A stretch of 64,000 nt of DNA from NCBI RefSeq assembly GCF_001693385.1, contig NZ_CP016428.1, positions 2,108,001 through 2,172,000 on the forward strand, in the 5' to 3' direction. The notes beneath the pieces were generated by a model. The model saw nothing but the letters and a program-made list of their open reading frames with translations, ran no database searches and was not told the DNA's origin. Each line of letters opens with the position of its first letter. Position 1 is the first letter of the stretch. The position numbers and the translations under genes are program-made. Of this stretch, positions 1 through 64,000 are shown piece after piece. This DNA comes from Bradyrhizobium icense (lineage in GTDB: Bacteria > Pseudomonadota > Alphaproteobacteria > Rhizobiales > Xanthobacteraceae).

Positions 1-233
1 ATCTTTCCAGCGAGCGGGTCCGGCTGAACGTACGCGTCTGGATCTGCTGGACGCACCGGACTAATTTCGGGAACCAGCTTCCAGGTTCCAAATTGGCGCG
101 GAATGACGGTTTCGAGGCTAGGGGAGGCCGACGTACGGGCCATCAGTTGACGGGGCGCCAGCACTGTCGCAAGCACGGCGCATCCCACGATTGCGATACA
201 TGCCAGTATGATCTGAATTCGAGGGTATTTCAT
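1..233 (-). CDS. epsI: EpsI-family exosortase-associated protein, partial (C-terminus outside window)
   Basis: The reading frame starts with ATG at 233 and runs off the left edge, so about 77 residues are visible. It opens with an N-terminal membrane/signal segment (MKYPRIQIILACIAIVGCAV) followed by a 'P-R-Q-F-G-T-W' stretch. EpsI proteins begin this way: a short anchor, then a domain starting with an F/IG-W motif. In known systems EpsI works with an exosortase in EPS export or protein sorting. The divergent epsD and exosortase genes next door support the call. Family identity is inferred from the N-terminus and context only; the C-terminal domain cannot be inspected. Confidence 0.6.
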   Translation of the reverse strand, partial: MKYPRIQIILACIAIVGCAVLATVLAPRQLMARTSASPSLETVIPRQFGTWKLVPEISPVRPADPDAYVQPDPLAGK

Positions 234-500
234 CGAGACCACGCACAATTGAGAGTTAAAAAATTGAGAGTTAATTGGATCAGATGTTTCTGATGAGGAT
301 ATACTCCAACTGGCCGATTTACAGTCAAAAGAAAGAGATAATCAGTCCCTTAACGAAATTAACATAAACAACGGAATTTGCAGCAAAAAAGTGCTATAGG
401 CTCGACCGTGGACAGCGGGCTCGCTAGTCATAGCAGGATCAGGCACGGCCGGCCTGTTGCATTTGTTTCCCGGCCCTATTTGGATGCACGGAGTTCCTGG

Positions 501-1370
501 ATGAAGGGTATGTCCATCAAGATCGCCCGGCTGGCCGTTTTGCTCGCCTGCGGTGCGGTCGCCTTGGCCGGTTGCGGCAAAAGCGACCAGCCCGCCGCTT
601 CCAAAGGACAGGTGGTTGCGCGTGTCGGCGAAGAAGTCGTGACCATCCAGGATCTGGAGAACGAGTTTCGCTGGGCGAACGTGACGCCGGACAAGCAGAA
701 GGAGCCCGAGATAGTCAAACGCGTCCTGGGTGATCTGGTCGTGCGTAAACATTTGCTCCGCCAGGCCATGGCGGCGAAGCTCGATCGCGAACCGGGCGTG
801 CTGCTGGACCTCTTGAGGTCGCGCGAACAAATTCTCGAGAATGCGTATCTGCAGCGGACGGCGGCTGCCAAGGCGCCGGGCAAGGCAGATATTGACAGAT
901 ACATCGCCAACAACCCGGCGAAATTCGCCGGCAGAAGACTGCTCAGCGTCGAACAAATCGCATTTCCAATAGGGCCATCCACCCAGTCTTTCGTCGAAGC
1001 GAACAAGAACGCCAAATCGCTCGACGAAATCGACCAGAAGCTAACCGCGGCTGGCATTCCCCACGGTCGGCAAATGGGCGCGCTGAACAGCGGCGATTTG
1101 CCGCCGGAGTTTTACGGATTGATCGAGGCCAAGAAGGCGGACGACGTGTTTTTCGTCCGCGCCGGCCAGAACGGCGTGTTCTTCAAGGTCAAGGGTGAGG
1201 AGCCGCGCCCGCTCGAAGGCGATGCGGCGGCCAATCTTGCACGGCAGTTGATGCGTGCGGACGCGGTCAAGGCCGAACTGGGCATTGCGCGCTATTCTGC
1301 GAATCTCGAAGCGAAATATGAAGGTGAATACGCAAACATCATGCAGCCGGCAGATGGCAAGAAAAACTGA
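501..1370 (+). CDS. epsD: EpsD-like peptidyl-prolyl isomerase lipoprotein
   Basis: This is a 289-residue SurA/PpiC-like protein. I start it at ATG 501, where GGAG lies 8-10 bp upstream, rather than at in-frame codons further 5'. The N-terminus is a lipoprotein signal with lipobox L-A-G-C near residue 24, so the protein is probably lipid-anchored in the periplasm. After it come the 'VVARVGEEVVTIQDLENEF' SurA-type N-domain start, a helical segment and a PPIase-like central part. EpsD proteins of this kind accompany exosortases and are thought to help EPS or sorting-substrate folding. It lies upstream of the small accessory gene and the exosortase in the same orientation. Confidence 0.75.
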   Translation: MKGMSIKIARLAVLLACGAVALAGCGKSDQPAASKGQVVARVGEEVVTIQDLENEFRWANVTPDKQKEPEIVKRVLGDLVVRKHLLRQAMAAKLDREPGVLLDLLRSREQILENAYLQRTAAAKAPGKADIDRYIANNPAKFAGRRLLSVEQIAFPIGPSTQSFVEANKNAKSLDEIDQKLTAAGIPHGRQMGALNSGDLPPEFYGLIEAKKADDVFFVRAGQNGVFFKVKGEEPRPLEGDAAANLARQLMRADAVKAELGIARYSANLEAKYEGEYANIMQPADGKKN

Positions 1371-1419
1371 GCGCGGATGTGATCGCGCCGCCGTAAGATG
1401 TTCCACAAGGCGATATTGA

Positions 1420-1641
1420 ATGACGACGTTTTTTGATGTGTTGACCGTTACCTGTTTCGTGGCGCTGGTGATCGCGTTCTTCCAGTTCACCGAGCGGGAC
1501 AATCGAACGTTGCTGCACTACATGCTGGCTGGCATTGTATTCGCCGTCGCTAACCAAGTCGGAAATGCGGGCTCGTTCTACCTTGCGCTGGTCTTGATTC
1601 TTGCTGGCGCTGGTTACGCGGTTTTGATAGCCCGGAGATGA
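1420..1641 (+). CDS. small membrane protein, likely XrtV sorting-system accessory protein
   Basis: This is a 73-residue protein with two or three hydrophobic segments (about residues 5-20, 30-45 and 50-70) and a short charged loop (TERDNRT). It sits between epsD and the exosortase, 50 bp after the first and 59 bp before the second. Small membrane proteins of this size and position occur next to alphaproteobacterial exosortases of the XrtV type. The call rests on size, topology and neighbours, and no catalytic motif is visible. Confidence 0.6.
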   Translation: MTTFFDVLTVTCFVALVIAFFQFTERDNRTLLHYMLAGIVFAVANQVGNAGSFYLALVLILAGAGYAVLIARR

Positions 1642-1699
1642 ACTGTTTGTTCCATTTAATGGTATCAATGAATTAGATTTGGAACCTGTTGGTATTTGA

Positions 1700-2611
1700 A
1701 TGACATATTCGCAAGTAATACCATCGGCGAAGGCAGGTTTTCTCGGCCCTTTTTTATGGCCGGCGCTGCTCGGCGTCTCTGTGATCGCCGCCTATGCCCA
1801 GACCGTTCTCAGTTTGATCGATGGACCTTGGCAGACGGAGCAGGAGGGCCACGGTCCGCTCATCATTGCGGCCTCGCTCTGGCTGATCTGGCAATCGCGT
1901 GAGAAGTTGAGGGCCGTTGAAATTTCTCCGGCCCCCGTCACGGGGTGGCTTGCTCTGCTCGGCGGCTTGGTCATCCTCTATCTCGCCCGGATCCAACAGG
2001 GCCTGGTTACTTTCGAAACCTTTTCCTTGATCCCCGTCATCGTCGGCTGCGTGCTGATTGCAGCCGGATGGCCGGCGTTGCGGGTGCTCGCGTTTCCGAT
2101 CGGCTTCTTGATCTTCGCCGTGCCGATGCCCGACTGGCTGATCGATGCCGCCACCGTGCCGCTGAAGGTCTTTATTTCGAACGTCGTGACCAACGTGCTT
2201 TATGCGACGGGTTTTCCGGTTGCTCAGAATGGCGTGATGATCATGATCGGGACCTATCAGCTCCTGGTAAAGGATGCCTGTTCCGGGATGAATTCGATTT
2301 TTGCGCTGTCGGCGATCGGCGTTTTCTACGCCTACGCGTTTCGCTGGCAGCAGAAAATCCGAAGCCTGCTCCTTCTCGCGGCCATCATTCCGATTACTAT
2401 CATTGCAAACTTCTTTCGCGTTTTCGCGTTGGTCATGATCGCTTATTATCTGGGACCTGACATGCTCGACGGAATTCTGCACGATCTTACCGGTATTGGC
2501 CTTTTCGTCATCGCGGTTATTCTGCTGTTCCTGTTCGATGCCTTTCTGGGGCTGTGTTATGCTCTGGCGCGCCGTTTCCGCAACCGCACCGCGCTGGCGA
2601 AGCCCGCTTAG
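1700..2611 (+). CDS. xrtV: exosortase (EpsH family, probably XrtV type)
   Basis: This is a 303-residue polytopic inner-membrane transpeptidase that would process proteins with PEP-CTERM-type tails. The exosortase triad is visible: Cys194 in 'DACSGMNS', Arg240 in 'NFFRVFALV' and His261 in 'ILHDLTG'. About eight hydrophobic segments cover the length. It follows epsD and the small accessory gene, and two PEPxxWA-CTERM proteins are encoded at 3.6 and 9.4 kb. That substrate class is, to my knowledge, paired with XrtV exosortases. The family call is secure; the V subtype is inferred from the neighbours and substrates. Confidence 0.88.
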   Translation: MTYSQVIPSAKAGFLGPFLWPALLGVSVIAAYAQTVLSLIDGPWQTEQEGHGPLIIAASLWLIWQSREKLRAVEISPAPVTGWLALLGGLVILYLARIQQGLVTFETFSLIPVIVGCVLIAAGWPALRVLAFPIGFLIFAVPMPDWLIDAATVPLKVFISNVVTNVLYATGFPVAQNGVMIMIGTYQLLVKDACSGMNSIFALSAIGVFYAYAFRWQQKIRSLLLLAAIIPITIIANFFRVFALVMIAYYLGPDMLDGILHDLTGIGLFVIAVILLFLFDAFLGLCYALARRFRNRTALAKPA

Positions 2612-2731
2612 CTTCGAACATCTGCGCTATGCCTCGTGAAGCCGTCCGTCGACATGTCTTCTCGCATGCTGTTTCCGCAAGATGGACGTTCGCGGTGAGC
2701 TTGCCAAGCTCATCCACTTCAAGGCCGGTTC

Positions 2732-3427
2732 TTGACGAAGGTTGCCGTGAGCCGAACGTATGCCATACCCGACCTTCATGGTCGGCTGGATCTCCTGGAT
2801 CGCGCAATTGACGCGGTTGCCCGCCATGCGGAGGGGATCGCTTCCACGATCATAACCTTGGGCGACTACATCGACCGTGGGCCCCAGAGCAGACAGGTCA
2901 TCGAGCGTCTCATGACCTGGAGACCGGATGAATCGAAGGTCGTCCATCTGAAGGGCAACCACGAAGCCATGATGTGCGCGGTCTGTGAAAACAGGGCCGA
3001 GCTCGACTGGTGGATCAGGAATGGGGGAGGTGAGACGCTGGCTTCCTATGGCCAAAGCCCGGCGCTTCCCGATTTGCGGGCGATCCCGGCCGATCATCTG
3101 GCCTGGATGGGCAATCTCCCGCTGATGCATGTCGATCGGCACAGAATATTCGTCCATGCGGCGGTCGATCCGAAAATTCCGCTCGAGCAGCAGAACGAGG
3201 AAACGTTGCTTTGGAAGCGTTATCCGCGCGGCGCTGATGTCGGGCATGGCCAACGATATGTCGTACACGGTCACCATGCCGATACGCGTGCGCCCATGGC
3301 GGGCAAGCACAAGACCAATCTGGATGGGCTGGCCTGGAAGACGGGGCGCTTGGTGATCGGGGTATTTGAGGACGACCGGCCCGTCGGTGCCTCCGAATAC
3401 TTGGAAGTATTTGGTCCCGAAATGTAG
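2732..3427 (+). CDS. serine/threonine-type metallophosphatase (PPP family)
   Basis: This is a 231-residue calcineurin-like phosphoesterase. All the metal-binding motifs are present: D-L-H near residue 14, GDYIDRG, KGNHE, and VHGHH in place of the usual GHT. The length matches bacterial PrpA/ApaH-like phosphatases. The start is TTG at 2732, with GTG at 2747 as an alternative. It follows the exosortase by 120 bp on the same strand and may share its transcript. Substrate is unknown: phosphoproteins or dinucleoside polyphosphates are both possible. Confidence 0.82.
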   Translation: MTKVAVSRTYAIPDLHGRLDLLDRAIDAVARHAEGIASTIITLGDYIDRGPQSRQVIERLMTWRPDESKVVHLKGNHEAMMCAVCENRAELDWWIRNGGGETLASYGQSPALPDLRAIPADHLAWMGNLPLMHVDRHRIFVHAAVDPKIPLEQQNEETLLWKRYPRGADVGHGQRYVVHGHHADTRAPMAGKHKTNLDGLAWKTGRLVIGVFEDDRPVGASEYLEVFGPEM

Positions 3428-3649
3428 GACCGACGCATAGCCAGCGGAGATGCGCTCTGGGCCGGCTACCAGTGGCAAGTCGCACATTCGCGGGTCCGCG
3501 GCCGATGAGGTGGGAAAAATAAAATAGTGCGGCCGCCGCTGCCAATCCCAATTAAGGTTTAATTTCTTTTCGGTGGTCACTCGTTTCCGCTATTATCTAG
3601 CGACGAATCAGTGCCGCGTTCGTTTTCACACAAAATTTCGGGAACGTAC

Positions 3650-4366
3650 ATGTTCATGAAGATGAACTCGGCTGCCTTGGGGGCGGCCCTGATATTGCTT
3701 GCGGGTGTCGCCAACGCAAACGCGGGCTTGGTCAGCTATTCTGACTTCACGTCATGGAGCGCAGCCGTGCCAAGCAAGACCTCTCTTGCAATCCCCGATC
3801 CTGCTTCAGGTCCTTATCCAGGCTATGACGAGTTCGGAAGCGGTACGGCCTCCGTTAGCTATGGTGGCGTACTGTTCGAAACGAACATCGCCTTGGGCAA
3901 CGGAGATTTCTACAACGTTGGTCCGACGTATGAGGATTCCAACGGCCCCTTACCGGTTTTATCTTCGCAGCAGCAGACTGTCGGCGTCGCAAATATCCTG
4001 ATTACGCTCGCTGCTCCCGTGAACGCATTCGCGCTGAATTTCGATACGTATGACGGAGTTGACGACGGAACTAACTACGGAGCTGTCGTCTCGTTCACAC
4101 TTTCCAACGGTCAGACCCTGTCGAAGGACAGCGTAGGAAATGTGTACGATCTTCAAAGCTTTTTCGGCGTGGTCGACGACACGCCCTTCAAATGGGTTTT
4201 GCTGACCACATCGGATCCCGTGTTGAGTATCAATGCGCTGAACTTTAGCGCGCCGGTATCCGCCATTCCGGAGCCGGCGACCTGGATCATGCTGATACTT
4301 GGCTTCGCCGGGATTGGTCTCATGGGCGGTGCCCGACTCCCCGCACGCCGTGCACGGGCGAGTTGA
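3650..4366 (+). CDS. PEPxxWA-CTERM sorting domain protein
   Basis: This is a 238-residue exported protein. I start it at ATG 3650 (MFMKMNS), with GGGAA just upstream; further-upstream starts would bury the signal peptide. A signal peptide ends near ANANAG. The C-terminus carries the sorting tail: 'IPEPATW', a hydrophobic helix (IMLILGFAGIGLMGG) and a basic end (ARLPARRARAS). The body is a Thr/Ser/Asn-rich beta-type domain with no recognised enzyme motif. It is a probable substrate of the exosortase at 1.7 kb. A terminator-like hairpin follows. Confidence 0.85.
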   Translation: MFMKMNSAALGAALILLAGVANANAGLVSYSDFTSWSAAVPSKTSLAIPDPASGPYPGYDEFGSGTASVSYGGVLFETNIALGNGDFYNVGPTYEDSNGPLPVLSSQQQTVGVANILITLAAPVNAFALNFDTYDGVDDGTNYGAVVSFTLSNGQTLSKDSVGNVYDLQSFFGVVDDTPFKWVLLTTSDPVLSINALNFSAPVSAIPEPATWIMLILGFAGIGLMGGARLPARRARAS

Positions 4367-4408
4367 CGAACAAGATTCAGGCCTCGGCTTGGAGTTTGCG
4401 ATCAGCAA

Positions 4409-4430
4409 GGCCGCCTGCGGGCGGTCTTTT
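4409..4430 (+). terminator. rho-independent terminator after the PEPxxWA gene
   Basis: The stem GGCCGCC/GGCGGTC encloses a TGCG loop and is followed by TTTT. It lies 43 bp after the stop codon of the upstream gene, on the same strand. Confidence 0.7.
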
Positions 4431-4476
4431 GCTGTCTGCCAAACACGATGATTGCAAAAGACATCCGCGCATCGTT

Positions 4477-4797
4477 TTAGAAGCAGCGGCGTCCCTGACT
4501 GTCATGGAGCACGTAATCCGTTCCAGGCGGCGGATAGTGAAGTTGCCCGCACGCGCCGGAATTGACTGGAGCGCCCAAAATATCAAGCTTTCTGTCCAGC
4601 GCGTTTGGCGAGGCGGTCTGGTCGCTGCTCCCCCGCCCGTAGTACTGACCGCTGTATTGTCCGCTAAATTGCCCGCCATACTGGCCGCCGTACTGTCCGC
4701 CATATCGGCCGCTATACTGCATGTTGACCTGGCCGATGGCCGGCTGCATCGAGCCGATCATCGCTAAGGCCGCCAACAGAGTAAACTGTATCCTCAT
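4477..4797 (-). CDS. small secreted protein with YGGQ/YSGQ repeats
   Basis: This is a 106-residue protein starting at ATG 4797 (MRIQFTLLAALAMIGSMQPA). It has a signal peptide, then seven or so short repeats of the form Y/F-G/S-G-Q or R (YSGRYGGQYGGQYGGQFSGQ). A non-repetitive tail with two cysteines follows. Such Gly/Tyr/Gln repeats occur in secreted, often surface-adhering proteins. I do not recognise a family. It lies convergent to the PEPxxWA gene. Confidence 0.55.
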   Translation of the reverse strand: MRIQFTLLAALAMIGSMQPAIGQVNMQYSGRYGGQYGGQYGGQFSGQYSGQYYGRGSSDQTASPNALDRKLDILGAPVNSGACGQLHYPPPGTDYVLHDSQGRRCF

Positions 4798-4865
4798 CTC
4801 ACTTCCCGGAAGCATGAGGAATAGGGGGACCGGGCGCTGCCGATAACTATCGGCCCAACGGTCGT

Positions 4866-6062
4866 CTAGGCTTCAATCAGCTTAATAAGCTTAGCCGCTT
4901 CCTTGTCGATATCATGGCGCTGCAAAACCCTTTTGCGAGCACTTTCTCCCATTTCCGTGATCGCTTCCGGCGCCGCGTTGAGACATTCCTCCATTGCCTC
5001 GGCCAAGCTCTCCAGATCGCCGGCAGGAACCAGCCAACCGTGCTCGCCGTGCTGGATCAATTCCGGGATGCCGGCGACGAACGTAGTTATGGCCGGCCTT
5101 CGCAATGCCATGGCCTCCATGATGACGACCGGCAGGCCCTCAGCGAAGCTCGGCAACACCAGCGCGCGGGCAGCGAGGATTTCGGCCCGAACCTCGTCAC
5201 TGCTGATCCAGCCCGTTATGCGCACGATGCCCGTCAGCTTGTACTTTGCGATGAGCGACTCGATCTCGCAGCGCATCTCGCCGTCGCCGGCGAGCACCAG
5301 TTCGAACTTTGTCCCGCGCTCCGCCAGTAGCCGCGATGCCTCGATCAGGAGCAACTGCCCCTTCTGTTCGCAGATGCGACCCACGCAAACCAACCGTCGG
5401 TCGTTGCCCGCCGCCGTGACATCGGTGTCATAGAAAGCCGGCTCAAGCCCGCAATGGACCACCTTTATCTTGGGCCAGTAAGCGTGCGGGACATTGCGAA
5501 AGAGCTGGCTCCGTCCGAATGAACTGACTGCGACGACAAAGCGCGCCCGCCGGATTTTCTCAGGAAGCGAGATGAACTTCGGCTTGTCGAATTCCTCGGG
5601 GCCGTGAGCGGTGAAGCTCCAGGGTGGGCCTCCCAGTTCGCCGACAAGCATCGCGACTTCGGCAGAATTGGTTCCGAAATGGACGTGCAGATGCTGGACC
5701 TTTTCGTTCCGCAACCACAGAGCCACTTGGCATGCTTCGAACAGATAAATCAGATGAACGGGGAGGGGCCGCTCGGCCCGTAGACCGATCTTTAACGTCA
5801 GGGCGATCACGCGAAGCAGGCCGGCGGGATTGGTTACCAGGATGCGCAGGAATGAAATTAACAACGGCACGGCGCCGCCGCGCAGGACATAACGCGTGCG
5901 CGCCTGCTCCAGTTGGTCCTCGGAGCTACGCTGCGCATCGGCCCAGCCCCGCACGGATATTCGCAGGATCTCGTGGCCCAGGCGTTCGAGCGCCAGGATT
6001 TCGCGCCGGATAAAACTGTGGCTGATCGCCGGATAATGGTTAACCAGATAGGCGATCTTCAT
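4866..6062 (-). CDS. glycosyltransferase family 4 (GT-B) protein
   Basis: This is a 398-residue GT-B glycosyltransferase with an N-terminal acceptor half (MKIAYLVNHYPAISHSFIRR) and a C-terminal donor half. The donor half shows 'VGRICEQKGQLLLIEA', 'LVLAGDGEM' and the E-x7-E region 'PSFAEGLPVVIMEAMALRRP'. The N-terminus resembles colanic-acid type transferases (WcaL/AmsK). It should transfer a nucleotide-activated sugar onto an exopolysaccharide precursor at the cytoplasmic membrane face. It is divergent from the GT2 gene across a 183-bp AT-rich gap that probably holds both promoters. Confidence 0.88.
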   Translation of the reverse strand: MKIAYLVNHYPAISHSFIRREILALERLGHEILRISVRGWADAQRSSEDQLEQARTRYVLRGGAVPLLISFLRILVTNPAGLLRVIALTLKIGLRAERPLPVHLIYLFEACQVALWLRNEKVQHLHVHFGTNSAEVAMLVGELGGPPWSFTAHGPEEFDKPKFISLPEKIRRARFVVAVSSFGRSQLFRNVPHAYWPKIKVVHCGLEPAFYDTDVTAAGNDRRLVCVGRICEQKGQLLLIEASRLLAERGTKFELVLAGDGEMRCEIESLIAKYKLTGIVRITGWISSDEVRAEILAARALVLPSFAEGLPVVIMEAMALRRPAITTFVAGIPELIQHGEHGWLVPAGDLESLAEAMEECLNAAPEAITEMGESARKRVLQRHDIDKEAAKLIKLIEA

Positions 6063-6245
6063 GAAGGGTGCTCTGCCTGACCTATTCTAAAGTAGCCCCG
6101 AAAAAATACGGGTCCCTCGTCCTATTATCTATTTGAGAAATATAGTAGTAATTGAGAGGGAAGCAGGATATTTATAGCCCGCTTCCATTTTCACTTTTTT
6201 GCCTGACAAAGCGTTAAGTCAAACGTTTCGAGATCGGTATTTGCG

Positions 6246-7433
6246 ATGTTGATCTTGGCCGCTCTGGCTGGATTGCTCAGCGTTCCCGTCGCTGTCCTGC
6301 TGGTTGAAGTCATTGCAGCTCTTAAGGCGCCGAAGCTGGAGCCTTTCGAGGTCAAGGAATTAAATATTGAAAAGCGCGTTGCGGTAATCGTTCCGGCGCA
6401 CAATGAGAGCGTTGGGCTGGTTCCAACGCTGCAGGACATCAAGCCGCAGCTTGGCGCCGGAGATCGCCTGATCGTTGTCGCGGACAACTGCACCGATGAC
6501 ACCGCGGAGGTTGCGGCTGCATCAGGCGCCGAGGTCATTATTCGCAACGACCCCGGGAGAATTGGCAAGGGGTTCGCGATGGGGTGGGGCATCACTCATC
6601 TCAGCCAGGACCCGCCCGATTTTGTTCTCTTCGTCGATGCCGATTGCAGGCTCCAGGCTGATTTGGTCGAAGGGCTAAAGCGGGTTTGTCATCAGGTCCA
6701 ACGGCCCGTGCAAGCGCTGTTCGTGATGCGAAGCGCCGAGAACTCGCCCGTCAATCATAGCTTCGCAGAGTTCGCCTGGGTTCTCAGAAACTGGGTTCGT
6801 CCTCTTGGATTAAGAAACCTTCGTGGTCCCGTCCAGCTGATGGGGACAGGAATGATGTTTCCGTGGAATGCGATCAGCTCGGTTCCGTTGGCAAGCGGTC
6901 ACTTGGTGGAGGATTTGAAGCTGGGTCTCGATCTCGCGGAAACGGGCAAAGCGCCGTATTTCTTTCCGTTCGTGACAGTTACCAGCACGTTCCCGACAAG
7001 CTTCAAGGGGACTGAAAATCAGCGGCAGCGGTGGGTCCAGGGGCATCTCGCCACAATCGGAAGGTTCGTTCCAAGACTTCTCACTGCGGGTTTGATGCGC
7101 GGCGACGTAAATATCCTTGTGCTGGCGCTCGATCTGTTGGTGCCGCCACTCTCTCTCCTTGCGCTGTTGATGGTCGTGACGATGGTCATGACCTCGTCAG
7201 TTACGGTGCTTGGAGGGCCATGGCTGCCAACCCTGATCGCAGGCGGCAACCTTCTTGGATTTATCTTCTGTGTTGTTCTGACCTGGTTTAAATTTGGCCG
7301 CCAGGTTTTTCCCGCGCAGGAGTTATTATCGTTCGGCTCTTTTGCATTGAAAAAAATAGGGTTTTACGGTCGGATGTTGATCGGGGGTACGGCGTCTCAA
7401 TGGATACGGACCGACCGATCGACCCCTACCTAG
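6246..7433 (+). CDS. membrane glycosyltransferase family 2 (processive type)
   Basis: This is a 395-residue GT-A enzyme with an N-terminal membrane segment. The catalytic domain shows 'AVIVPAHNES', 'VVADNCTDDT', the DxD-like 'DADC' near residue 131, the acid 'VEDLKLGLDL' and 'QRQRWVQGH' near residue 259. Two or three C-terminal membrane helices follow. The Q-x-x-R-W signature is typical of synthases that extend or start polysaccharide chains. Together with the GT4 gene and the exosortase genes it suggests an exopolysaccharide locus. The sugar is not predictable from sequence. Confidence 0.87.
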   Translation: MLILAALAGLLSVPVAVLLVEVIAALKAPKLEPFEVKELNIEKRVAVIVPAHNESVGLVPTLQDIKPQLGAGDRLIVVADNCTDDTAEVAAASGAEVIIRNDPGRIGKGFAMGWGITHLSQDPPDFVLFVDADCRLQADLVEGLKRVCHQVQRPVQALFVMRSAENSPVNHSFAEFAWVLRNWVRPLGLRNLRGPVQLMGTGMMFPWNAISSVPLASGHLVEDLKLGLDLAETGKAPYFFPFVTVTSTFPTSFKGTENQRQRWVQGHLATIGRFVPRLLTAGLMRGDVNILVLALDLLVPPLSLLALLMVVTMVMTSSVTVLGGPWLPTLIAGGNLLGFIFCVVLTWFKFGRQVFPAQELLSFGSFALKKIGFYGRMLIGGTASQWIRTDRSTPT

Positions 7434-7613
7434 CGTGACGCGGATTTTTCCCGCGGCGTCCCCCGAATGGGTCACGCAAACGAGTCACGCAACCGTTATC
7501 GAACGCCAATAAGTGCGCACCAGACAAAGGTTCGTTTGGTGCACCAGCCGCATCACCGGAGTTGGCTGGCACATCGTTTGCTTGAGCTTCTCAGGCGGGA
7601 GGAGGGGGTCCTC

Positions 7614-7769
7614 ATGAAAGCGCATAGCCGTACCAGTCTGCCGAAATCAAAGAAGCCGAAGAAGTCTTTGAAAAAGCTCCGAGCCGTCAGCATTACGGAG
7701 CGCTATCTGGAATTACGACGTCTGCGCGAGCGCTTGTCCGAGGCCGAAGCTTTGAGAAGTTCGCAGTGA
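7614..7769 (+). CDS. small basic protein of unknown function
   Basis: This is a 51-residue protein. I start it at ATG 7614 because a strong ribosome binding site (GGAGGAGGGG) lies just upstream; the frame is open further 5' without a comparable site. The N-half is very Lys-rich (KSKKPKKSLKKL). The C-half is a likely helix (ERYLELRRLRERLSEAEAL). No family is recognised. Its stop overlaps the start of the next tiny gene. Confidence 0.45.
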   Translation: MKAHSRTSLPKSKKPKKSLKKLRAVSITERYLELRRLRERLSEAEALRSSQ

Positions 7770-7882
7770 ACAAGTTGCGTCAGGGATTAGCCCCACCGCT
7801 CTACCTGGCGGCGATCGGGATCGCCATGGTTGGCTGGTTGTGGGCGATTTTTGCCGGCGTGGAATGGCTTTTGGGGGCCTAG
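7766..7882 (+). CDS. 38-residue single-pass membrane protein
   Basis: GTG at 7766 overlaps the preceding stop as GTGA, the usual layout for translational coupling. The product starts MNKLRQGLAPPLYLAAIGIA and ends AIFAGVEWLLGA. It has one hydrophobic helix (about residues 12-34) containing three tryptophans, and a basic N-terminus. No family is recognised. The coupling and clear membrane topology argue that it is real. Confidence 0.45.
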   Translation: MNKLRQGLAPPLYLAAIGIAMVGWLWAIFAGVEWLLGA

Positions 7883-8720
7883 GTAGCCAGCCCTTATGCC
7901 GCATCCGCGTGATGCCCCCGATGCCGGCCCATCGCAGCCTGCAGATGCCTGTTTCGTCGCTCGAGGGCCTTCCGGTTTTCGCCGAATTTTCTGCCGCCGA
8001 TAGCCCGCTGTTGCATTCCTGCCGCTGCGAAGGAAAATCAGCCAAGCCCAAAATGCGTTCATATCCCCAGCCCCCTTTGTACGCTATCAACCGGGTGCAA
8101 GAGCCGTTCGCGTAGAGTTGGAAAACCGTCGGCGAATCCAGCGGCAGGCTTGCGAATCGCCCCAATAGTCGGGATTCTGGCTCGGACAGTGTTGAGTTCG
8201 ACGAGCGGCTTGGGTTGTTGCGGCACCGTTCGTTCTGGCGTGAGAGCGAGCTGGTGCTGGATGGAGCAGGGGACTGGCCGTGCCGGATAGACTGACAAGC
8301 GCGCTGCTTGCTGCGCTAAATGAATCGACCGAAATTAAACAGAGCGATTGGCTGCAGCTCGAAAGGGCCTTGCGCGGGCAATCGGACAGGGTTGATGGCG
8401 AGGCGATCAGCGACCTGAAATCGGGCCCAGAGAACCGATTCGCCGCCACGGTATGCTCGGGGATGGCCAAAGTCCGAGCGAGTTTCTGAGCTTCCCGCGC
8501 TCTTCCCGAACTTCCAGCCCTTGCCGTGAAGATTGGGTTCGCGACTATCCCTGGCGGCCTTGCCGGGCCGAGGGTTGACTGGTGCGGCTGCAATCCTCGT
8601 CTATTGAGTTTCGATTGCCGGTCGTATCGAATATCTCAGCGCCCGGATTCCACATTTGGAAAAGCCCCCGCTCAGCTCTTTTGTTATAGATGGCCCTCCG
8701 CGTTTGTGTGCCAGAAAGCC
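7883..8720. other. intergenic stretch without a convincing gene
   Basis: The only forward frame worth noting is at 8280-8489 (69 residues), but it has no ribosome binding site, signal or recognisable domain. Reverse-strand frames here have skewed, Ser/Arg/Pro-rich composition. I see no repeat or RNA gene. Confidence 0.4.
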
Positions 8721-8993
8721 ATGTGGAAAGCCTTTATCGTCCCGGCGGTCTTCACGTTGAGCGCAGCGGCGGACGCACAGGAGAGCGGTCGCATCAGGCG
8801 GCCGCCGCCCTCTGCCGCTGAGGCCGCACGGATCGCCTCTGATATGGCCATGAACGACACCCTGCTTCAGAGGGGCGACATCGTGGCCACTGACCGCGGC
8901 TTTTTTGTTTTTCGCGGGACGGCTCCGGATGGCGTGACGAATGAATTCGCAAGGGTGCCCGATCCTGCCCTGCAGGGCAAACCAGCCCGGTGA
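8721..8993 (+). CDS. small secreted protein of unknown function
   Basis: This is a 90-residue protein from ATG 8721. A typical signal peptide (MWKAFIVPAVFTLSAAADAQ) is followed by an Arg/Pro-rich linker and a compact domain containing 'LLQRGDIVATDRGFFVFRG'. That stretch looks like a small beta fold. No catalytic residues can be assigned. The reading frame stays open upstream, but the signal peptide decides the start. Confidence 0.55.
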   Translation: MWKAFIVPAVFTLSAAADAQESGRIRRPPPSAAEAARIASDMAMNDTLLQRGDIVATDRGFFVFRGTAPDGVTNEFARVPDPALQGKPAR

Positions 8994-9406
8994 CCTCACC
9001 GCAAAGCACCGGCCGGACGGTCCGCAAGCGAACCAGCCCTGTCGCCGGGAATCAGCTTCGATCCGGCCATAGACCAATTAAATGATAGCGTTAATTGCAG
9101 GCGGGCCTTGATTAAAGGCGGGACGATATCGCCGCATGGTTAATCGCGGCCGTTGAAGATTGAACCTCGGCGCCTTGTTGGAGCACACACATCTGTACGG
9201 GAATCAGCCGAACACGCGTTTATTGAAGGCGCAAATCAACCGACGCGCGCATGGGCGATCTCGTTGGACAACCTGCACGATCAGGCCGTTAACGATCAAC
9301 GCTGCCGCAGAAGATGCTGCTTGCACTGGATGAAGCTCATGGTAATAACTTGATAACAATAAACGATGACGTTCGATTTATTTGTTCGCCCTTCGAGGAA
9401 TTTAAT
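8994..9406. other. non-coding upstream region of the second PEPxxWA gene
   Basis: No coding frame with a plausible start is seen. The last ~80 bp are AT-richer and end in GAGGAA 9 bp before the ATG at 9407. They probably contain the promoter of that gene. Confidence 0.4.
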
Positions 9407-10285
9407 ATGTCGCTGCGATCTCGTTTGCTCATTGCTCTCTCAACAACCGTGCTGGGTTCTACGGCTGCATCGGCCGCGCTGGTCACTGTCACCAGCTACG
9501 AGATGAACAACGGCAATGGGCTGACCCAGAACGGCAACTACAACTACTTCGATACGAGCTACTCTGTTCCGACATATGCCAATACCAACGGCTCTTCGTT
9601 GGTCGTGCCGTCAAATGGCGCCCCCAAGGAAGCCTTACTGACAGGGGGTACCGGCAAACTGACCGACAATATCATTCCAGCGCAGAATTACTCGTTCGTG
9701 CCCCAAGACTACGTCGGCTGGAAATATCAGGATCCCACCATCATTTTTAACCTCGAGGCGGGCAAGAGCGTTAGTACGATTACATTGTATGTAGCGAGTT
9801 CGTACGCTGGTTCGCTCGGCTTCATGGGCCTTGTCGGTCAGCCAGCGTCGGTAGACGTCTCGATCACCACGCCTGGCAATTCGACTTTCACCCCGAGCTA
9901 TACAACGACCTTTACGGACTATCTGGGTGACAAGTACAACGGAACGGAAGTTATTACGCTTACTTTTGACTCGCCCATCGTTTCCAGTGACACTTTCAGC
10001 TTGACCCTGAACAGGGGACCCTTGCTGCTGGATGGCATCAACTACTACAACAATCATGTCGCCGGATACGGCTGCGACGCCGCCGGGTGTTTCCTCGATA
10101 ACGTCAACGACTTCAAGAACAGTGCATACATCCCAAATCTTGAGCCTTGGATATTGCTGAGCGAAGTGCAGTTCACCGCTGCCGTACCAGAGCCGTCCAC
10201 CTGGGCGATGATGATAATTGGATTTGCGGGGTTAGGTTTTGGCATGTATCGGCGTAACGCCAGACGCGTGCCAGCAACGGCATAG
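9407..10285 (+). CDS. PEPxxWA-CTERM sorting domain protein
   Basis: This is a 292-residue exported protein. The start at ATG 9407 (MSLRSRLLIALSTTVLGSTA) has GAGGAA upstream and gives a proper signal peptide ending near ASA. The body is Asn/Thr/Tyr-rich, in line with a beta-sandwich surface domain. The C-terminus shows the complete sorting signal: 'VPEPSTWAMM', a hydrophobic helix (IIGFAGLGFGMY) and an Arg-rich tail. It is a second probable substrate for the exosortase at 1.7 kb. Confidence 0.87.
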   Translation: MSLRSRLLIALSTTVLGSTAASAALVTVTSYEMNNGNGLTQNGNYNYFDTSYSVPTYANTNGSSLVVPSNGAPKEALLTGGTGKLTDNIIPAQNYSFVPQDYVGWKYQDPTIIFNLEAGKSVSTITLYVASSYAGSLGFMGLVGQPASVDVSITTPGNSTFTPSYTTTFTDYLGDKYNGTEVITLTFDSPIVSSDTFSLTLNRGPLLLDGINYYNNHVAGYGCDAAGCFLDNVNDFKNSAYIPNLEPWILLSEVQFTAAVPEPSTWAMMIIGFAGLGFGMYRRNARRVPATA

Positions 10286-10313
10286 GCTGACCTGCGAACA
10301 ACCGAAAATAATG

Positions 10314-10340
10314 AAAGCCGCCGAAAGGTGGCTTTTGTTT
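10314..10340 (+). terminator. rho-independent terminator after the second PEPxxWA gene
   Basis: The nine-base stem AAAGCCGCC/GGTGGCTTT has one G-T pair and a GAAA tetraloop. The T-rich stretch TTTTGTTTT follows. Confidence 0.75.
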
Positions 10341-10450
10341 TGGATAGCAAAGGCCGGTTGAGTTGTTTGGTCTGATCCGAGCGTTTCATAACCCCGGCGA
10401 TCGCTATTTCGGTTCGTAGAACGATCAAGCGCCTGCGGATGTGGCGGCGC

Positions 10451-13057
10451 TCAATAGTTTATCGACGTCTGCGCGAAGATCCCCTGAGCCCGCTGATCGC
10501 CTGCGAGGCGCCAGCGATATTGTAACGTCAATTCCCAGTATGAAGGCGGCGCCGTGTATTTCGTTCCGCCGAACCAGTAGCGCAACGAACCGCCTGCGCC
10601 GGCCGAGTAGGCGGAACGGTTGGCGAATGAATCGTCGTAGTTTGCAGCCAGCACGGCGTGCGGGAAGAACACCAGGTTGCTGCTGATCGCATCGAGCCGG
10701 AAGCTTCGTCCGAAACGGCCTTCCATGATCGCGACCAGCTGTCGCTTCTCGAGGAAGCGATCCACTTCCGCGTAGACGTACCAGGTCGGCCAGCTCGCAT
10801 CCAAGACACGCAAATCGGTGCCGACTGTGTAGGAGTAGAGCGCGCGCAACAGCGTGTCATCGCGCGCCGCATCGCCAAGCGCGATAAGTCTGTCTACTTC
10901 AAAAACGAGGTTGGCGTTCGAGAACGGCTTCCAGCGGGCGCCCACCATGCCCTGTGTCGTGCGTCCGCCCGTCGGTCCGCCGGACTGGTCATAGAGGGTT
11001 TCGAAAAGTCGGCCGAACAGCTCGAATATCGCGCCATTCCTGTATCCGAACCCTTCCGGGCGATAATAGAACTCGGTTCCCAGTTGCGATGTGTAACTGC
11101 TCGGCGCGGTCGTCGTCAGGAACGGATTGGGCGCCGAACCGACTTTGCCGTAGGAAACCGAAGTATTGATACCCCACACCCGGGCCAGATCTGAAACTGT
11201 TCGACGCGTCTCGAACAGCTTTTGATCGTCAATATCGATCCGTCCGTTTGCCTTGGCGTCGATCCCTTCCATCAAATAGGCGATGGCCTTTGGATTTTCG
11301 AAGCGACGCATCGCGGTATATCCCGCATCGATCGTGGCCCGAGCTGGCAATTGGCCGTTGCCATGCGCGCGATCGAAGCGAGCCAGAGCTACCTCATCGT
11401 TACCAACGGCGACGGCAAGATAGCCAACATCGGCATCCCGGACAGAACCCAACCTGCCATGGGCGATCGCCTGATCAAATACGATGCGGGCTTCCGGCTT
11501 GCGGTCCAACTCGACCAGCGTATTGATTTGCGCGCGCAGCGCGCCGTCCCTCTGAACAGCGGTCGTTGCGAACCGTTCCGCTGTCCTGAACTCGGCAAGC
11601 GATTCTTCCTTTCGACCGAGCGCCTGCAGTGCATAGGCCTTGCGGATCGACGTGTCATAGCCGACGGCCAATTTCTGAAGTGCGCGCAAAGCGCGCATGG
11701 GCTCGTTGGAAGTCAAGGCAGCATCGGCGAGGGAAAGTCGAACGCTGCGGGCTTGAGCGGGCGGCAGGCCCCGCTTCAGGGCCGTTTCCCAATCCGACAT
11801 CGCGCCACCGAACTTCTTGAGCTTACCTCGCGCATAGCCGCGTTGTGCATAGATCTCAGCGCTTGAATGGCCCGCCCCGATCGCCTTGGTCGCTTCGGTC
11901 TCAGCTTCCGCGGGGCGGCCGGCCGACATCAGGATGTTGATCAGCAGGAGGCGGCTTGCGGCGACCTCGGGTTCAAGCTGTACGGCTTTGCGCGCCTCGA
12001 CGATGGCTAGCTCGTAGTCCTTGTCTCGTTCAGCCCGGTAGGCCCGTTCCTTTGCTTCAAAGATTTCTGCTGCGGCCTTTTCTTCGGGCGATGCAACAGG
12101 GGTCAATATGCTGAGGACCGCGGGGGCCTCGAGTTCGCAACTAACGCCGTTGGCGCTGGTCGAACATTCCTGCACCGGCGTTGGCATTGTATTGCCGTTG
12201 TTCTGAAGCACGCCCCTGCGCTGGCTTGCGCCTTCGGCATCGGTGAGGCGGGTGATGACCTTTGGGTCGGTTCGCGAATAGCTACCCAATAATTCCATCG
12301 CGGCGTTGAAGTCGCCTGACGCCAGGGCTGCATCCGCCGAGATCAGCCGGATATTCTTCTGCTGAGAAGCTGTCAGGCCCGGGATCGCCAGGGCAGCGTT
12401 GAAGTCGGAGACAGCATCGGCGCGCTTCCCCAGCCGCTGGTTGATATAGCCGCGCCATACCAGTGGAACATAATTCGCTCGATCGAGCGCAATCGCTTCG
12501 GTGACGGTTTCCAAAGCTCCCGACAAATTATTGTCGGCAAGCTGGGCGTTCAGCAGCAACAGGCGATACGACATCGAGTCCGGCACATAGTCGACTGCAC
12601 TGCGCGCCGCCCGCACCGCGGCTTTGGCATCGCCCTTCTCAAGCGCCTTGTAGCCTTCGCTTGCCGGCGATAGGGCGAGGCGTTGCCGGATATTCGCTTG
12701 CCGTCCTTGGAGTTCCTGATTGCCTGCAAACGCCGCCGAGGCGACCTTCGTTGCTTGCTCGGCCTGGGGGAGGTCGCCCGCGGCGACCAGGGAATCGATC
12801 AGAAGCAAATGCAGGCGGAGGAGGTCAGGACGGAGTGCCACAGCCTCTGCGGCGCTCGCCGCGGAGGCCTTGTAATCGCCCTGGCCGAACGCCTTGTAGG
12901 CGGTCTCCGCCGCCGCATAGGCTTCGCCCTCCAGCGGAGGACCGCCATCCGCCACCTGGGCGCTGGCGCCCGCGCACAGGACCGCGGCGAGCAAAAGCGC
13001 AGCCAGCGCCGCCCGAAAAGCCGTCTGGCGCAGGTATTTTCCGCCCCAATTGCCCAT
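10451..13057 (-). CDS. TPR protein with NfrA-like C-terminal domain (outer membrane)
   Basis: This is an 868-residue protein with a signal peptide (about residues 1-34, AALLLAAVLCAGASAQ). Then come two TPR-rich blocks (about 40-280 and 330-620) with repeated 'A-x(n)-A-[IV]-x-L-[DER]-P' helices. The C-terminal ~200 residues ('VSYGKVGSAPNPF' onward, ending 'FAQTSINY') resemble the C-terminal domain of the phage N4 receptor NfrA, a likely beta-barrel. In other bacteria such proteins sit in the outer membrane and work with membrane GT2 synthases. That fits the GT2 gene at 6.2 kb. The exported polymer is not known. Confidence 0.72.
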   Translation of the reverse strand: MGNWGGKYLRQTAFRAALAALLLAAVLCAGASAQVADGGPPLEGEAYAAAETAYKAFGQGDYKASAASAAEAVALRPDLLRLHLLLIDSLVAAGDLPQAEQATKVASAAFAGNQELQGRQANIRQRLALSPASEGYKALEKGDAKAAVRAARSAVDYVPDSMSYRLLLLNAQLADNNLSGALETVTEAIALDRANYVPLVWRGYINQRLGKRADAVSDFNAALAIPGLTASQQKNIRLISADAALASGDFNAAMELLGSYSRTDPKVITRLTDAEGASQRRGVLQNNGNTMPTPVQECSTSANGVSCELEAPAVLSILTPVASPEEKAAAEIFEAKERAYRAERDKDYELAIVEARKAVQLEPEVAASRLLLINILMSAGRPAEAETEATKAIGAGHSSAEIYAQRGYARGKLKKFGGAMSDWETALKRGLPPAQARSVRLSLADAALTSNEPMRALRALQKLAVGYDTSIRKAYALQALGRKEESLAEFRTAERFATTAVQRDGALRAQINTLVELDRKPEARIVFDQAIAHGRLGSVRDADVGYLAVAVGNDEVALARFDRAHGNGQLPARATIDAGYTAMRRFENPKAIAYLMEGIDAKANGRIDIDDQKLFETRRTVSDLARVWGINTSVSYGKVGSAPNPFLTTTAPSSYTSQLGTEFYYRPEGFGYRNGAIFELFGRLFETLYDQSGGPTGGRTTQGMVGARWKPFSNANLVFEVDRLIALGDAARDDTLLRALYSYTVGTDLRVLDASWPTWYVYAEVDRFLEKRQLVAIMEGRFGRSFRLDAISSNLVFFPHAVLAANYDDSFANRSAYSAGAGGSLRYWFGGTKYTAPPSYWELTLQYRWRLAGDQRAQGIFAQTSINY

Positions 13058-13579
13058 GCAACCAGCGCTATTCCAATTCCGTTAAATTTTGACGCCGAAC
13101 TGTAACTGAGACGACGATTCAGCGGAACCGGGATTTGGCCTTTTTGGTGCTGGGACAGGCCTTGATGTCATTCATTTTTCTCACTTTTTTCGGGGCTGTG
13201 ACGTTTTTGCTATGAACAATCGGACGAAGCGCATCACAGCGCACGTTAACCATTGTTCTAGTTCTGCAGGGCCTCCAAGTGCGTGCGTTCCAAACGGCAG
13301 AACTGATGGTGAGCGACCATTCCCGACAGCATCAGACCGATTCTTGAAGCTGGGCCTCATTGAATTGCGAAACCACGAATAGGGGGGAGTCTCTCCGCCA
13401 GCCTCTCAAGGATGGACAACTGTCAATGTGCGTCGCGGGCAAAGCTCAAGGCTGCGCAGATTGATCTCAAGTAGCACCGCAAAAAAGTCTCTGAGTGTGA
13501 ACCAGCTCACCCAGGAGCTCCAACGGAAGGTCTATTTTCCAGGGGCGGTGGTGTCGGTGGTTCGAGTGAGGAAGTTCGA
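13058..13579. other. long divergent intergenic region
   Basis: This 522-bp gap lies between the NfrA-like gene and the divergent patatin gene. A T-rich patch lies around 13175-13215. GAGGAAG precedes the ATG at 13580. No gene, repeat array or RNA signature was recognised; it should hold both promoters. Confidence 0.4.
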
Positions 13580-15703
13580 ATGTCCACCAGGGAACCGCTA
13601 CCTGCATTCGAGGATCGGGCCCCGAGCGATCGCTATTGCGACTTGATTCTCACCGGCGGCGTCACGAGCTCGATTGCCTATCCAGCAGCCGTTTTCGCGC
13701 TCGCGACCGCCTACCGCTTCAACAGCATCGGCGGCTCCTCGTCCGGTGCCGGCGTCGCAGCGTTGGCGGCCGCCGCCGAATACCGGCGTCGGCACGGCTC
13801 GTCGCACGGATTCCAGATCATGCTGGAGCGTACCGCTGCCGTCGCCGACAACGTGCACGGCAAGACCCGCCTCGCGTGGCTTTTCCAGCCTGAGGAAGAG
13901 AACAGGCGTCTGTTCAATGCGCTGTTGCCCGGCTTTGCCAAGCCATCCGGCAAACTATGTGCATTGGCACTCGGGATCGTTCGCTCGCATGCAATCGTCT
14001 TTATCATCGCGATCATCATCCTCGTCATCGCGCTCGGGGCTGCCGCACTGCGATGGATCGACTATTCGTCCGCTTTCCTGACCGGAACGCTCTCGTTCGT
14101 TGGGGCAGTTATCGCGATGCTCATCTTCGTCGCATGCGAGGTCAGACGCTTGGTGCGGCACGACTATGGATTGTGCACCGGGAGTCGCGTGGGGAAGTCG
14201 CCACTCCCGCCGCTCACCGACTGGCTGCACGGCCTTATTCAGGAGATTGCCGGCCGCAAGGTGGACGATGAGCCCTTGACCTTCGCGGACCTGGCGAAAG
14301 CCCCAGGCTCGCCACGGGAAACTCTGAACGACCCCTGCTCGGCAGGGGCCAGTTCGATCAATCTGCAGATGTTCACCACTAACGTGACCCATGGGCGGCC
14401 GTACATCTTTCCGCAGCAGGAAGACGGCGAGGTGGACGACCCGCCGCTCTATTTCCGCTCGAGCGAGATGCGTCGGCTGTTCCCCCAAAGGGTGGTCGAA
14501 TGCATGATGAGGAAATCGAGCTCGTACGATGGCAATGCCAAGCCGGCGCCGGTCGAACCCGCTCCGGTGGGCCTACTCCGTCGTGTGGCTCGCTGGTTCG
14601 TGTCGCTCGTTGGATCGTCGGTCGCGGGAGGCGAGGATGAGCCCGAGGAGGAGCCACTTTATCCGCTGCCGAGGGAGCACCTGCCGATCCTGGTGGCGGC
14701 GCGCATGAGCGTCAGCTTTCCGGTCCTGTTCAGCGCGGTGCCGCTCTGGATCCTCGACGAGCGAGACAAGCAGAAGCCCGTGTTCAGGCGGTGTCTATTC
14801 TGCGACGGTGGCATCTGTTCGAACTTTCCGATCCATCTCTTCGATAGCCCGATCCCTTCCTGGCCTACTTTCGGCATCTCGCTGCACGAAATTCCCCAGA
14901 GCGAGCAAGGAGCGGCGCGCGCGCGGCGGCCTTGGTGGAGTTTGTTTCGATGGTGGCGGCTTTGGCGGAGGACGTTGGCGTGGATCTGGCTGTCCAGCCA
15001 GCAGTGCTTGGGGACGCGGTGGACCGGCCTTCCGAGGAAATACGGCGTGGTGCGGCTGCCGCGAGACCATCTCGAAGGCAGGGAGGACCAATGGAGCGAG
15101 TTCGAGGCAGAACCCGGATCTTTTGACAGGCTGTCTGGCTTCTTCAGCGCACTTGCTTCAACGACGATTAACTGGAACGACGCCACGCTGGCTCGCCTGC
15201 CTGGGGTCCGCGAACGCGTCGCGCGGGTGAGGCTGCGTAGCGGGATCGGTGGCCTGAACATCCGGATGACGGGCGATCAGATCAGGGGGTTGGCCGATCT
15301 GGGGCGCGTGGCAGCGCTCAAGCTGCTCAAGCGATATGCCTTTCCCGTCGCGCGGCCTTCCGACGAACTGTCCGACGACAAACTGTCCGACGGCTGGAAC
15401 GAGCATCGCTGGGTGCGACTCAACGTGCTGCGAGACAGCCTTGCAACGAGCCTGGCCGGGCTGACCTGGGCGGCGTCTCACGTCGGTTATGGCAAGCCGC
15501 TTCGCGACCTGATCCGTCTGGCGATCGACGAACCGGTGCTGAAAAAGGACAAGGATTCGCAACTGCTCGCTGCCCAGGCGGCCGCACTGGAGGGAGCGCT
15601 GGACGCGCTGATCGAGGCGGAGCGCGCATTGAACATGTCGACAGCCGGCCAGCCTTATAGGCCGTCGCCAAGGCCGGTGATGCGGGTGCGCCCGCCACTG
15701 TAG
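13580..15703 (+). CDS. patatin-like phospholipase with membrane segments
   Basis: This is a 707-residue protein. The patatin fold is marked by 'LILTGGVTSSIAYP' (glycine-rich oxyanion loop, about residues 22-35), the G-x-S-x-G nucleophile elbow G52-S-S54-S-G56, and the catalytic 'DGG' near residue 408. Two hydrophobic helices (about 130-155 and 165-190) inserted between elbow and DGG suggest membrane attachment. The protein is much longer than single-domain patatins. It should release fatty acids from membrane lipids. The gene ends 35 bp before the DyP-P450 fusion, so the two are probably co-transcribed. Lipid specificity is unknown. Confidence 0.8.
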   Translation: MSTREPLPAFEDRAPSDRYCDLILTGGVTSSIAYPAAVFALATAYRFNSIGGSSSGAGVAALAAAAEYRRRHGSSHGFQIMLERTAAVADNVHGKTRLAWLFQPEEENRRLFNALLPGFAKPSGKLCALALGIVRSHAIVFIIAIIILVIALGAAALRWIDYSSAFLTGTLSFVGAVIAMLIFVACEVRRLVRHDYGLCTGSRVGKSPLPPLTDWLHGLIQEIAGRKVDDEPLTFADLAKAPGSPRETLNDPCSAGASSINLQMFTTNVTHGRPYIFPQQEDGEVDDPPLYFRSSEMRRLFPQRVVECMMRKSSSYDGNAKPAPVEPAPVGLLRRVARWFVSLVGSSVAGGEDEPEEEPLYPLPREHLPILVAARMSVSFPVLFSAVPLWILDERDKQKPVFRRCLFCDGGICSNFPIHLFDSPIPSWPTFGISLHEIPQSEQGAARARRPWWSLFRWWRLWRRTLAWIWLSSQQCLGTRWTGLPRKYGVVRLPRDHLEGREDQWSEFEAEPGSFDRLSGFFSALASTTINWNDATLARLPGVRERVARVRLRSGIGGLNIRMTGDQIRGLADLGRVAALKLLKRYAFPVARPSDELSDDKLSDGWNEHRWVRLNVLRDSLATSLAGLTWAASHVGYGKPLRDLIRLAIDEPVLKKDKDSQLLAAQAAALEGALDALIEAERALNMSTAGQPYRPSPRPVMRVRPPL

Positions 15704-15738
15704 CGAACAATTGCAGGGATAGGAACGAGGGAACCGCC

Positions 15739-18700
15739 ATGCAGATTGATATACAGAGCAAGTCGAGGAGCCTGTTGGGCGTCACCGACCTCACCCTAGC
15801 GGCAAAAATTAAGCCCGGGCTGATCCCGGCACTGGACTCGCGCAGCTACGAAAGCCGGCTGCGACTACTGTTGAGGACGCTGAACCTGCTGCGCGTTTCG
15901 TCACTGGAGGCGGAGCCGACGTCACTGATCGCCGACGCGGTCGATCGAATCCGGGCCATTCACTCCTTCCGCCTTGCGATCGTCGGGGAGGATCCGCCAA
16001 AGCGGCTCCTGCTTTCGGTCGCATTCGATGGCGGGTGGGAGCCCTACATGCGCCGCATCTGGCGTGATTTGGGGCCACTTCTGGACGTCATTTTTTGTAA
16101 CTGCGAGGGTTACCTTGATGCCCACAGCCACGATTTCCCGGCCTACGCGGGCTGGGTCCGATCGGCCCAGGTCACTACTGAATTCTTCTACAACGCCAGC
16201 GCGCTGACCGTAAACGACCTGCACTACCTTCGGCAGGAGCGACAGGGGTGGCACGACGCCGGTCGCCGCGGCCTTCTTGAGGAGGCGCTATCAGCCCTGA
16301 CCAGGCTGTACCGGCTGACTGACATGCATCTGCAGCTTGCAAGTGCGAACGACGGCGACTCTCTGCTGCGCGCCGCAAGGCATCTGTTGCGGGATCCCGC
16401 CCGTACACTAATCGAGAAAGCCCGACAGAGCGAACTCGACGCGACGCTACAAGCGGCGCTGACTTGGTTCGATAGGTACGAGGCCGGCTTTCTGAAGCAG
16501 GCGCTGCCGGCTTTGACCGCGTTGTACCGGCTGAGCGACATGTATCCGCCGCTTGCAGATGTGCCTGACGGCGACTTTCTGCTGCGCGCCGCAGGGCATT
16601 TGTTGGGGGAGGAACTCGCCCAGTGCATCGGGAAAGCCCGGCAAAAAGAGCTCAACCCGACGGAACGAGCGGCGCTGACTTGGTTTGCTAATTACAAGGC
16701 GAAGGCGCTGGATGGCCGCGCCACCACAGCGAAATGGGATCCTCTCAAGGTTCAGGGCGGCATTATCGAGGCCTACACGGGCGCCACACATGCTTGCCTG
16801 CTGCTGGTCTCGCTCAAGGACTCGGCAGCGGCGTGCGACATGCTTGAATACCTCAAGCCGGATATCCAGCACACCAGCGCCACCGCATTGGAGGCGGCGA
16901 CGGCCAAGCCATTCGTTAATGTCGGATTCACCGTCCAGGGGCTCACGATCGCAGGCGTGCCGAACGGCACACTTGACCTGCTGCCATATGAGTTCCGGGA
17001 GGGTATGGCGGCGCGGGCCAGCATCCTCGGCGACGTGCGCCACAACCATCCGATCAACTGGTCCCTCCCGGAGCGCAATTGGCCCGAGCCGCCACAACAC
17101 GAGCGGGAGCGCGTGGAGCTGTCATCGGTCCATGCGATCGTCATGTACACATGCAAGGGACCTGCGGATGAATGGCAGGATATGGCTAGCGACAAGCATC
17201 CGCTGCGCGGTGCGGTCTTGCAATTTAACGAAAAGCTTTCCGGCAAGGGCGTGCAGATCCTTTCGGTGCAGAGCATGCGGCGCCTGGTCGGCTCGGGAAG
17301 TGAGCCTCCCCGGGACCATTTTGACTTCGTGGACGGCATCAGCCAGCCATGGCTGGAACCGCCTCAAAAGCCGGCCCGCTCCAACGAAGTCATGACTGGC
17401 GACGTAGGTTACAAGAACATCCCCCGAGATCGACCGACGAGGGACAAGGTCGTGACTGGCGACTTGCTGCTCGGTTACGAGAACTCCTTCGGCGATCCGC
17501 CGCTGACCGGCAAACTCTGGGATGACAGCACCTTCCTAGTCGTGCGCAAACTGGAGCAAGATGTCGACGCGCTGCACACCGTACTGAAAGAGAGCGGAGA
17601 CGTGGAGGGGACAAAGGCGAAGTTCATGGGTCGCACAGGTGACGGCGAAGTCTTGATCGAAGACGAGACGATCAACAGGAGGGGCAACGACTTCGACTAT
17701 TCGAAAGACGCAGAGGGAAAGGCTTGCCCATTCCAATCCCATATCCGACGCGCCAATCCCCGCGGCACCCGGGATGATATCCGCACTGTGCCCCGGATCA
17801 TGCGACGAGGCATGTCCTATGGTCTGCCTTATAGGGAGAAGCCGAACGCCAAACGTGGTTTATTCTTCATGGCGTACAACGCGTCGATCGCAGAGCAGTA
17901 CGAGGTCATCCAGGCTTGGCTGAGCGGCAGCAACAGCAGTGACCAGAATACGTACTCGGCCCTACGAGATCCGTTTGTCGGCGTGCCACTGGACGGTGAT
18001 CCGCACACCTTTGTGCTCCACGGCGCCGAACCAGTGAAGCTACCGTTGGACCGGCCGATCGTCACAATGAAATGGGGTCTGTACGCCTTCGTCCCGTCGA
18101 TCAAGGCGATCGACGAACTCACGGAGCTTGCAAAGGCAGCGGCAAAAATCGAGTCCATTAAGGACAAGGATAATCCGAAGAAGAAAGACCAGCGTGCCGC
18201 AGAGCTCGCCGTGCATGTGCAGAAGGGCGCGGCGGTCATCGCCAAGCTGAGACGAACCGAACAGCAACTGGGTTTCGACTCGGCGGCGGACCAATGGAAG
18301 ATTGCGCTTGAGGATATAAACGCACGTATGTTCGGCATCAGCCAAGCAGTATGGGCGGCGATACGGGAGTTGCACGGTGGGGTGCTGCGGACGCCATATG
18401 GGGTGTTGGTATGCAAGAAGGATCTCGTGACCGAAGTATTCAATAACGGCGGAAGGGGGGACCCGCGCTACACGGTGACGGGCTATGCCGAGCGCATGCG
18501 CGCGTCCTTCGGTGAGATCTATCTGGGCAAGGACGATGACCGGCTGAGCACGTCGAAATACCGCGCCGAGGCTTGCCCTGCCAACAAAGCAATAATGGCC
18601 GTCAGCCGCGAGGCGGCGTTCACAAGCTCTTTTAAGCACACGCAGGAAGCGCTCAGATCCCTCGTCCCAGACGACGGCGAGAAAAGGTTACAGGTAAAGG

Positions 18701-19542
18701 ACATCGTCGACGACACCCTGGCGGGCATCAGCAAGGAGTGGTTCGGCCTGCCCGATGGCGAGCATGTGGCGTGCGGCGGCTGGCATTGGCGATCGGACAA
18801 GCCTACCTGCCCGGGCCACTTCCACTCGCCGTCACGGTACATGTTCCAGCCCAACCCGGGCTTGGAAGCGACCAAGGTGGGCCAGCAGCACGGCAAGGAC
18901 CTATTCAACGCAGTCGGCAAGCTCATCGAGGCGCAACGAAAGGCCGAGAGGAACCTGGGAACACTCGGAAACGCGTTGTTCGATGCATACTCCAACGACC
19001 AGGCGCAGCTGACCTCCGAGAAGAACGCGCAGCTGACAAGCACGCTGATCGGCGTGATGATGGGCTTCCTTCCGACCGTCGACGGCAACATCCGCGGGGC
19101 GCTGTTCGAATGGATCAGCGACCGATCGTTGTGGGACCATCAGCTCGCCTATCTGGCCGATAAAAACCAAGACCGCTTCGTAAAAGCTTGTATGGTCCTG
19201 ATGGGCCCGCTGACGAAAACCCTGCTCTTGCGACCCGTTCCGGAGCTCGTGTGGCGCACCGCACTTGAGCGGCATTTTTTGGGACCCGTTGAGGTCCGTC
19301 CAGGCGACAAGATTGCGGTGAGCATCGTGTCAGCAACGCAAGAGTGCCGTCTCAACGACGACAACGACGGCCTATACCTCCTCTTCGGTGGCAACCGCAG
19401 AGAGAAGGGCCATCCCACCCACGCATGCCCGGGCTACGAAATGGCCATAGGTGTGATGCTGGGTATGCTGGCCGGACTGCTGGAATGGGCGCGGCTGCGG
19501 CCTACAATGTCGCCAATGGAATTGAACGTGAGCCGGCGTTGA
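15739..19542 (+). CDS. DyP-type peroxidase / cytochrome P450-like fusion protein
   Basis: This is a 1267-residue protein with GAGGGAA before ATG 15739. Residues 1-180 resemble the ferredoxin-like lead domain of DyP proteins ('LLLSVAFDGGWEPYM'). Residues 181-324 are two 72-residue repeats. Residues ~330-830 are a DyP peroxidase: catalytic Asp532 in 'DFVDGISQP', proximal His668 in 'CPFQSHIRRANPR', distal Arg689/690 in 'RRGMSYG'. Residues ~840-1267 are P450-like: an I-helix-like 'MMGFLPTVDGN', a K-helix/PERF-like 'PVPELVWRTALER', and a haem loop 'LFGGNRREKGHPTHACPGYE' with ligand Cys1230. I cannot find an intact ExxR. The protein probably binds two haems. With the patatin upstream it may oxidise released lipids. 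Both domains are well supported; the joint reaction is inference. Confidence 0.85.
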   Translation: MQIDIQSKSRSLLGVTDLTLAAKIKPGLIPALDSRSYESRLRLLLRTLNLLRVSSLEAEPTSLIADAVDRIRAIHSFRLAIVGEDPPKRLLLSVAFDGGWEPYMRRIWRDLGPLLDVIFCNCEGYLDAHSHDFPAYAGWVRSAQVTTEFFYNASALTVNDLHYLRQERQGWHDAGRRGLLEEALSALTRLYRLTDMHLQLASANDGDSLLRAARHLLRDPARTLIEKARQSELDATLQAALTWFDRYEAGFLKQALPALTALYRLSDMYPPLADVPDGDFLLRAAGHLLGEELAQCIGKARQKELNPTERAALTWFANYKAKALDGRATTAKWDPLKVQGGIIEAYTGATHACLLLVSLKDSAAACDMLEYLKPDIQHTSATALEAATAKPFVNVGFTVQGLTIAGVPNGTLDLLPYEFREGMAARASILGDVRHNHPINWSLPERNWPEPPQHERERVELSSVHAIVMYTCKGPADEWQDMASDKHPLRGAVLQFNEKLSGKGVQILSVQSMRRLVGSGSEPPRDHFDFVDGISQPWLEPPQKPARSNEVMTGDVGYKNIPRDRPTRDKVVTGDLLLGYENSFGDPPLTGKLWDDSTFLVVRKLEQDVDALHTVLKESGDVEGTKAKFMGRTGDGEVLIEDETINRRGNDFDYSKDAEGKACPFQSHIRRANPRGTRDDIRTVPRIMRRGMSYGLPYREKPNAKRGLFFMAYNASIAEQYEVIQAWLSGSNSSDQNTYSALRDPFVGVPLDGDPHTFVLHGAEPVKLPLDRPIVTMKWGLYAFVPSIKAIDELTELAKAAAKIESIKDKDNPKKKDQRAAELAVHVQKGAAVIAKLRRTEQQLGFDSAADQWKIALEDINARMFGISQAVWAAIRELHGGVLRTPYGVLVCKKDLVTEVFNNGGRGDPRYTVTGYAERMRASFGEIYLGKDDDRLSTSKYRAEACPANKAIMAVSREAAFTSSFKHTQEALRSLVPDDGEKRLQVKDIVDDTLAGISKEWFGLPDGEHVACGGWHWRSDKPTCPGHFHSPSRYMFQPNPGLEATKVGQQHGKDLFNAVGKLIEAQRKAERNLGTLGNALFDAYSNDQAQLTSEKNAQLTSTLIGVMMGFLPTVDGNIRGALFEWISDRSLWDHQLAYLADKNQDRFVKACMVLMGPLTKTLLLRPVPELVWRTALERHFLGPVEVRPGDKIAVSIVSATQECRLNDDNDGLYLLFGGNRREKGHPTHACPGYEMAIGVMLGMLAGLLEWARLRPTMSPMELNVSRR
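16279..16710 (+). repeat. tandem 72-residue duplication inside the DyP-P450 protein
   Basis: Two adjacent 216-bp units (16279-16494 and 16495-16710) encode similar segments. Compare 'ALTRLYRLTDMHLQLASAND' with 'ALTALYRLSDMYPPLADVPD', both continuing into 'LLRAA-HLL' and 'AALTWF'. The offset is exactly 72 codons. The segment is predicted helical and lies between the N-terminal domain and the peroxidase core. Confidence 0.8.
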
Positions 19543-19770
19543 GCTGCCGACGCGCTGGCGAGAGCGCGCGCTGTGTCCTGCCTGAATGTGCCGGCGTCAG
19601 CACAAGTTCAGCGCTCGCAAGGACGGTCAAGAACGTGTAAGATCGTGGCACCTAATTTTCGACGTGCCGGTTGAAACGACCGGTTGGGCCCTGCGAGCTC
19701 TTGCTGTCGACGTAATGAGTTCGAAACTGCCGTCCCAAAAGGAAGTCCTTTAAGTGGCACGGTGAGTGAC

Positions 19771-22700
19771 ATGACCAATCGAAGACAGGAAGAGGCAAGA
19801 TCGCGGCGCAGATATCTTGCGATCCTATTTTCGGACTTGTCAGACTCCGCCCGCCTCGCGGCAGGTATGGAGGCCGAAGACTTTTCGGATCTGCTGAGTC
19901 ACCTCCGCCGCGCCTATGAAGACATCATCCCAAGGCACGGTGGAACGATTGTCCAGATTCGGGGGGACGGCCTGCTGGCCAGCTTCGGTTATCCGGAAAC
20001 ACATGAGGACGATGGACGCCGAGCGACCGAGGCCGCGCTTGATCTTCACGACTTCGTTCGAAGAATCCCACTTGACCTCTCACCCCGCACCTTGCCGCCG
20101 CTGCATCTGCATACGGGAGTTCACTCCGGCTTGGTACTTCTTGCCGATGGGGATGATCTTCATGGACGGCTTGATTTGTTGGGTAATACTGTAAATGTTG
20201 CGGCGCGCCTTTCCGACGTTGCGCAAAGCGACGAGATTTTAGTCAGCGAAGAAACGCTGGGCGCTGAAAGCCACTTCTATGAGACTACGCCCAGGCGATC
20301 CCTTAGCCTCCAGGGGATAATCCAGCCGATCGCAGTCTACGGCATCCTTGGTCGCGCTGCCGTCGGCACACGATTCGAAGCAAGATCGATGCGGGGTCTA
20401 ACGTCATTCATAGGCCGCCAAACCGAACTCCAGGCTTTGAAGGGAAGCCTCTACGACATAATAAAAGGGCAGCCGCAATATGTTGCGATCGTCGCACCCG
20501 CGGGTATGGGAAAGACCCGGCTCGTCGAGGAATTTCTCCGCGACTCGGCAAATTCTGATTGCCGGATACTGCGAGGTTACTGCGAAAGCTATCTAAGCGC
20601 CGAGCCCTTACAGCCATTCCTCCAGATTCTCCGATTGTTGCTGGGCCTGGACTATGGAATGACGGCTGCGCGCGCCGCCAAGGTGCTTGAGAGAACGCTC
20701 GCGGAAATTAATCCCGATCTCCTCAAGTATCGGTTTGAGTTCCTGCGTACTCTTTCGCTGGATCCCGTGAACGGGCAACTGGAATCGCGTAATATTTCGC
20801 TGGAAAACACGATCGCCGCGATATGCAAGCTTTTCGATGCCTTAGTCATTTCCAAACCTGTGGTGCTATTCATCGACGATTGGCAATGGGCCGATGTCGC
20901 ATCGCGTCAGGTGCTCGAAGCGATAAGACGCGGCGACAATCGGACGTTGTTCGTGCTCGTTGCAAGCCGCGAGCTTGGCGATGGTAACGTGGCGATCGGT
21001 GGCGCGAACATCTTAACCCTTGCGCCTTTCAGCGCTGACGAAGCCGAGGAAATCATTCGTCAACTACTTCCTGGAAGCAATCCGTTCACCGTTACAAGAA
21101 TCAGGGAGCTCTCTGGCGGCAATCCGTTGTTTATTGAAGAGCTATGCCACTCCGTTGCGCATGACAGCCCGGATCACAACCGGATTGGCCGCATCCACGG
21201 CGGCGAGGCATGGTTGGAGAAACTCATAGAATCCCGCGTCGAACGACTGAAGCCCGAGCAGATTGATCTGGTTCGCACGGCAGCCGTTATTGGCAATGTC
21301 ATTCCCACTTGGCTGCTTGAGAGGCTCACCGGCTGTGGGGAAAGCCATCCACTTATCGCAACGCTCGCTGCACAAGATCTCATTTTTCCCGGCGAGCAAT
21401 CGGGAACACTTCGATTCAAGCACGGCATTGCGCGTGACGTGATCTACGACTCAGTTGGTCTGCGCCAGCGCAATGCGCTGCATAAATGTATCGCTGACAC
21501 GCTGAGAGAGCATGGACCGGCAGGCGCGCAGGAAGAAGCTTGGGAACTACTTGCGTATCACTACGGCGCATGCGGGAAGGTGGTCGAGGCCGCTCAGTAC
21601 GCCGAGGCCGCGGGAGATAAAGCCGCCGGGGCCTCGGCGTTGGACCGTGCCCAAATACAGTACGGCGCCGCTCTCTCGGCCCTCGATCCGGATTCTTCTC
21701 AAGAAAACTATGAACGTTGGATCTCCATAGCGCAACGACTGGCTTTGGCCTGCGTATTTGATCCGTCAAGGGATCAACTGGAGTTTCTGCAACGTGCAGT
21801 CGTCCTTGCGACAGCCCACCACGATCAGCGCGCGCTTGCGCGAGCCGAATATTGGGTAGGATACATCAACTACGCGCTAGGGGAGCTGGCTTATGCCACA
21901 CGCCACTTGGAAACCGCGCTTGCACAAGCCACGGCCGTCGGCGACGAACCGCTTGCTGTGCAAATTCGAGCGGTGTTGGGGCAAGCCTGTGCGGCGGCAG
22001 CGGAATACGACAAGTCCCTCGTGTTGCTTGACGAGGCAATCTCGATAAAGCGTCAATTCCGCAAACGCGGTCGGCTCCCTGTTGCACTTGCTTATTCGTT
22101 GGCCTGCAAAGCAACGGTCCTCGGCGACCGCGGGCTATTCGAGCAAGCGCACGCATGTTTAGACGAAGCTTTGGCTGCAGTTCATGATTCAGGCCATGAG
22201 GTTGAGGCGTCGATCTTGTGTTGGAAAAGCGCCGTCAGTTTGTGGCAGGGCCGTTGGGAGGACGCACGAGCAGCTGCGATCAAGGGCCAGCATATCGCAG
22301 AGCGAGTGAGGAGTCTGTATTTGTATGCAATGAACCTTTCATTAGGTGGATATGCGAGTTGGATGACGCAACGGTCCCAGAAATCATTGCAGGCGATCGT
22401 AGATGCCACGTCATGGCTCGAGAACCGCAATCGAGGACTGTTTGTATCATTGAATCACGGTTGGTTGGCTGACAGCTTGGTTGAAAGTGAACGATGGCAG
22501 CAGGCGAGGCACCATGCCGCTCGTGCGCTGTTGCGTAGTCGACGGCATGACCGGTTGGGGGAAGCCATGGCCTACCGCGCGATGGCTCGCGCCTCGGCTG
22601 CCGGGCATAACCGGAAGTCGCCGGAAGTGTATCTCGCTCTGGCGATGAAGAACGCGCTTGCCAGAGGAGCACGACACGAGATTGCGGTCACGCAGCTCTG

Positions 22701-22839
22701 CGACGCCCAGATACGACTTGCTTGCGGAGAACGCGCGCACGTAGCCGAGCTATTAGACCAGGCGGAGAGCCTGTTTGAAGCAATGGGGATGACTTGGCAC
22801 ATCGAGGCAACCCGCGATTTGCGTCGACGGTCAAGGTGA
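19771..22839 (+). CDS. class III nucleotide cyclase - AAA ATPase - TPR regulatory protein
   Basis: This is a 1022-residue protein from ATG 19771 (GTG 19762 is an alternative). Residues ~10-200 are a class III cyclase with both metal-binding Asp sites ('ILFSDLSDSARLA', 'RGDGLLASFGYP') and the 'NTVNVAARL' transition-state segment. The position that is usually Lys in adenylate cyclases reads Gln in 'IVQIRGDG'. A STAND-type ATPase follows ('FIGRQTEL', Walker A 'APAGMGKT', Walker B 'VVLFIDDWQWAD'), then a long helical TPR-like C-terminus. Similar proteins are abundant in Bradyrhizobium and are taken as signal-dependent cyclases. It lies 228 bp downstream of the fusion gene on the same strand, but a functional link is not shown. 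Confidence 0.85.
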   Translation: MTNRRQEEARSRRRYLAILFSDLSDSARLAAGMEAEDFSDLLSHLRRAYEDIIPRHGGTIVQIRGDGLLASFGYPETHEDDGRRATEAALDLHDFVRRIPLDLSPRTLPPLHLHTGVHSGLVLLADGDDLHGRLDLLGNTVNVAARLSDVAQSDEILVSEETLGAESHFYETTPRRSLSLQGIIQPIAVYGILGRAAVGTRFEARSMRGLTSFIGRQTELQALKGSLYDIIKGQPQYVAIVAPAGMGKTRLVEEFLRDSANSDCRILRGYCESYLSAEPLQPFLQILRLLLGLDYGMTAARAAKVLERTLAEINPDLLKYRFEFLRTLSLDPVNGQLESRNISLENTIAAICKLFDALVISKPVVLFIDDWQWADVASRQVLEAIRRGDNRTLFVLVASRELGDGNVAIGGANILTLAPFSADEAEEIIRQLLPGSNPFTVTRIRELSGGNPLFIEELCHSVAHDSPDHNRIGRIHGGEAWLEKLIESRVERLKPEQIDLVRTAAVIGNVIPTWLLERLTGCGESHPLIATLAAQDLIFPGEQSGTLRFKHGIARDVIYDSVGLRQRNALHKCIADTLREHGPAGAQEEAWELLAYHYGACGKVVEAAQYAEAAGDKAAGASALDRAQIQYGAALSALDPDSSQENYERWISIAQRLALACVFDPSRDQLEFLQRAVVLATAHHDQRALARAEYWVGYINYALGELAYATRHLETALAQATAVGDEPLAVQIRAVLGQACAAAAEYDKSLVLLDEAISIKRQFRKRGRLPVALAYSLACKATVLGDRGLFEQAHACLDEALAAVHDSGHEVEASILCWKSAVSLWQGRWEDARAAAIKGQHIAERVRSLYLYAMNLSLGGYASWMTQRSQKSLQAIVDATSWLENRNRGLFVSLNHGWLADSLVESERWQQARHHAARALLRSRRHDRLGEAMAYRAMARASAAGHNRKSPEVYLALAMKNALARGARHEIAVTQLCDAQIRLACGERAHVAELLDQAESLFEAMGMTWHIEATRDLRRRSR

Positions 22840-23072
22840 GCGGTAACTACAGGAATGGATGACCATGCCTTGCAGGTGAAAGCCCGCGTTTCCCGCTTGT
22901 GGGCGCTCGTGAGTGCATCGCGAGTATTAGGGTTAAATTCGTTCGCCAGTTGCAGAGACCAGTGGGAATCTGAATTTGTTGGATCCGAATCGCGGTCAGG
23001 CCGACCCTAGACTAATACTTTTTCGATCGTTCATTGTTTCAGTGTGCCGAAATCCGGATTGATGGATTTGAC

Positions 23073-23285
23073 ATGGATGTTGAGACGAGCATCACCACCC
23101 TGATGGACAGGCAAACATTCAAGCTGGTTTGCGACCGATGCGGCAGCCTGACCGTTGCGTTGCCGACCGAGGCTCAGCCGAATCCCTGTTCCATTCTGAA
23201 ATGTGGGCGGTGCGGCTCTCCGAGAGGAACGCTTCAGTCGCTGCGCGACACGTCAATCCAGGCAGGCATCCGGCATCCGGTGTAA
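23073..23285 (+). CDS. small zinc-ribbon-like protein
   Basis: This is a 70-residue protein starting at ATG 23073 (MDVETSITTLMDRQ). Two C-x2-C pairs ('CDRCG' and 'CGRCG', about 30 residues apart) form a likely zinc-binding ribbon. No other domain is visible. It stands alone between the cyclase gene and the next small secreted protein. Confidence 0.5.
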   Translation: MDVETSITTLMDRQTFKLVCDRCGSLTVALPTEAQPNPCSILKCGRCGSPRGTLQSLRDTSIQAGIRHPV

Positions 23286-23565
23286 CGGAGATGGCCGGGG
23301 CCTGATTTGACCTGCTCGTGGTTTCGAACGGAGGCTCGGGCGTATCGGGCGCTCGATTGCCGGATTGTATGCGGCTGTTGGCGGCACCGCGGCGCAAGCC
23401 GCGAACGCCGTTGTCACCCGCGTCCGATGATCGTGGAAAATGGGGTATCGGGAGCCCTAGTCAGCATCCGGTCGAGCGGATAGGCTCCGAACTCCGGCTT
23501 TTGTTGTCTGCAAGAATCTTCGGCATTTCGGAGCAGCTGCTAATTTCGCAAGGGGGAGACGAGAC

Positions 23566-23841
23566 ATGCGAACGATCTGTGCGTCCGTGCTGGCGACCGG
23601 CCTTTTGATTGCTACCAGTGCCAGTGCAGCGCCACTTCTGAGCCATATTCAGCCTGCTCCGGATACGCTGATCACGGCCGCGAAGGTGATCTGTGACGAG
23701 GCGGGCAATTGCTACCGACCGCATCGGCGCCGCCCCGTGGCGCGGTGGGTTTACGGCGACAAGAATTTCTCTGGCCCGTACGCTGGACCGGGTTACTACG
23801 GTAATCCGCGGTATCGTTATAACTGGTGGCCCTGGTACTGA
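23566..23841 (+). CDS. small secreted Tyr/Trp/Pro-rich protein
   Basis: This is a 91-residue protein with GGGGGAG about 8 bp before the ATG. A signal peptide ends near ASAAP. The mature part has two Cys in 'VICDEAGNCYRPHRRRP', probably a disulfide. The aromatic, glycine-rich tail ends 'YRYNWWPWY'. Proteins of this size and style are common in Bradyrhizobium; function is unknown. Confidence 0.6.
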   Translation: MRTICASVLATGLLIATSASAAPLLSHIQPAPDTLITAAKVICDEAGNCYRPHRRRPVARWVYGDKNFSGPYAGPGYYGNPRYRYNWWPWY

Positions 23842-23875
23842 TCTCGCCGGCGGGACATCATCGCTGCGCGGGCCG

Positions 23876-23974
23876 TTAGCCTGATGAAAGCCAATGCAGG
23901 AACGTGGCGCAGCCGCAAATGAGTTGCGATGCCAGCATAAGAATTGCCCATGAAACGAACAGGATACGAATCAT
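23876..23974 (-). CDS. possible 32-residue membrane peptide
   Basis: The frame begins MIRILFVSWAILMLASQLIC and ends after 'FLHWLSSG'. It is a single hydrophobic helix with a basic start. Only GCGGGG precedes the ATG. It is too short to decide on sequence alone. Confidence 0.3.
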   Translation of the reverse strand: MIRILFVSWAILMLASQLICGCATFLHWLSSG

Positions 23975-24388
23975 CCCCGCGTTCTCGGCCGGCTGCAGAT
24001 CGCTGATCGGTCGAGCACAACGCTCCAGATTCGAATTTGTTCATCACCGCTATGGGACCGGCGAGTGCGACCTTGTTTGCTCGCCTTGCGCTTCGTAAAC
24101 GGCTGCGAGCTTCGCCAATATCTGGCGATCGCTTGAACGCGGCATCTGCAACGAGATTAATGCCGGCGGCTTAAATCGTTTTTCAAATGGCTGGGGCGCC
24201 AGCCCGTCGGATCCAGGCGGCAAGGGCTGCAGCTATCCCCACAACCGGATTCAATGGAACCCGAATTAAGCCTGTTTCGCCCTATAAACTGTATCAAATC
24301 GCTGCTATAGGACTGCATAACGTGGCCGACAAGTTCGCCCCTTAATGCCGATGTTGCTAAGGCTTACAATCACCGGTTTTTAAAGATA
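23975..24388. other. intergenic region without recognised content
   Basis: This is about 410 bp with no coding frame that has both a start signal and sensible composition, and no hairpin worth naming. Its right end probably contains the promoter of the 24389 gene. Confidence 0.35.
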
Positions 24389-24802
24389 ATGACGTTGTTC
24401 AATATGGCTATTAAAACGAATGATGCCGTCCCGCGGCTTTCGGGGTCTCGAGGCATCGGATTGGGCGACAATTCCGATTTGGCTGGCACCTCCGAAGGCG
24501 AGCGCCATGACCAGCTCGATGGCATCGATTGGTCAAAAGCGGCACCAAGCTGGGTTTCAATGTTTACTGGGCTCGTTTTGCCGCTGCTTGGCCTCGCTCT
24601 GCTGGTTGGTTCCGTCGATTTTGCGTTGAGCTGGTTGGTTGGAAGATGGGTCAGCCCCTCGAGCATGTCGCAGTTGCCGCTCGCTGCGATCATGTTTCCG
24701 CCGGCGCTGATAATCGCTTTCGGCTGCTGCAAGCTTTTCCTGCACTTGAAAGATGCGATGAGGACGGCTTATCGATCCGGCAAACGCCAAGACGTTGTCT
24801 GA
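24389..24802 (+). CDS. hypothetical membrane protein with two transmembrane helices
   Basis: This is a 137-residue protein (ATG 24389; ATG 24404 is also possible). A polar, Gly/Asp-rich N-terminus of about 50 residues precedes two hydrophobic helices ('MFTGLVLPLLGLALLVGSVD' and 'LPLAAIMFPPALIIAFGCC'). A basic tail ends the protein. No family is recognised. It is upstream of and collinear with the epoxide hydrolase gene but separated by 165 bp. Confidence 0.5.
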   Translation: MTLFNMAIKTNDAVPRLSGSRGIGLGDNSDLAGTSEGERHDQLDGIDWSKAAPSWVSMFTGLVLPLLGLALLVGSVDFALSWLVGRWVSPSSMSQLPLAAIMFPPALIIAFGCCKLFLHLKDAMRTAYRSGKRQDVV

Positions 24803-24967
24803 GCGGATCGATCACCTGCGGCATCGTTTGACGCTCGGCTTCCGTGTGAATTCGGGTGCGAGGTAAGTACCTCCTGCGCCTCCCTTGATATCAGCCTCCT
24901 GTACGGCGATGATTTCCGTGTGAAGTCCGTCCCGGCAGTTCCGGCTGGATTTTGAGAAGGGGCCCGC

Positions 24968-26122
24968 ATGAGCGCTGAAATCAAACCCTATCGCATTTCG
25001 ATCGGTGACGACGTCCTCGACGACCTCAGATCGCGGCTGCGTAACACGCGCTGGCCGGAAGCCGAACTGGTCGACGACTGGAGCCAGGGCGCGCCTCTGA
25101 AATGGATCAAGGACATCTGCCGCTACTGGGCTGAAGAGTACGATTGGCGTGGGCGCGAGGCGCGGCTCAACCGCTTTGCGCAGTTCACCACTGAGATCGA
25201 CGCGCTCGACATTCATTACCTGCATGTGCGTTCGCCGCATCCGGACGCAATGCCGCTGCTCGTCACGCATGGCTGGCCGGGCTCGGTGGTCGAGTTTCAC
25301 AAGGTGATCGAGCCCTTGACCGACCCGACCGCGCACGGCGGCAACGCCGCCGACGCGTTTCACGTCGTTTGCCCGTCGCTGCCCGGCTTTGGATTTTCGG
25401 AGAAGCCGAAGACAACCGGCTGGGGCATCGACCGTATTGCATCGAGCTGGGCGGTGCTGATGGATCGCCTTGGCTATGCGCGATACGGCGCGCAGGGCGG
25501 CGATTGGGGATCGGCGATCACCACCGCGCTCGGCGCGCAAGACCCGCAACATTGCGCCGGCATCCACGTCACACTTGCAATGTCGATCCGCCCCAATGTG
25601 GAAGGCGAGCCGACGCCTGAGGAAGCGCGTGCGTTGAAGGGCATCCAGCATTATGCCGACTGGGATTCCGGTTATTCCAAGCAGCAGTCCACTCGGCCGC
25701 AAACGCTGGCGTATGGCCTGACTGACTCGCCGAGCGGGCAGGCGGCATGGATCCTGGAAAAATTCTGGGCGTGGACCGACTGCGACGGGCACCCCGAAAA
25801 CATCTTCGGCCGCGACGAACTGCTCGATAATGTCATGCTGTACTGGGTGACCGCCACCGCCGCTTCATCGGCGCGCCTGTACTGGGAAAGCTTTGGGCCG
25901 AAGCGCCGGACGGCTCACAAGGTGTCGGTGCCGACCGGTGTTGCGGCCTTCCCGAAGGAGATCGTCACGCCGGTGCGAAAGTGGATGGAAGCGAGCTACA
26001 CGAATATCCAGCACTGGAGCGAAATGCCGAAGGGCGGTCACTTCGCGGCTTTCGAGCAGCCTGAGCTGTTCGTGCGGGAGGTGCGGGAGTTTTTCCGGAA
26101 ATTGCGAAAGGTCCCGGCATAA
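24968..26122 (+). CDS. epoxide hydrolase family protein (alpha/beta hydrolase with EHN domain)
   Basis: This is a 384-residue soluble hydrolase. The N-terminal EHN domain ('PYRISIGDDVLDDLRSRLRN') precedes an alpha/beta-hydrolase core. The core has the oxyanion motif 'HGWPGS', the nucleophile Asp179 in 'GGDWGS' and a late His in 'PKGGHFAAFE' (about residue 355). These are the residues of epoxide-opening hydrolases, giving a diol product. Length is typical of the family. The physiological substrate is not evident from the neighbours. Confidence 0.85.
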   Translation: MSAEIKPYRISIGDDVLDDLRSRLRNTRWPEAELVDDWSQGAPLKWIKDICRYWAEEYDWRGREARLNRFAQFTTEIDALDIHYLHVRSPHPDAMPLLVTHGWPGSVVEFHKVIEPLTDPTAHGGNAADAFHVVCPSLPGFGFSEKPKTTGWGIDRIASSWAVLMDRLGYARYGAQGGDWGSAITTALGAQDPQHCAGIHVTLAMSIRPNVEGEPTPEEARALKGIQHYADWDSGYSKQQSTRPQTLAYGLTDSPSGQAAWILEKFWAWTDCDGHPENIFGRDELLDNVMLYWVTATAASSARLYWESFGPKRRTAHKVSVPTGVAAFPKEIVTPVRKWMEASYTNIQHWSEMPKGGHFAAFEQPELFVREVREFFRKLRKVPA

Positions 26123-26156
26123 GCGAGCGGCGCGCTGAACGTTTTCCAGCTCGCCT

Positions 26157-26687
26157 TCAGAGATACCAGGCCAGGACAGCCTTGAGCAGGGCGTTTTCGA
26201 TCACGGGCAGAACGACGATCTGGTTCATTCCCGCTGCGCGCGCCAGCTGCGCTGCAATGGTGTCATCGACCTTCAGATGCTCGTTGATGGCGGGCATGCC
26301 CGTTGCCCAGGCGCCGCCGATGCTGCCTTCGCCCTTGCGTATCGTCTTTGATGCGTAAAGCGAGGCCAGATCGGCATTCTTGCTGCAATCGCCGGACTGA
26401 AACACCAGTTCCGTTCGCGACGGATCCGGCACCCAGATCTCGAAACGCCTGGCGATCGGCGTTGCCTGCGCGGACAGGAAGGTCATGACCCAGGTCTGAT
26501 CCGGCGGCGTCGTGTAGGGAATGCCGACGCCGCAATTGATTCCGATTTCGCTCGCTTCCTCCCAGCGGAGGAAACTCCTGGCATTCTGCAGGTCCTTGAT
26601 GATGAGAGGCATGCCCGCCTTCCAGGCGCGGCCGGGCAGGCCAAACCCGCGCGGGAATTTTGTATGGCGTGAATTGAACTCGAACAT
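26157..26687 (-). CDS. GAF-domain-like protein
   Basis: This is a 176-residue protein resembling tandem half-repeats of a GAF fold. 'GLPGRAWKAGMPLIIKDL' and 'GSIGGAWATGMPAINEHL' are two equivalent segments, and the ending 'IVVLPVIENALLKAVLAWYL' is GAF-like. GAF domains bind small ligands. No output domain is attached. It is convergent with the epoxide hydrolase gene, with 34 bp between the stops. Confidence 0.6.
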   Translation of the reverse strand: MFEFNSRHTKFPRGFGLPGRAWKAGMPLIIKDLQNARSFLRWEEASEIGINCGVGIPYTTPPDQTWVMTFLSAQATPIARRFEIWVPDPSRTELVFQSGDCSKNADLASLYASKTIRKGEGSIGGAWATGMPAINEHLKVDDTIAAQLARAAGMNQIVVLPVIENALLKAVLAWYL

Positions 26688-26707
26688 GTCGGCAGTACCG
26701 TAATAGC

Positions 26708-26838
26708 TCAGGAGAGGCCGCCGTTATTGCCCCTGCGGCCGGGCTTCGGCAGCATCCGCTCATGGGCGTTTTCGAGGATAGGCTTCTGTGCACAGATCAG
26801 CCTGGGATCGCAGGAAGCGTCGTGACCTGGCCATGCTC
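26708..26838 (-). pseudogene. decayed 3' fragment of a class II aldolase gene
   Basis: Read on the minus strand, the frame gives 'CDPRLICAQKPILENAHERM' followed by 'LPKPGR' and a stop. This matches the end of the intact aldolase at 28026-28820 ('CNTRLIYPPQNILEDTYERM', 'LPKPGR'). Upstream 'GQVTTL' matches 'CQVQVMAL' after one frameshift. The fragment is a second, degenerate copy 1.3 kb from the intact gene, in the same orientation. Confidence 0.75.
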
Positions 26839-27387
26839 AACCTCCGAGCTATGGTTCGCCAGCCCCGTCATGTCGAGCGGTCGACCTGCCACGACACAGA
26901 CGGCTTCGATCAGTAGCCGCACCGCGCGTCGATCCCACTCGGCCTTCTCCAGCGGCTCAGCCCAGTACTCGGAGATAATGTAGGCGGTGTGCCTGGCCTT
27001 CACCCCGAGACCAACAACGGTTTGAGCTGGAGCAGCCATGATTGCTCGCTCGATCGGCTCCAATCGGGCGAGGGCAGCCTCGAGCCGTTCCAATCGTTCC
27101 GCAGCAAGCTTGTCCGCCTCGTCCCCGGCGCGAGCTTCGCAGCTTCCTTTGCTCCGATTGGCCGGACCAGCGCCGCAACCATATCCCGGCATTATTTCTC
27201 CATTTTGGTTGGCGGCCGTCCTCAACAGGACCGCGAATTCGCGCGCGAGGACTTCGAACTGCCGCTCCAGGGATAGCAGTGCATTATCGTCGGCTCCGGA
27301 TTCGGACGGCATCGAACTCGGGACGTTCGCTCTGCTACTCTGCGTTGCAGAGCTGGAAGGTGGCGGCGCTTCGCGCTTACGGTGCAT
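26797..27387 (-). CDS. hypothetical protein with coiled-coil segment
   Basis: This is a 196-residue frame. It has a Ser/Pro-rich N-terminus, an 'ERLERLEAALARLEPIERAI' helix likely to coil, and a globular-looking segment 'ARHTAYIISEYWAEPLEKAEW'. The last ~15 residues (from 'VEHGQVTTL') run into the aldolase remnant in another frame, so the natural C-terminus may have been lost. No family function is known to me. It is divergent from the XRE regulator. Confidence 0.45.
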   Translation of the reverse strand: MHRKREAPPPSSSATQSSRANVPSSMPSESGADDNALLSLERQFEVLAREFAVLLRTAANQNGEIMPGYGCGAGPANRSKGSCEARAGDEADKLAAERLERLEAALARLEPIERAIMAAPAQTVVGLGVKARHTAYIISEYWAEPLEKAEWDRRAVRLLIEAVCVVAGRPLDMTGLANHSSEVEHGQVTTLPAIPG

Positions 27388-27467
27388 CGCGTGAGTCCAT
27401 GACGTCGAAGGGGCGGCTGCGGGCGTTCCGGAGGCTATGCCGCGCCTTAGCCTCCATGATTTTAAAG

Positions 27468-27485
27468 TATAGATTATAACCTATA
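27468..27485. promoter_or_regulatory. 18-bp palindrome upstream of the XRE gene
   Basis: TATAGATTATAACCTATA is palindromic except for one mismatched pair, with TTATAA at its centre. It begins 52 bp before the regulator's ATG, in a local AT-rich island. It could overlap the -10 region and serve as an autoregulatory operator. Confidence 0.45.
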
Positions 27486-27519
27486 GAATTTCTAGCCCCG
27501 CTTTGGTCCTACCGTCCGA

Positions 27520-27756
27520 ATGGATTGGTCGGACCCAAGCGCGGCGCGCGGCATTCTCGGGGCAAACGTCAGGCGCCTTCGCAAGGCACAACGGTTGAGC
27601 CAGGAGCGCTTGGCCGAGCTCACTGATCTCGACCAGCCGCATATCAGCGAGATCGAGGCCGGTCTCGTCAACCTCACGCTCGACAACGTCCAAGCCTTGG
27701 CTGTCGCGTTAGGTGTGGAGCCTTCCGATTTGCTGAAGCCAATTAATCGCCGATAA
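27520..27756 (+). CDS. XRE-family transcriptional regulator
   Basis: This is a 78-residue protein that is almost entirely a Cro/C1-type helix-turn-helix. 'LGANVRRLRKAQRLSQERLAEL' is followed by the recognition helix 'QPHISEIEAGLVNLTL' and 'LAVALGVEPSDLL'. It has no effector domain, like restriction-modification controller proteins and toxin-antitoxin or phage Cro regulators. No toxin or restriction gene is adjacent. The start is ATG 27520; the upstream palindrome suggests self-regulation. Confidence 0.85.
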   Translation: MDWSDPSAARGILGANVRRLRKAQRLSQERLAELTDLDQPHISEIEAGLVNLTLDNVQALAVALGVEPSDLLKPINRR

Positions 27757-28025
27757 TCGAGTGTTTTTGTGAGCGCACAGTCACGAATTGGCTCAACTCG
27801 GTGCATGATCCTGAATCTAAGTCTGGTAACGATGAAACGTGTGGTTGAGTCGCTGGACAAGTCTTCCGTTTCAATCTTGCGAAGCCGAGAATTGCGTGCT
27901 CCCGGACGAGTGCCCACTGGCGGCAGTGACAACGGCCCATCGGCAGCTGCAAACGAAGAAGGCAGACGAACGGGTTCGTCCGCGCCCTCAACTATTTGCC
28001 CTAAATTCAGGAAGGGTACCGAATC

Positions 28026-28820
28026 TCAGTTCCGATAAGACGGATCGGCGCGGTCGAGCTTGCGCAGTAGCGCCGGCCAGGCGAGGTCGCCGTTGCGGGC
28101 AGCGCGCCCCGGCTTCGGCAGCATCCGCTCATAGGTGTCCTCGAGAATATTCTGCGGCGGGTAGATCAGCCTGGTATTGCAGGACAGTGCCATGACCTGA
28201 ACCTGGCAGGCGCGCTCGAGCCGGAACAATACGTTGAACGCCGCCGGCACGGTTCGGCCGACGACGAGCAGGCCATGGTTGCGAAGGATCATGGCTTCGT
28301 TGTCGCCGAGGTCTCTCACCAGCCGCTCGCGCTCATCGACATTGTCGGCGACGCCTTCGAAGTCGTGATAGGCGATGTGGAGAAACCGCATCGAGGTTTG
28401 CGCCAACGGCAGCAGCCCGCATTCCATCGCCGAGACCGCCATGCCGGCCGGCGTGTGCGTATGCGCCACGCAGTCCATGTCGTGCTTGGCCATGTGGATG
28501 GCGCTGTGAATGACGAAGCCGGCGACGTTGACGTCATAGTCGGACGCGTTGAACAGCGTGTTGCCCTCGACGTCGACCTTGATCAGGCTGGACGCGTCGA
28601 TTTCCTCGTAGAGCATTCCGTACGGGTTGATCAGGAACTGGTCGGTTGTCCCCGGCACGCGGCAGGATATGTGGTTGGCGATCATCTCGGTCATGCCATA
28701 CATCGCCGTGAGACGGTAGCAGGCCGCGAGATCGACGCGTGCCTGCCATTCCTCCGCACTCACCTGTTCGCGGACGGACTTGACGACCTTGACGGCGGGA
28801 GAACTGACGGGAGGATTCAT
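28026..28820 (-). CDS. class II aldolase/adducin family protein
   Basis: This is a 264-residue protein of the FucA/AraD fold. Zinc ligands are visible in 'VAHTHTPAGMAV' (H-x-H) and 'NHGLLVVG'. 'GMTEMIANHISCRVPG' near residue 42 is the usual phosphate-loop region. Family members are retro-aldolases, epimerases or decarboxylases. This branch, lacking a linked sugar kinase, is of unknown substrate. A broken duplicate of its 3' end is at 26.7 kb. Confidence 0.82.
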   Translation of the reverse strand: MNPPVSSPAVKVVKSVREQVSAEEWQARVDLAACYRLTAMYGMTEMIANHISCRVPGTTDQFLINPYGMLYEEIDASSLIKVDVEGNTLFNASDYDVNVAGFVIHSAIHMAKHDMDCVAHTHTPAGMAVSAMECGLLPLAQTSMRFLHIAYHDFEGVADNVDERERLVRDLGDNEAMILRNHGLLVVGRTVPAAFNVLFRLERACQVQVMALSCNTRLIYPPQNILEDTYERMLPKPGRAARNGDLAWPALLRKLDRADPSYRN

Positions 28821-28979
28821 GGCATTTCTCCGCGGAGATGATTATCCGGCCCGCCGGGCCGATCGTTGGCCGGCAGGATAGCTGCATTTCGCTGCGCGAC
28901 AAGGCGAGCACCGCAGGCGTTATTGCAGGTCTGGCGGGTGAAAAGCGAATGCGCTATGGCAGCAAGTGAGGTGAATGCC

Positions 28980-29990
28980 ATGACCGAAGGACGCTATCGG
29001 CTGATCGGCTCGACCGCGTCGCCCTACGCCATCAAACTCCGCGCGCTGCTGCGCTACCGCAGAATTCCTTTCGATTGGGTCATCATGACCAAGGCGCTGC
29101 GCAAGGCGACGGAGCATTTGCGGCCCAACCTGATTCCGGTGCTGCAATATCCTGACGGTACGTACCGTGGCGAGACGACAACGCTGGCCTACGATCTGGA
29201 GAGCCGTCACAAGCGCCGTTCCGTCATTCCCGATGACAGAGCGGTTGCATTCATCTGCGATCTCCTGGAAGACCTCGCCGACGAATGGGCGGTGAAGCCG
29301 CTATTTCTGTATCGCTGGTGGGATCCTGAAGATCAGGCCTACGTCTCGCGCTGGGCTGGCGAGGAGTGGTCGGTGTCCGAGGCGGAAACCGGCAGCGCGG
29401 AGGAAATCGAAGAGTTCCGGCAGCGGCAGATTTCGCGCATGGTTATTCTCGGTGCCACCGCGGAAAACAAGCCGCTCCTGGAAGAGAGTTATCTGCGGAC
29501 GTTGGCGGCGTTCGAGCCGCATGTCGGCATGACCAATTATCTGTTCGGCAGCCGGCCCTCGCTCGCGGACTTTGCCTGGTTTGGGCAGCTCAGCGAAATG
29601 GCGACCGATCCGACGCCGATGCGGATCATGCGCGCGAAGGCGCCGTTCACCGATCATTGGGTACGGCGGCTGGACGATGCTTCCGGAGTGGAGGGGGAAT
29701 GGTATCCGCGTGAACGGGCGCTCGGGGGCATGGCCGAGGCGTTGCTCAAGATATCAGGCGAACTTTATCTGCCATTCCTGGCCGCCAACGCTGAAGCCTT
29801 CGCGAAAGGACTTGAACGGCTGGAGATGAATGTTTGGGGCCTGCCCTATGCGCTGGCGCCGTTCAAATACCAGGTGAAATGCCTGCAGCAGCTTCGCGAC
29901 AAGTTCGCGATGTTGGATGAGCAAGACAGGACGGCACTGCGGCCGGTGCTCGAGCGCACCGGGTGCTGGCAGTATTTGGCTAGCGGGTAG
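28980..29990 (+). CDS. glutathione S-transferase family protein
   Basis: This is a 336-residue protein. The start at ATG 28980 has GTGAGG 8 bp upstream; ATG 28956 is an alternative. The N-terminal thioredoxin-like domain shows 'GSTASPYAIKLRALLRYRRI', 'NLIPVLQYPDG' with the cis-Pro, and 'GETTTLAYDLE'. The C-terminal part is longer than in ordinary GSTs and contains 'GMTNYLFGSRPSLADFAWFG', the conserved GST C-domain Asp region. It is divergent from the aldolase gene and may conjugate or isomerise an electrophile. Confidence 0.78.
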   Translation: MTEGRYRLIGSTASPYAIKLRALLRYRRIPFDWVIMTKALRKATEHLRPNLIPVLQYPDGTYRGETTTLAYDLESRHKRRSVIPDDRAVAFICDLLEDLADEWAVKPLFLYRWWDPEDQAYVSRWAGEEWSVSEAETGSAEEIEEFRQRQISRMVILGATAENKPLLEESYLRTLAAFEPHVGMTNYLFGSRPSLADFAWFGQLSEMATDPTPMRIMRAKAPFTDHWVRRLDDASGVEGEWYPRERALGGMAEALLKISGELYLPFLAANAEAFAKGLERLEMNVWGLPYALAPFKYQVKCLQQLRDKFAMLDEQDRTALRPVLERTGCWQYLASG

Positions 29991-30007
29991 ACACTCAATC
30001 CTTGCGC

Positions 30008-30637
30008 TCACGGCTGGTGCCGGCTGCCTAGCGCCGCTGCAACCGACTGTGGATTCCGGATGCGCTCGATCAGCATGTCGATGCGATCGCCGCCCCAGAA
30101 CAATTCGCCGTTGAAGACCATGGTCGGCACGCCGAACACACCGAGCGCTTCCGCCTCATCGATGATCCGATCGTGCTCCGCCCGCGCGGGGCCATGGACG
30201 TAAGCTTCGAATTCTTCTGCCGAACCGCCGAGCGAAGCAATCACGCCGGAAATATCGGACAGTTCGTCGATTTCGAGATCATGACTCCAGAACCGACGGA
30301 ATACCGTGTCGTGATAGGGGCGGAATAGGCCATGGCGTTGGGCGAACAGCATGCCGGCGCTGGCATAGAACGCGTCATAAATGCGCCGCGGACCTTTCAT
30401 GATGAGGCCTTGCGCATTGGCATAGCGGCGTGCGTCCATATAGGCATAGCGCACCTTGCGCCAGAAATGCGGCGTACGCTCCTCCACCGTTCCCATGAAT
30501 TCAGGGATGCGCAGCGTGTAGGGCAGCCATTCCAATTCGACGCCGTAAATCTCCTCGAGCTCGAATAATCGCTTGTTGGCGACGAATGCGTATGGGCTCT
30601 TGTAGTCGGTGTAGATTCGCACGCGCGGTCTATCCAT
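30008..30637 (-). CDS. DsbA-family / 2-hydroxychromene-2-carboxylate isomerase-like protein
   Basis: This is a 209-residue protein starting at ATG 30637 with GGGGAGAG upstream. 'YTDYKSPYAF' at the N-terminus replaces the DsbA CxxC by S-P-Y, as in HCCA isomerases and kappa-class GSTs. 'ALGVFGVPTMVFNGELFWGGDR' is the conserved cis-Pro and C-terminal motif. It probably uses glutathione to isomerise an aromatic or unsaturated acid. It is convergent with the GST-like gene, with only 17 bp between stops. Confidence 0.8.
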   Translation of the reverse strand: MDRPRVRIYTDYKSPYAFVANKRLFELEEIYGVELEWLPYTLRIPEFMGTVEERTPHFWRKVRYAYMDARRYANAQGLIMKGPRRIYDAFYASAGMLFAQRHGLFRPYHDTVFRRFWSHDLEIDELSDISGVIASLGGSAEEFEAYVHGPARAEHDRIIDEAEALGVFGVPTMVFNGELFWGGDRIDMLIERIRNPQSVAAALGSRHQP

Positions 30638-31164
30638 GGCTCTCCCCTGTTCGATCGGATCAGTATCTCCGATCCGAATAGAGCATGGAACCATGCGTCG
30701 CGGCTTTGATGCTTCCAAAACGAATGGGCCCCGGTGCATTTGAGCATCGCGGGGCCCTACATCTTCGTTATAGGCGAAGGATTTCTGGTAGACACCAGTA
30801 TGTCTCAGGATCCGGCATGCGCGTGGCCTTTGCGCTCCAGTCCTGCGGGTAGCTTCGAATTGTTGAAGGCGCGATGAGGCTGGCAGCTGCTATGACCTCG
30901 ACCGCACCTGGACCTTGCGCTGAGCAAGGTCACCGGTCTGACCCGGTGGCGTCATGCTCCTCTCCAAGAGTTGGCCAACGGACCGTATGTCCGCTTCCGC
31001 TGCGTGTCGTCTCGATCATCTAACCGGGGCGCCAATGCCTGCGAGGTGGAGAGCGAATGCTCCGGGCCTCCGACAGGTGCAGCATACGAAATGCTGCGGC
31101 AGATGCAGGCCCATGTCAAGCTATCCCAAAGGTAAGTCGCGCGTCCGGTTCCCCGGGAACTGAG
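30638..31164. other. 527-bp gap without a recognised gene
   Basis: Frames here are short, without ribosome binding sites and with shifting composition, so decayed coding DNA is possible. I could not assign it. It separates the isomerase-like gene from the monooxygenase operon. Confidence 0.35.
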
Positions 31165-33075
31165 TCAAGCCTTTGTCTGGCGGTAGTCATGTAGGTCGGG
31201 ATCATGGGTCATCGCCCAGTAATCCACGAACCGCCATGGCATCGCCGAAAAAACTCTGCCTTGGCTGTTGCGGTAATAGGTGGTCATGCCTGGGTGCGTC
31301 CAGATCAACTGCTCATGCTCGGCATCCACTTTCTTGATGTACTCATCGTGCGCATCGGGGCGAACATCGATCGCAGCGATACCTTGCTCGATCATCTCGA
31401 CGAGGCAAGCCGAGATGTAGCGGCTCTGGCACTCCGACTGGAAGATCACACTGCCGCCATGCGCCGGACCTGAATTGGGGCCGAGCATCACGAAGAGATT
31501 GGGAAAGTCTGGCACGGTGAGGCCGAGATAAGCAGTCGGGTTATCGTTGGCCCAGGCCGCCTTCAGATTCTTTCCATCGCGCCCGGTGATGTTGAGGCGA
31601 GCTGCCATTTCGGTGACCCTGAAGCCGGTGGAAATGACGACGATATCGGCGGGACGCAACCTGCCGTCGGAGGCGACGATGCCGTCTTGTGCGAAATGGT
31701 CGATCCTGTCGGTGACCAGCTCGACATTCGGCTTCGTCAGGGTCTTGAACCAGTTGTTGTCGAGCAGAATGCGCTTGCCGTAGGGCGGGTAGGTCGGCAC
31801 GCATTTTTCGATCAGATCGGGACGGTCCCTCAGCTCGGATAGAATAAAGTCCGTCAGTTCCTCGCGATGGCGGTCATTGCCCTTGTTGACGGCGCGTTCA
31901 GGATGCGGCCACGCCGGGTCCTTGCGCAGAAACGGCAGCAGGCCGTCGCCGTAGCGCCAGAACATGTTGAAGCGGTACCACTGCACATAAAATGGCAGGT
32001 GCGCGAGCAGCCACTGCGCGCCCTCGGTGATCGGATCGGAATAGCCCGCCACGGGGCGCGCCCATTGCGCGGTACGCTGATAAACGGTGACCGAGGCCAC
32101 GCGATCGGCGATCGACGGCACCAGTTGCATGGCGGTTGCGCCGGTGCCGATGACGGCAATGCGCTTGCCGTCGAGCTTGATGTCGTTGGACCATAGCACG
32201 GAGTGCAGCATCACTCCCTTGAAATCTTCCTCGCCCTTGAAGTGCGCAGGGTGGGGATCGTTGAGCTGACCGATCGCGCTGACCAGCGTGGTTGATTCAA
32301 ATATCTCTTCGCCATTGGCGGTCTTCAGAGTCGATATCCAGCGTCGCGTGCTCTCGTCCCAGCGCGACGATGTCAGCTCCGTGTTGAGTCGGAGATGTTC
32401 TCGAATGTCGTATTCGAGCGCGACCTTCTTGAGATAGTCGAGCAATTCCTGGCGCTGGGCGAAATAGCGCGTCCATGGATTACGCCGGCCGAACGAGAAC
32501 GAGTACGAATGGTTGGGCGTATCGACGCCGCAGCCGGGATAGCGATTGACATACCAGGTGCCGCCGAGCTCGTCGTTCTTCTCGACGATGGTGTAGGGGA
32601 TGCCGAGCCGCCCGAGTGCGACGCCGAGCGCAATGGCGCAGACGCCTGCGCCGACGATCAGCACATGCTGCTGCGCCAGCTTGTCGTTCGATGGCGGTTT
32701 GGTCCAGCGCACGTCGCGGGGAATGAAGCCCATTTCCTCGCGCATCAGCGGCGCATATTCAGGTGCGACGTCTTCGCCCAGCGTCGCGCGCATCATCTTC
32801 AGCATCAATTCATTGCCGGGATCGGTGATGACCGGCTTCGGCTCGCCATTCGCAAACAGCTTCAATACGGCGGCACGGATCTCGGCCTGGACTTCCGGCG
32901 GCATACCGGCTTGCGGGTCCGGGATCAGGCGGACGTCGCGCTTAGGTCTGTAAGGCGGTTCCAGCCAGCGCTCGTCGCCGGTCATGTGCACCAGCACCAT
33001 CAGCAGCACGCGGATGTCGCCCTCGGCGATGGCCGATGACAGATCGAGTTTCTTGCGCGGCAGCTCGATATTCAT
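31165..33075 (-). CDS. flavin-containing (Baeyer-Villiger-type) monooxygenase
   Basis: This is a 636-residue enzyme starting at ATG 33075 (MNIELPRKKLDLSS). After a ~130-residue lead, the FAD Rossmann motif is 'VLIVGAGVCAIALG' and is followed by 'GGTWYVNRYPGCGVD'. The Baeyer-Villiger fingerprint appears as 'FKGVMLHSVLW', and the NADPH Rossmann motif as 'AVIGTGATAMQL'. Such enzymes insert oxygen next to a ketone, making an ester or lactone. The reading frame remains open 645 bp upstream, but that part is another frame of the SDR gene. It is last in the acyl-CoA synthetase-tetR-SDR operon, 14 bp after the SDR stop. Confidence 0.85.
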   Translation of the reverse strand: MNIELPRKKLDLSSAIAEGDIRVLLMVLVHMTGDERWLEPPYRPKRDVRLIPDPQAGMPPEVQAEIRAAVLKLFANGEPKPVITDPGNELMLKMMRATLGEDVAPEYAPLMREEMGFIPRDVRWTKPPSNDKLAQQHVLIVGAGVCAIALGVALGRLGIPYTIVEKNDELGGTWYVNRYPGCGVDTPNHSYSFSFGRRNPWTRYFAQRQELLDYLKKVALEYDIREHLRLNTELTSSRWDESTRRWISTLKTANGEEIFESTTLVSAIGQLNDPHPAHFKGEEDFKGVMLHSVLWSNDIKLDGKRIAVIGTGATAMQLVPSIADRVASVTVYQRTAQWARPVAGYSDPITEGAQWLLAHLPFYVQWYRFNMFWRYGDGLLPFLRKDPAWPHPERAVNKGNDRHREELTDFILSELRDRPDLIEKCVPTYPPYGKRILLDNNWFKTLTKPNVELVTDRIDHFAQDGIVASDGRLRPADIVVISTGFRVTEMAARLNITGRDGKNLKAAWANDNPTAYLGLTVPDFPNLFVMLGPNSGPAHGGSVIFQSECQSRYISACLVEMIEQGIAAIDVRPDAHDEYIKKVDAEHEQLIWTHPGMTTYYRNSQGRVFSAMPWRFVDYWAMTHDPDLHDYRQTKA

Positions 33076-33089
33076 GCTGATGTCCTCGT

Positions 33090-33863
33090 TCACGTGCCTG
33101 GTGCTTCGGGCAAGCCGCCATAGGCGGCCCAGGTGGTGCCGGCGATGTAGCCGGCATCGACGGGAAGGTTGATTCCGGTGACGCCGCTGCTCATCGGCGA
33201 AAGCAGCCACGCGATGGCCTGCGCGACCTCGATCGGCTCGACCAGCCGGTTCATCGCGGTCGGGCTTTCGAGCCATTTCTTGTGCAGCGCACCCGAGGCG
33301 ATTCCGGCTTCCAGCGCCGCCGTGCGGGTGAAACCGGGCGAGACCGCGTTGACGCGCACGCCACTGCGGCCCCATTCGGCCGCCAGCGTCTGCGTGATCT
33401 GGATGACGCCGGCCTTCGCGGCCGTATAGGCGTGGATCGGGCCTGAGGTCATGCCGGCAACAGATGCGACATTGACGATCGCGCCATGCCGGCGCTCGGC
33501 CATCTTCACGCCGACGCTGCGGGCGACCAGAAACGTGCCGCGGAGGTCGATGTTGACCTCGCGGTCCCATTGTTCCATCCGCACGCGTTCGATTTTGTGC
33601 ATCTTGCCAAAGACGCCGGCGGCGTTGACGAGGCGTGTGATCGGGCCGTGCGTGGCCTCGATCTCGGCGATGCCACGGACGACGGCGCTTTCGCTCGCGA
33701 CGTCGAACGATGCGGGCCACAGGATGGTTTGCGTTTCCGCGAGCGGTTCGGGCGCAATATCGACAATAACGACTTTCCGGCCCTGCCCGGCGAGAAGCGC
33801 TGCGGTCGCGGCGCCAATGCCGCGGCTACCGCCGGTGACGAGAACGATGCCTTCAGCGGTCAT
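33090..33863 (-). CDS. short-chain dehydrogenase/reductase (SDR)
   Basis: This is a 257-residue classical SDR from ATG 33863. It has cofactor motif 'VTGGSRGIG', 'NAAG', catalytic Ser in 'NVASVAG', and the Y-x3-K pair in 'AYTAAKAG'. Asp after beta-2 ('VVIVDIAP') favours NAD(H). In front of a Baeyer-Villiger enzyme it could oxidise an alcohol to the ketone substrate. Its start overlaps the tetR stop by 11 bp. Confidence 0.88.
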   Translation of the reverse strand: MTAEGIVLVTGGSRGIGAATAALLAGQGRKVVIVDIAPEPLAETQTILWPASFDVASESAVVRGIAEIEATHGPITRLVNAAGVFGKMHKIERVRMEQWDREVNIDLRGTFLVARSVGVKMAERRHGAIVNVASVAGMTSGPIHAYTAAKAGVIQITQTLAAEWGRSGVRVNAVSPGFTRTAALEAGIASGALHKKWLESPTAMNRLVEPIEVAQAIAWLLSPMSSGVTGINLPVDAGYIAGTTWAAYGGLPEAPGT

Positions 33864-34509
33864 TGCCGTTGCCTTTGTCCGGCGTGAATAGACCGCGCGT
33901 GACCAGCTTGCGGTAGGCGGAGATGACATGGTCGGGCGCCGCCGTTACCGCGCCGCCGGTGTACGAGTATCTCCGGCTCAGGTAGCCGCGCGCGCCCATG
34001 AACATGTGAACGATGGCTTCGAACTCCTCGTCGCTGAAATCCACTATGGCGCCGGCCGTGCGGGCGCGTTTGAGGATGCGTACATAGGCGGTCGCGATAT
34101 TATCGAGATGCTTCTGGTAGCCGACCGGTGCGAAATATTCGGCTTCGTTGAGGATGCGCAGGAATTCCGGTACCTCACGGATGAAATCGAAGAAGGCGCT
34201 GAAGCGCTCGATTTCCTGCCTTGCGGCATCTGCGGTGCCGGTGCGCTCACGGATGAAGTGGACCATGTCGATGCCGATCTTCGGCAGCAATTGATCAAGC
34301 AGTTCCTGACGGTTCTCGAAATGATTGTAGAACGTGCCTTGGGCAACGCCGGCTTCCTCAGTGATGCGGGCGACGGAAGCCTCGGCGTAGCCGTACTTGC
34401 CGACGATCTTGGTGGCGGCATCGAATAATCTGCGCTTGGTCCAGGCGTTGCGCTCGACTCGGTTGAGTTTTGTCACTTTGCCCGATGCGGCGTGCGATGA
34501 TTGCGTCAT
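33853..34509 (-). CDS. TetR/AcrR-family transcriptional regulator
   Basis: This is a 218-residue protein starting at ATG 34509. The DNA-binding domain shows 'LFDAATKIVGKYGYAEASVA' and 'AGVAQGTFYNHFENRQELLD'. The C-terminal ligand domain is all-helical. The gene is embedded in the operon: it overlaps the synthetase stop by 4 bp (ATGA) and the SDR start by 11 bp. Self-control through the inverted repeat at 36043-36067 is likely. The effector is probably an acyl-CoA or pathway acid (inference). Confidence 0.9.
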   Translation of the reverse strand: MTQSSHAASGKVTKLNRVERNAWTKRRLFDAATKIVGKYGYAEASVARITEEAGVAQGTFYNHFENRQELLDQLLPKIGIDMVHFIRERTGTADAARQEIERFSAFFDFIREVPEFLRILNEAEYFAPVGYQKHLDNIATAYVRILKRARTAGAIVDFSDEEFEAIVHMFMGARGYLSRRYSYTGGAVTAAPDHVISAYRKLVTRGLFTPDKGNGNDR

Positions 34510-36002
34510 GCGTGAGTTTCCAGTTCGGCGCGCAGCACGCGCTTGAGAACCTTGCCTGAGGGGTTGCGTGGCAGGCTGTCGCGGATGATGAGTTGCTTCG
34601 GTACCTTGAAGCCGGCGAGGCGCGTGCGGCAATGCTCTATGAGATCAGGCAATGCCAGCGAGGCGCCATCCGCGAGCACCACGACGGCAACCGGCTTTTC
34701 TCCCCAGCGCTCGTGCGGCACGCCGATCACGGCGACTTCGCGGACCTGCGGCAGCTCGTAGATGACGCGCTCCACCTCGGAGGAGGCGATGTTCTCGCCG
34801 CCGGAGATGATCATGTCCTTCTTGCGGTCGGTCAGATAAAGGAAGCCGTCTTCGTCGAGATAGCCGATGTCGCCGGTACGAAACCAGTCGCCGAAGAAGG
34901 CGGCCGCGGTCTTCTCAGTATCTTTCCAGTAGCCTTGCGTGACCTTCGGTCCGCGGAGGCAGATCTCGCCGTTCTGGCCTGATGGCAGCCGGTTGCCGGC
35001 GTCATCGCGGATTTCGACTTCGACATGGGCGATGGCGCGCCCCGTTGAGCCGATCTTTTCGATCTCGCGGCCGGCTTCCATGAAGGTATCGCCACCGCAG
35101 GTCTCCGTCAGTCCATAGGCGTCGATGTAGCGGGCGTTCTTGAAACAGTCGGAGAAGGCGCGGATGCGCGCTTCCGGGGTTTTCTCGCCGCCACCGATCG
35201 CCCAGCGCAGGCTGGAGACATCGTAGCGGTCGCGGGTCGGGCAGGTGAGGATCGCAGTCGTCATGACCGGCGCAAACCATGCAGCGTTGAGCTTCTCGGC
35301 TTCGATCGCGGCGAGCGCCTGTTCGGGGTCGAAGTTGCGGTGAACGGAAAGCAGGCCGCCATGCCAGAGCACCGCAATACCCGGCAAATCGAGCGCGCCG
35401 ACGTGGTAGAGCGGACCGACCACCAGCAATCGCGTTTCCGCGCCCAATCCCAGAGCCAGCGTCTGATCGGCCGACTTCCAGTACATGTTCTCGTAAGTGA
35501 GCATCACGCCCTTGGGGCGGTCGGTAGTGCCTGACGTGTACATCAACCGCATCAGGTCGCGCGGCTGCCTGACATGAACAGGGGCGGGCATGACGTCGGG
35601 TGCAAGCCGTGTAGCCGTCAATTGCGCTGACTCACCAAGCAACACCACCGGCGCGCCGCCTGCGGCGATGCCCGCGAGTTCTTCATCCGCAATCAGGATG
35701 CGCGCACCGGAGTTGGCGATGATGTAACCGACCTCGTCGGCGGACAGCCGATAGTTGATCGGCAGAAAAACCGCGCCGACGTGGCTGGTCGCAAACGCCA
35801 GTTCGAGAAACGCCGCGCTGTTCTTCATCAGCACCGCGACGACATCGCCGGGACCAATGCCCCGCTCGGCGAGCCAGCCGCCGACCCGCCGGATGCGATC
35901 GTCGAACTCGCCGTAGGAGACATCCTCGCCGCGGTATTTCAACGCACAGCGGTCCGGCGTCCGCCTGGCATGAAAAGCGATGAAGCTCGAAAGATTGATC
36001 AT
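34506..36002 (-). CDS. acyl-CoA synthetase (AMP-binding, ANL family)
   Basis: This is a 498-residue ligase of usual length. The AMP-binding motif is 'LMYTSGTTDRPKGVML', where the common S-G-S/T-T-G-x-P-K reads D instead of G. The 'AYGLTETCGG' and 'GWFRTGD'-type motif ('DWFRTGDIGYLDEDG') are intact. The C-domain has the catalytic Lys region 'LPRNPSGKVLKR'. It activates a carboxylic acid to its CoA thioester using ATP. It is the first gene of the minus-strand operon. The acid is not predictable; context suggests the product of ring or chain oxygenation. Confidence 0.9.
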   Translation of the reverse strand: MINLSSFIAFHARRTPDRCALKYRGEDVSYGEFDDRIRRVGGWLAERGIGPGDVVAVLMKNSAAFLELAFATSHVGAVFLPINYRLSADEVGYIIANSGARILIADEELAGIAAGGAPVVLLGESAQLTATRLAPDVMPAPVHVRQPRDLMRLMYTSGTTDRPKGVMLTYENMYWKSADQTLALGLGAETRLLVVGPLYHVGALDLPGIAVLWHGGLLSVHRNFDPEQALAAIEAEKLNAAWFAPVMTTAILTCPTRDRYDVSSLRWAIGGGEKTPEARIRAFSDCFKNARYIDAYGLTETCGGDTFMEAGREIEKIGSTGRAIAHVEVEIRDDAGNRLPSGQNGEICLRGPKVTQGYWKDTEKTAAAFFGDWFRTGDIGYLDEDGFLYLTDRKKDMIISGGENIASSEVERVIYELPQVREVAVIGVPHERWGEKPVAVVVLADGASLALPDLIEHCRTRLAGFKVPKQLIIRDSLPRNPSGKVLKRVLRAELETHA

Positions 36003-36042
36003 TTGCCGCCCAAAACGCCGCTTTCGGTCCGGTTTCCAGCTA

Positions 36043-36067
36043 GATGAATTCTGACTCGTAATTCATC
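36043..36067. promoter_or_regulatory. inverted repeat, candidate TetR operator
   Basis: GATGAATT and AATTCATC form a perfect 8-bp inverted repeat with a 9-bp spacer, beginning 41 bp upstream of the synthetase ATG. It lies in the 171-bp gap between the two divergent arms of the catabolic cluster. Size and position fit an operator for the tetR product encoded in the left arm. Confidence 0.6.
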
Positions 36068-36173
36068 TTTGGCTTGACGTCACCCCCCTCGCTCTGAAAT
36101 CCTCAAAGCCTACGGAGACGACACGATCTCCGGGAGGGATTTGGGAACCCGCCAAACCCACAGGGAGGAAACA

Positions 36174-37445
36174 ATGACGAGAACCCGCAAACCGGGCGTG
36201 AGCCGACGTGCGACGTTGGCGATGATGGGCGCCGGTGCCGTATCATTCGCGACGCCACTTGGGATTCCTTGGGTGGCGCGCGCGCAAGCCAAAACCATCA
36301 AGATCGGCATGCCGACCATTCTCTCCGGGCGCGTCGCGCAGCTCGGAACATCGTCCCGCAATGCGGTGATGCTGGAGATCGAAAAGGTCAACGGCGCGGG
36401 AGGCCTGGCCGGCCGCCAAATCGAGATGGTAATCCGCGATTCCAAGGGACAGCCGCAGGAAGCCGCCCGCGTCGCACGCGAGCTCGTCAATACGGATGGA
36501 TGCGAAATCCTGATCGATGCCGAGGCGTCGTCGGGTGCATTCGCGGTGCACGAGGTGGCGCGCGATCTCGGCGTGCTCTGTCTTCACACCAATTCGGAAA
36601 CTTCGGCGCTGACCGCCGATCCCAAGCAGCACATTCCGAACGCCTTCCGCACCGCGCGCCAGGGCGTGCATGACTCGATCGTCGGCGGCAGCTACGCCGC
36701 GGCAATTGCGAAAGCCAAGGGGTTGAAGAAATGGGCGACCTGTTCGCCCGATTACGCCTATGGCCGCGATACCACCGGCGAATACGTAACGTATCTGAAG
36801 CGCTTCGCGCCCGACACCGAAATTATCAGCGAGTCCTGGCCAAAGCTGTTCCAGCCTGATTACACCGAGGTCGTGACAAAGATCCTGCAGGCCAAGCCGC
36901 AGGCGCTGTATACCTGTCTCTGGGGCGGCGACCTCACGTCCTACATCGACCAGGCCAATATCTACGCGCTATTCAGCCAGATGGAGGTGTTTGCGGTCAA
37001 CATGGCTGATTACACCGCGCTGACGGTCGTGAAGAACCTGCCGAAGGGCATTCACTCCGGCAATCGCTACATCAAGACCTATCCGGCGACGCCGGAGAAC
37101 GCTGCCTGGGGTGATGCCTACAAGGCGAAGTTCAACGAGTATCCCACCAACTGGTCGTGGGAGAATGCCACCGCGATTATGCTGCTGGCGGAAGCGTCCA
37201 AGAAGGCGAATTCAGCCGACGGTAAGAAGATTGCGGAGGCGCTCCGCGGTCTCAAGATCAAGTCCCCGTTCGGCGCCGACGGCACCGTCACCATGCGCGC
37301 CGAAGACCAGACGCTGGTGGGTTACGCGATCGGCTGGGGAACGACGATTCCGCAGGAACCCTATGTGCCGCAGGTCCAGGCAGGCGACTGGAAGACGATC
37401 TTCGAACTCGAAGCCGAGTGGAAGAAGAGCAAGGGCTACACCTGA
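36174..37445 (+). CDS. Liv-type ABC transporter substrate-binding protein
   Basis: This is a 423-residue periplasmic binding protein starting at ATG 36174 with GGAGGAAAC upstream. The N-terminus has a Tat-like signal ('SRRATLAMMGAGAVSFATP', cleavage near ARAQA). The mature part starts 'KTIKIGMPTILSGRVAQLG', typical of the branched-chain amino-acid/amide/aromatic-acid binding class. It begins the plus-strand operon with two permeases and two ATPases. The ligand is probably the organic acid degraded by the neighbouring enzymes rather than leucine (inference). Confidence 0.88.
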   Translation: MTRTRKPGVSRRATLAMMGAGAVSFATPLGIPWVARAQAKTIKIGMPTILSGRVAQLGTSSRNAVMLEIEKVNGAGGLAGRQIEMVIRDSKGQPQEAARVARELVNTDGCEILIDAEASSGAFAVHEVARDLGVLCLHTNSETSALTADPKQHIPNAFRTARQGVHDSIVGGSYAAAIAKAKGLKKWATCSPDYAYGRDTTGEYVTYLKRFAPDTEIISESWPKLFQPDYTEVVTKILQAKPQALYTCLWGGDLTSYIDQANIYALFSQMEVFAVNMADYTALTVVKNLPKGIHSGNRYIKTYPATPENAAWGDAYKAKFNEYPTNWSWENATAIMLLAEASKKANSADGKKIAEALRGLKIKSPFGADGTVTMRAEDQTLVGYAIGWGTTIPQEPYVPQVQAGDWKTIFELEAEWKKSKGYT

Positions 37446-37504
37446 TCGATCGGCGATGACGGAGGCGGATCAACCGCCTCCGTCTCGCTGCGGAATGTTT
37501 TTGC

Positions 37505-38446
37505 GTGTCGCTCATTTCCGGCACGCCGCAATGGATGCTTCCCTTGGACCTCGACGCGCTTACCGGCTGTCTCGCCAGTTCCGCCTGCCTGGTGACGCAA
37601 ACCACCAGCGGCTTCATCATCGGCATGTTGCTGTTTCTCGTCGCTGTTGGGTTGACGCTGATCTTCGGCGTACTGAAGGTCGTCAACTTCAGCCACGGCG
37701 CCTTCTATATGTTCGGCGCCTATTTCGCGATGACGGCCTACCAGCTCTCCGGCAGTTTTGCGCTGGCGATGCTGTGCGGCGCGGCGGGAACGGCCCTCCT
37801 GGGACTGATCTTCGAACGCGTGTTCATGAGCCGCGTATACGGAGCCGACGTGCTGATGCAGCTTCTGGTCTGCTACGCCTTCGTGCTGATCTTCGACGAT
37901 GTCGTGCGGATGATCTGGGGCCCTGAATTCAAATCGATGGGCATGCCGGCCGCGTTCCAGGTGGTGCCGCTGTTCATCGCCGGCGGGGTGGTGCCGCCAT
38001 ATTATTTGCTCTTGATCGGTGTCGCGCTCGCGGCGGCAATGATCCTGGGGCTCGGCCTTGCCCGCACCAGGATCGGCAAGGTGATCCGGGCGGCCGCCCA
38101 TAATCCAGGCATGGTGTCCGCGCTCGGCATCAACACCGGCCTGATCTATGGCGGCGTATTTGCGCTTGGCGGCATGCTGGCAGGCCTTGCGGGGGCGCTT
38201 GCAGCGCCGGTGCGGTCGCTGACGCCGGGCATGGGATTTTCGGTGCTGATCGAATCCTTCATCGTCACCGTGATCGGCGGCATGGGTTCGATCCTGGGCG
38301 CGTTGATCGGTGCGATCTTGATCGGCATGATCCGCTCGTTCGGCTCGCTCGGCTTTCCGCTGTTCACAGAAGGGCTGATGTACCTCTTCATGGTGATCGT
38401 GCTGGTGTCGCGGCCGACCGGCCTGTTCGGCAAGGAGGTCGCATGA
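37505..38446 (+). CDS. livH: Liv-type ABC transporter permease (LivH)
   Basis: This is a 313-residue inner-membrane protein with about eight hydrophobic helices. It carries the family motif 'VGLTLIFGVLKVVNFSHGAF' and 'ALGGMLAGLAGALAAP' before the EAA-like cytoplasmic loop. The start is GTG 37505; ATG 37535 is possible. Its stop overlaps the next gene's ATG by 4 bp. Confidence 0.9.
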   Translation: MSLISGTPQWMLPLDLDALTGCLASSACLVTQTTSGFIIGMLLFLVAVGLTLIFGVLKVVNFSHGAFYMFGAYFAMTAYQLSGSFALAMLCGAAGTALLGLIFERVFMSRVYGADVLMQLLVCYAFVLIFDDVVRMIWGPEFKSMGMPAAFQVVPLFIAGGVVPPYYLLLIGVALAAAMILGLGLARTRIGKVIRAAAHNPGMVSALGINTGLIYGGVFALGGMLAGLAGALAAPVRSLTPGMGFSVLIESFIVTVIGGMGSILGALIGAILIGMIRSFGSLGFPLFTEGLMYLFMVIVLVSRPTGLFGKEVA

Positions 38447-39468
38447 CCGAACTGCAGGCCGAGCAGGGCGCGCAGGCACTCGATCTCCCCCATGCGCAGC
38501 CAAAGACGCGCCGTAACCGGGATGTCCTGATTGCGCTTGCGGTCTTTGTCGTACTTGCCCTGTTGCCGGCGGTCTTCAGCAGCAAACTGCTGCTCGACTT
38601 CGTGATCCGCTGCGCCGCCTACGGGCTGTTCGCGACATCACTCAACCTTCTGGTCGGCTACACCGGCCTGATTTCGTTTGGCCATGGCATGTTCTTCGGC
38701 CTTGGCGCCTACGGTTTCGGGTTGATGATGCAGAAGACCGGCGTTCCCGTCCCGGTGGCTTTCGTTGCAACGCTGGCGATCACGTTTTTCGTCGCCCTCG
38801 TCATTGGTGCCATCTGCGTCCGGCTGAAGGAGATCTATTTCGCCTTCGTAACACTGGCCTTCCAGATGCTGATCCACTCGACGATCCTGTCCTGGGTATC
38901 GCTGACCGGCGGCGATCAGGGATTGCGCGGCGGCATTCCGCGGCCGCCGTTTTTGGGCATTGATCTATCGAACCAACTGCATCTCTACATCGCAAGCTGT
39001 GCGCTGCTGGTGATCGGGCTGTTCCTGATGCATCGGATCGCGCAGTCGCCGTTCGGCTACACGCTGCGCATGATCCGCGACAACGCAACGCGTGCGAGCT
39101 TCATCGGCATCGACGTCTGGCGTGCCAAACTGACGATCTTTGTGCTTGCAGCGCTGTTCGCCTCGACCGGAGGGATCATCATGGCGCTATTCGTCTCCGG
39201 GGCCTATCCGGAATTCGCCTATTGGACCATCTCGGGCGAGGGTATCTTCATCAACATGCTTGGCGGCGTGACCACGTTCCTGGGGCCGATGGTCGGCACG
39301 GTGCTGCTCCTGATCCTCAACGATACCGTCACCCGTCTGACCGATTATCACGGACTTGTGCTGGGCATCGTGATCCTGTTCTTTGCGATCGGCCTGCGGA
39401 AGGGCCTGATGGATTTCGTCGTCGAATGGTACGCGCAACGCCGTAACAGTGCTGGGGAGCGCGGCTAG
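38443..39468 (+). CDS. livM: Liv-type ABC transporter permease (LivM)
   Basis: This is a 341-residue membrane protein with AAGGAGG before the ATG. Motifs are 'LNLLVGYTGLISFGHGMFFG' and 'IRDNATRASFIGIDVWRAKL', the latter a cytoplasmic coupling loop that contacts the ATPase. It pairs with LivH to form the pore. About nine hydrophobic helices are visible. Confidence 0.9.
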   Translation: MTELQAEQGAQALDLPHAQPKTRRNRDVLIALAVFVVLALLPAVFSSKLLLDFVIRCAAYGLFATSLNLLVGYTGLISFGHGMFFGLGAYGFGLMMQKTGVPVPVAFVATLAITFFVALVIGAICVRLKEIYFAFVTLAFQMLIHSTILSWVSLTGGDQGLRGGIPRPPFLGIDLSNQLHLYIASCALLVIGLFLMHRIAQSPFGYTLRMIRDNATRASFIGIDVWRAKLTIFVLAALFASTGGIIMALFVSGAYPEFAYWTISGEGIFINMLGGVTTFLGPMVGTVLLLILNDTVTRLTDYHGLVLGIVILFFAIGLRKGLMDFVVEWYAQRRNSAGERG

Positions 39469-39470
39469 CC

Positions 39471-40229
39471 ATGCTGGAGATACGCTCCCTTTCCAAATCG
39501 TTCGGCGGCGTCAGGGCGACGGACAATGTCACGCTGGATTTCGCCGACGGCTCGCTCACCGCAGTGATCGGCCCCAACGGGGCCGGCAAGAGCACGTTCT
39601 TCAACCTGATCACGGGCGCGCTGAAGCCGGATTCCGGCCAGATACTGCTCAACGGCATCGATCTCGCCGGTCGCTCGCCACCGGAAATCGTTCGCCATGG
39701 AATCGGCCGTGCGTTTCAGGTTGCGAGCATCTTCCCATCACTGACGGTGCAGGAGACCATGCTGGCAGCGGTGTGCGCCGATCAGCGCAAAGCCAGCGTC
39801 TTGCACCGGCGCTTCCCGTTGGCCGAGACCCGCGACCGCGCCGAGCATGCGATGGAGCTGTTGGGACTGGTCAGCAAGCGAAACCGGACTGCGGCGACGC
39901 TGTCGCATGGCGATCAGAAGCTGCTCGACATCGCGCTAGCGCTCGTGCTCGATCCGAAGGTGCTGCTGCTCGACGAGCCTACTGCCGGCATGGGCACCGA
40001 GGAGCGCTGGCGGATGATCGACAAAGTGAGGGAGCTCTGGGAGACGCAGAACATCACGGTGGTGTTCATCGAGCACGACATGGATATCGTATTCAAGATC
40101 GCGCCCGAGATTGTCGTGCTCTGCTACGGTCGTATCCTTGCAACCGGTAAACCGGATGCGATCCGCCGCGACGAGGCTGTGATCGAGGCCTATCTCGGCA
40201 CCGAGCATCACGCGGGGGCCGCCGTATGA
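39471..40229 (+). CDS. livG: Liv-type ABC transporter ATPase (LivG)
   Basis: This is a 252-residue ATPase with Walker A 'GPNGAGKST', signature 'LSHGDQ' (S-H-G in place of S-G-G), Walker B 'LLLDEPTAGM' and switch His in 'FIEHDMD'. It starts 2 bp after livM and ends in a 4-bp overlap with livF. It powers the transporter encoded by the preceding genes. Confidence 0.92.
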   Translation: MLEIRSLSKSFGGVRATDNVTLDFADGSLTAVIGPNGAGKSTFFNLITGALKPDSGQILLNGIDLAGRSPPEIVRHGIGRAFQVASIFPSLTVQETMLAAVCADQRKASVLHRRFPLAETRDRAEHAMELLGLVSKRNRTAATLSHGDQKLLDIALALVLDPKVLLLDEPTAGMGTEERWRMIDKVRELWETQNITVVFIEHDMDIVFKIAPEIVVLCYGRILATGKPDAIRRDEAVIEAYLGTEHHAGAAV

Positions 40230-40942
40230 GCACGCAGCCGGTCGTGCAGGTCGAGGATCTCGACGTCTACTACGGCACCAGCCAGATATTGTTCGGCGTC
40301 GGCCTGTCGGTCCGGCGCGGTGAAACGATGGCATTGCTCGGCCGCAACGGCGCCGGCAAGTCGACCACCATGAAGGCGATCATGGGGCTCGCGCCGGCCC
40401 GCCGCGGCAGAGTCACCTTGCAAGGCAGGGTTGTCTCCGGGCTGAAGCCGCATCACATCGCGCGCGCCGGCCTCGGCTTCGTGCCGGAGGATCGCCAGAT
40501 CTTCCCCGAACACACGGTCGAAGACAATCTGGTCATCGGGGCCAAGAAGGGTCCTAACGGTGAGGACGAATGGCCGATCCGGCGCATCTATGAGGTGTTT
40601 CCGCTGTTGGAGCCGCTGCGCCACCGGATCGCCGGACGGCTGTCGGGTGGCGAACAGCAGATGCTGGCGATCGCGCGCACGCTGATGGGCAATCCCGCAT
40701 TGCTGCTGCTGGACGAGCCAAGCGAAGGACTGGCGCCGATCATCGTGCAGCGGATCGGGGAGTTGCTGCGGCAGCTCCGCGGCACCGGCGCAACCGTGCT
40801 GATCGCCGAGCAGAACATGCATTTTTGCCTTGGCCTTGCGAGCCACGCGACGGTTATCGACAAGGGCCAGATCGTTTACACCTCCGGGATCGAAGAGCTG
40901 AAAGCCAACGAAAATATTCGTCAGCGCTACCTCGCGCTGTAG
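40226..40942 (+). CDS. livF: Liv-type ABC transporter ATPase (LivF)
   Basis: This is a 238-residue ATPase with Walker A 'GRNGAGKST', signature 'LSGGEQQM', Walker B 'LLLDEPSEGL' and 'IAEQNM' at the switch position. It is shorter than LivG, as usual. The catabolic genes start 27 bp later on the same strand, which argues that transport and catabolism share a transcript. Confidence 0.92.
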   Translation: MSTQPVVQVEDLDVYYGTSQILFGVGLSVRRGETMALLGRNGAGKSTTMKAIMGLAPARRGRVTLQGRVVSGLKPHHIARAGLGFVPEDRQIFPEHTVEDNLVIGAKKGPNGEDEWPIRRIYEVFPLLEPLRHRIAGRLSGGEQQMLAIARTLMGNPALLLLDEPSEGLAPIIVQRIGELLRQLRGTGATVLIAEQNMHFCLGLASHATVIDKGQIVYTSGIEELKANENIRQRYLAL

Positions 40943-40969
40943 CTTCTCCGCCTGCCCCGGGGGAACGAG

Positions 40970-42184
40970 ATGACCGTCGAACGGAAGATATCGCCGACGC
41001 ACGAGGCGCCGTATCGCGGCCTGCGCGTGCTGGACTTCGGGCAGGGCATCGCCTCGCCGTACTGCGCGATGCTACTGGGCGTCTATGGCGCGGACGTCAT
41101 TAAGGTGGAACCGCCGGAGGGGGATTGGTCGCGCTTTCTCGGAACGACCTATGGCAGCCACACCACGTTGTCGGCGGTCTATAATCGCGGCAAACGCAGC
41201 CTCTGCCTCGACATGAAGCACAAGGAAGGTATTGCAATCGCGCAAACGCTGGCGAGAGATTGCGACGTGCTGATCGAAGGCTTTCGGCCGGGCGTCGCGG
41301 CGCGGCTCGGGATCGGTTACGAGGAACTGTCGCGCGAGAATCCGGGGCTGATTTATCTCTCGGTCAGCGCGTTCGGGCAGAGTGGTCCCTATTCGAAGCG
41401 ACCGGGCTCCGACTCCGTCGCCCAAGCCTTCTCCGGTCTGGTGTCGATCAATGTGGGGAACGACGGCACCCCGCACCGGGTCGGCACCACGATTTCCGAC
41501 GTCGTGACCGGCGTCTATGCCTTTCAGGCGATTGCGACGACGCTATTCGCGCGCGCAACTGTCGGCACCGGACGTTGGATCGATGTCAACCTCTGCCAAT
41601 CGACGTCGGCGCTGCTGGGCCACAAGGTCGCCGAATATATTTTAGAGGGCGGCACGCCACGCCCGCTTAACGTGCCGGCGGGCTCGTATCAGACGGCCGA
41701 CGGCTGGATGATGGTCACGCTGGTGAACGAGCCGCAATACAAGCGGCTGTGCGCGGCGATCGGGCGCGAAGACCTCGCCAGCGATCCCCGCTTTGCCGAT
41801 TTCGCGCGGCGAGCAGATTCCGTGGATGCGCTGATTCCACAGTTGCGGGATGTGTTTCTGGCGCAGCCGACGGATGCCTGGCTTGCACGACTGCACGCCG
41901 CCGATCTCATCGCCGAACGGATCTTCAATCCCGGAGAATGGCTGCGCAACGCCCACGTCGAGGCGATAGGAGCGGCCGTCTGCCAGAAAACGCCGGGCGT
42001 CGGGCCGGTGTATTCACCGCGAACGCCGGGTATTGCGAGCTTCTCCGAGGATGACTTGCGCCCCGCACCTGATATAGGCCAGGACAGTTACGAGGTGCTG
42101 CTGGAAGCCGGTTTCGTGCGCAGCGCCATCGATGATCTGGTCGAGGCCGGCGCGGTGCGCCAGGCCAAGGGAGGCACAGCATGA
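40970..42184 (+). CDS. CaiB/BaiF family CoA-transferase
   Basis: This is a 404-residue class III CoA-transferase with GGGGGAACGAG before the ATG. Typical segments are 'LRVLDFGQGIASPYCAMLLG', 'ADVIKVEPPEGDW', 'RGKRSLCLDMK' and 'GLIYLSVSAFGQSGPYSKRP'. The conserved Asp nucleophile of the family is expected near the 'SDSVAQAFSG' segment. It moves CoA between a donor thioester and an acid. With MaoC and CitE-like genes downstream, itaconate- or mesaconate-type substrates are one option (inference). Confidence 0.88.
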   Translation: MTVERKISPTHEAPYRGLRVLDFGQGIASPYCAMLLGVYGADVIKVEPPEGDWSRFLGTTYGSHTTLSAVYNRGKRSLCLDMKHKEGIAIAQTLARDCDVLIEGFRPGVAARLGIGYEELSRENPGLIYLSVSAFGQSGPYSKRPGSDSVAQAFSGLVSINVGNDGTPHRVGTTISDVVTGVYAFQAIATTLFARATVGTGRWIDVNLCQSTSALLGHKVAEYILEGGTPRPLNVPAGSYQTADGWMMVTLVNEPQYKRLCAAIGREDLASDPRFADFARRADSVDALIPQLRDVFLAQPTDAWLARLHAADLIAERIFNPGEWLRNAHVEAIGAAVCQKTPGVGPVYSPRTPGIASFSEDDLRPAPDIGQDSYEVLLEAGFVRSAIDDLVEAGAVRQAKGGTA

Positions 42185-42957
42185 GCACCGATCTCGTTCG
42201 TTATTCCGTCTCGGGCAATATTGCCGAGATCATGCTGGATCGCCCGCCGGTCAATGCGCTGAGCATGGACCTGATCGATGCGTTGCTGGCGGCGCTGGCG
42301 AAAGCCAGAGACGACGAAGCGGTGCGCGCCGTCATCATCGGCAGCGCGCACAAGGTGTTTTGTGCCGGGCTCGATCTGGATATCATCAGAGGCAAGCCGG
42401 GCATTGAGACCAAGAAATTCCTTGAACGGCTGTATTTCGCGCTCAACGATACCCAGTATCGCATGGGCAAGCCGACGATTGCTGCGATCGATGGCGCGGT
42501 GCGCGCCGGCGGCATGACGATTGCGATTTCCTGCGACATGATCATTGCCGGCGAAGGCTGCAGCTTCGGCTATCCCGAAATCGATGTCGGCCTGATCCCA
42601 GCCATTCACTTCGTGCAATTGCCGCGGCTGGTTGGCAAGCACCAAGCCTTCGGGCCGCTGTTCCTGGGGGAGCCCTTCGATGCCGCGACGGCCTTTCGTA
42701 TGGGCCTGCTCAGCGAAGTGGTGCCGAAAGGCACCGCGCTCGAGCGCGCGCGTCAGCTCGCGGGCAAGCTCGCCGCTAAATCGCCCATCGTCATGAAGAT
42801 CGGGCGCGATGCTTTCATGCGGGCGGTCGACGCGGATTTCCGCCGCTCGGTCGAAAATGCCGCCGAGAGCTTTGCACTCGTTGCAACGACGGAGGACTGT
42901 CAGGAAGGGCTGAATGCGTTCGTCGAGAAGCGGACGCCAAATTACAGGGGACGTTGA
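42181..42957 (+). CDS. enoyl-CoA hydratase/isomerase family protein
   Basis: This is a 258-residue crotonase-fold enzyme. Oxyanion-hole segments are 'KVFCAGLDLDII' and 'AIDGAVRAGGMTIAISCDM'. An acid in 'GYPEIDVGLIP' is a candidate catalytic Glu. The start overlaps the CoA-transferase stop by 4 bp. It hydrates or isomerises an unsaturated acyl-CoA. The exact reaction is uncertain because the family is functionally broad. Confidence 0.88.
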   Translation: MSTDLVRYSVSGNIAEIMLDRPPVNALSMDLIDALLAALAKARDDEAVRAVIIGSAHKVFCAGLDLDIIRGKPGIETKKFLERLYFALNDTQYRMGKPTIAAIDGAVRAGGMTIAISCDMIIAGEGCSFGYPEIDVGLIPAIHFVQLPRLVGKHQAFGPLFLGEPFDAATAFRMGLLSEVVPKGTALERARQLAGKLAAKSPIVMKIGRDAFMRAVDADFRRSVENAAESFALVATTEDCQEGLNAFVEKRTPNYRGR

Positions 42958-43412
42958 TGGCGGGATTGTATTTCGAGGAGTTCGAAGTCGGCCGCGAATT
43001 CCATCATGAGTTCAGCCGGACGGTGACCGAGATGGACAACACGCTGTTCAGTTTGCTCACCATGAATCCGCAACCGCTGCATATCGATGCGCATTTCGCT
43101 GAAAACACAGAGTTCGGGCAGCGGCTGTTCAACAGCATTTATACGCTTGGCATCATGATCGGCATGAGCGTCTATGATACGACGCTCGGCACCACCATCG
43201 GCAATCTCGGCATGACCGACGTCAAGTTTGCAAAGCCGGTGTTCCACGGCGATACGCTGAAGGCACACACCAAGATCATTTCCAAACGCGAAAGCAAGTC
43301 GAGGCCGAACCAGGGCATCGTGGAGTTCGAGCACACCATGACCAATCAACGCGGCGAGGTCGTGGCAAGCTGCCGCCGGACCGGCCTGATGCATTGCAAG
43401 CCGAAGGCGTGA
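42957..43412 (+). CDS. MaoC-like (hot-dog) hydratase
   Basis: This is a 151-residue protein starting at ATG 42957, overlapping the previous TGA by one base. The hydratase region reads 'LLTMNPQPLHIDAHFA': the His is kept, but the Asp five residues earlier in classic R-hydratases is not. The later part has 'FGQRLFNSIYTLGI' and 'DVKFAKPVFHGDTL', usual for the MaoC branch found beside CitE-like lyases. It probably hydrates a branched or dicarboxylic enoyl-CoA. Confidence 0.82.
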   Translation: MAGLYFEEFEVGREFHHEFSRTVTEMDNTLFSLLTMNPQPLHIDAHFAENTEFGQRLFNSIYTLGIMIGMSVYDTTLGTTIGNLGMTDVKFAKPVFHGDTLKAHTKIISKRESKSRPNQGIVEFEHTMTNQRGEVVASCRRTGLMHCKPKA

Positions 43413-43416
43413 ACCA

Positions 43417-44274
43417 ATGCGATCGTTCCTGTTCGTTCCCGGCGACAGCCTGCGCAAGTTCGAGAGCGCCAAGAGGACGGCGGCCGACGCGCTGATCCTC
43501 GACCTCGAGGATTCGATTGCGCCGGAGGAGAAGGTCGGCGCGCGACGCACCGCGCGCGAGATGCTCGAAGCCCGGAAGCCCGGCCAGAAGATGTATGTTC
43601 GCGTCAACGCACTCGACACTGGCCTCACTCTCGGCGACCTGGCCGCCGTCATGCCTGGCCAACCCGACGGCATCGTGCTGCCGAAATGCGTCGGCGCCAC
43701 CGACGTAAACCGTCTGTCGCTCTATCTAGATGCCTTCGAGGCCGCCGCCCAGATTGAAGAGGGATCGACGAGGATCGTCACCGTGGCGACGGAAACGGCG
43801 AGGGCCGTGCTCAAGTTGCTCGACTTCGAGAACATGAGCCCGCGGCTGTGGGGCATGATGTGGGGCGCCGAAGATCTCGCCGCGTCGCTCAGCGCGTCGC
43901 GCAACCGAACCGCCGGACGGTTCCATGGTCCGTTCCTGCTCGCGCGCGATCTCTGCCTGATCAGCGCGGCGGCTGCCGGCGTTGTCGCCATCGATACGAT
44001 TGCGACCGACATCAACGATCTAGACGCGCTCAAGGAAGAATCCATTGCCGCGCGGCAGGATGGGTTCCTGGCCAAGGCGGTGATCCATCCCAAGCATGTC
44101 GATGTCGTCAATGCCGCTTTCATGCCGACGGAGGAGGAAATCGCCTGGTCGGAGAAGGTCGTCAAGGCGTTCAACGACAATCCGACGTCAGGCGTTGTGA
44201 AGATCGACGGCAAGATGATCGACAAGCCGCATCTGCGCGCCGCGGAGAAGATTCTGGCGCTGCGAGGACGTTAG
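43417..44274 (+). CDS. HpcH/CitE-like CoA-ester lyase
   Basis: This is a 285-residue TIM-barrel lyase. It has 'FVPGDSLRKFESA', the metal-site 'ILDLEDSIAPEEK', Arg in 'YVRVNALDT', and 'MMWGAEDLAASLSA' with the second metal acid. Such stand-alone CitE homologues cleave malyl-, citramalyl- or related hydroxyacyl-CoA to acetyl-CoA (or a homologue) plus an oxo acid. It follows the MaoC gene by 4 bp, so the hydratase product is a plausible substrate. Confidence 0.88.
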   Translation: MRSFLFVPGDSLRKFESAKRTAADALILDLEDSIAPEEKVGARRTAREMLEARKPGQKMYVRVNALDTGLTLGDLAAVMPGQPDGIVLPKCVGATDVNRLSLYLDAFEAAAQIEEGSTRIVTVATETARAVLKLLDFENMSPRLWGMMWGAEDLAASLSASRNRTAGRFHGPFLLARDLCLISAAAAGVVAIDTIATDINDLDALKEESIAARQDGFLAKAVIHPKHVDVVNAAFMPTEEEIAWSEKVVKAFNDNPTSGVVKIDGKMIDKPHLRAAEKILALRGR

Positions 44275-44337
44275 ACTGACACGATAACCCGGGCGGCTGC
44301 AAATGCAGCCGATCAACAGGCTGCAAAGGACAACACC

Positions 44338-45570
44338 ATGGTTGACGCGCTGATCATCGACGCATGCAGGACGCCGCGAGGCATCGGCAAGGCCGGCAAG
44401 GGCGCCCTGTCGGGCATTCACCCCCAGCAACTCGGGGCCACGGTGTTGCGCGCACTGGCCGATCGCACCGGCATCAACACCGCAGATGTCGACGACATCA
44501 TCTGGGGCACCAGCTCGCAGCGCGGTCAGCAGAGCGGCGATCTCGGCCGGATGTCGGCGCTCGATGCCGGCTATGACGTGCGAGCCAGCGCGGTGACGCT
44601 GGACCGGTTCTGCGGATCGGGCATTACCAGCGTCAACATGGCGGCCAGCTCGATCATGTCTGGTGCGGAGGATCTCGTGATCGCCGGCGGCACCGAGATG
44701 ATGTCGATGGAAGGCCGTCGCGGCGAGGGACCGTTCATGATGGACAACGGCAATCTCCGCCTGCGCGCCCGGCATCCGCAATCGCATCAGGGCGTCTGCG
44801 CCGACGCGGTTGCGACGCTGGAAGGCATCACGCGACAGGACGTCGATGAGCTTGGCCTCGAAAGCCAGAAGCGGGCGGCAGCCGCCATCAAGGGCGGGCA
44901 TTTCGACAAGAGCCTCGTGCCTGTTTATCGCGAGGACGGCAGCCTTGCGCTCGATCGCGAGGAGTATCCGCGGCCGCAAACCACGCTCGAGGGTCTGGCC
45001 GGCCTGAAGCCTGCCTTTCCGGCGGTGGCGGACTATCCGCTCGACGATAAAGGCACGACCTATCGCAAGCTCATCCTGGACAAATATCCTGATCTCGACA
45101 TCAATTTCGTGCACCACGCCGGCAATTCCTCGGGCGTCGTCGACGGCTCGGCGGCCATCCTGCTGGCGTCGCCGGGTTACGCAAAAGCCCATGGCCTGAA
45201 GCCGCGTGCCCGCGTCGTCGCTATGGCGAATATGGGCGACTCTCCGACCCTGATGCTGAATGCACCGGTGCCGGCCGCCCGCAAGGTGCTGGCCAAAGCC
45301 GGCCTTACGCTCGACGACATCGACCTGTTCGAGATCAACGAGGCCTTTGCGGTCGTCGCCGAAAAGTTCATCCGGGATCTCAAGCTTGATCGTGAGAAGG
45401 TCAACGTCAATGGCGGCTCGATCGCGCTCGGTCATCCCATCGGGGCGACCGGCTCGATCTTGATCGGCACCGTGCTCGACGAGCTGGAGCGGTGCGATCT
45501 CAAGCGTGGGCTGGTGACGATGTGCGCCGCCGGCGGCATGGCGCCGGCCATCATCATCGAGCGCGTCTGA
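44338..45570 (+). CDS. acetyl-CoA C-acyltransferase (thiolase)
   Basis: This is a 410-residue thiolase. It has active-site Cys92 in 'LDRFCGSGITSVN', 'EINEAFAV', His366 in 'GGSIALGHPIGATGS' and the second Cys396 in 'MCAAGGMAP'. These residues make it degradative-type competent: a 3-oxoacyl-CoA plus CoA gives acetyl-CoA and a shortened acyl-CoA. It is the last gene of the plus-strand cluster, 63 bp after the lyase, and converges on the histidine kinase gene with 9 bp between stops. Confidence 0.92.
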   Translation: MVDALIIDACRTPRGIGKAGKGALSGIHPQQLGATVLRALADRTGINTADVDDIIWGTSSQRGQQSGDLGRMSALDAGYDVRASAVTLDRFCGSGITSVNMAASSIMSGAEDLVIAGGTEMMSMEGRRGEGPFMMDNGNLRLRARHPQSHQGVCADAVATLEGITRQDVDELGLESQKRAAAAIKGGHFDKSLVPVYREDGSLALDREEYPRPQTTLEGLAGLKPAFPAVADYPLDDKGTTYRKLILDKYPDLDINFVHHAGNSSGVVDGSAAILLASPGYAKAHGLKPRARVVAMANMGDSPTLMLNAPVPAARKVLAKAGLTLDDIDLFEINEAFAVVAEKFIRDLKLDREKVNVNGGSIALGHPIGATGSILIGTVLDELERCDLKRGLVTMCAAGGMAPAIIIERV

Positions 45571-45579
45571 CCGAAGGGC

Positions 45580-47172
45580 CTAGGGAGCCGCAAACTGGAG
45601 TTCGAACGCGGCGCCCTTGTCGGATGGCAAGAGCCGGATCGATCCGCCGTGGCTGGTCATGATAGCCTGGACGATCGAGAGTCCCATTCCCGTGCCGCCG
45701 GTGTCGCGGCGCGTGGTGAAGAAGGCGTCGAAGATCTTCTCCCGGTTCGCTTCCGATATCGGATCGCCGTCATTGCTGACCGTCATTCTGACGGATCCAT
45801 TCTCCTCGACCGCTTCGAGCCGCACGCTCTTCGCGTTGTGGCGGATGGCGTTGTCGGTCAGATGCGACAGCACGATCAGCGCCTTTTCGCTGGACATGCC
45901 GATCGAGCGCTCAAGGTTGCCGGCTGCCTCGATCGCCCGCGTCGGGAATCGGCTCTTCAATCCGCCAATCACCTGCGACAGCTCGGTATGCTCGTTCTGA
46001 GGCGCGGCCTCGGCGCGCGCCAGTTCGCGTAAGCGCTGAGTCATGGCTTCGAGGCGCCCGGTGTCCCCCAGAATGTTCGATATGAAATTCTTCTGCTCCA
46101 TCCGCGTGAGAGTATCTGTCTTGCTTTCCAGGGAATCGAGCAGGAGTTCGGCGGCGCCCTTGATCGATGTCAACGGCGACTTCAGTTCGTGGGTAAGGTG
46201 CGCCGAGAAGGTCGCGATGTAGTCTGACCGCCGTGACAATTGTTCGGCCATGTCGAGGAAGCTGTGCGACAACTGGGCGAACTCGCGCGTGCCGTAATGG
46301 GCGAGCGGCTTGAATGCATCGCGGTCGCCACGGCTGATGCGCGCGGCGCGATCGACCAGCTCGCGCATCGGGCGGGTGATGGTTCGGGAGAAAACCAAGC
46401 CGATAATGACGGTCGCGAAAATAACCGCAAGTCCCGCCAGAATGAACTTGCCGCGTTCCTGATAGAGGTGATCGAAGATGTTGCTCGGGGTCCTCGACGT
46501 ATAGATCACGCCTGCGACGCGGTTGTTGACGATGACAGGCATTGCCGAGAACACGTGGACGCCGACGCCACGGCTGATCGAATAGATCGGAGGAGGCGGC
46601 TTGTCGGGTTTGCGGATCCGCAGGGCCGCCCGGTATTGTCCCTTGAGCGCTGTGGCTATCTCCTCGATATGGGCCAACGATTGGCCCACCTCGTCACGCC
46701 CGGCAATCACGACGCCGCGGGGATCGAGGATGCGGAAGCCAGCCAGCGTGACTTTCTGGGTTTCCCGGATGATCGGCATCAGCCGAGAGCCGATCTCGAC
46801 ATAGGGTTGCGATGCAGGTGCGCTTGCCGGAACTGCGTCAGGCCGCCGCCGAAGCAGGTCGGCGCCGGCGGCGAGATCGAGCGCGGGCCGGATCGGTGTA
46901 AGCTGGTCTTCCCTCTTAGATCGCACCTCGGGCGGAATTTCGGCACCCAGCGCAATGCCGGCACCCAGGCGGCTCTCCACTTCCCGCGCATAGACGGCCG
47001 CCAGCACCCGGCTTTGAGCGATCAGCTCGGCCTGGGTTTGGTGAATGAGCTGATTGTCATAGAGGCGGAAGAAGAACAGTCCAACCAGCGGTAAAGTCGC
47101 CGCAGCGGCGAGCGCGGCAAAAATGACTTGTCCCACCGACGGTCGCCATTTTTCAGCGCTGCGAGGCATCAT
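45580..47172 (-). CDS. sensor histidine kinase
   Basis: This is a 530-residue kinase starting at ATG 47172, which overlaps the regulator stop as ATGA. It has TM1 at residues ~15-40, a ~200-residue periplasmic domain of CreC-like style, TM2 at about 240-262 ('FILAGLAVIFATVIIGLVFS') and a HAMP linker. The dimerisation domain has phospho-acceptor His in 'HLTHELKSPLTSIKG'. The ATPase domain has N-box 'LTDNAIRHNAKS' and G-box 'GGTGMGLSIVQAI'. It probably senses an envelope signal and phosphorylates the partner at 47.2-47.9 kb. The ligand is unknown. Confidence 0.9.
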   Translation of the reverse strand: MMPRSAEKWRPSVGQVIFAALAAAATLPLVGLFFFRLYDNQLIHQTQAELIAQSRVLAAVYAREVESRLGAGIALGAEIPPEVRSKREDQLTPIRPALDLAAGADLLRRRPDAVPASAPASQPYVEIGSRLMPIIRETQKVTLAGFRILDPRGVVIAGRDEVGQSLAHIEEIATALKGQYRAALRIRKPDKPPPPIYSISRGVGVHVFSAMPVIVNNRVAGVIYTSRTPSNIFDHLYQERGKFILAGLAVIFATVIIGLVFSRTITRPMRELVDRAARISRGDRDAFKPLAHYGTREFAQLSHSFLDMAEQLSRRSDYIATFSAHLTHELKSPLTSIKGAAELLLDSLESKTDTLTRMEQKNFISNILGDTGRLEAMTQRLRELARAEAAPQNEHTELSQVIGGLKSRFPTRAIEAAGNLERSIGMSSEKALIVLSHLTDNAIRHNAKSVRLEAVEENGSVRMTVSNDGDPISEANREKIFDAFFTTRRDTGGTGMGLSIVQAIMTSHGGSIRLLPSDKGAAFELQFAAP

Positions 47173-47873
47173 GCCTGGAGCTCGCATCGCCCGAGCTTGA
47201 AGCCGACGCCGTGAATGGTTTCGATGACATTGTCGCAGTTCACGGCAGACAGCTTGGCGCGGATATTGCGGATGTGGCTGTCGATGGTGCGATCCGACAC
47301 CTGGATGTTGAGCTGATAGGCGGCGCTCATGATCTGCTCGCGGCTGAAAACGAGCGTCGGCCGTGTCAGGAATGCCCGGAGGATTCCAAACTCGATGGCC
47401 GTCAGGCGCAGCGGCTTGCCCGCAAACTCGGCAATATGCTGAGCAGGATCGACGGACAACTTGCCTTGCGACAGCGGGGCCGTGGACGCCTTTGCATCCT
47501 GCCCGCGTGACGTGATGCGACGCAGGATGACGTTTACCCGTGCTACGAGTTCGCGCGGGCTGAAGGGTTTGGTGACATAATCGTCTCCGCCGATCTCCAG
47601 GCCCAGTACGCGATCGATCTCATCGTCGCGCGCGGAGAGAAACAGGATCGGTACGTCCGAGGTCTTTCTGATTTCGCGGCAGACATCCAGGCCGTCGAAT
47701 TCCGGCATGCCGATATCCAGAATGATCAGATCCGGCTTGTCGGCGGCGAAGCGGGTCAACGCCTCCTTGCCGTCGCGCGCCTCGAAGACGGTCATTCCAG
47801 CCTTCTTCAGTGCAACACGGATGACCTCGCGTATATGCAGGTCGTCGTCAACGATGAGGATGCGGTGCGTCAA
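47169..47873 (-). CDS. OmpR-family response regulator
   Basis: This is a 234-residue regulator. I choose TTG 47873 because GGGAGAGA lies just upstream and the receiver domain starts at once (LTHRILIVDDDLHIREVI). The acceptor Asp is in 'PDLIILDIGMP', and the Lys is in 'YVTKPFSPREL'. The C-terminal winged helix includes 'TAIEFGILRAFLTRP' and 'DSHIRNIRAKL'. A start further upstream would add a ~25-residue Arg-rich stretch. It is co-operonic with the kinase and the DUF4173-like gene. Confidence 0.9.
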   Translation of the reverse strand: MTHRILIVDDDLHIREVIRVALKKAGMTVFEARDGKEALTRFAADKPDLIILDIGMPEFDGLDVCREIRKTSDVPILFLSARDDEIDRVLGLEIGGDDYVTKPFSPRELVARVNVILRRITSRGQDAKASTAPLSQGKLSVDPAQHIAEFAGKPLRLTAIEFGILRAFLTRPTLVFSREQIMSAAYQLNIQVSDRTIDSHIRNIRAKLSAVNCDNVIETIHGVGFKLGRCELQA

Positions 47874-47907
47874 ACGTCTCTCCCGGCGCAATCGGCTTGC
47901 AGTCGAA

Positions 47908-49398
47908 CTAACCTGCGGTCGAACTCTTTGGTTGGGTTTCCAGGACACGCTGGAGGCGCCAGTGCCGAAAGCCCCAGGAGCGCCAGGAAGCCGTTTCCTT
48001 CTTTTGCTGTTCTACAAGGCAACTACGGCGGGAAACAAGGGCCGGATCGAACCCGCGAAGGGCGATGGCCCGGTCGATGGCAGGCAAGGCCTGCGGCCCG
48101 AGGGACACCAGATAGTTCATGTCGATCCATACTCCCTTGCCGCCGGCTTCGCGGCTATGGCTGACATTGTAGTCGGCGATGATGGCCGCAAAATTCACCA
48201 GCGAGCAGACGTAGAGCGTTGCCGTCAGGGCGATGAGGTTGGCGCGGATCAGCCAATCATTCGAGCGGTTGAGAGCGATCCGAGCGACGATGAGCACAAG
48301 GCCCACCGCGACGAGCACCATCCAGATGAAAGCCGCGATGCGCCACCAGGTCAGCAGATAGATTTGAACATAGAGATCGAGGCGCAGGATCGACGACATC
48401 ACCAGCAGCACATTCTGCGCCACCCATAGATAGACCAGCGGCCGTATCACTTTCGATTGCTCGGCCGGCCCGCCAGGCCTCATGGCGGCCAGGACGAAAC
48501 CTGCTGCCAATAACGCCGTGACAATCAGCGGATAGGCGCCTCGATGGGCGTAGGAGGCGTAGCTGATATCGGAAGGGAGAGTCGCATTACCCCAGAGATA
48601 GGCCACGTCAAGAACGGTTTGGACGGCGAATAGCAGATTGAACAGGATCAGCGAACGCAGGATCGTTGCAACGCCGAAGAAGTCGTTTTGGCGGGACGGC
48701 ATTCCCTGCGCCAGTGCCGCCGCTTCAGCCAAACCAGCCGGCATCTGCCGCGTGGCGCTCCACCGTACGTGGATAAAGGGCCATACGATCGACAGCGCCA
48801 CAATCCAAAACAGTACGCGTCCGAGGCTGACGTAAGAAGCCGTGTTACCCGGGTTCAGCAGGCTGATCCATTTCTCGAGCAATGGATTGGCCGATACCAG
48901 CAGAAACACGAAGATGCCGCCGAGAGCTATGGGAATGAGCCACACGGCAAAGCCGGTCTTCAGTGACGGCAGATTGAATGCGCCGATGGCATCGCGGAGA
49001 AATCTGAACGGGCCGACCAGATAGAGGTCGCACAGCGCTGCCGCTCGTTCGGCGAGACTATGTCGATCGCGATTGGTTGTCAGCAGGAGGCCCAGGCCGA
49101 GAGCCAGCACCATGAAGGTCAGGGACGCGACGTTGAATTCCTCGATAGCGGGGACAAGGGCGATCAGCAGGAGAGTGCCAGCCTTGAGCGTCTGCTTTCG
49201 GTTCAAAGTGGCGAGGTTGGCGAGCAGCGAGCCGCAGGCTACGGCGACCGCAAAGATGGCGGCCGATATTCCAATGCCGTGTCCATAGAACAGCCAGTCG
49301 GCCAGCGCAGCAAGTGCAAGAACGATTGCTGCTTTGGCGGCAAAGGTGCCTTCCTGAGCGGAGCCGAGATTAGACGCCGGCGCGGTGAAATCGACCAT
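47908..49398 (-). CDS. DUF4173/DUF4153-like polytopic membrane protein
   Basis: This is a 496-residue protein starting at ATG 49398. About twelve hydrophobic helices fill the length, ending in a soluble ~60-residue tail ('WIDMNYLVSLGPQALPAIDR'). Family members have no known reaction. It ends 34 bp before the response regulator, so the three genes form an operon. The membrane protein may be the signal source or a target of the two-component pair (inference). Confidence 0.72.
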   Translation of the reverse strand: MVDFTAPASNLGSAQEGTFAAKAAIVLALAALADWLFYGHGIGISAAIFAVAVACGSLLANLATLNRKQTLKAGTLLLIALVPAIEEFNVASLTFMVLALGLGLLLTTNRDRHSLAERAAALCDLYLVGPFRFLRDAIGAFNLPSLKTGFAVWLIPIALGGIFVFLLVSANPLLEKWISLLNPGNTASYVSLGRVLFWIVALSIVWPFIHVRWSATRQMPAGLAEAAALAQGMPSRQNDFFGVATILRSLILFNLLFAVQTVLDVAYLWGNATLPSDISYASYAHRGAYPLIVTALLAAGFVLAAMRPGGPAEQSKVIRPLVYLWVAQNVLLVMSSILRLDLYVQIYLLTWWRIAAFIWMVLVAVGLVLIVARIALNRSNDWLIRANLIALTATLYVCSLVNFAAIIADYNVSHSREAGGKGVWIDMNYLVSLGPQALPAIDRAIALRGFDPALVSRRSCLVEQQKKETASWRSWGFRHWRLQRVLETQPKSSTAG

Positions 49399-49692
49399 TA
49401 TTGCGTTACCTGTCTGGATTGGAAAATTGCAAACCATTGCCGGCGCGGGGCGCTCGCATAGCCACCAACCGTCGTTAGCTAGTCTTGTGGGAACGGGCAT
49501 TCGATGATCGCCATTGATTTGCTTGACGGACTATCCAGCGCCGCTGTGCAATTGCTTGGAGCGCCGTCTGCAAGAGTTCAGGATTTCTATGCAGTTTCCG
49601 TGCAGTCGCGCTTATGCGCTCGCCTCGGCGAAGCAAGTTTGATACGGGCAATGGTCTCGTTCTGCCTTCTCGCGTAACCGCCATCGATCTTC

Positions 49693-50994
49693 ATGAAAAT
49701 TCTCAAACGTATTGGCCTCATCCTGGTCTGGCTCGCTGGAGCCATCTTCGTGTTTGCGGCAGCCAACAAGAACGACCCCTATCTGATTTCGCTGCGCGGG
49801 CCCGGAAATATCGTTTTGGCCACGGTGAGCATCGTTGTTGCTGTCATCCTCATCCGCTGCGGTTATTGGAGAAGGGGCGTCGCAGGGAGGACGCTCATCC
49901 TGCTGTGGTGCCTGCCTTCGCTATCGATGCTCGGTGCGCATGCTTCGTTTGAATGGCGCAAGCAACGCGTTCTGCAGGCCGACGCTGCACAGGTGCAAAG
50001 CCTTGGACGGCATTTTATCGTTGGCTACTCGTCATTCACCGAGGTGGCTGTTCTTGCCGGGAAGGGGCTGATCGCGGGCATCTACATCACGAAGCATAAT
50101 GTCGCCGGATCGTCGGCAGCGCGCCTGAAAGACGAGATCTCGGCGCTGCAGGCAAAGCGGCGCGCTGCCGGCCTGCCGCCGCTGATCGTTGCGGCCGACC
50201 AGGAAGGCGGCATCGTATCGCATCTGGCGCCGCCTTTGACCAAGCTGCCGGCGCTATCGACGCTTGCGAGCCTGGCCCCGGATGTGCGCGCCGAGAAAGC
50301 AGAGGCATTCGGGCGCATCCACGGGCACGAGCTGGCGGCGCTCGGTGTCACCCTGAATCTTGCGCCGGTGCTGGATTTGCGACCCGAACTGAAGCGCAAC
50401 CGGTTCGACTTCAACACGTTGATCGGCCGCCGCGCGATTTCCGATGATCCGGCGGTGGTCGCCGAGGTCGCGCGAGCTTATGTGAGCGGCCTCGAAGCCT
50501 CCGGCGTCGGAGCTGCCGTGAAGCATTTTCCGGGGCTCGGCCGCGTGCGAGCCGATACCCATCATTTCAGCGCCGACTTGGATACGCCTCTCGATGAACT
50601 CGAAGCGTCCGACTGGATTCCGTTCAGGAAGGTGCTGGCCGGTTCGAAAGCGCAACTGATGATCGGGCATGTAACGCTGACGTCCGTCGATCCGGACCGC
50701 GCCGCGTCGCATTCCAAACTGGTCGTCGACGGCATCATTCGCAAGAAATGGAAGTATCAAGGTGTCGTCATGACCGACGACCTCGTGATGGGGGCAATCT
50801 ATCAACGCGATGTCTGTACTGCAGTGGTCGATTCGCTCAATGCCGGCGTCGATCTGCTGCTGGTTGCCTTCGACGGCGCGCAGTTCCATCGCATCTTTAC
50901 TTGCGCCATGGCGGCCTCGGCCGAGGGAAAGCTCGACGCCGGCATATTGAGCGATAGTGAGATGCGGCTAAAAGGGGCTTTCCCCGCGGATTGA
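49693..50994 (+). CDS. glycoside hydrolase family 3 (NagZ-like), membrane-anchored
   Basis: This is a 433-residue protein. Two or three N-terminal hydrophobic helices (about residues 8-25, 38-55, 62-78) are followed by a GH3 N-domain. It has 'PPLIVAADQEGGIVSHL', 'KHFPGLGRVRADTHH' (His general acid region; the usual KHFPGHG has L here) and 'GVVMTDDLVMGAI' with the nucleophile Asp. The layout matches NagZ-type beta-N-acetylhexosaminidases. The membrane anchor is unusual for cytoplasmic NagZ and implies action at the envelope. Confidence 0.82.
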   Translation: MKILKRIGLILVWLAGAIFVFAAANKNDPYLISLRGPGNIVLATVSIVVAVILIRCGYWRRGVAGRTLILLWCLPSLSMLGAHASFEWRKQRVLQADAAQVQSLGRHFIVGYSSFTEVAVLAGKGLIAGIYITKHNVAGSSAARLKDEISALQAKRRAAGLPPLIVAADQEGGIVSHLAPPLTKLPALSTLASLAPDVRAEKAEAFGRIHGHELAALGVTLNLAPVLDLRPELKRNRFDFNTLIGRRAISDDPAVVAEVARAYVSGLEASGVGAAVKHFPGLGRVRADTHHFSADLDTPLDELEASDWIPFRKVLAGSKAQLMIGHVTLTSVDPDRAASHSKLVVDGIIRKKWKYQGVVMTDDLVMGAIYQRDVCTAVVDSLNAGVDLLLVAFDGAQFHRIFTCAMAASAEGKLDAGILSDSEMRLKGAFPAD

Positions 50995-51034
50995 GAGGAC
51001 GGCCGGCGACGGTGCGACGAGGAACCAGCGCGAA

Positions 51035-52220
51035 CTACTTTGCAAACCGGCCTTGCTCCGATAGTCCCTTCATTGCATGAGCTCGGAAAGCGGGCTTGTG
51101 GTCCTGCCGTTTCGACCACGACACGTAGTAGGCTACGCCTGTCATGATTGAAATCCCGGTAACGCTGACCAGGACGTGCATGACGAGTAAATCCGGGCCA
51201 GTGATCAGAACGAGATGTCCGGCAAACGAAAGAAACACGCCGGTACAAAAGACCGCCAGCCATTCCTGGCCGCACGTGATGACCGGCTGCAACACCTGCC
51301 ATCGGAATCCGGGCCAGTCTCGCGGCACTATGTAGGCAAAGAGAAAAGCCAGTGCGAGAAAGTGAAGGACCCTGTGCGGGGCCAGATTTTCCTTGTCGTT
51401 GGGTAAAAAGACTGTGCGCAGGAACTCCGGAACGATACCGGCCTGGGGAAATTTCGCTGCCATGGTCACCGCAAGGGCAAAGAGAAGGTACAGCCACGCA
51501 GCGGCGCGCAGGATCGGAAGCTCCTGAAGCGTACGCAGGCTGCGCATCCGATTCACACCGCCTAGGGCAAACCAGGCGCCGAGCGCAAACAGGAGTTGCC
51601 AGCAGAATGGGTTGAGGTACCACTTTCCATCGGGGAACGAAGACAGATTCCAGTCGAATTGGCGAGCTGCGACGTAAAGGCCAATCGAGCCCGCCATCGT
51701 GACGTTCGGTCGGCGCACCATGCCGAACAGAACGAGCGGGAAGATCGCCATCAGCACGATGAACAGTTGCAGAACATCAAGGTTGAGCGGCTTGGCTTGA
51801 AGCAGCAGGCCGTGAATCAGCGTTCGGATCGTATGGTCGACGATCCCGGTAACGTTGAACTCGGCGATCAGTTCTGGTGCGCGGGACCTGCGCGACGTAT
51901 CCGATCAGTTCGATGTAGATCACGAACAAGACGACATAGGCAGCGTAAAGCTGCCACAGACGCTTGAAGATGCGGGTTGCGGTCACGACAAAACCGCGCT
52001 CAAGCATCATCCTTCCATAGAGGATTGCGGCAGTATAGCCGCCGATGAACACGAACAGATCGGTGGCGCCGCTGAAGCCGAAATTGCGCATGGTCAGCAG
52101 GCTCACCGCATTGTGCGGGACGTGATCCAGAAAGAGAAACCAGGCCGCGATACCAAGCAGGAGACAGAGTCGGAGATCGCGGTCGCGCGCGGCGAGCTCG
52201 GCCTTCATTGACGGATACAT
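51035..52220 (-). pseudogene. opgC: opgC (OpgC-family acyltransferase-like membrane protein), frameshifted
   Basis: Two frames together make one OpgC protein. The 5' part from ATG 52220 encodes 'LLGIAAWFLFLDHVPHNAVS' and further helices up to 'ELIGYVAQV'. It then leaves frame near 51885. The other frame continues with 'ELIAEFNVTGIVDHTIRTLI' and the remaining helices to 51035. A single missing base restores a full-length protein of about 395 residues. OpgC decorates osmoregulated periplasmic glucans with succinyl groups. Either the gene is inactive here or the base was lost in sequencing. Confidence 0.8.
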
Positions 52221-52367
52221 TTTTGGCTAAGAACTTTGCATGTCGGAGGAAGCGAATCGCGAATCTAGTGCGATTGTCCGCCCAGTCGGAATAGACTTTG
52301 CGTGAAGAATAATTAAGCAAGTTGTCGGCGATTGAAGCCCGTCGAACGATCACAATGTTTTGAGGGA

Positions 52368-52395
52368 AGAGCGTGACCGAACGTGATCACGCTCT
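52368..52395. repeat. inverted repeat at the 3' end of a decayed gene
   Basis: AGAGCGTGA and TCACGCTCT form a perfect 9-bp stem with a 10-base loop. The right arm includes the stop codon of the remnant described next. There is no T-run on either side, so a terminator role is doubtful. Confidence 0.4.
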
Positions 52396-52700
52396 CTCGT
52401 GCTTGCGCAGATCGCGGACGTGATCGAAATGGCTGGCCTGTAGACCAGCGCCCGTCGCGCCGATTTCGGGAAGGGCCGCCTCGCTCAGAATGTCGGCCGT
52501 GATATCTTCGACCGAGCAATCCGCGATTTCATGGACGAAGCTGATATTGCGGTATTCACCCGACGCGACCGGGAGACGACGACCTTGCGTCTGGTGATTT
52601 GCGGATCGACGATGGCCTCGCGACCGCGGCGGCCGTTAGTCGATCATCACGACGAAATACTGCGTGCTGACGGTCCGGCCCCATACCGGGCATATGATCG
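52387..52700 (-). pseudogene. multiply frameshifted remnant of a small unknown gene
   Basis: On the minus strand three frame segments line up in order: 'PVWGRTVSTQYFVVMID', then 'GRRGREAIVDPQITRRKVVV', then 'GEYRNISFVHEIADCSVEDI' on to 'HFDHVRDLRKHERA' and a stop. Each segment has coding-like composition, and they join by small indels. It looks like one protein of about 100 residues. I do not know its function. Confidence 0.55.
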
Positions 52701-52784
52701 ATAGTGCAGGCGCAAAGCAGAAATCGACCCACGGCGGCTACCTTGATGCCGGCAGAGCCGATTCGGAATTCGCAACGGCGATTG

Positions 52785-53420
52785 CTATTTATCCGGCGTG
52801 CGTCGTCCGGTCGCCTTTATCGCCTTGCGAGCCCGCGCCGCCTTGTTCCGCAGTCGTTCGATCTGGCCCCTCGGCAGGGTGACGCAGATCTCGCCGATCC
52901 ATTCCAACTTTACGCCGATGATCGGCTTGGCATTGAAGCTCGTCAGGTTGACCAACGCAGGGGATTTTCCGCGCTCGATCGTCTTCAGATAGCGCTCGCC
53001 GGTTTTCAGGCGAACCGCGGCTTCCTCTCCGTAGAAGCTCGACAGCGGATGGCGCTGTTCGCGATAGACCACGATAACATCGCCATTCTCGTACTTTGGT
53101 AGCATAGAGTCGCCGGCCACCTCGAAGGCGATGGTTTCTTCCGCGATCGGGAAAGGCAACTCGATTTCGCCGAGGCCTTCCGGCGGCACCTGCTCGTGTT
53201 CCGGCTCGATTGAGGCGCCGGCGCCGACGCGGCCCATGATCGGCACCGAGTTCAGTTCGAGATATTCCATGATCGGCGCGATTTCGGATGCCTTGATCAG
53301 GCGGATCCCGGAAAGAATTTCAGAAACCGCGCCGGGGCGAACGCCCATCGCGGCCGCCAGCCCACCCTTGGTCTTGCCCGGCTTTTCCAGGCCTCGCTCG
53401 ATCAACTTGATGTCCAGCAT
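52785..53420 (-). CDS. XRE/S24 LexA-like (phage-type) repressor
   Basis: This is a 211-residue protein. An N-terminal helix-turn-helix ('GGLAAAMGVRPGAVSEILSG') is followed by an S24 peptidase domain with catalytic Ser in 'EVAGDSMLPKYENGD' and Lys in 'RLKTGERYLKTI'. The cleavage-site-like segment is 'IMGRVGAGA'. Such cI-like repressors are inactivated by RecA-stimulated self-cleavage and control prophages or integrative elements. Operator-like repeats lie directly upstream, with a small gene divergent. Confidence 0.88.
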   Translation of the reverse strand: MLDIKLIERGLEKPGKTKGGLAAAMGVRPGAVSEILSGIRLIKASEIAPIMEYLELNSVPIMGRVGAGASIEPEHEQVPPEGLGEIELPFPIAEETIAFEVAGDSMLPKYENGDVIVVYREQRHPLSSFYGEEAAVRLKTGERYLKTIERGKSPALVNLTSFNAKPIIGVKLEWIGEICVTLPRGQIERLRNKAARARKAIKATGRRTPDK

Positions 53421-53429
53421 GTCACACCT

Positions 53430-53504
53430 TTTCCCGAATTTCGGAAACGATAGCAGTTCCGATTATCCGAAATCAAGCTTGACTTCAATTTCGGAATATC
53501 AGAA
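53430..53504. promoter_or_regulatory. operator cluster between the S24 repressor and a divergent small gene
   Basis: Two 15-bp sites match TTCnGAnnnTCnGAA exactly: 53457-53471 and 53490-53504, with centres 33 bp apart (about three helical turns). A third, looser palindrome (TTTCCCGAATTTCGGAAA, 53430-53447) overlaps the repressor side. The arrangement resembles phage OR regions read in both directions. Confidence 0.65.
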
Positions 53505-53575
53505 ATTGCCTGTGGGAGGCGTCGGGCGGAGTTGGAGCGGGACAACAATCGTCTCGCGCGACGGAGAAGCTTGCC

Positions 53576-53707
53576 ATGTCAGATAAGTTGTCAGTCCATT
53601 TGTGGGGCATGAGTGCCAACGCGGAAGGTCAGCTAGCCATCGCCGCAATTTTAGTCATCGTGCTCATAGTCGCCATCCTAGCCGTAATTGCCCTGCCGCG
53701 GGCCTAA
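53576..53707 (+). CDS. 43-residue single-pass membrane protein divergent from the repressor
   Basis: ATG 53576 has CGGAGAAG just upstream. The product starts MSDKLSVHLWGMSANAEGQL. One very hydrophobic helix (AIAAILVIVLIVAILAVIAL) ends in PRA. It occupies the cro position opposite the S24 repressor and would be repressed through the shared operators. No family is recognised; topology recalls small phage or toxin-like membrane peptides. Confidence 0.45.
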   Translation: MSDKLSVHLWGMSANAEGQLAIAAILVIVLIVAILAVIALPRA

Positions 53708-53892
53708 ACCTTAAAGTTGCATCCCACTGGTCCACGCGCGTTGGCTTCATCGCGACCGAGGCCCAGAGCCGGTCGATGGCCACGGTCAAGAATGCCCTTC
53801 ACCAGACGTTGAGCTCGCGCCCGTTGCTCTTGCAGGTGCTCTGGCCTGATCATGACGTCACCTCAGGCTATAAGATTTGAAGCAAATCGCTT

Positions 53893-54246
53893 TCATTCCG
53901 GCGATACACAATCGTTGGTCAAACGGGAAGTAACTTTCTGTGAGCAGGCTTGTAAACTCAGATAGTTAGCTTGATGTCCGCGCTTCAAGTTGAATCTGGA
54001 ACCACAACAGAAACTACAAGGCGGTCTTCCGATAGCTTTCAGATTAGCTCCGTACTTGTATCCTAAAATCATCCAGGTCTCTTCCGGCGGCCAGCAGTTC
54101 GCGTACCCAGCCTGGCTGATTGCCTTATCCTGCGCATGTCTCGAGGAGTTGCTGGATTGCAGACTTGATGCGATCGGCGTGCTTTCCGACTTGTTCGTTT
54201 CAGGCAACGGCACACAAGCGACTGTAACTCTGTTACCACATCGCAT
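53893..54246 (-). CDS. uncertain Cys-containing ORF
   Basis: This is a 117-residue frame in a locally AT-richer stretch, downstream of the nuclease remnant on the same strand. It has several Cys ('PPCSFCCGSRF') and a segment 'ETWMILGYKYGANLKAIGRP'. The opposite strand is also open over much of it. No domain or ribosome binding site is convincing. Confidence 0.25.
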   Translation of the reverse strand: MRCGNRVTVACVPLPETNKSESTPIASSLQSSNSSRHAQDKAISQAGYANCWPPEETWMILGYKYGANLKAIGRPPCSFCCGSRFNLKRGHQANYLSLQACSQKVTSRLTNDCVSPE

Positions 54247-54406
54247 CAGTTTCGCATCTTTGTGTGCGCTTCGTTACCGACTCTGTTGCCGGGATTTGTA
54301 AGGGTCTTCTGCGCGGTATCAAAGCAGCGGTGGCGGTTGCGGGCTCGTTCGAGGAACCTCCAAGCCTCAAACGAGTCCGCTCGCGCGCCATCGGCAGGGC
54401 AAAATT

Positions 54407-54920
54407 TCAACACCAAGGGCGCGGGAGTTGGACAATTTGTAGTGCTGCATGCAAAGCGAACTGCCGAGCCTTCATTGATCAAAGTCGATCCGACATCTAC
54501 GCCATTTACTCGAAGAGTGCCGCAGCGGCGGCCGAAGTTACAAACGTTTGTTCCTTCCGTACCGGGCGCGCACGAACAGGCAAACTTGCTCAAAGTCTGA
54601 TCGTCCGTTGCTAACCATTTCGCGGAGCCTCTGCTTGGCAGCCTCACCTTTTTGGCGCTCCGCTTCGCATCTGGCTCGGCTTTCTGTTTCTGGGGCGTTG
54701 AAACGAGACGAACATTCGGCTTACCGTCCTCTAAGCTGATGGTGTCGCCGTCGATCACGCGTACCGAAATGGACGCCGGGCTCGGGACGGCCAGTGCGGA
54801 TTTCAGCTTCGGCCACGGAGTTGACTTCTGAGCGGCCAAGGAGCCCAACAATGCGCAGACAAAGACGAGTCCAGCAAAGTAACGCCACATACGCTTTCGC
54901 GGCCTCGCATCGACAATCAT
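54407..54920 (-). pseudogene. thermonuclease-like (SNase) gene broken by frameshifts
   Basis: From ATG 54920 a membrane/signal segment and 'VRVIDGDTISLEDGKPNVRL' (the SNase start with the metal-binding Asp) are in frame. The next part, 'FNAPETESRARCEAERQKGE' on to 'GRSDFEQV', is in another frame. 'ACSCAPGTEGTNVCNFGRRC' is back in the first frame, and 'WC-stop' in a third. At least three small indels are needed, so the nuclease is inactive as it stands. A 265-residue frame spans the region only because two of the shifts compensate. Confidence 0.7.
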
Positions 54921-54993
54921 TTTGAACCGCCTCGGATCGGTCCTTTTTGTTTGACGAAAATTTGTAGATGTTGTCGGACATCGCCTATCATTA

Positions 54994-55521
54994 ATGGCAA
55001 TTGTCGGATCGCCTAAGCGTACCGATCGGCCCCAGCTTGCCAAGGCGCTGGAAGCCTGCCGGCTTCACGGCGCCAAGCTGGTCATTGCCAAACTGGACCG
55101 GCTATCGCGCGATGCTCACTTCCTCCTGGGCCTGGAGAAGGCCGGTGTCGACTTCGTTGCGGCCGATATGCCGAACGCCAATCGGCTGACTGTAGGCATC
55201 ATGGCAATGGTGGCTGAGGAAGAGCGGCGGATGATCAGCAAACGCACCAAGGACGCCTTGGCAGCCTCTAAGGCTCGTGGCAAGAGGCTTGGGGGTGTTC
55301 GTTATCGTGCTGACGGCTTACGCGTCACCATCACCACAGAGATTCAGCGGGCCGCTGTAGCGGCCGATATCGGCCCAACTATCCGAGAGCTACAGGCGGG
55401 CGGCGCTACGAGCCTCAGGTCCATTGCAGATGGCTTGAACGCTGCCGGCATTCCGACAGCGCGCGGGCAGGGCAAGTGGTCTGCGGTCCAGGTGCAGAGG
55501 GTCTGGGGAAGAATTTCATGA
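54994..55521 (+). pseudogene. serine recombinase lacking its catalytic N-terminus
   Basis: This is a 175-residue resolvase/invertase fragment. It keeps 'KLVIAKLDRLSRDAHFLLGL' (with the active-site Arg region), 'MAMVAEEERRMISKRTKDAL', 'SKARGKRLGG' and a C-terminal helix-turn-helix-like end ('SLRSIADGLNAAGIPTARGQ'). The first ~50 residues, with the nucleophile Ser and the Y-x-R-V-S motif, are missing, and I do not see them upstream. It is probably inactive but marks a former mobile element. Confidence 0.78.
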
Positions 55522-55670
55522 GAACGTTCGCCATCCTCGCGATAATGGGCGCCGGAAGCCTTCAAATTAATCAGTTTCTCCACCTTGACACATGGCCCCG
55601 GGAGCCGGTGTGTGTGGCTCGGGCTGGTCTTCTGCTGCTATTCGCCCCTGGCAGAAAGAGGGAACGATGA
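55518..55670 (+). CDS. possible 50-residue protein coupled to the recombinase
   Basis: ATG 55518 overlaps the recombinase stop by 4 bp (ATGA). The product starts MRTFAILAIMGAGSLQINQF and ends with a basic tail. Two mildly hydrophobic segments are visible. The coupling is the main support. Confidence 0.35.
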   Translation: MRTFAILAIMGAGSLQINQFLHLDTWPREPVCVARAGLLLLFAPGRKRER

Positions 55671-55800
55671 CCTGGTGCGGTCACTTTGCTCAGAGTCGGC
55701 GACTGTGACAAAACTCCCGAAGCGGTCCCTCGCCAGGAATCCGCGATAGGCGGGCCGCATGAACGCCCTCAAAGCCCCTAGCCGGGGTATCTCCAGTGCG

Positions 55801-55829
55801 GCGGCCCCGGTGCGTTGCACCGGGGCCGC
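55801..55829. repeat. perfect GC-rich hairpin, copy 1 of a dispersed repeat
   Basis: GCGGCCCCGGTGC and GCACCGGGGCCGC form a perfect 13-bp stem with a 3-base loop, followed by TTCATT. It is preceded by ATCTCCAGTG, shared with the second copy at 57039. It may act as a terminator. Confidence 0.65.
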
Positions 55830-56034
55830 TTCATTGCACGAGCCGCATGGTCCGGCGCCGTTTCATGCGATCGAGAGCGTGGACAACTTGTCTCGATCAA
55901 GAACGGTGATTAGCCGGTGCAGCACCGTTGCCGTGCCAGCGGTCGGGACGATGAGGATCACGGCGGCGGATCAGTTCGATCATGGCATCGTGTCCAGCTC
56001 AGCCAGTAACGATCCATTAACCCCTAGGGCAGTT

Positions 56035-56069
56035 AGCCGTCACGAAGATCGTCATAGCGACGGCTTTTT
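56035..56069 (+). terminator. terminator-like hairpin
   Basis: AGCCGTC pairs with GACGGCT, with a 17-base loop, followed directly by TTTTT. No clear gene ends just upstream. Confidence 0.45.
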
Positions 56070-56161
56070 GCCACCCACCCGCCACCAGCCTGCCTGACGA
56101 ATCAGGCGTGTCTGGAATCCCAACTCTTTTCACTGGCTGGAGTACTGAAGTGCGGAGAGAG

Positions 56162-56374
56162 ATGACGAAGGCCGACGAAGTCGAATGCGGCGCGTTTACG
56201 CGAGACATCCGTGCGCTCTTGGCTAAAAGACAGATTTCGCCGCCGATGGCCCAAGTCGTCTTGATCAACACGCTAGTCGCGATGATTAAGCATTTGAGAA
56301 AAAAAGACACGATGGCAGAGGCTGCGGAGGATTTAGTTCGCACGCTGCAACGGGCGATCTCGAAATCTCACTAA
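56162..56374 (+). CDS. small hypothetical helical protein
   Basis: This is a 70-residue protein from ATG 56162 with GGAGAGAG upstream. It is predicted all-helical ('FTRDIRALLAKRQISPPMAQ', 'MAEAAEDLVRTLQRAISKSH') and charged. No family is recognised. Confidence 0.45.
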   Translation: MTKADEVECGAFTRDIRALLAKRQISPPMAQVVLINTLVAMIKHLRKKDTMAEAAEDLVRTLQRAISKSH

Positions 56375-56569
56375 GCCTCAACCGCTCGATGTAATCGCGG
56401 TGTAGGATATTCATCGTCCTGTTGCCGTCCAAGCGAAACATGACGATTGCCCGCTACGGGCTCAGGTTTGAGCGATGGCGTCTGAGCCGACACAACAACC
56501 CCTCGTTAACTTCGGGCCCGTAAGCTCAAAGCAATCGCGGAGGTCATCACTCGCGAGAGTAATGCGTAG

Positions 56570-56603
56570 AGCCGTCGCTGTCTCAACCCAGCGGCGGCTT
56601 TTG
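56570..56603 (+). terminator. terminator-like hairpin without a clear upstream gene
   Basis: AGCCGTCGCTG and CAGCGGCGGCT form an 11-bp stem with one G-T pair and an 8-base loop; TTTT follows. It lies about 90 bp upstream of the cold-shock gene. It could end a small RNA transcribed from about 56400 onward, or be part of the cold-shock leader. Confidence 0.45.
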
Positions 56604-56690
56604 CGTGCAACGATTACCTCCGCGGGCCCTTTCTTTTGCCGGGTTTCTGTCACCATCATTCCGTGTTTCGAATCGATCGGGAGAATTGAC

Positions 56691-56894
56691 GTGGCGACAG
56701 GGACAGTGAAGTGGTTCAACGCGACAAAGGGCTATGGATTTATTCAGCCCGACAATGGCGGCAAGGACGTATTCGTCCATATCTCGGCCGTCGAGAGAGC
56801 AGGTTTGAGCAGTCTGAATGAGGGCGCAAAAGTGAGCTACGAAGTCTTAGCAAACCGCGGAAAGGAATCCGCCGAAAACCTCAGGGTAGGTTGA
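56691..56894 (+). CDS. cspA: cold-shock protein (CspA family)
   Basis: This is a 67-residue single cold-shock domain starting at GTG 56691 with GGGAGA upstream. RNP1 is 'KGYGFI' and RNP2 is 'VFVHI'. '[15 protein letters not shown]' is the family hallmark. It binds single-stranded nucleic acid and usually acts as an RNA chaperone. The length is typical. Copies like this are often carried by accessory elements, which would fit the surroundings. Confidence 0.92.
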
Positions 56895-57038
56895 TCGGCG
56901 CAGTCATCCGGCGTTCACGCTGGCGAGCCTACCCCTTGTCAGCGGCCGGACAGACGAGGAGCCGGACGTGGGCCTAGTCTCTGCTCCCCCGGTTGCATCC
57001 CTCCTCACGCCCCCGGCTGAGGCAATCTCCAGTGACTG

Positions 57039-57072
57039 GCGGCCCCGGTGCGTTGCGTATTGCCGGGGCCGC
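57039..57072. repeat. GC-rich hairpin, copy 2 of a dispersed repeat
   Basis: GCGGCCCCGG and CCGGGGCCGC form a 10-bp stem with a 14-base loop. The lead ATCTCCAGTG and the core GGCGGCCCCGGTGCGTTGC are the same as in copy 1 at 55801, with the right side expanded. Confidence 0.6.
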
Positions 57073-57084
57073 TAACCGATCGAT

Positions 57085-57327
57085 TCAACGCACAACGCAC
57101 GACATGGATTGCCGACTCCATCGGTGATATGGGCCGCAAGGGGGAGATGGCTGGGATGTGGCCGGGCACACGTTCCGAACGGGCAAAGCTTGCTGCCATC
57201 CATCGCGGACACAAGCCCCTTCAGACGTGCTGCTGCACCCGACTCCACATCCGCCCGCGGCCAAAGCTGGTTCGGCAAGAGCAAAAGCTACAAAGAAGGT
57301 CCCTAGGCAAGCAAAGCGGATCATCAT
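57085..57327 (-). CDS. small Cys-rich secreted protein
   Basis: This is an 80-residue protein. ATG 57327 (or 57324) has CGAGGAG 7 bp upstream, deciding the start. A signal peptide (MMIRFACLGTFFVAFALAEP, ending ALA-A) precedes six Cys in a pattern 'GGCGVGC', 'GACVRDGW', 'VCPAT', 'PPCGP', 'MSCV'. This suggests a disulfide-stabilised periplasmic or extracellular domain. Function is unknown. Confidence 0.55.
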   Translation of the reverse strand: MMIRFACLGTFFVAFALAEPALAAGGCGVGCSSTSEGACVRDGWQQALPVRNVCPATSQPSPPCGPYHRWSRQSMSCVVR

Positions 57328-57732
57328 GGCGGCTCCTCGTTGTCTTGAGTGCACGGGTAAAATTGGCGCCGTGATTATCGTTCCTTGCTCTCCGCCGGAA
57401 CGGCCCCAGCTAGGTTTCCAGCGCAAGCTGGGGCCGCCACTTTCTCCCGGCTTGGCTCCACGATCCGCCGGGAGCGACGGAATCGACTCTCAGCAAGGTT
57501 GGAGGTTCCCAAGGACGGGCTGACACACGGCTGGCGGGCTTTCCGCGCTATGTTCACTATTGGGCAGACATTGCCATCTTTTCCCACTTGTATCGGTACG
57601 CCAGACGGGTACCCACTACCCTGTCTGGCAATTTGAAATGGAATACTTTGATGGCCTTGGCGCAGAACCTCGCGCTGGGGCCATTTTTATTCTGAGCCGA
57701 TCACCTCGTGCTCAAGCGCCACGCCCTCCGGC
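57328..57732. other. intergenic stretch with no supported gene
   Basis: Short overlapping frames on both strands have no start signals or domain-like segments. Nothing else was recognised. Confidence 0.3.
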
Positions 57733-58212
57733 TCAGTGCCGGTAGCCGTCCTCGTCGCCGAGCACCGTCTTGAAGCCGGGCGGCAGCCGAGGCCGCTCGC
57801 CCTCGGCCGGCGAGTTGCAGGTCGGGCAGGGGGCACCAGCACCGCCGCAGCCGCAGGCGTGGTCACCTTCCCACGGCTGGTCCGGATGGTTCTCAGAGTC
57901 CCAGCCGCTACCCTCGCAGAGCAAGCCTTTCATCCTATATGCCTTCCCTTGCCTCACCCCTCGCGTGACATCTGAGTTCGGCTTGCCGGCGTTCAATGCG
58001 CGCAGCATCCCGATCCGCGCGTGCATCAGGAAGTCCCGGCGTTCAGCAGCGCCGATCAGGCGATGGATAGCCGCTTGCCATTCGGGCCGGTTCTGTTCGT
58101 GGTTTGGAAGCACCGTGATGTAGTCGGCGGGCGTCTCATAACGCGACGAGCTTCGCCCGTCTGGCAGCGGTATAGGATCCGCGAACTTGCGCTGCCAGTC
58201 CTTGTCAGCCAC
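57733..58212 (-). CDS. hypothetical protein, apparently a join of two small families
   Basis: This is a 159-residue frame. Residues 1-~75 ('MADKDWQRKFADPIPLPDGR' to 'HARIGMLRALNAGKP') look like one compact small protein. Residues ~95-159 form a different, Cys-rich zinc-binding-like segment ('LLCEGSGWDSENHP', 'CGCGGAGAPCPTCNS'). The linker is irregular, so this may be two gene remnants fused by deletion. No function can be given. Confidence 0.45.
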   Translation of the reverse strand: MADKDWQRKFADPIPLPDGRSSSRYETPADYITVLPNHEQNRPEWQAAIHRLIGAAERRDFLMHARIGMLRALNAGKPNSDVTRGVRQGKAYRMKGLLCEGSGWDSENHPDQPWEGDHACGCGGAGAPCPTCNSPAEGERPRLPPGFKTVLGDEDGYRH

Positions 58213-58292
58213 CCGCCGCCGCAGCAGACGATGAGCCGGGTAGGGCCAGACTCGCGCATCTCCCCGAGAGTGATTTTCCGCTGGCGTGGCAT
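58213..58292 (-). pseudogene. 5' stub of a small hypothetical gene
   Basis: The frame starts MPRQRKITLGEMRESGPTRL with coding-like composition and then degenerates within 30 residues, just before the next gene's start. It looks like a truncated member of a small zinc-ribbon family. Confidence 0.35.
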
Positions 58293-58328
58293 ACGCCCAA
58301 TTCCCCCAAGAATCATACGCGGCCTGAA

Positions 58329-58580
58329 CTAACCATTCCGGTGGTGATCTAGTAAGGCCCGGCGCATGTCGTCCGGCAACGTCGTGCCTCGGCTGCTCTG
58401 CGGCACCCTAACAGGACCTGCTATCAGTCGAAAAGACGGTACCCAGGCAGTGTTCCAAGTTTCCATGGTCTTGCTACAGACTGCGCACTCAAAGCTGCTG
58501 ATCTGGCGTTCCGCCGCCATAGATTCGGTGCGGCTATAGACCGCCCCGCAAGTGCAGGTCCGATGATGCGTCTCTATCAT
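58329..58580 (-). CDS. small zinc-ribbon protein
   Basis: This is an 83-residue protein with Cys pairs 'TCTCGAVYSRTES' and 'FECAVCSKTM' that can bind one zinc. 'ETWNTAWVPSFRLIAGP' follows. The composition is coherent throughout. Function is unknown; it may bind nucleic acid. Confidence 0.5.
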   Translation of the reverse strand: MIETHHRTCTCGAVYSRTESMAAERQISSFECAVCSKTMETWNTAWVPSFRLIAGPVRVPQSSRGTTLPDDMRRALLDHHRNG

Positions 58581-58669
58581 CTGCTCACTATGCGCCCCGA
58601 ATCGAGATTACGATACCGCCAAATTCGAACGTGTTCGAACATTCACGCGGCGGCTACCACCTTGGCGTT

Positions 58670-58814
58670 TTACCGCCGACGGGCAAAAGCAGGTTGTCGG
58701 GCGCCTTCAGGATCGTCCTCGAACCACTTTTCTGCGGCATCAAAGTTGCGAATACCTTGACGTGATTTCGTCTCCGATCTGCTTGCTGATGTTGACGCAA
58801 ACGAAAATAGTCAT
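58670..58814 (-). pseudogene. frameshifted remnant of a ~48-residue gene
   Basis: From ATG 58814 the frame reads MTIFVCVNISKQIGD. A second frame continues 'HVKVFATL', and a third continues 'NFDAAEKWFEDDPEGA'. Together they make one short acidic protein. Two indels break it. Confidence 0.45.
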
Positions 58815-58850
58815 TGGTCCCCCTTCAGCTTGCGTCGGCTGCCGCCGAAG

Positions 58851-59102
58851 CTATCTGGTCAGGATCGCCAACATGGCCTCACAGGCCTTCTCGGCTTCGG
58901 CAAACGTCCTAAAGGGTGATCCGCTCACCCTGATCGCAGGCTTGTTAATATGGATAGGGCGCCATGAAGCTACAAAGCCGGGCGTGCCGTGAAGTCCGGG
59001 CCCATCGCTACTCTCGTTGCTGATTACGAACGAAAAGCCGCGCTCGCTCGCGCTCCATATCTCTAGCTCCTGCGTCGCGGGAGCAATGCGGCTGAAGTGC
59101 AT
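58851..59102 (-). CDS. small hypothetical protein
   Basis: This is an 83-residue protein. The start at ATG 59102 is chosen because the sequence further upstream in frame has irregular composition. The core 'IWSASERGFSFVISNESSDG' to 'INKPAIRVSGSPFRTFAEAE' to 'ACEAMLAILTR' is compact and coding-like. No function is known to me. Confidence 0.45.
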   Translation of the reverse strand: MHFSRIAPATQELEIWSASERGFSFVISNESSDGPGLHGTPGFVASWRPIHINKPAIRVSGSPFRTFAEAEKACEAMLAILTR

Positions 59103-59388
59103 GGCGCCACCCACGATCCAGCGAGCCAAAACGGCCCCAGGGCGTACCTCTGGGCCGTCAACCTGTGAGCAGGTTTTCTTCCGGCCAGGGGGCTTTGGGG
59201 GCATCGGCCGGAAGCTTGGATTCGACGCGTCGCCGAGCCCCCGGTTCCAAAGATCGCAACATTTTCCCGACGGTAGCGGGACTGCTCCGATAGGTAGTGA
59301 GGGCACCCTCATCACCCAAAAGCAAATAGCTGATGCCGCGGGATCCATCAGCGCGTGCAAGCCGTCCGCGTAGCCAACGTATCGTCGG

Positions 59389-59517
59389 TCAGGACGATGA
59401 TCGTTGGCCGCGCACCATCCGGATAGGTCTCCGGCGAGAAGTCCTCTTTATCTTCTGACCTTCGACATCCAAGGGAAAGTCTTCGGGCCGTAGAGGGTTC
59501 TTTGACTTCGATGTCAT
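59389..59517 (-). pseudogene. truncated small gene (DFPLDVEGQKI protein)
   Basis: ATG 59517 has AGGGAGAAAG upstream. The first ~25 residues ('RPEDFPLDVEGQKIKRT') look coding. The frame then turns Arg/Ser-rich and stops, while a neighbouring frame ('EDFSPETYPDGARPTIIVLT') looks better. A frameshift is likely. Confidence 0.4.
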
Positions 59518-59702
59518 GTCTTTCTCCCTGCGTCGCGCCACGCGATCATTGCTGTTCCCTAAGCTCCGCGCCAGGAAAGCTTCCTATTGCGCGAAGGAGC
59601 CGCTCGCGCATTTGGCCGCAGCAAAATAGGAACGAAAGCAGCGAATGAAAATTTCCGGAGCTTCCACAGCTATGGGGCTTCCACAGCTATAAGGAGATCG
59701 TC

Positions 59703-60191
59703 ATGAAAGCATCAGCAATCGCGGTAGCATTGTTCTTTGCGCTCGGCTCAACGTTAGCTGTCGGCCAAGGTGCAGGGGGCGGCGGTGCCGGCGGAGGCGG
59801 TGCCGGGGTCGGCGGAGCTGGGGGCGCAGGCGCGGGCGGCGGGGCTGGTGCGGGTACGGCTGGTGGAGCTGGCGGTACGGGTGGTGGAGCTGGTGCGGGT
59901 ACGGGTGGTGGAGCTGGTGCGGGTACGGCCGGTGGAGCTGGTGCTGGTGCGGGCGGTGGGCCCGGCGCAGGTGCTGGTGGCAGCGCGGGTGCTGGTCCCA
60001 GCACAGGTACTGGCGCGGCGACCTCGGGAACGGGGAGGGGCACGGGCTCACCAATGGGAACAGGGGTGGGTCAGACTGGCACCACGGGAGCCACGATGTC
60101 GCCGCCCGGCGACGGCGGCGGAGCCGCCGGTGGCGGCGGGCCTCCGACAACAAGCCAGACGGATCCCGATCGGCGTCCTAGACCCCGCTGA
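59703..60191 (+). CDS. Gly/Ala/Thr-rich secreted repeat protein
   Basis: This is a 162-residue protein with AAGGAGATCGTC before ATG 59703. The signal peptide is MKASAIAVALFFALGSTLAV, cleaved near GQ. The rest is almost only Gly, Ala and Thr, with 8-residue units (GGGAGAGT, GGGAGAGA) encoded by a 24-bp tandem repeat around 59845-59965. The C-terminal third is less regular and contains Pro/Ser. It is low-complexity, probably an extended surface or periplasmic polymer; a specific role cannot be given. Confidence 0.6.
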   Translation: MKASAIAVALFFALGSTLAVGQGAGGGGAGGGGAGVGGAGGAGAGGGAGAGTAGGAGGTGGGAGAGTGGGAGAGTAGGAGAGAGGGPGAGAGGSAGAGPSTGTGAATSGTGRGTGSPMGTGVGQTGTTGATMSPPGDGGGAAGGGGPPTTSQTDPDRRPRPR

Positions 60192-60455
60192 CCTCTTCGC
60201 GTAAGCGGCTGCGCCAGTGCGGACACGAGGTGTTGCGGATGTTCGTGACCAGCGGCCCGCCGGTCGTGGGCGGAGGCGGCATGCTCCAGCGCATCAGGAC
60301 GAGCTCGCGCACGGCGCCGACATTGCGGACGACGGGCGCGAGATAGCCAGGAAACACCCCCGGCATCGGCGGCAGGTTACCTGCGTAAGGATTCATCACC
60401 TGGAACAGCCGCTCGGATCGCTTCCTGGTTCGTGGTGATCGAATAGATTGCACAT
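60178..60455 (-). pseudogene. N-terminal remnant of an SRAP (HMCES/YedK-like) protein
   Basis: ATG-TGC at 60455 gives 'MCNL', the start of SRAP proteins whose Cys2 is catalytic. Two small indels then separate 'SITTNQEAIRA' and 'LFQVMNPYAGNLPPMPGVFP', followed by 'LVLMRWSMPPPPTTGG' and 'TNIRNTSCPHWR', all SRAP landmarks. The sequence ends about 90 residues in. Intact SRAP proteins crosslink to abasic sites in single-stranded DNA. This copy cannot function. Confidence 0.65.
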
Positions 60456-60581
60456 TGACGTAGCCGTGGTGTGGTGGCGTTCCGGGCCTCTAATCCTAGT
60501 GGCGTTGCCTGTTGCCCCAAGGGCGCTGTAATCGCCCGTCATGAGCACCAAGAGGCGCGAGGTCATTGGGGCGGCCGGATC

Positions 60582-60806
60582 ATGGGCGCCGAGATACGTT
60601 CCGAGAGCGCGCGGGAGGCCGCGGAGAGGGCCATCCCGGACATTCCCCCCGCACCGGCTATTCCTGCAAATTTCAAGTTCACCAAAGCCTATTTCGAACT
60701 GAAGAAACTGAGAGAAGACGTTGAGTGCATCGAAAGATTGTCGAGGTCGCGCTCAAGCCAAGCGACAGAAGCGGCCATCGATAAACATGATCCTGATCAC
60801 AGCTAG
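60582..60806 (+). CDS. uncertain small hypothetical protein
   Basis: This is a 74-residue frame from ATG 60582 with a Pro-rich middle ('IPDIPPAPAIPANF') and a helical, charged C-half ('FELKKLREDVECIERLSRSR'). There is no good ribosome binding site. It could be a remnant. Confidence 0.35.
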   Translation: MGAEIRSESAREAAERAIPDIPPAPAIPANFKFTKAYFELKKLREDVECIERLSRSRSSQATEAAIDKHDPDHS

Positions 60807-61054
60807 ATTGACGCAGACCTGCTGTTTGTCTGCTCCGCAATCGAATCTGAAACTATGCGAATAAGATCAGTCGCTATTTCAACTTGTGCTCGGCAATATG
60901 CAAATTGCAATGCTGTCGCTTCTGAAAGGTCACTCGCGAGCGCGAGCTGTCGGGCGTAATCCATTTTCACTGTGATAACTCTTTTGAGCAGCGCGATGAA
61001 TTCCGTATGGTTCGGTGAAGCCGATCTAGACTAGCCACATCATCAAGGAAGAGG

Positions 61055-61483
61055 GTGAGCGCTTTTTCTGCATTATCGATGCTGAGTGCGGCGAGGCCGC
61101 AGCAGTATCGGGCCGGGAGGGCGTTCCAGAGCGACTGGGAGAGTGCCGAACGTGCGGTCGATCCGACCGGGGAATATGTCGATGGCGGGCAGCAGCGCGA
61201 ACCGATGACCGAAGGCCAACGCAAGGCCGTGCTGCGGTTGAACCGCGCCGAGCGCGAGCTCGGCGCGGAGGGCTCCGCGCTGGTGCATGATGTCCTGGTC
61301 CAGGGAATGACCATGGAGCAGGTTGGCGAGCGGAGGGGACTGCGCATCAGGCGATGGCATGACTATTTTTCAAGGCGATTGCGCGAATGCATCGATCGTT
61401 TGGCGCTGTTGTATGGGTTTGCGACATCCCATGCCGGTCAAAACCCTCCCGCGCTGAATCGTAAGGGCTGGACCACATCGTAG
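61055..61483 (+). CDS. hypothetical protein with a possible helix-turn-helix, overlapping bamA antisense
   Basis: This is a 142-residue frame (ATG 61082 is an alternative start). The middle is helical and Arg/Glu-rich ('RKAVLRLNRAERELGAEGSA'). 'VLVQGMTMEQVGERRGLRIR' resembles a sigma-like helix-turn-helix. The last ~15 residues (from about 61438) lie antisense to the end of the BamA gene and differ in composition, so the natural stop was probably lost. Confidence 0.45.
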   Translation: MSAFSALSMLSAARPQQYRAGRAFQSDWESAERAVDPTGEYVDGGQQREPMTEGQRKAVLRLNRAERELGAEGSALVHDVLVQGMTMEQVGERRGLRIRRWHDYFSRRLRECIDRLALLYGFATSHAGQNPPALNRKGWTTS

Positions 61484-63783
61484 GCCGCCTTCGTCAACGG
61501 CACGGCGTAGTCGACGGTCAAGGCGCCGAACGGGGAGGCCCAGGTCAGACCGGCGCCGACCGACGAGCGTACGACATTCTTGTTCGCGACCTGAAGCGAT
61601 GCCGTCGATCCGCTGTAGCGGAATACGCTGCCGGCATCGACGAAGGCCGTGGCCCTGAGACCGTATTCGTTGGGCACGCCAGGGATCGCGCTCTGCAGTT
61701 CGGCGGTCGTTGCCCAATAGGCGCTGCCGCCGACATTGTCCATCGTGGTGCCGGGCGTGAGGTCGCGTGGGCCGAATCCGTTCGGGGCAAAGCCACGCAC
61801 CATGGTCGGGCCGCCGAAGAAGTTATTCATCAGCGGTACCTGCTGGCCGCCCCAACCGGTAACGTAGCCGCCCTGAGCGCGCACCATGCCAACCAGATCG
61901 CTATTGAGCGATTTGTAATAGCGCACGTCTTCCGTGGTCTTCAGGAACTTCACGTCGCCGCCCAGTCCCGCCAGGTCCTGGCTGAGCTCCGATCTGATTC
62001 CGCTGGTCGGGCTCTTTGTGTTGTCCAGCGTGCTGTAGGTGGTCGTGCTGCCGGGGGCGGAGACCCAGGTCGGGCCGGCGGCCGCCGCCTGCCGGACGGC
62101 CAGCGAAGGCGTCAGGCCCGAACCGTTCGGCGACAGCGTGATGTTCTGATTGTAGATTGCGTAGCGCCACTGCACGCCAATTTCCTCGGTGATCGGCGTA
62201 CCGAGTTGCAGTCTCGCACCATAGGTGGTGCTGCCATAGGATTGGTAGCTACTCACGTCGGTTTGACGGCCGAAGAGTTCAATTCCGGCCGCGACTTTGG
62301 TGCCGAGGAAATAGGGTTCGGATGCGGCCAGGTTGATCCCGCGCGCATATTGGCCGAGGGTAAAGGAAGCTTGGACATTTTTGCCCGTGCCGTAGAAATT
62401 GCGCTCGCCCACTTTGACCTCGACGAGCGCGCCATCGACGGTCGAGTAGCCGCCGGCGATATTGAAATCGCCGGTCGCCTGGTCAACGGCCTCGACATCG
62501 AGGATGACATGATCGGGCGCTGAACCAGGCCGGTTCGATATTTTCACCGTCTTGAAGTAGTTCAAATTCTTCAGGCGCCGTTCGGCCCGATCTATCAATG
62601 TCTTGTTGTAGGGATCACCTTCGGCGATATCGAATTCGCGCCGGATCACGTAGTCGCGGGTGCGCGTGTTGCCGCGAATTTCGATCCGCTCGATATAGGC
62701 TCGAGATCCCTGTTCGATCACGAAGGCGACGTCGATGCGTTGCGTGGCGGCATTGCGGGTGAGGCGAGGTGTCGCCTGGGCAAAAGGAAAGCCGAGCTTT
62801 GCCATTTCGATCGCCAGAAGCTCGGTGGACTTGTCCACGGCATTGCCGTCGAACACCGCGCCTGGATGCGCGGTGGGAAGGGCACGAAGCTTGTCGCAAT
62901 CCATGCCCGGAACGTTGCAGGCAACGATGACTTCCCGGAAGTGATAAAGCGGGCCTTCGTCGATTGCGAAGTTCAGCGTGAAGCCCTTTGCCGCCGGATC
63001 ATACTCGGCCTTCGCCGGTGACACGCTGACATCGGCATAGCCCTTGCTGCGGTAGTAAAGCCGTAGCTGTTCCTGGTCTTGCGCGACGCGGTCGGGATCG
63101 TAGACGTTGCCGCCGGTCAGAAAACTCAGCATATGGGTGGCGGAGGTCTTGATCACGGCGCTGAGCTGTCGCTTGCCGAAGGCCTTGTTACCCGTGAAAT
63201 CGATCTGCCGTATCGGAGTCTTTGCGCCCTCTGTTACGGCATAGATGAGGTCGACCCGGCCGTTGCCGCGGTCGATGATTTGCGGATCGACGCTGACCTC
63301 GGCGCGACCGACGCGCCGGTATGCCTCGATGATGCGGCCGACGTCGGACTGCACGGTGGCCCGTTGCAGCGCGCCGCGCGGCTTGGATTCGATGGCGGCG
63401 GCGAGGTCAGTGTCCTTGACCTTCTTGTTGCCTTCGAATGCGACGCGGTCGAGTACAGGCGCTTCGGACAGATGCACGACAAGCCGATCACCGGCGCGCT
63501 CGATGGAAACTTTGTCGAACAGGCCCGTTGCGATCAGTGCTTTCAGCGCAGCATCACGTGCGGCATCATCGAAATGCCCATCGGGCGAGGGGCGAAAATA
63601 GGAGCGGATAGTCTCGGCGTCGACGCGGCGGTTGCCCTCGACGATGATCGTATCCGGTGGGGGCGGCGCTGCTTCGGCGACGAACGGTGTTGCGAAAATT
63701 AAGCCGAGGGCGCCGGCAAGCCGGCAAATGGTCACCCCCGATCGGAACGATCGGCTGCGTTGCGTGATGCGTCGGATCTCCAC
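61438..63783 (-). CDS. bamA: BamA/Omp85-family outer membrane assembly protein (paralogue)
   Basis: This is a 781-residue protein. I favour GTG 63783 (an Arg-rich n-region and then signal helix 'LAGALGLIFATPFVAEA'); TTG 63891 and GTG 63735 are also open. POTRA domains begin at 'IIVEGNRRVDAETI' and repeat through 'VAFEGNKKVKDTDL', 'IDFTGNKAFGKRQL' and 'IEIRGNTRTRDYVI'. The barrel carries the L6 motif in 'MVRGFAPNGFG' and ends with a C-terminal Phe ('FSAGGF'). It inserts beta-barrel proteins into the outer membrane. No rseP, skp or lpxD gene is adjacent, so it is likely an extra copy rather than the housekeeping bamA. Confidence 0.85.
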   Translation of the reverse strand: MEIRRITQRSRSFRSGVTICRLAGALGLIFATPFVAEAAPPPPDTIIVEGNRRVDAETIRSYFRPSPDGHFDDAARDAALKALIATGLFDKVSIERAGDRLVVHLSEAPVLDRVAFEGNKKVKDTDLAAAIESKPRGALQRATVQSDVGRIIEAYRRVGRAEVSVDPQIIDRGNGRVDLIYAVTEGAKTPIRQIDFTGNKAFGKRQLSAVIKTSATHMLSFLTGGNVYDPDRVAQDQEQLRLYYRSKGYADVSVSPAKAEYDPAAKGFTLNFAIDEGPLYHFREVIVACNVPGMDCDKLRALPTAHPGAVFDGNAVDKSTELLAIEMAKLGFPFAQATPRLTRNAATQRIDVAFVIEQGSRAYIERIEIRGNTRTRDYVIRREFDIAEGDPYNKTLIDRAERRLKNLNYFKTVKISNRPGSAPDHVILDVEAVDQATGDFNIAGGYSTVDGALVEVKVGERNFYGTGKNVQASFTLGQYARGINLAASEPYFLGTKVAAGIELFGRQTDVSSYQSYGSTTYGARLQLGTPITEEIGVQWRYAIYNQNITLSPNGSGLTPSLAVRQAAAAGPTWVSAPGSTTTYSTLDNTKSPTSGIRSELSQDLAGLGGDVKFLKTTEDVRYYKSLNSDLVGMVRAQGGYVTGWGGQQVPLMNNFFGGPTMVRGFAPNGFGPRDLTPGTTMDNVGGSAYWATTAELQSAIPGVPNEYGLRATAFVDAGSVFRYSGSTASLQVANKNVVRSSVGAGLTWASPFGALTVDYAVPLTKAAYDVVQPLRFSAGGF

Positions 63784-64000
63784 GTCCCGCCGGACTCCCA
63801 GTTGATCGGCTGAGATCGAATTGCCCCTGCGGGGCGAAAAAATGTCTGGGATAAGGTGAGTTGCGGGCGAGTTTTTCGTGGCGTGCCGCAATTTTGACGT
63901 CTGCTGTTAATGCTGATTTTCTCAGAATTGTCGCAATGCACACTTCATGCTTCGCCATGGAGAGAGCTCGGACGCTCGCGCAGGAACCGCAGGCGTCGAC
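63784..64000. other. upstream region of the BamA paralogue
   Basis: An AT-richer stretch around 63895-63935 on the promoter side of the gene may hold its promoter. No other feature is seen before the window edge. Confidence 0.3.

Follow-up and report, generated by a model that had tools for sequence, protein, structure and literature searches.

A DyP peroxidase-P450 fusion beside an acyl hydrolase and a nucleotide cyclase in Bradyrhizobium icense: a possible bacterial lipid-oxidation module

Fusions of a haem peroxidase with a cytochrome P450 are already known from fungal and oomycete oxylipin synthesis. The fungal Ppo enzymes and linoleate diol synthases (DOX-CYP; CYP6001-6005) carry an N-terminal haem peroxidase/dioxygenase and a C-terminal P450 in one protein, and their P450 is described as needing no redox partner (PMC13049297; PMC5919972). 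Oomycete CYP5619 fusions join the same kinds of domain, with the peroxidase placed at the C-terminal end by PMC5919972. CYP74 enzymes (i.e., allene oxide synthase and hydroperoxide lyase) are reported to use neither O2 nor a redox partner and to have a haem-binding domain longer by nine residues (PMC10813956), while in coral fusions of allene oxide synthase or hydroperoxide lyase with lipoxygenase a catalase-type haem enzyme acts on the fatty-acid hydroperoxide (PMC5617202). Bacterial fatty-acid oxygenation is represented by the 10S-DOX and 7,10-diol synthase of P. aeruginosa (PA2077/PA2078), which PMC4496055 describes as periplasmic and RoxA-related (CxxCH spacing of 245 and 235), its passages on them mentioning no DyP or P450.

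The window analyzed here (64,000 nucleotides of B. icense, contig NZ_CP016428.1) encodes a protein of the fungal layout, i.e., an N-terminal haem peroxidase and a C-terminal P450. It differs from Ppo/DOX-CYP in being bacterial, in having a DyP instead of the cyclooxygenase-like peroxidase domain, and in having a nucleotide cyclase as near-constant neighbour. The features are, in window coordinates:

13580..15703, + strand: patatin-like phospholipase, 707 aa (PF01734, 43.8 bits, cut-off 27.7)
13733..13747, + strand: patatin GSSSG nucleophile elbow, residues 52-56 (homologue alignment)
14804..14812, + strand: patatin Asp-Gly-Gly, Asp409 (homologue alignment)
15739..19542, + strand: DyP-P450 fusion protein, 1267 aa
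15739..16272, + strand: N-terminal domain, residues 1-178, predicted alpha+beta, unnamed family (model pLDDT 86.4)
16270..16713, + strand: linker with tandem internal duplication (about residues 178-250 versus 250-322, 42/72 identical)
16741..18108, + strand: DyP peroxidase domain, about residues 335-790 (Pfam Dyp_perox_C 30.6, cut-off 20)
17332..17334, + strand: presumed DyP distal Asp532 (64/65 homologues)
17740..17742, + strand: presumed DyP proximal haem ligand His668 (65/65 homologues)
17803..17805, + strand: presumed DyP distal Arg689 (65/65 homologues)
18109..19539, + strand: P450 domain, about residues 791-1267 (structure model, Foldseek, hhalign)
19063..19089, + strand: I-helix motif GFLPTVDGN, residues 1109-1117, without Asp/Glu at the acid position
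19426..19428, + strand: haem-thiolate Cys1230 in FGG..HACPG (65/65 homologues)
19684..22839, + strand: class III nucleotide cyclase-AAA_16 ATPase-TPR protein (PF00211, PF13191, TPR_12)

The first-pass annotation had read a patatin followed, 35 bp on, by a single protein with DyP and P450 parts, which was confirmed by the PF01734 match, the DyP haem site and the modelled P450 fold. The upstream protein has the GxSxG motif, the DG[A/G] dyad and the Pfam match of a patatin-like phospholipase, and both motifs are kept in 11/11 homologues. A hydrophobic stretch is visible by eye at about residues 130-190.

Within the fusion, the model of the N-terminal domain (residues 1-178) found no PDB match at E <= 0.001, and this domain also occurs as a separate gene (e.g., loci L108, L111, L115 and L120). 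The full extra copy of the linker repeat was present only in P0003 among 31 aligned sequences. The following domain is a DyP-type peroxidase, having both the catalytic His/Asp/Arg set and a match to a curated model (Dyp_perox_C); its scores against NCBIfam TIGR01413 (76.6 versus 100.5) and Pfam DyP_N (15 versus 27.5) fell under the cut-offs. We take the proximal role of His668 and the distal roles of Asp532 and Arg689 from general knowledge of DyPs. At the GxxDG position the window reads DxxDG, with Asp532 kept in 64/65 and Gly533 in 63/65 sequences.

The C-terminal domain is a genuine but divergent P450, judging from its structural model (pLDDT 93), for which the best 50 Foldseek matches listed were all P450s. 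CYP74 did not appear in the VIA list, an absence that excludes nothing. Pfam p450 gave no match in the window protein and matched only 1/31 relatives (at E 0.35). Cys1230 is nevertheless invariant, as are His1228 and Arg1173 (65/65 each). The K-helix ExxR, which is usual but not universal in P450s, is mostly lost: any E..R within residues 1145-1172 was found in 11/65 sequences, mostly outside the hhalign register, and in the window not at all. The distance from the Phe to the Cys, 7 in standard P450s, is usually 14 here (33/65), i.e., a modal extra length of seven with a wide range. In the I-helix, the Thr is kept in 55/65 sequences (hhalign register), while [AG]x[DE]T, the acid-alcohol pair of O2/NADPH monooxygenases, occurs in 0/65. 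A P450 without the oxygen-activating acid in 65/65 sequences is what would be expected if the enzyme used (hydro)peroxides. Such use would recall CYP74, a proposed likeness in mechanism and not in descent; the fusion differs from CYP74 by the widespread loss of ExxR.

Across 70 loci with fusion homologues, some cut by contig ends, a patatin was found in 11 (from alpha- and betaproteobacteria), in 11/11 immediately 5' of the fusion on the same strand. The gap to the listed fusion ORF was 10-56 bp in nine of them; for L004 and L044 the mechanically assigned start of the ORF falls within the patatin. A patatin is missing from 59/70 loci; the first-pass annotation had named such a lack as refuting the oxylipin reading, which it therefore contradicts in part. 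A GDSL/SGNH lipase was present in 22 loci, either fused to the C-terminus of the fusion (15) or as a separate gene (7), with the GDS and GND blocks in 22/22 and the His block in 20/22. The two lipases were never found together (0/70); 33/70 loci have one of them and 37/70, including some cut by contig ends, have neither. Patatin lies mainly in one clade and GDSL/SGNH mainly in its sister clade, where it replaces patatin. Tree label changes numbered 3 for patatin (9.5 in shuffles) and 5 for fused GDSL (13.7), while the separate-GDSL label was unclustered (6 versus 6.8).

The most constant neighbour of the fusion, overlooked in the first-pass annotation, is the cyclase protein. Its PF00211 (59.1 bits), PF13191 (79) and TPR_12 (32.7) matches all exceed the cut-offs, its start is likelier the ATG at 19771 than the listed TTG at 19684, and its AAA_16 ATPase is probably of the STAND type. 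It has the class III catalytic domain (PF00211), and both Asp residues taken to bind metal are present in 54/54 aligned cyclases; the one taken for the transition-state Arg is variable (Arg in 31, His in 19). The cyclase adjoins the fusion in 63/64 loci with downstream DNA, on the opposite strand in 59 and co-directionally in four, the window included, so that the two usually do not form one operon. Nevertheless, cyclase and fusion identities correlate across 52 loci (r 0.927), and paralogues in the same genome are far weaker matches (213 versus 2277 bits). Searches of open-licence papers found no earlier description of this conserved DyP-P450-cyclase set.

Unfused versions of the parts are found in Bradyrhizobium as well, where the partner of the DyP is a catalase-like protein, a catalase, a RoxA-like di-haem protein or a P450. 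A second haem enzyme adjoins 18/20 unfused Bradyrhizobium DyPs (taken roughly in score order) versus 1/20 random stretches. The pairing fades for more distant DyPs, to 3/20 under strict scoring or 6/20 when the query is the P450 of L127, versus 1/20 in the control. The catalase-like protein, which scores 22.5 against the Pfam catalase model (cut-off 25), occupies the place of the P450 in DyP-cyclase gene sets and recalls the coral-type enzymes. RoxA-like neighbours have a CxxCH spacing of 234-236 in the three checked, and are likened to PA2077/PA2078 by family and spacing. Some members of both classes act elsewhere on fatty acids or their hydroperoxides. Moreover, the P450 domain exists as a stand-alone protein near a cyclase (L103, L104), and reverse-order P450-DyP fusions (L105-L107) match the CYP5619 domain order, with a DyP as the peroxidase. 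The proposed analogy with fungal Ppo enzymes therefore gains from the lipase in 33/70 loci, the acid loss of the P450 and these haem-enzyme partners, and loses from the absence of patatin at most loci.

Taken together, the best-supported reading, held tentatively and at somewhat less than even confidence, is a module for lipid oxidation that is coupled to signalling by cyclic nucleotides. The lipase (patatin here, GDSL/SGNH in the sister clade) would free an acyl lipid, the DyP domain would oxidize this lipid, or an already oxidized one, using peroxide, and the fused P450 might rearrange or hydroxylate the resulting (hydro)peroxide without a reductase, as do CYP74, prostacyclin synthase and the Ppo P450 domains. 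The cyclase-ATPase-TPR protein may then report the product or the pathway state as cAMP or cGMP. We infer the substrate, reaction order, hydroperoxide use, cellular location and cyclase link of this scheme. The oxylipin interpretation of the first-pass annotation is partly supported. Speaking against it, PA2077/PA2078 are periplasmic, yet the DyP and P450 proteins have no signal peptide visible by eye; moreover, over half of the loci have neither lipase, the separate-GDSL label is scattered over the tree, the cyclase mostly lies on the opposite strand and has a variable transition-state residue, and the haem-enzyme pairing fades with DyP distance. DyPs are not known to form fatty-acid or lipid hydroperoxides.

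A less probable alternative, though the strongest of the competing ones, is that what the fusion oxidizes is no lipid but an aromatic compound or natural product (a phenol of the lignin type, a plant compound or some secondary metabolite). Esterase-like partners would then deacylate it, with the cyclase protein confined to regulation. In favour of this, aromatic compounds are the substrates for which DyPs are best known, record titles mark many hosts as bacteria of soil and roots, the fusion is rare outside the genus (2/398 genomes drawn across the phylum, the window's own being one of the two), and the L127 P450 matches natural-product P450 families, albeit far under the cut-off. Lignin is the subject of PMC9327799, cited for DyP aromatic substrates. 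Against this stand the two unrelated acyl-hydrolase folds filling the same place, the catalase-like and RoxA-like partner classes, and a P450 lacking the acid that an O2/NADPH monooxygenase should have.

It is decidedly unlikely that the locus is a stress or defence module, in which some insult would be sensed by the ATPase-TPR cyclase, whose cyclic nucleotide would set off membrane damage (patatin/GDSL) and oxidation (DyP-P450). A cyclase and a patatin at one locus do recall Pycsar and CBASS, the latter including patatin effectors; antiphage systems are known to employ STAND ATPases, nucleotide cyclases and patatins, the distribution is patchy, and a CHAT-LCAT-TPR-S protein is encoded upstream in one locus (L031). 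The cyclase domain also hits the PycC profiles of PADLOC (best E 8.6e-13), as any class III cyclase would. However, PADLOC returned nothing at E <= 1 for either the patatin or the fusion, joint inheritance of the fusion with the cyclase extends over long distances, and 37/70 loci have neither lipase. Least probable of all is a P450 domain reduced to a degenerate, non-catalytic scaffold or a haem/substrate sensor on a working DyP. The mostly lost ExxR, the missing I-helix acid and the failure of Pfam p450 to recognize the domain speak for this; its invariant Cys, His and Arg, its stand-alone occurrence near a cyclase and the altered I-helices of working peroxide-type P450s speak against it.

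If the lipid-oxidation reading is true, the same pathway logic would have arisen independently in bacteria, on a DyP, giving these peroxidases a new role in lipids and providing, in bacteria of soil and roots, a genetically tractable link between oxidized lipids and signalling by cyclic nucleotides. By analogy one might go further, although this is unlikely, and see a lipid-mediator circuit whose four components are unrelated to those of animals but wired in the same way: a lipase in place of phospholipase A2, a DyP in place of cyclooxygenase, a P450 or catalase-like enzyme in place of prostacyclin synthase or allene oxide synthase, and a product-responsive cyclase, with the second haem enzyme of the DyP as a swappable cassette beside a recurrent cyclase. 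Such a circuit would imply that Proteobacteria have a family of signalling systems based on small molecules.

The first-pass annotation had described a patatin followed by a single protein joining a DyP peroxidase to a P450, and this is borne out. The genes concerned are as follows (residue numbers refer to the fusion protein):

13580–15703, forward strand: patatin
15739–19542, forward strand: DyP–P450 fusion (1267 aa; residues 1–178 form an N-domain of unnamed family)
19684–22839, forward strand: class III cyclase–AAA_16–TPR protein

Among the 65 alignable fusion loci, the DyP residues Asp532 (64/65), His668 and Arg689 (65/65 each) were conserved, as were Cys1230, His1228 and Arg1173 of the P450 domain (65/65 each). 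A protein search scoring 7998 candidates yielded 883 relatives, with 38–100% identity to the query among the 120 matches listed (query included). A search of GTDB genomes by two peptide patterns revealed 69 fusion loci (70 with the window), nearly all from Pseudomonadota, among them Bradyrhizobium, Comamonadaceae and sphingomonads; the title of one record reads Deltaproteobacteria. The complete fusion was found in 22 of 195 Bradyrhizobium genomes, the window's own included, and one further genome (G035) carries it interrupted by contig ends; a broader count of 94/195 takes in other DyPs. Across the phylum, the P450 profile matched in 2 of 398 genomes, both Bradyrhizobium and one the window's own. 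The window fusion is lengthened by a tandem internal duplication at about residues 178–322 (58% identical); P0003, one row of the 31-row alignment A1, shares it, and a full extra copy was not seen in the other 29 rows. Elsewhere in the window, a PEP-CTERM protein (9314–10285) and an oppositely oriented TPR protein (10451–13057), which includes the C-terminal domain of NfrA, the adsorption protein of phage N4, lie near glycosyltransferases (4869–7430).

The most constant neighbour of the fusion was the cyclase, which adjoined it in 63 of the 64 loci with at least 900 bases downstream (the sole exception being L021; six loci ending at or near a contig edge were left out). Because the cyclase lies on the opposite strand in 59/63 loci and is co-directional in only four (the window, L002, L003 and L066), a transcript shared with the fusion is the exception. 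A GDSL gene intervenes in L011, L012, L033 and L042, the gap reaches 1.7 kb in L052 and 5.5 kb in L043, and the cyclase lies upstream in L070. Fusion and cyclase identities correlated across 52 loci (r 0.927; 0/999 permutations as high), to which shared species history contributes, and the next cyclase paralogue in the same genome scored 213 bits vs. 2277. An epoxide hydrolase (EHN plus alpha/beta hydrolase; 24968–26122), 2.1 kb downstream of the cyclase, would suit epoxy-lipid products; going by ORF sizes alone, it seems not to be conserved in L002 and L003.

Lipase partners were more variable. Patatin was present in 11/70 loci, each time directly upstream on the same strand, while a GDSL/SGNH lipase occurred as a C-terminal extension of the fusion in 15/70 and as a separate gene in 7/70 (six adjacent, the L064 copy about 3.8 kb off). 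Both lipases together were found in 0/70 loci, and neither in 37/70. With the Pfam GDSL models, four copies were scanned: L013 exceeded the cut-off, L012 and L019 fell below it, and the separate L011 copy gave no match. In a midpoint-rooted tree of 65/70 loci (quick method, SH-aLRT support only), 8 of 9 rows of one clade carry patatin, the ninth (L005) having no upstream DNA; L038 and L055 are patatin loci outside this clade. Its sister clade carries GDSL in 20/31 rows, the remainder comprising nine rows that make up one Bradyrhizobium subclade, L015 (off the contig end) and L029 (without it). A 13-row clade has neither lipase, and the separate-GDSL label alone did not cluster. Two loci without patatin or GDSL carry other genes upstream of the fusion: in L051, a beta-lactamase-family serine hydrolase (7644–8897; 86 bp away), possibly another esterase filling the lipase slot, and in L031, an LCAT–CHAT–TPR-S protein (3–4043; about 1.7 kb away).

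The P450 domain itself is divergent. In the hhalign register, the I-helix motif [AG]Gx[DE]T reads GFLPT in the window fusion; the acid position holds Pro in 61/65 loci and Asp/Glu in 0/65 (again 0/65 with the register moved one residue the other way), and the Thr is conserved in 55/65. The pattern [AG]x[DE]T was found in 0/65 P450 domains, ExxR is missing in the window and most relatives (11/65 have an E..R at any point of the region searched), and the haem-loop Phe-to-Cys spacing, seven in standard P450s, is 14 in 33/65. No ferredoxin or P450 reductase was present among the neighbouring ORFs scanned in the window; a flavin/NAD-type oxidoreductase lies ~8 kb downstream of the cyclase. According to excerpts of PMC13049297 and PMC10813956, CYP74, PGIS, TXS and DOX-CYP partners need no redox partner and have I-helices differing from those of monooxygenases. 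Taken together, the lost I-helix acid, the lack of a nearby reductase or ferredoxin and the unusual I-helices of such partner-free P450s suggest that use of peroxide or hydroperoxide would be the likelier mode.

Related Bradyrhizobium loci mostly combine a DyP with separate partners, the N-domain also occurring as a separate gene.

Gene content of related Bradyrhizobium loci
L103: cyclase, DyP, stand-alone P450 of the fusion's P450 family
L104: P450 of the fusion's P450 family, cyclase, RoxA-like di-haem protein; no DyP found
L105–L107: single ~1530-aa protein with N-terminal P450, middle N-like domain and C-terminal DyP (L105, 2836–7425)
L108: N-domain gene, 1190-aa DyP protein, cyclase
L109, L111–L117, L126: DyP, catalase-like protein, cyclase; often also an N-domain gene
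L119–L124: DyP and RoxA-like protein
L127, L149, L164, L167, L168: P450 of another subfamily (weak matches in L164, L167 and L168), protein with N-like domains, DyP, cyclase
L128–L130, L153, L166: catalase and DyP; cyclase in four of five

The domain order in L105–L107 is the reverse of that in the window fusion; P450 and DyP are thus fused in both orders. In L109, where it was scanned, the catalase-like protein (about 440 aa, unnamed) did not reach the Pfam cut-off for Catalase. In L120 and L123, a PAS histidine kinase-type gene upstream of the N-domain, DyP and RoxA-like di-haem genes takes the place of a nearby cyclase, and in L154 and L155 the DyP and N-domain genes lie beside cyclase-type proteins of very large size (2093 and 2144 aa). 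Across L111–L130, a second haem enzyme was present in 18/20 loci and a cyclase in 12/20, vs. 1/20 each (one P450, one cyclase) in random Bradyrhizobium genome stretches scanned with the same profiles (Fisher p 6e-8 and 4e-4, both overstated since the loci are related). Because the next 20 DyP loci by score had a second haem enzyme in only 3/20 (6/20 with the L127 P450 as query; cyclase in 9/20), this pairing is a trait of the DyP group around the fusion and not of DyPs at large.

Does this assembly act on lipids? Against it stand the 37 loci in which a lipase was not seen and the mostly opposite strand of the cyclase; moreover, DyPs are not known to oxygenate lipids. The periplasmic location of the RoxA-related P. 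aeruginosa fatty-acid enzymes PA2077/PA2078 (excerpt of PMC4496055) also counts against a lipid role for the DyP loci. In its favour, two unrelated acyl-hydrolase folds, patatin and GDSL/SGNH, fill the same role, and the classes of the partner haem enzymes (RoxA-like, catalase-type, self-sufficient P450s) have fatty-acid or hydroperoxide members; each of these links is weak singly. Coral AOS/HPL, for instance, are catalase-type enzymes of this kind (excerpt of PMC5617202), and three RoxA-like di-haem proteins beside related DyPs have a haem-site spacing of 234–236, vs. 245/235 in PA2077/PA2078 and 199 in RoxA (excerpt of PMC4496055). It is the convergence of these links that argues for lipids. 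The candidate lipid-oxidation operon of the first-pass annotation is supported in part and extended, with patatin in just 11 of the 70 loci. Peroxidase–P450 fusions are a known kind, and for the cyclase partnership we found no description in the open-licence papers searched. As the best, still tentative, reading, the fusion may belong to a lipid-oxidation module tied to cyclic-nucleotide signalling.
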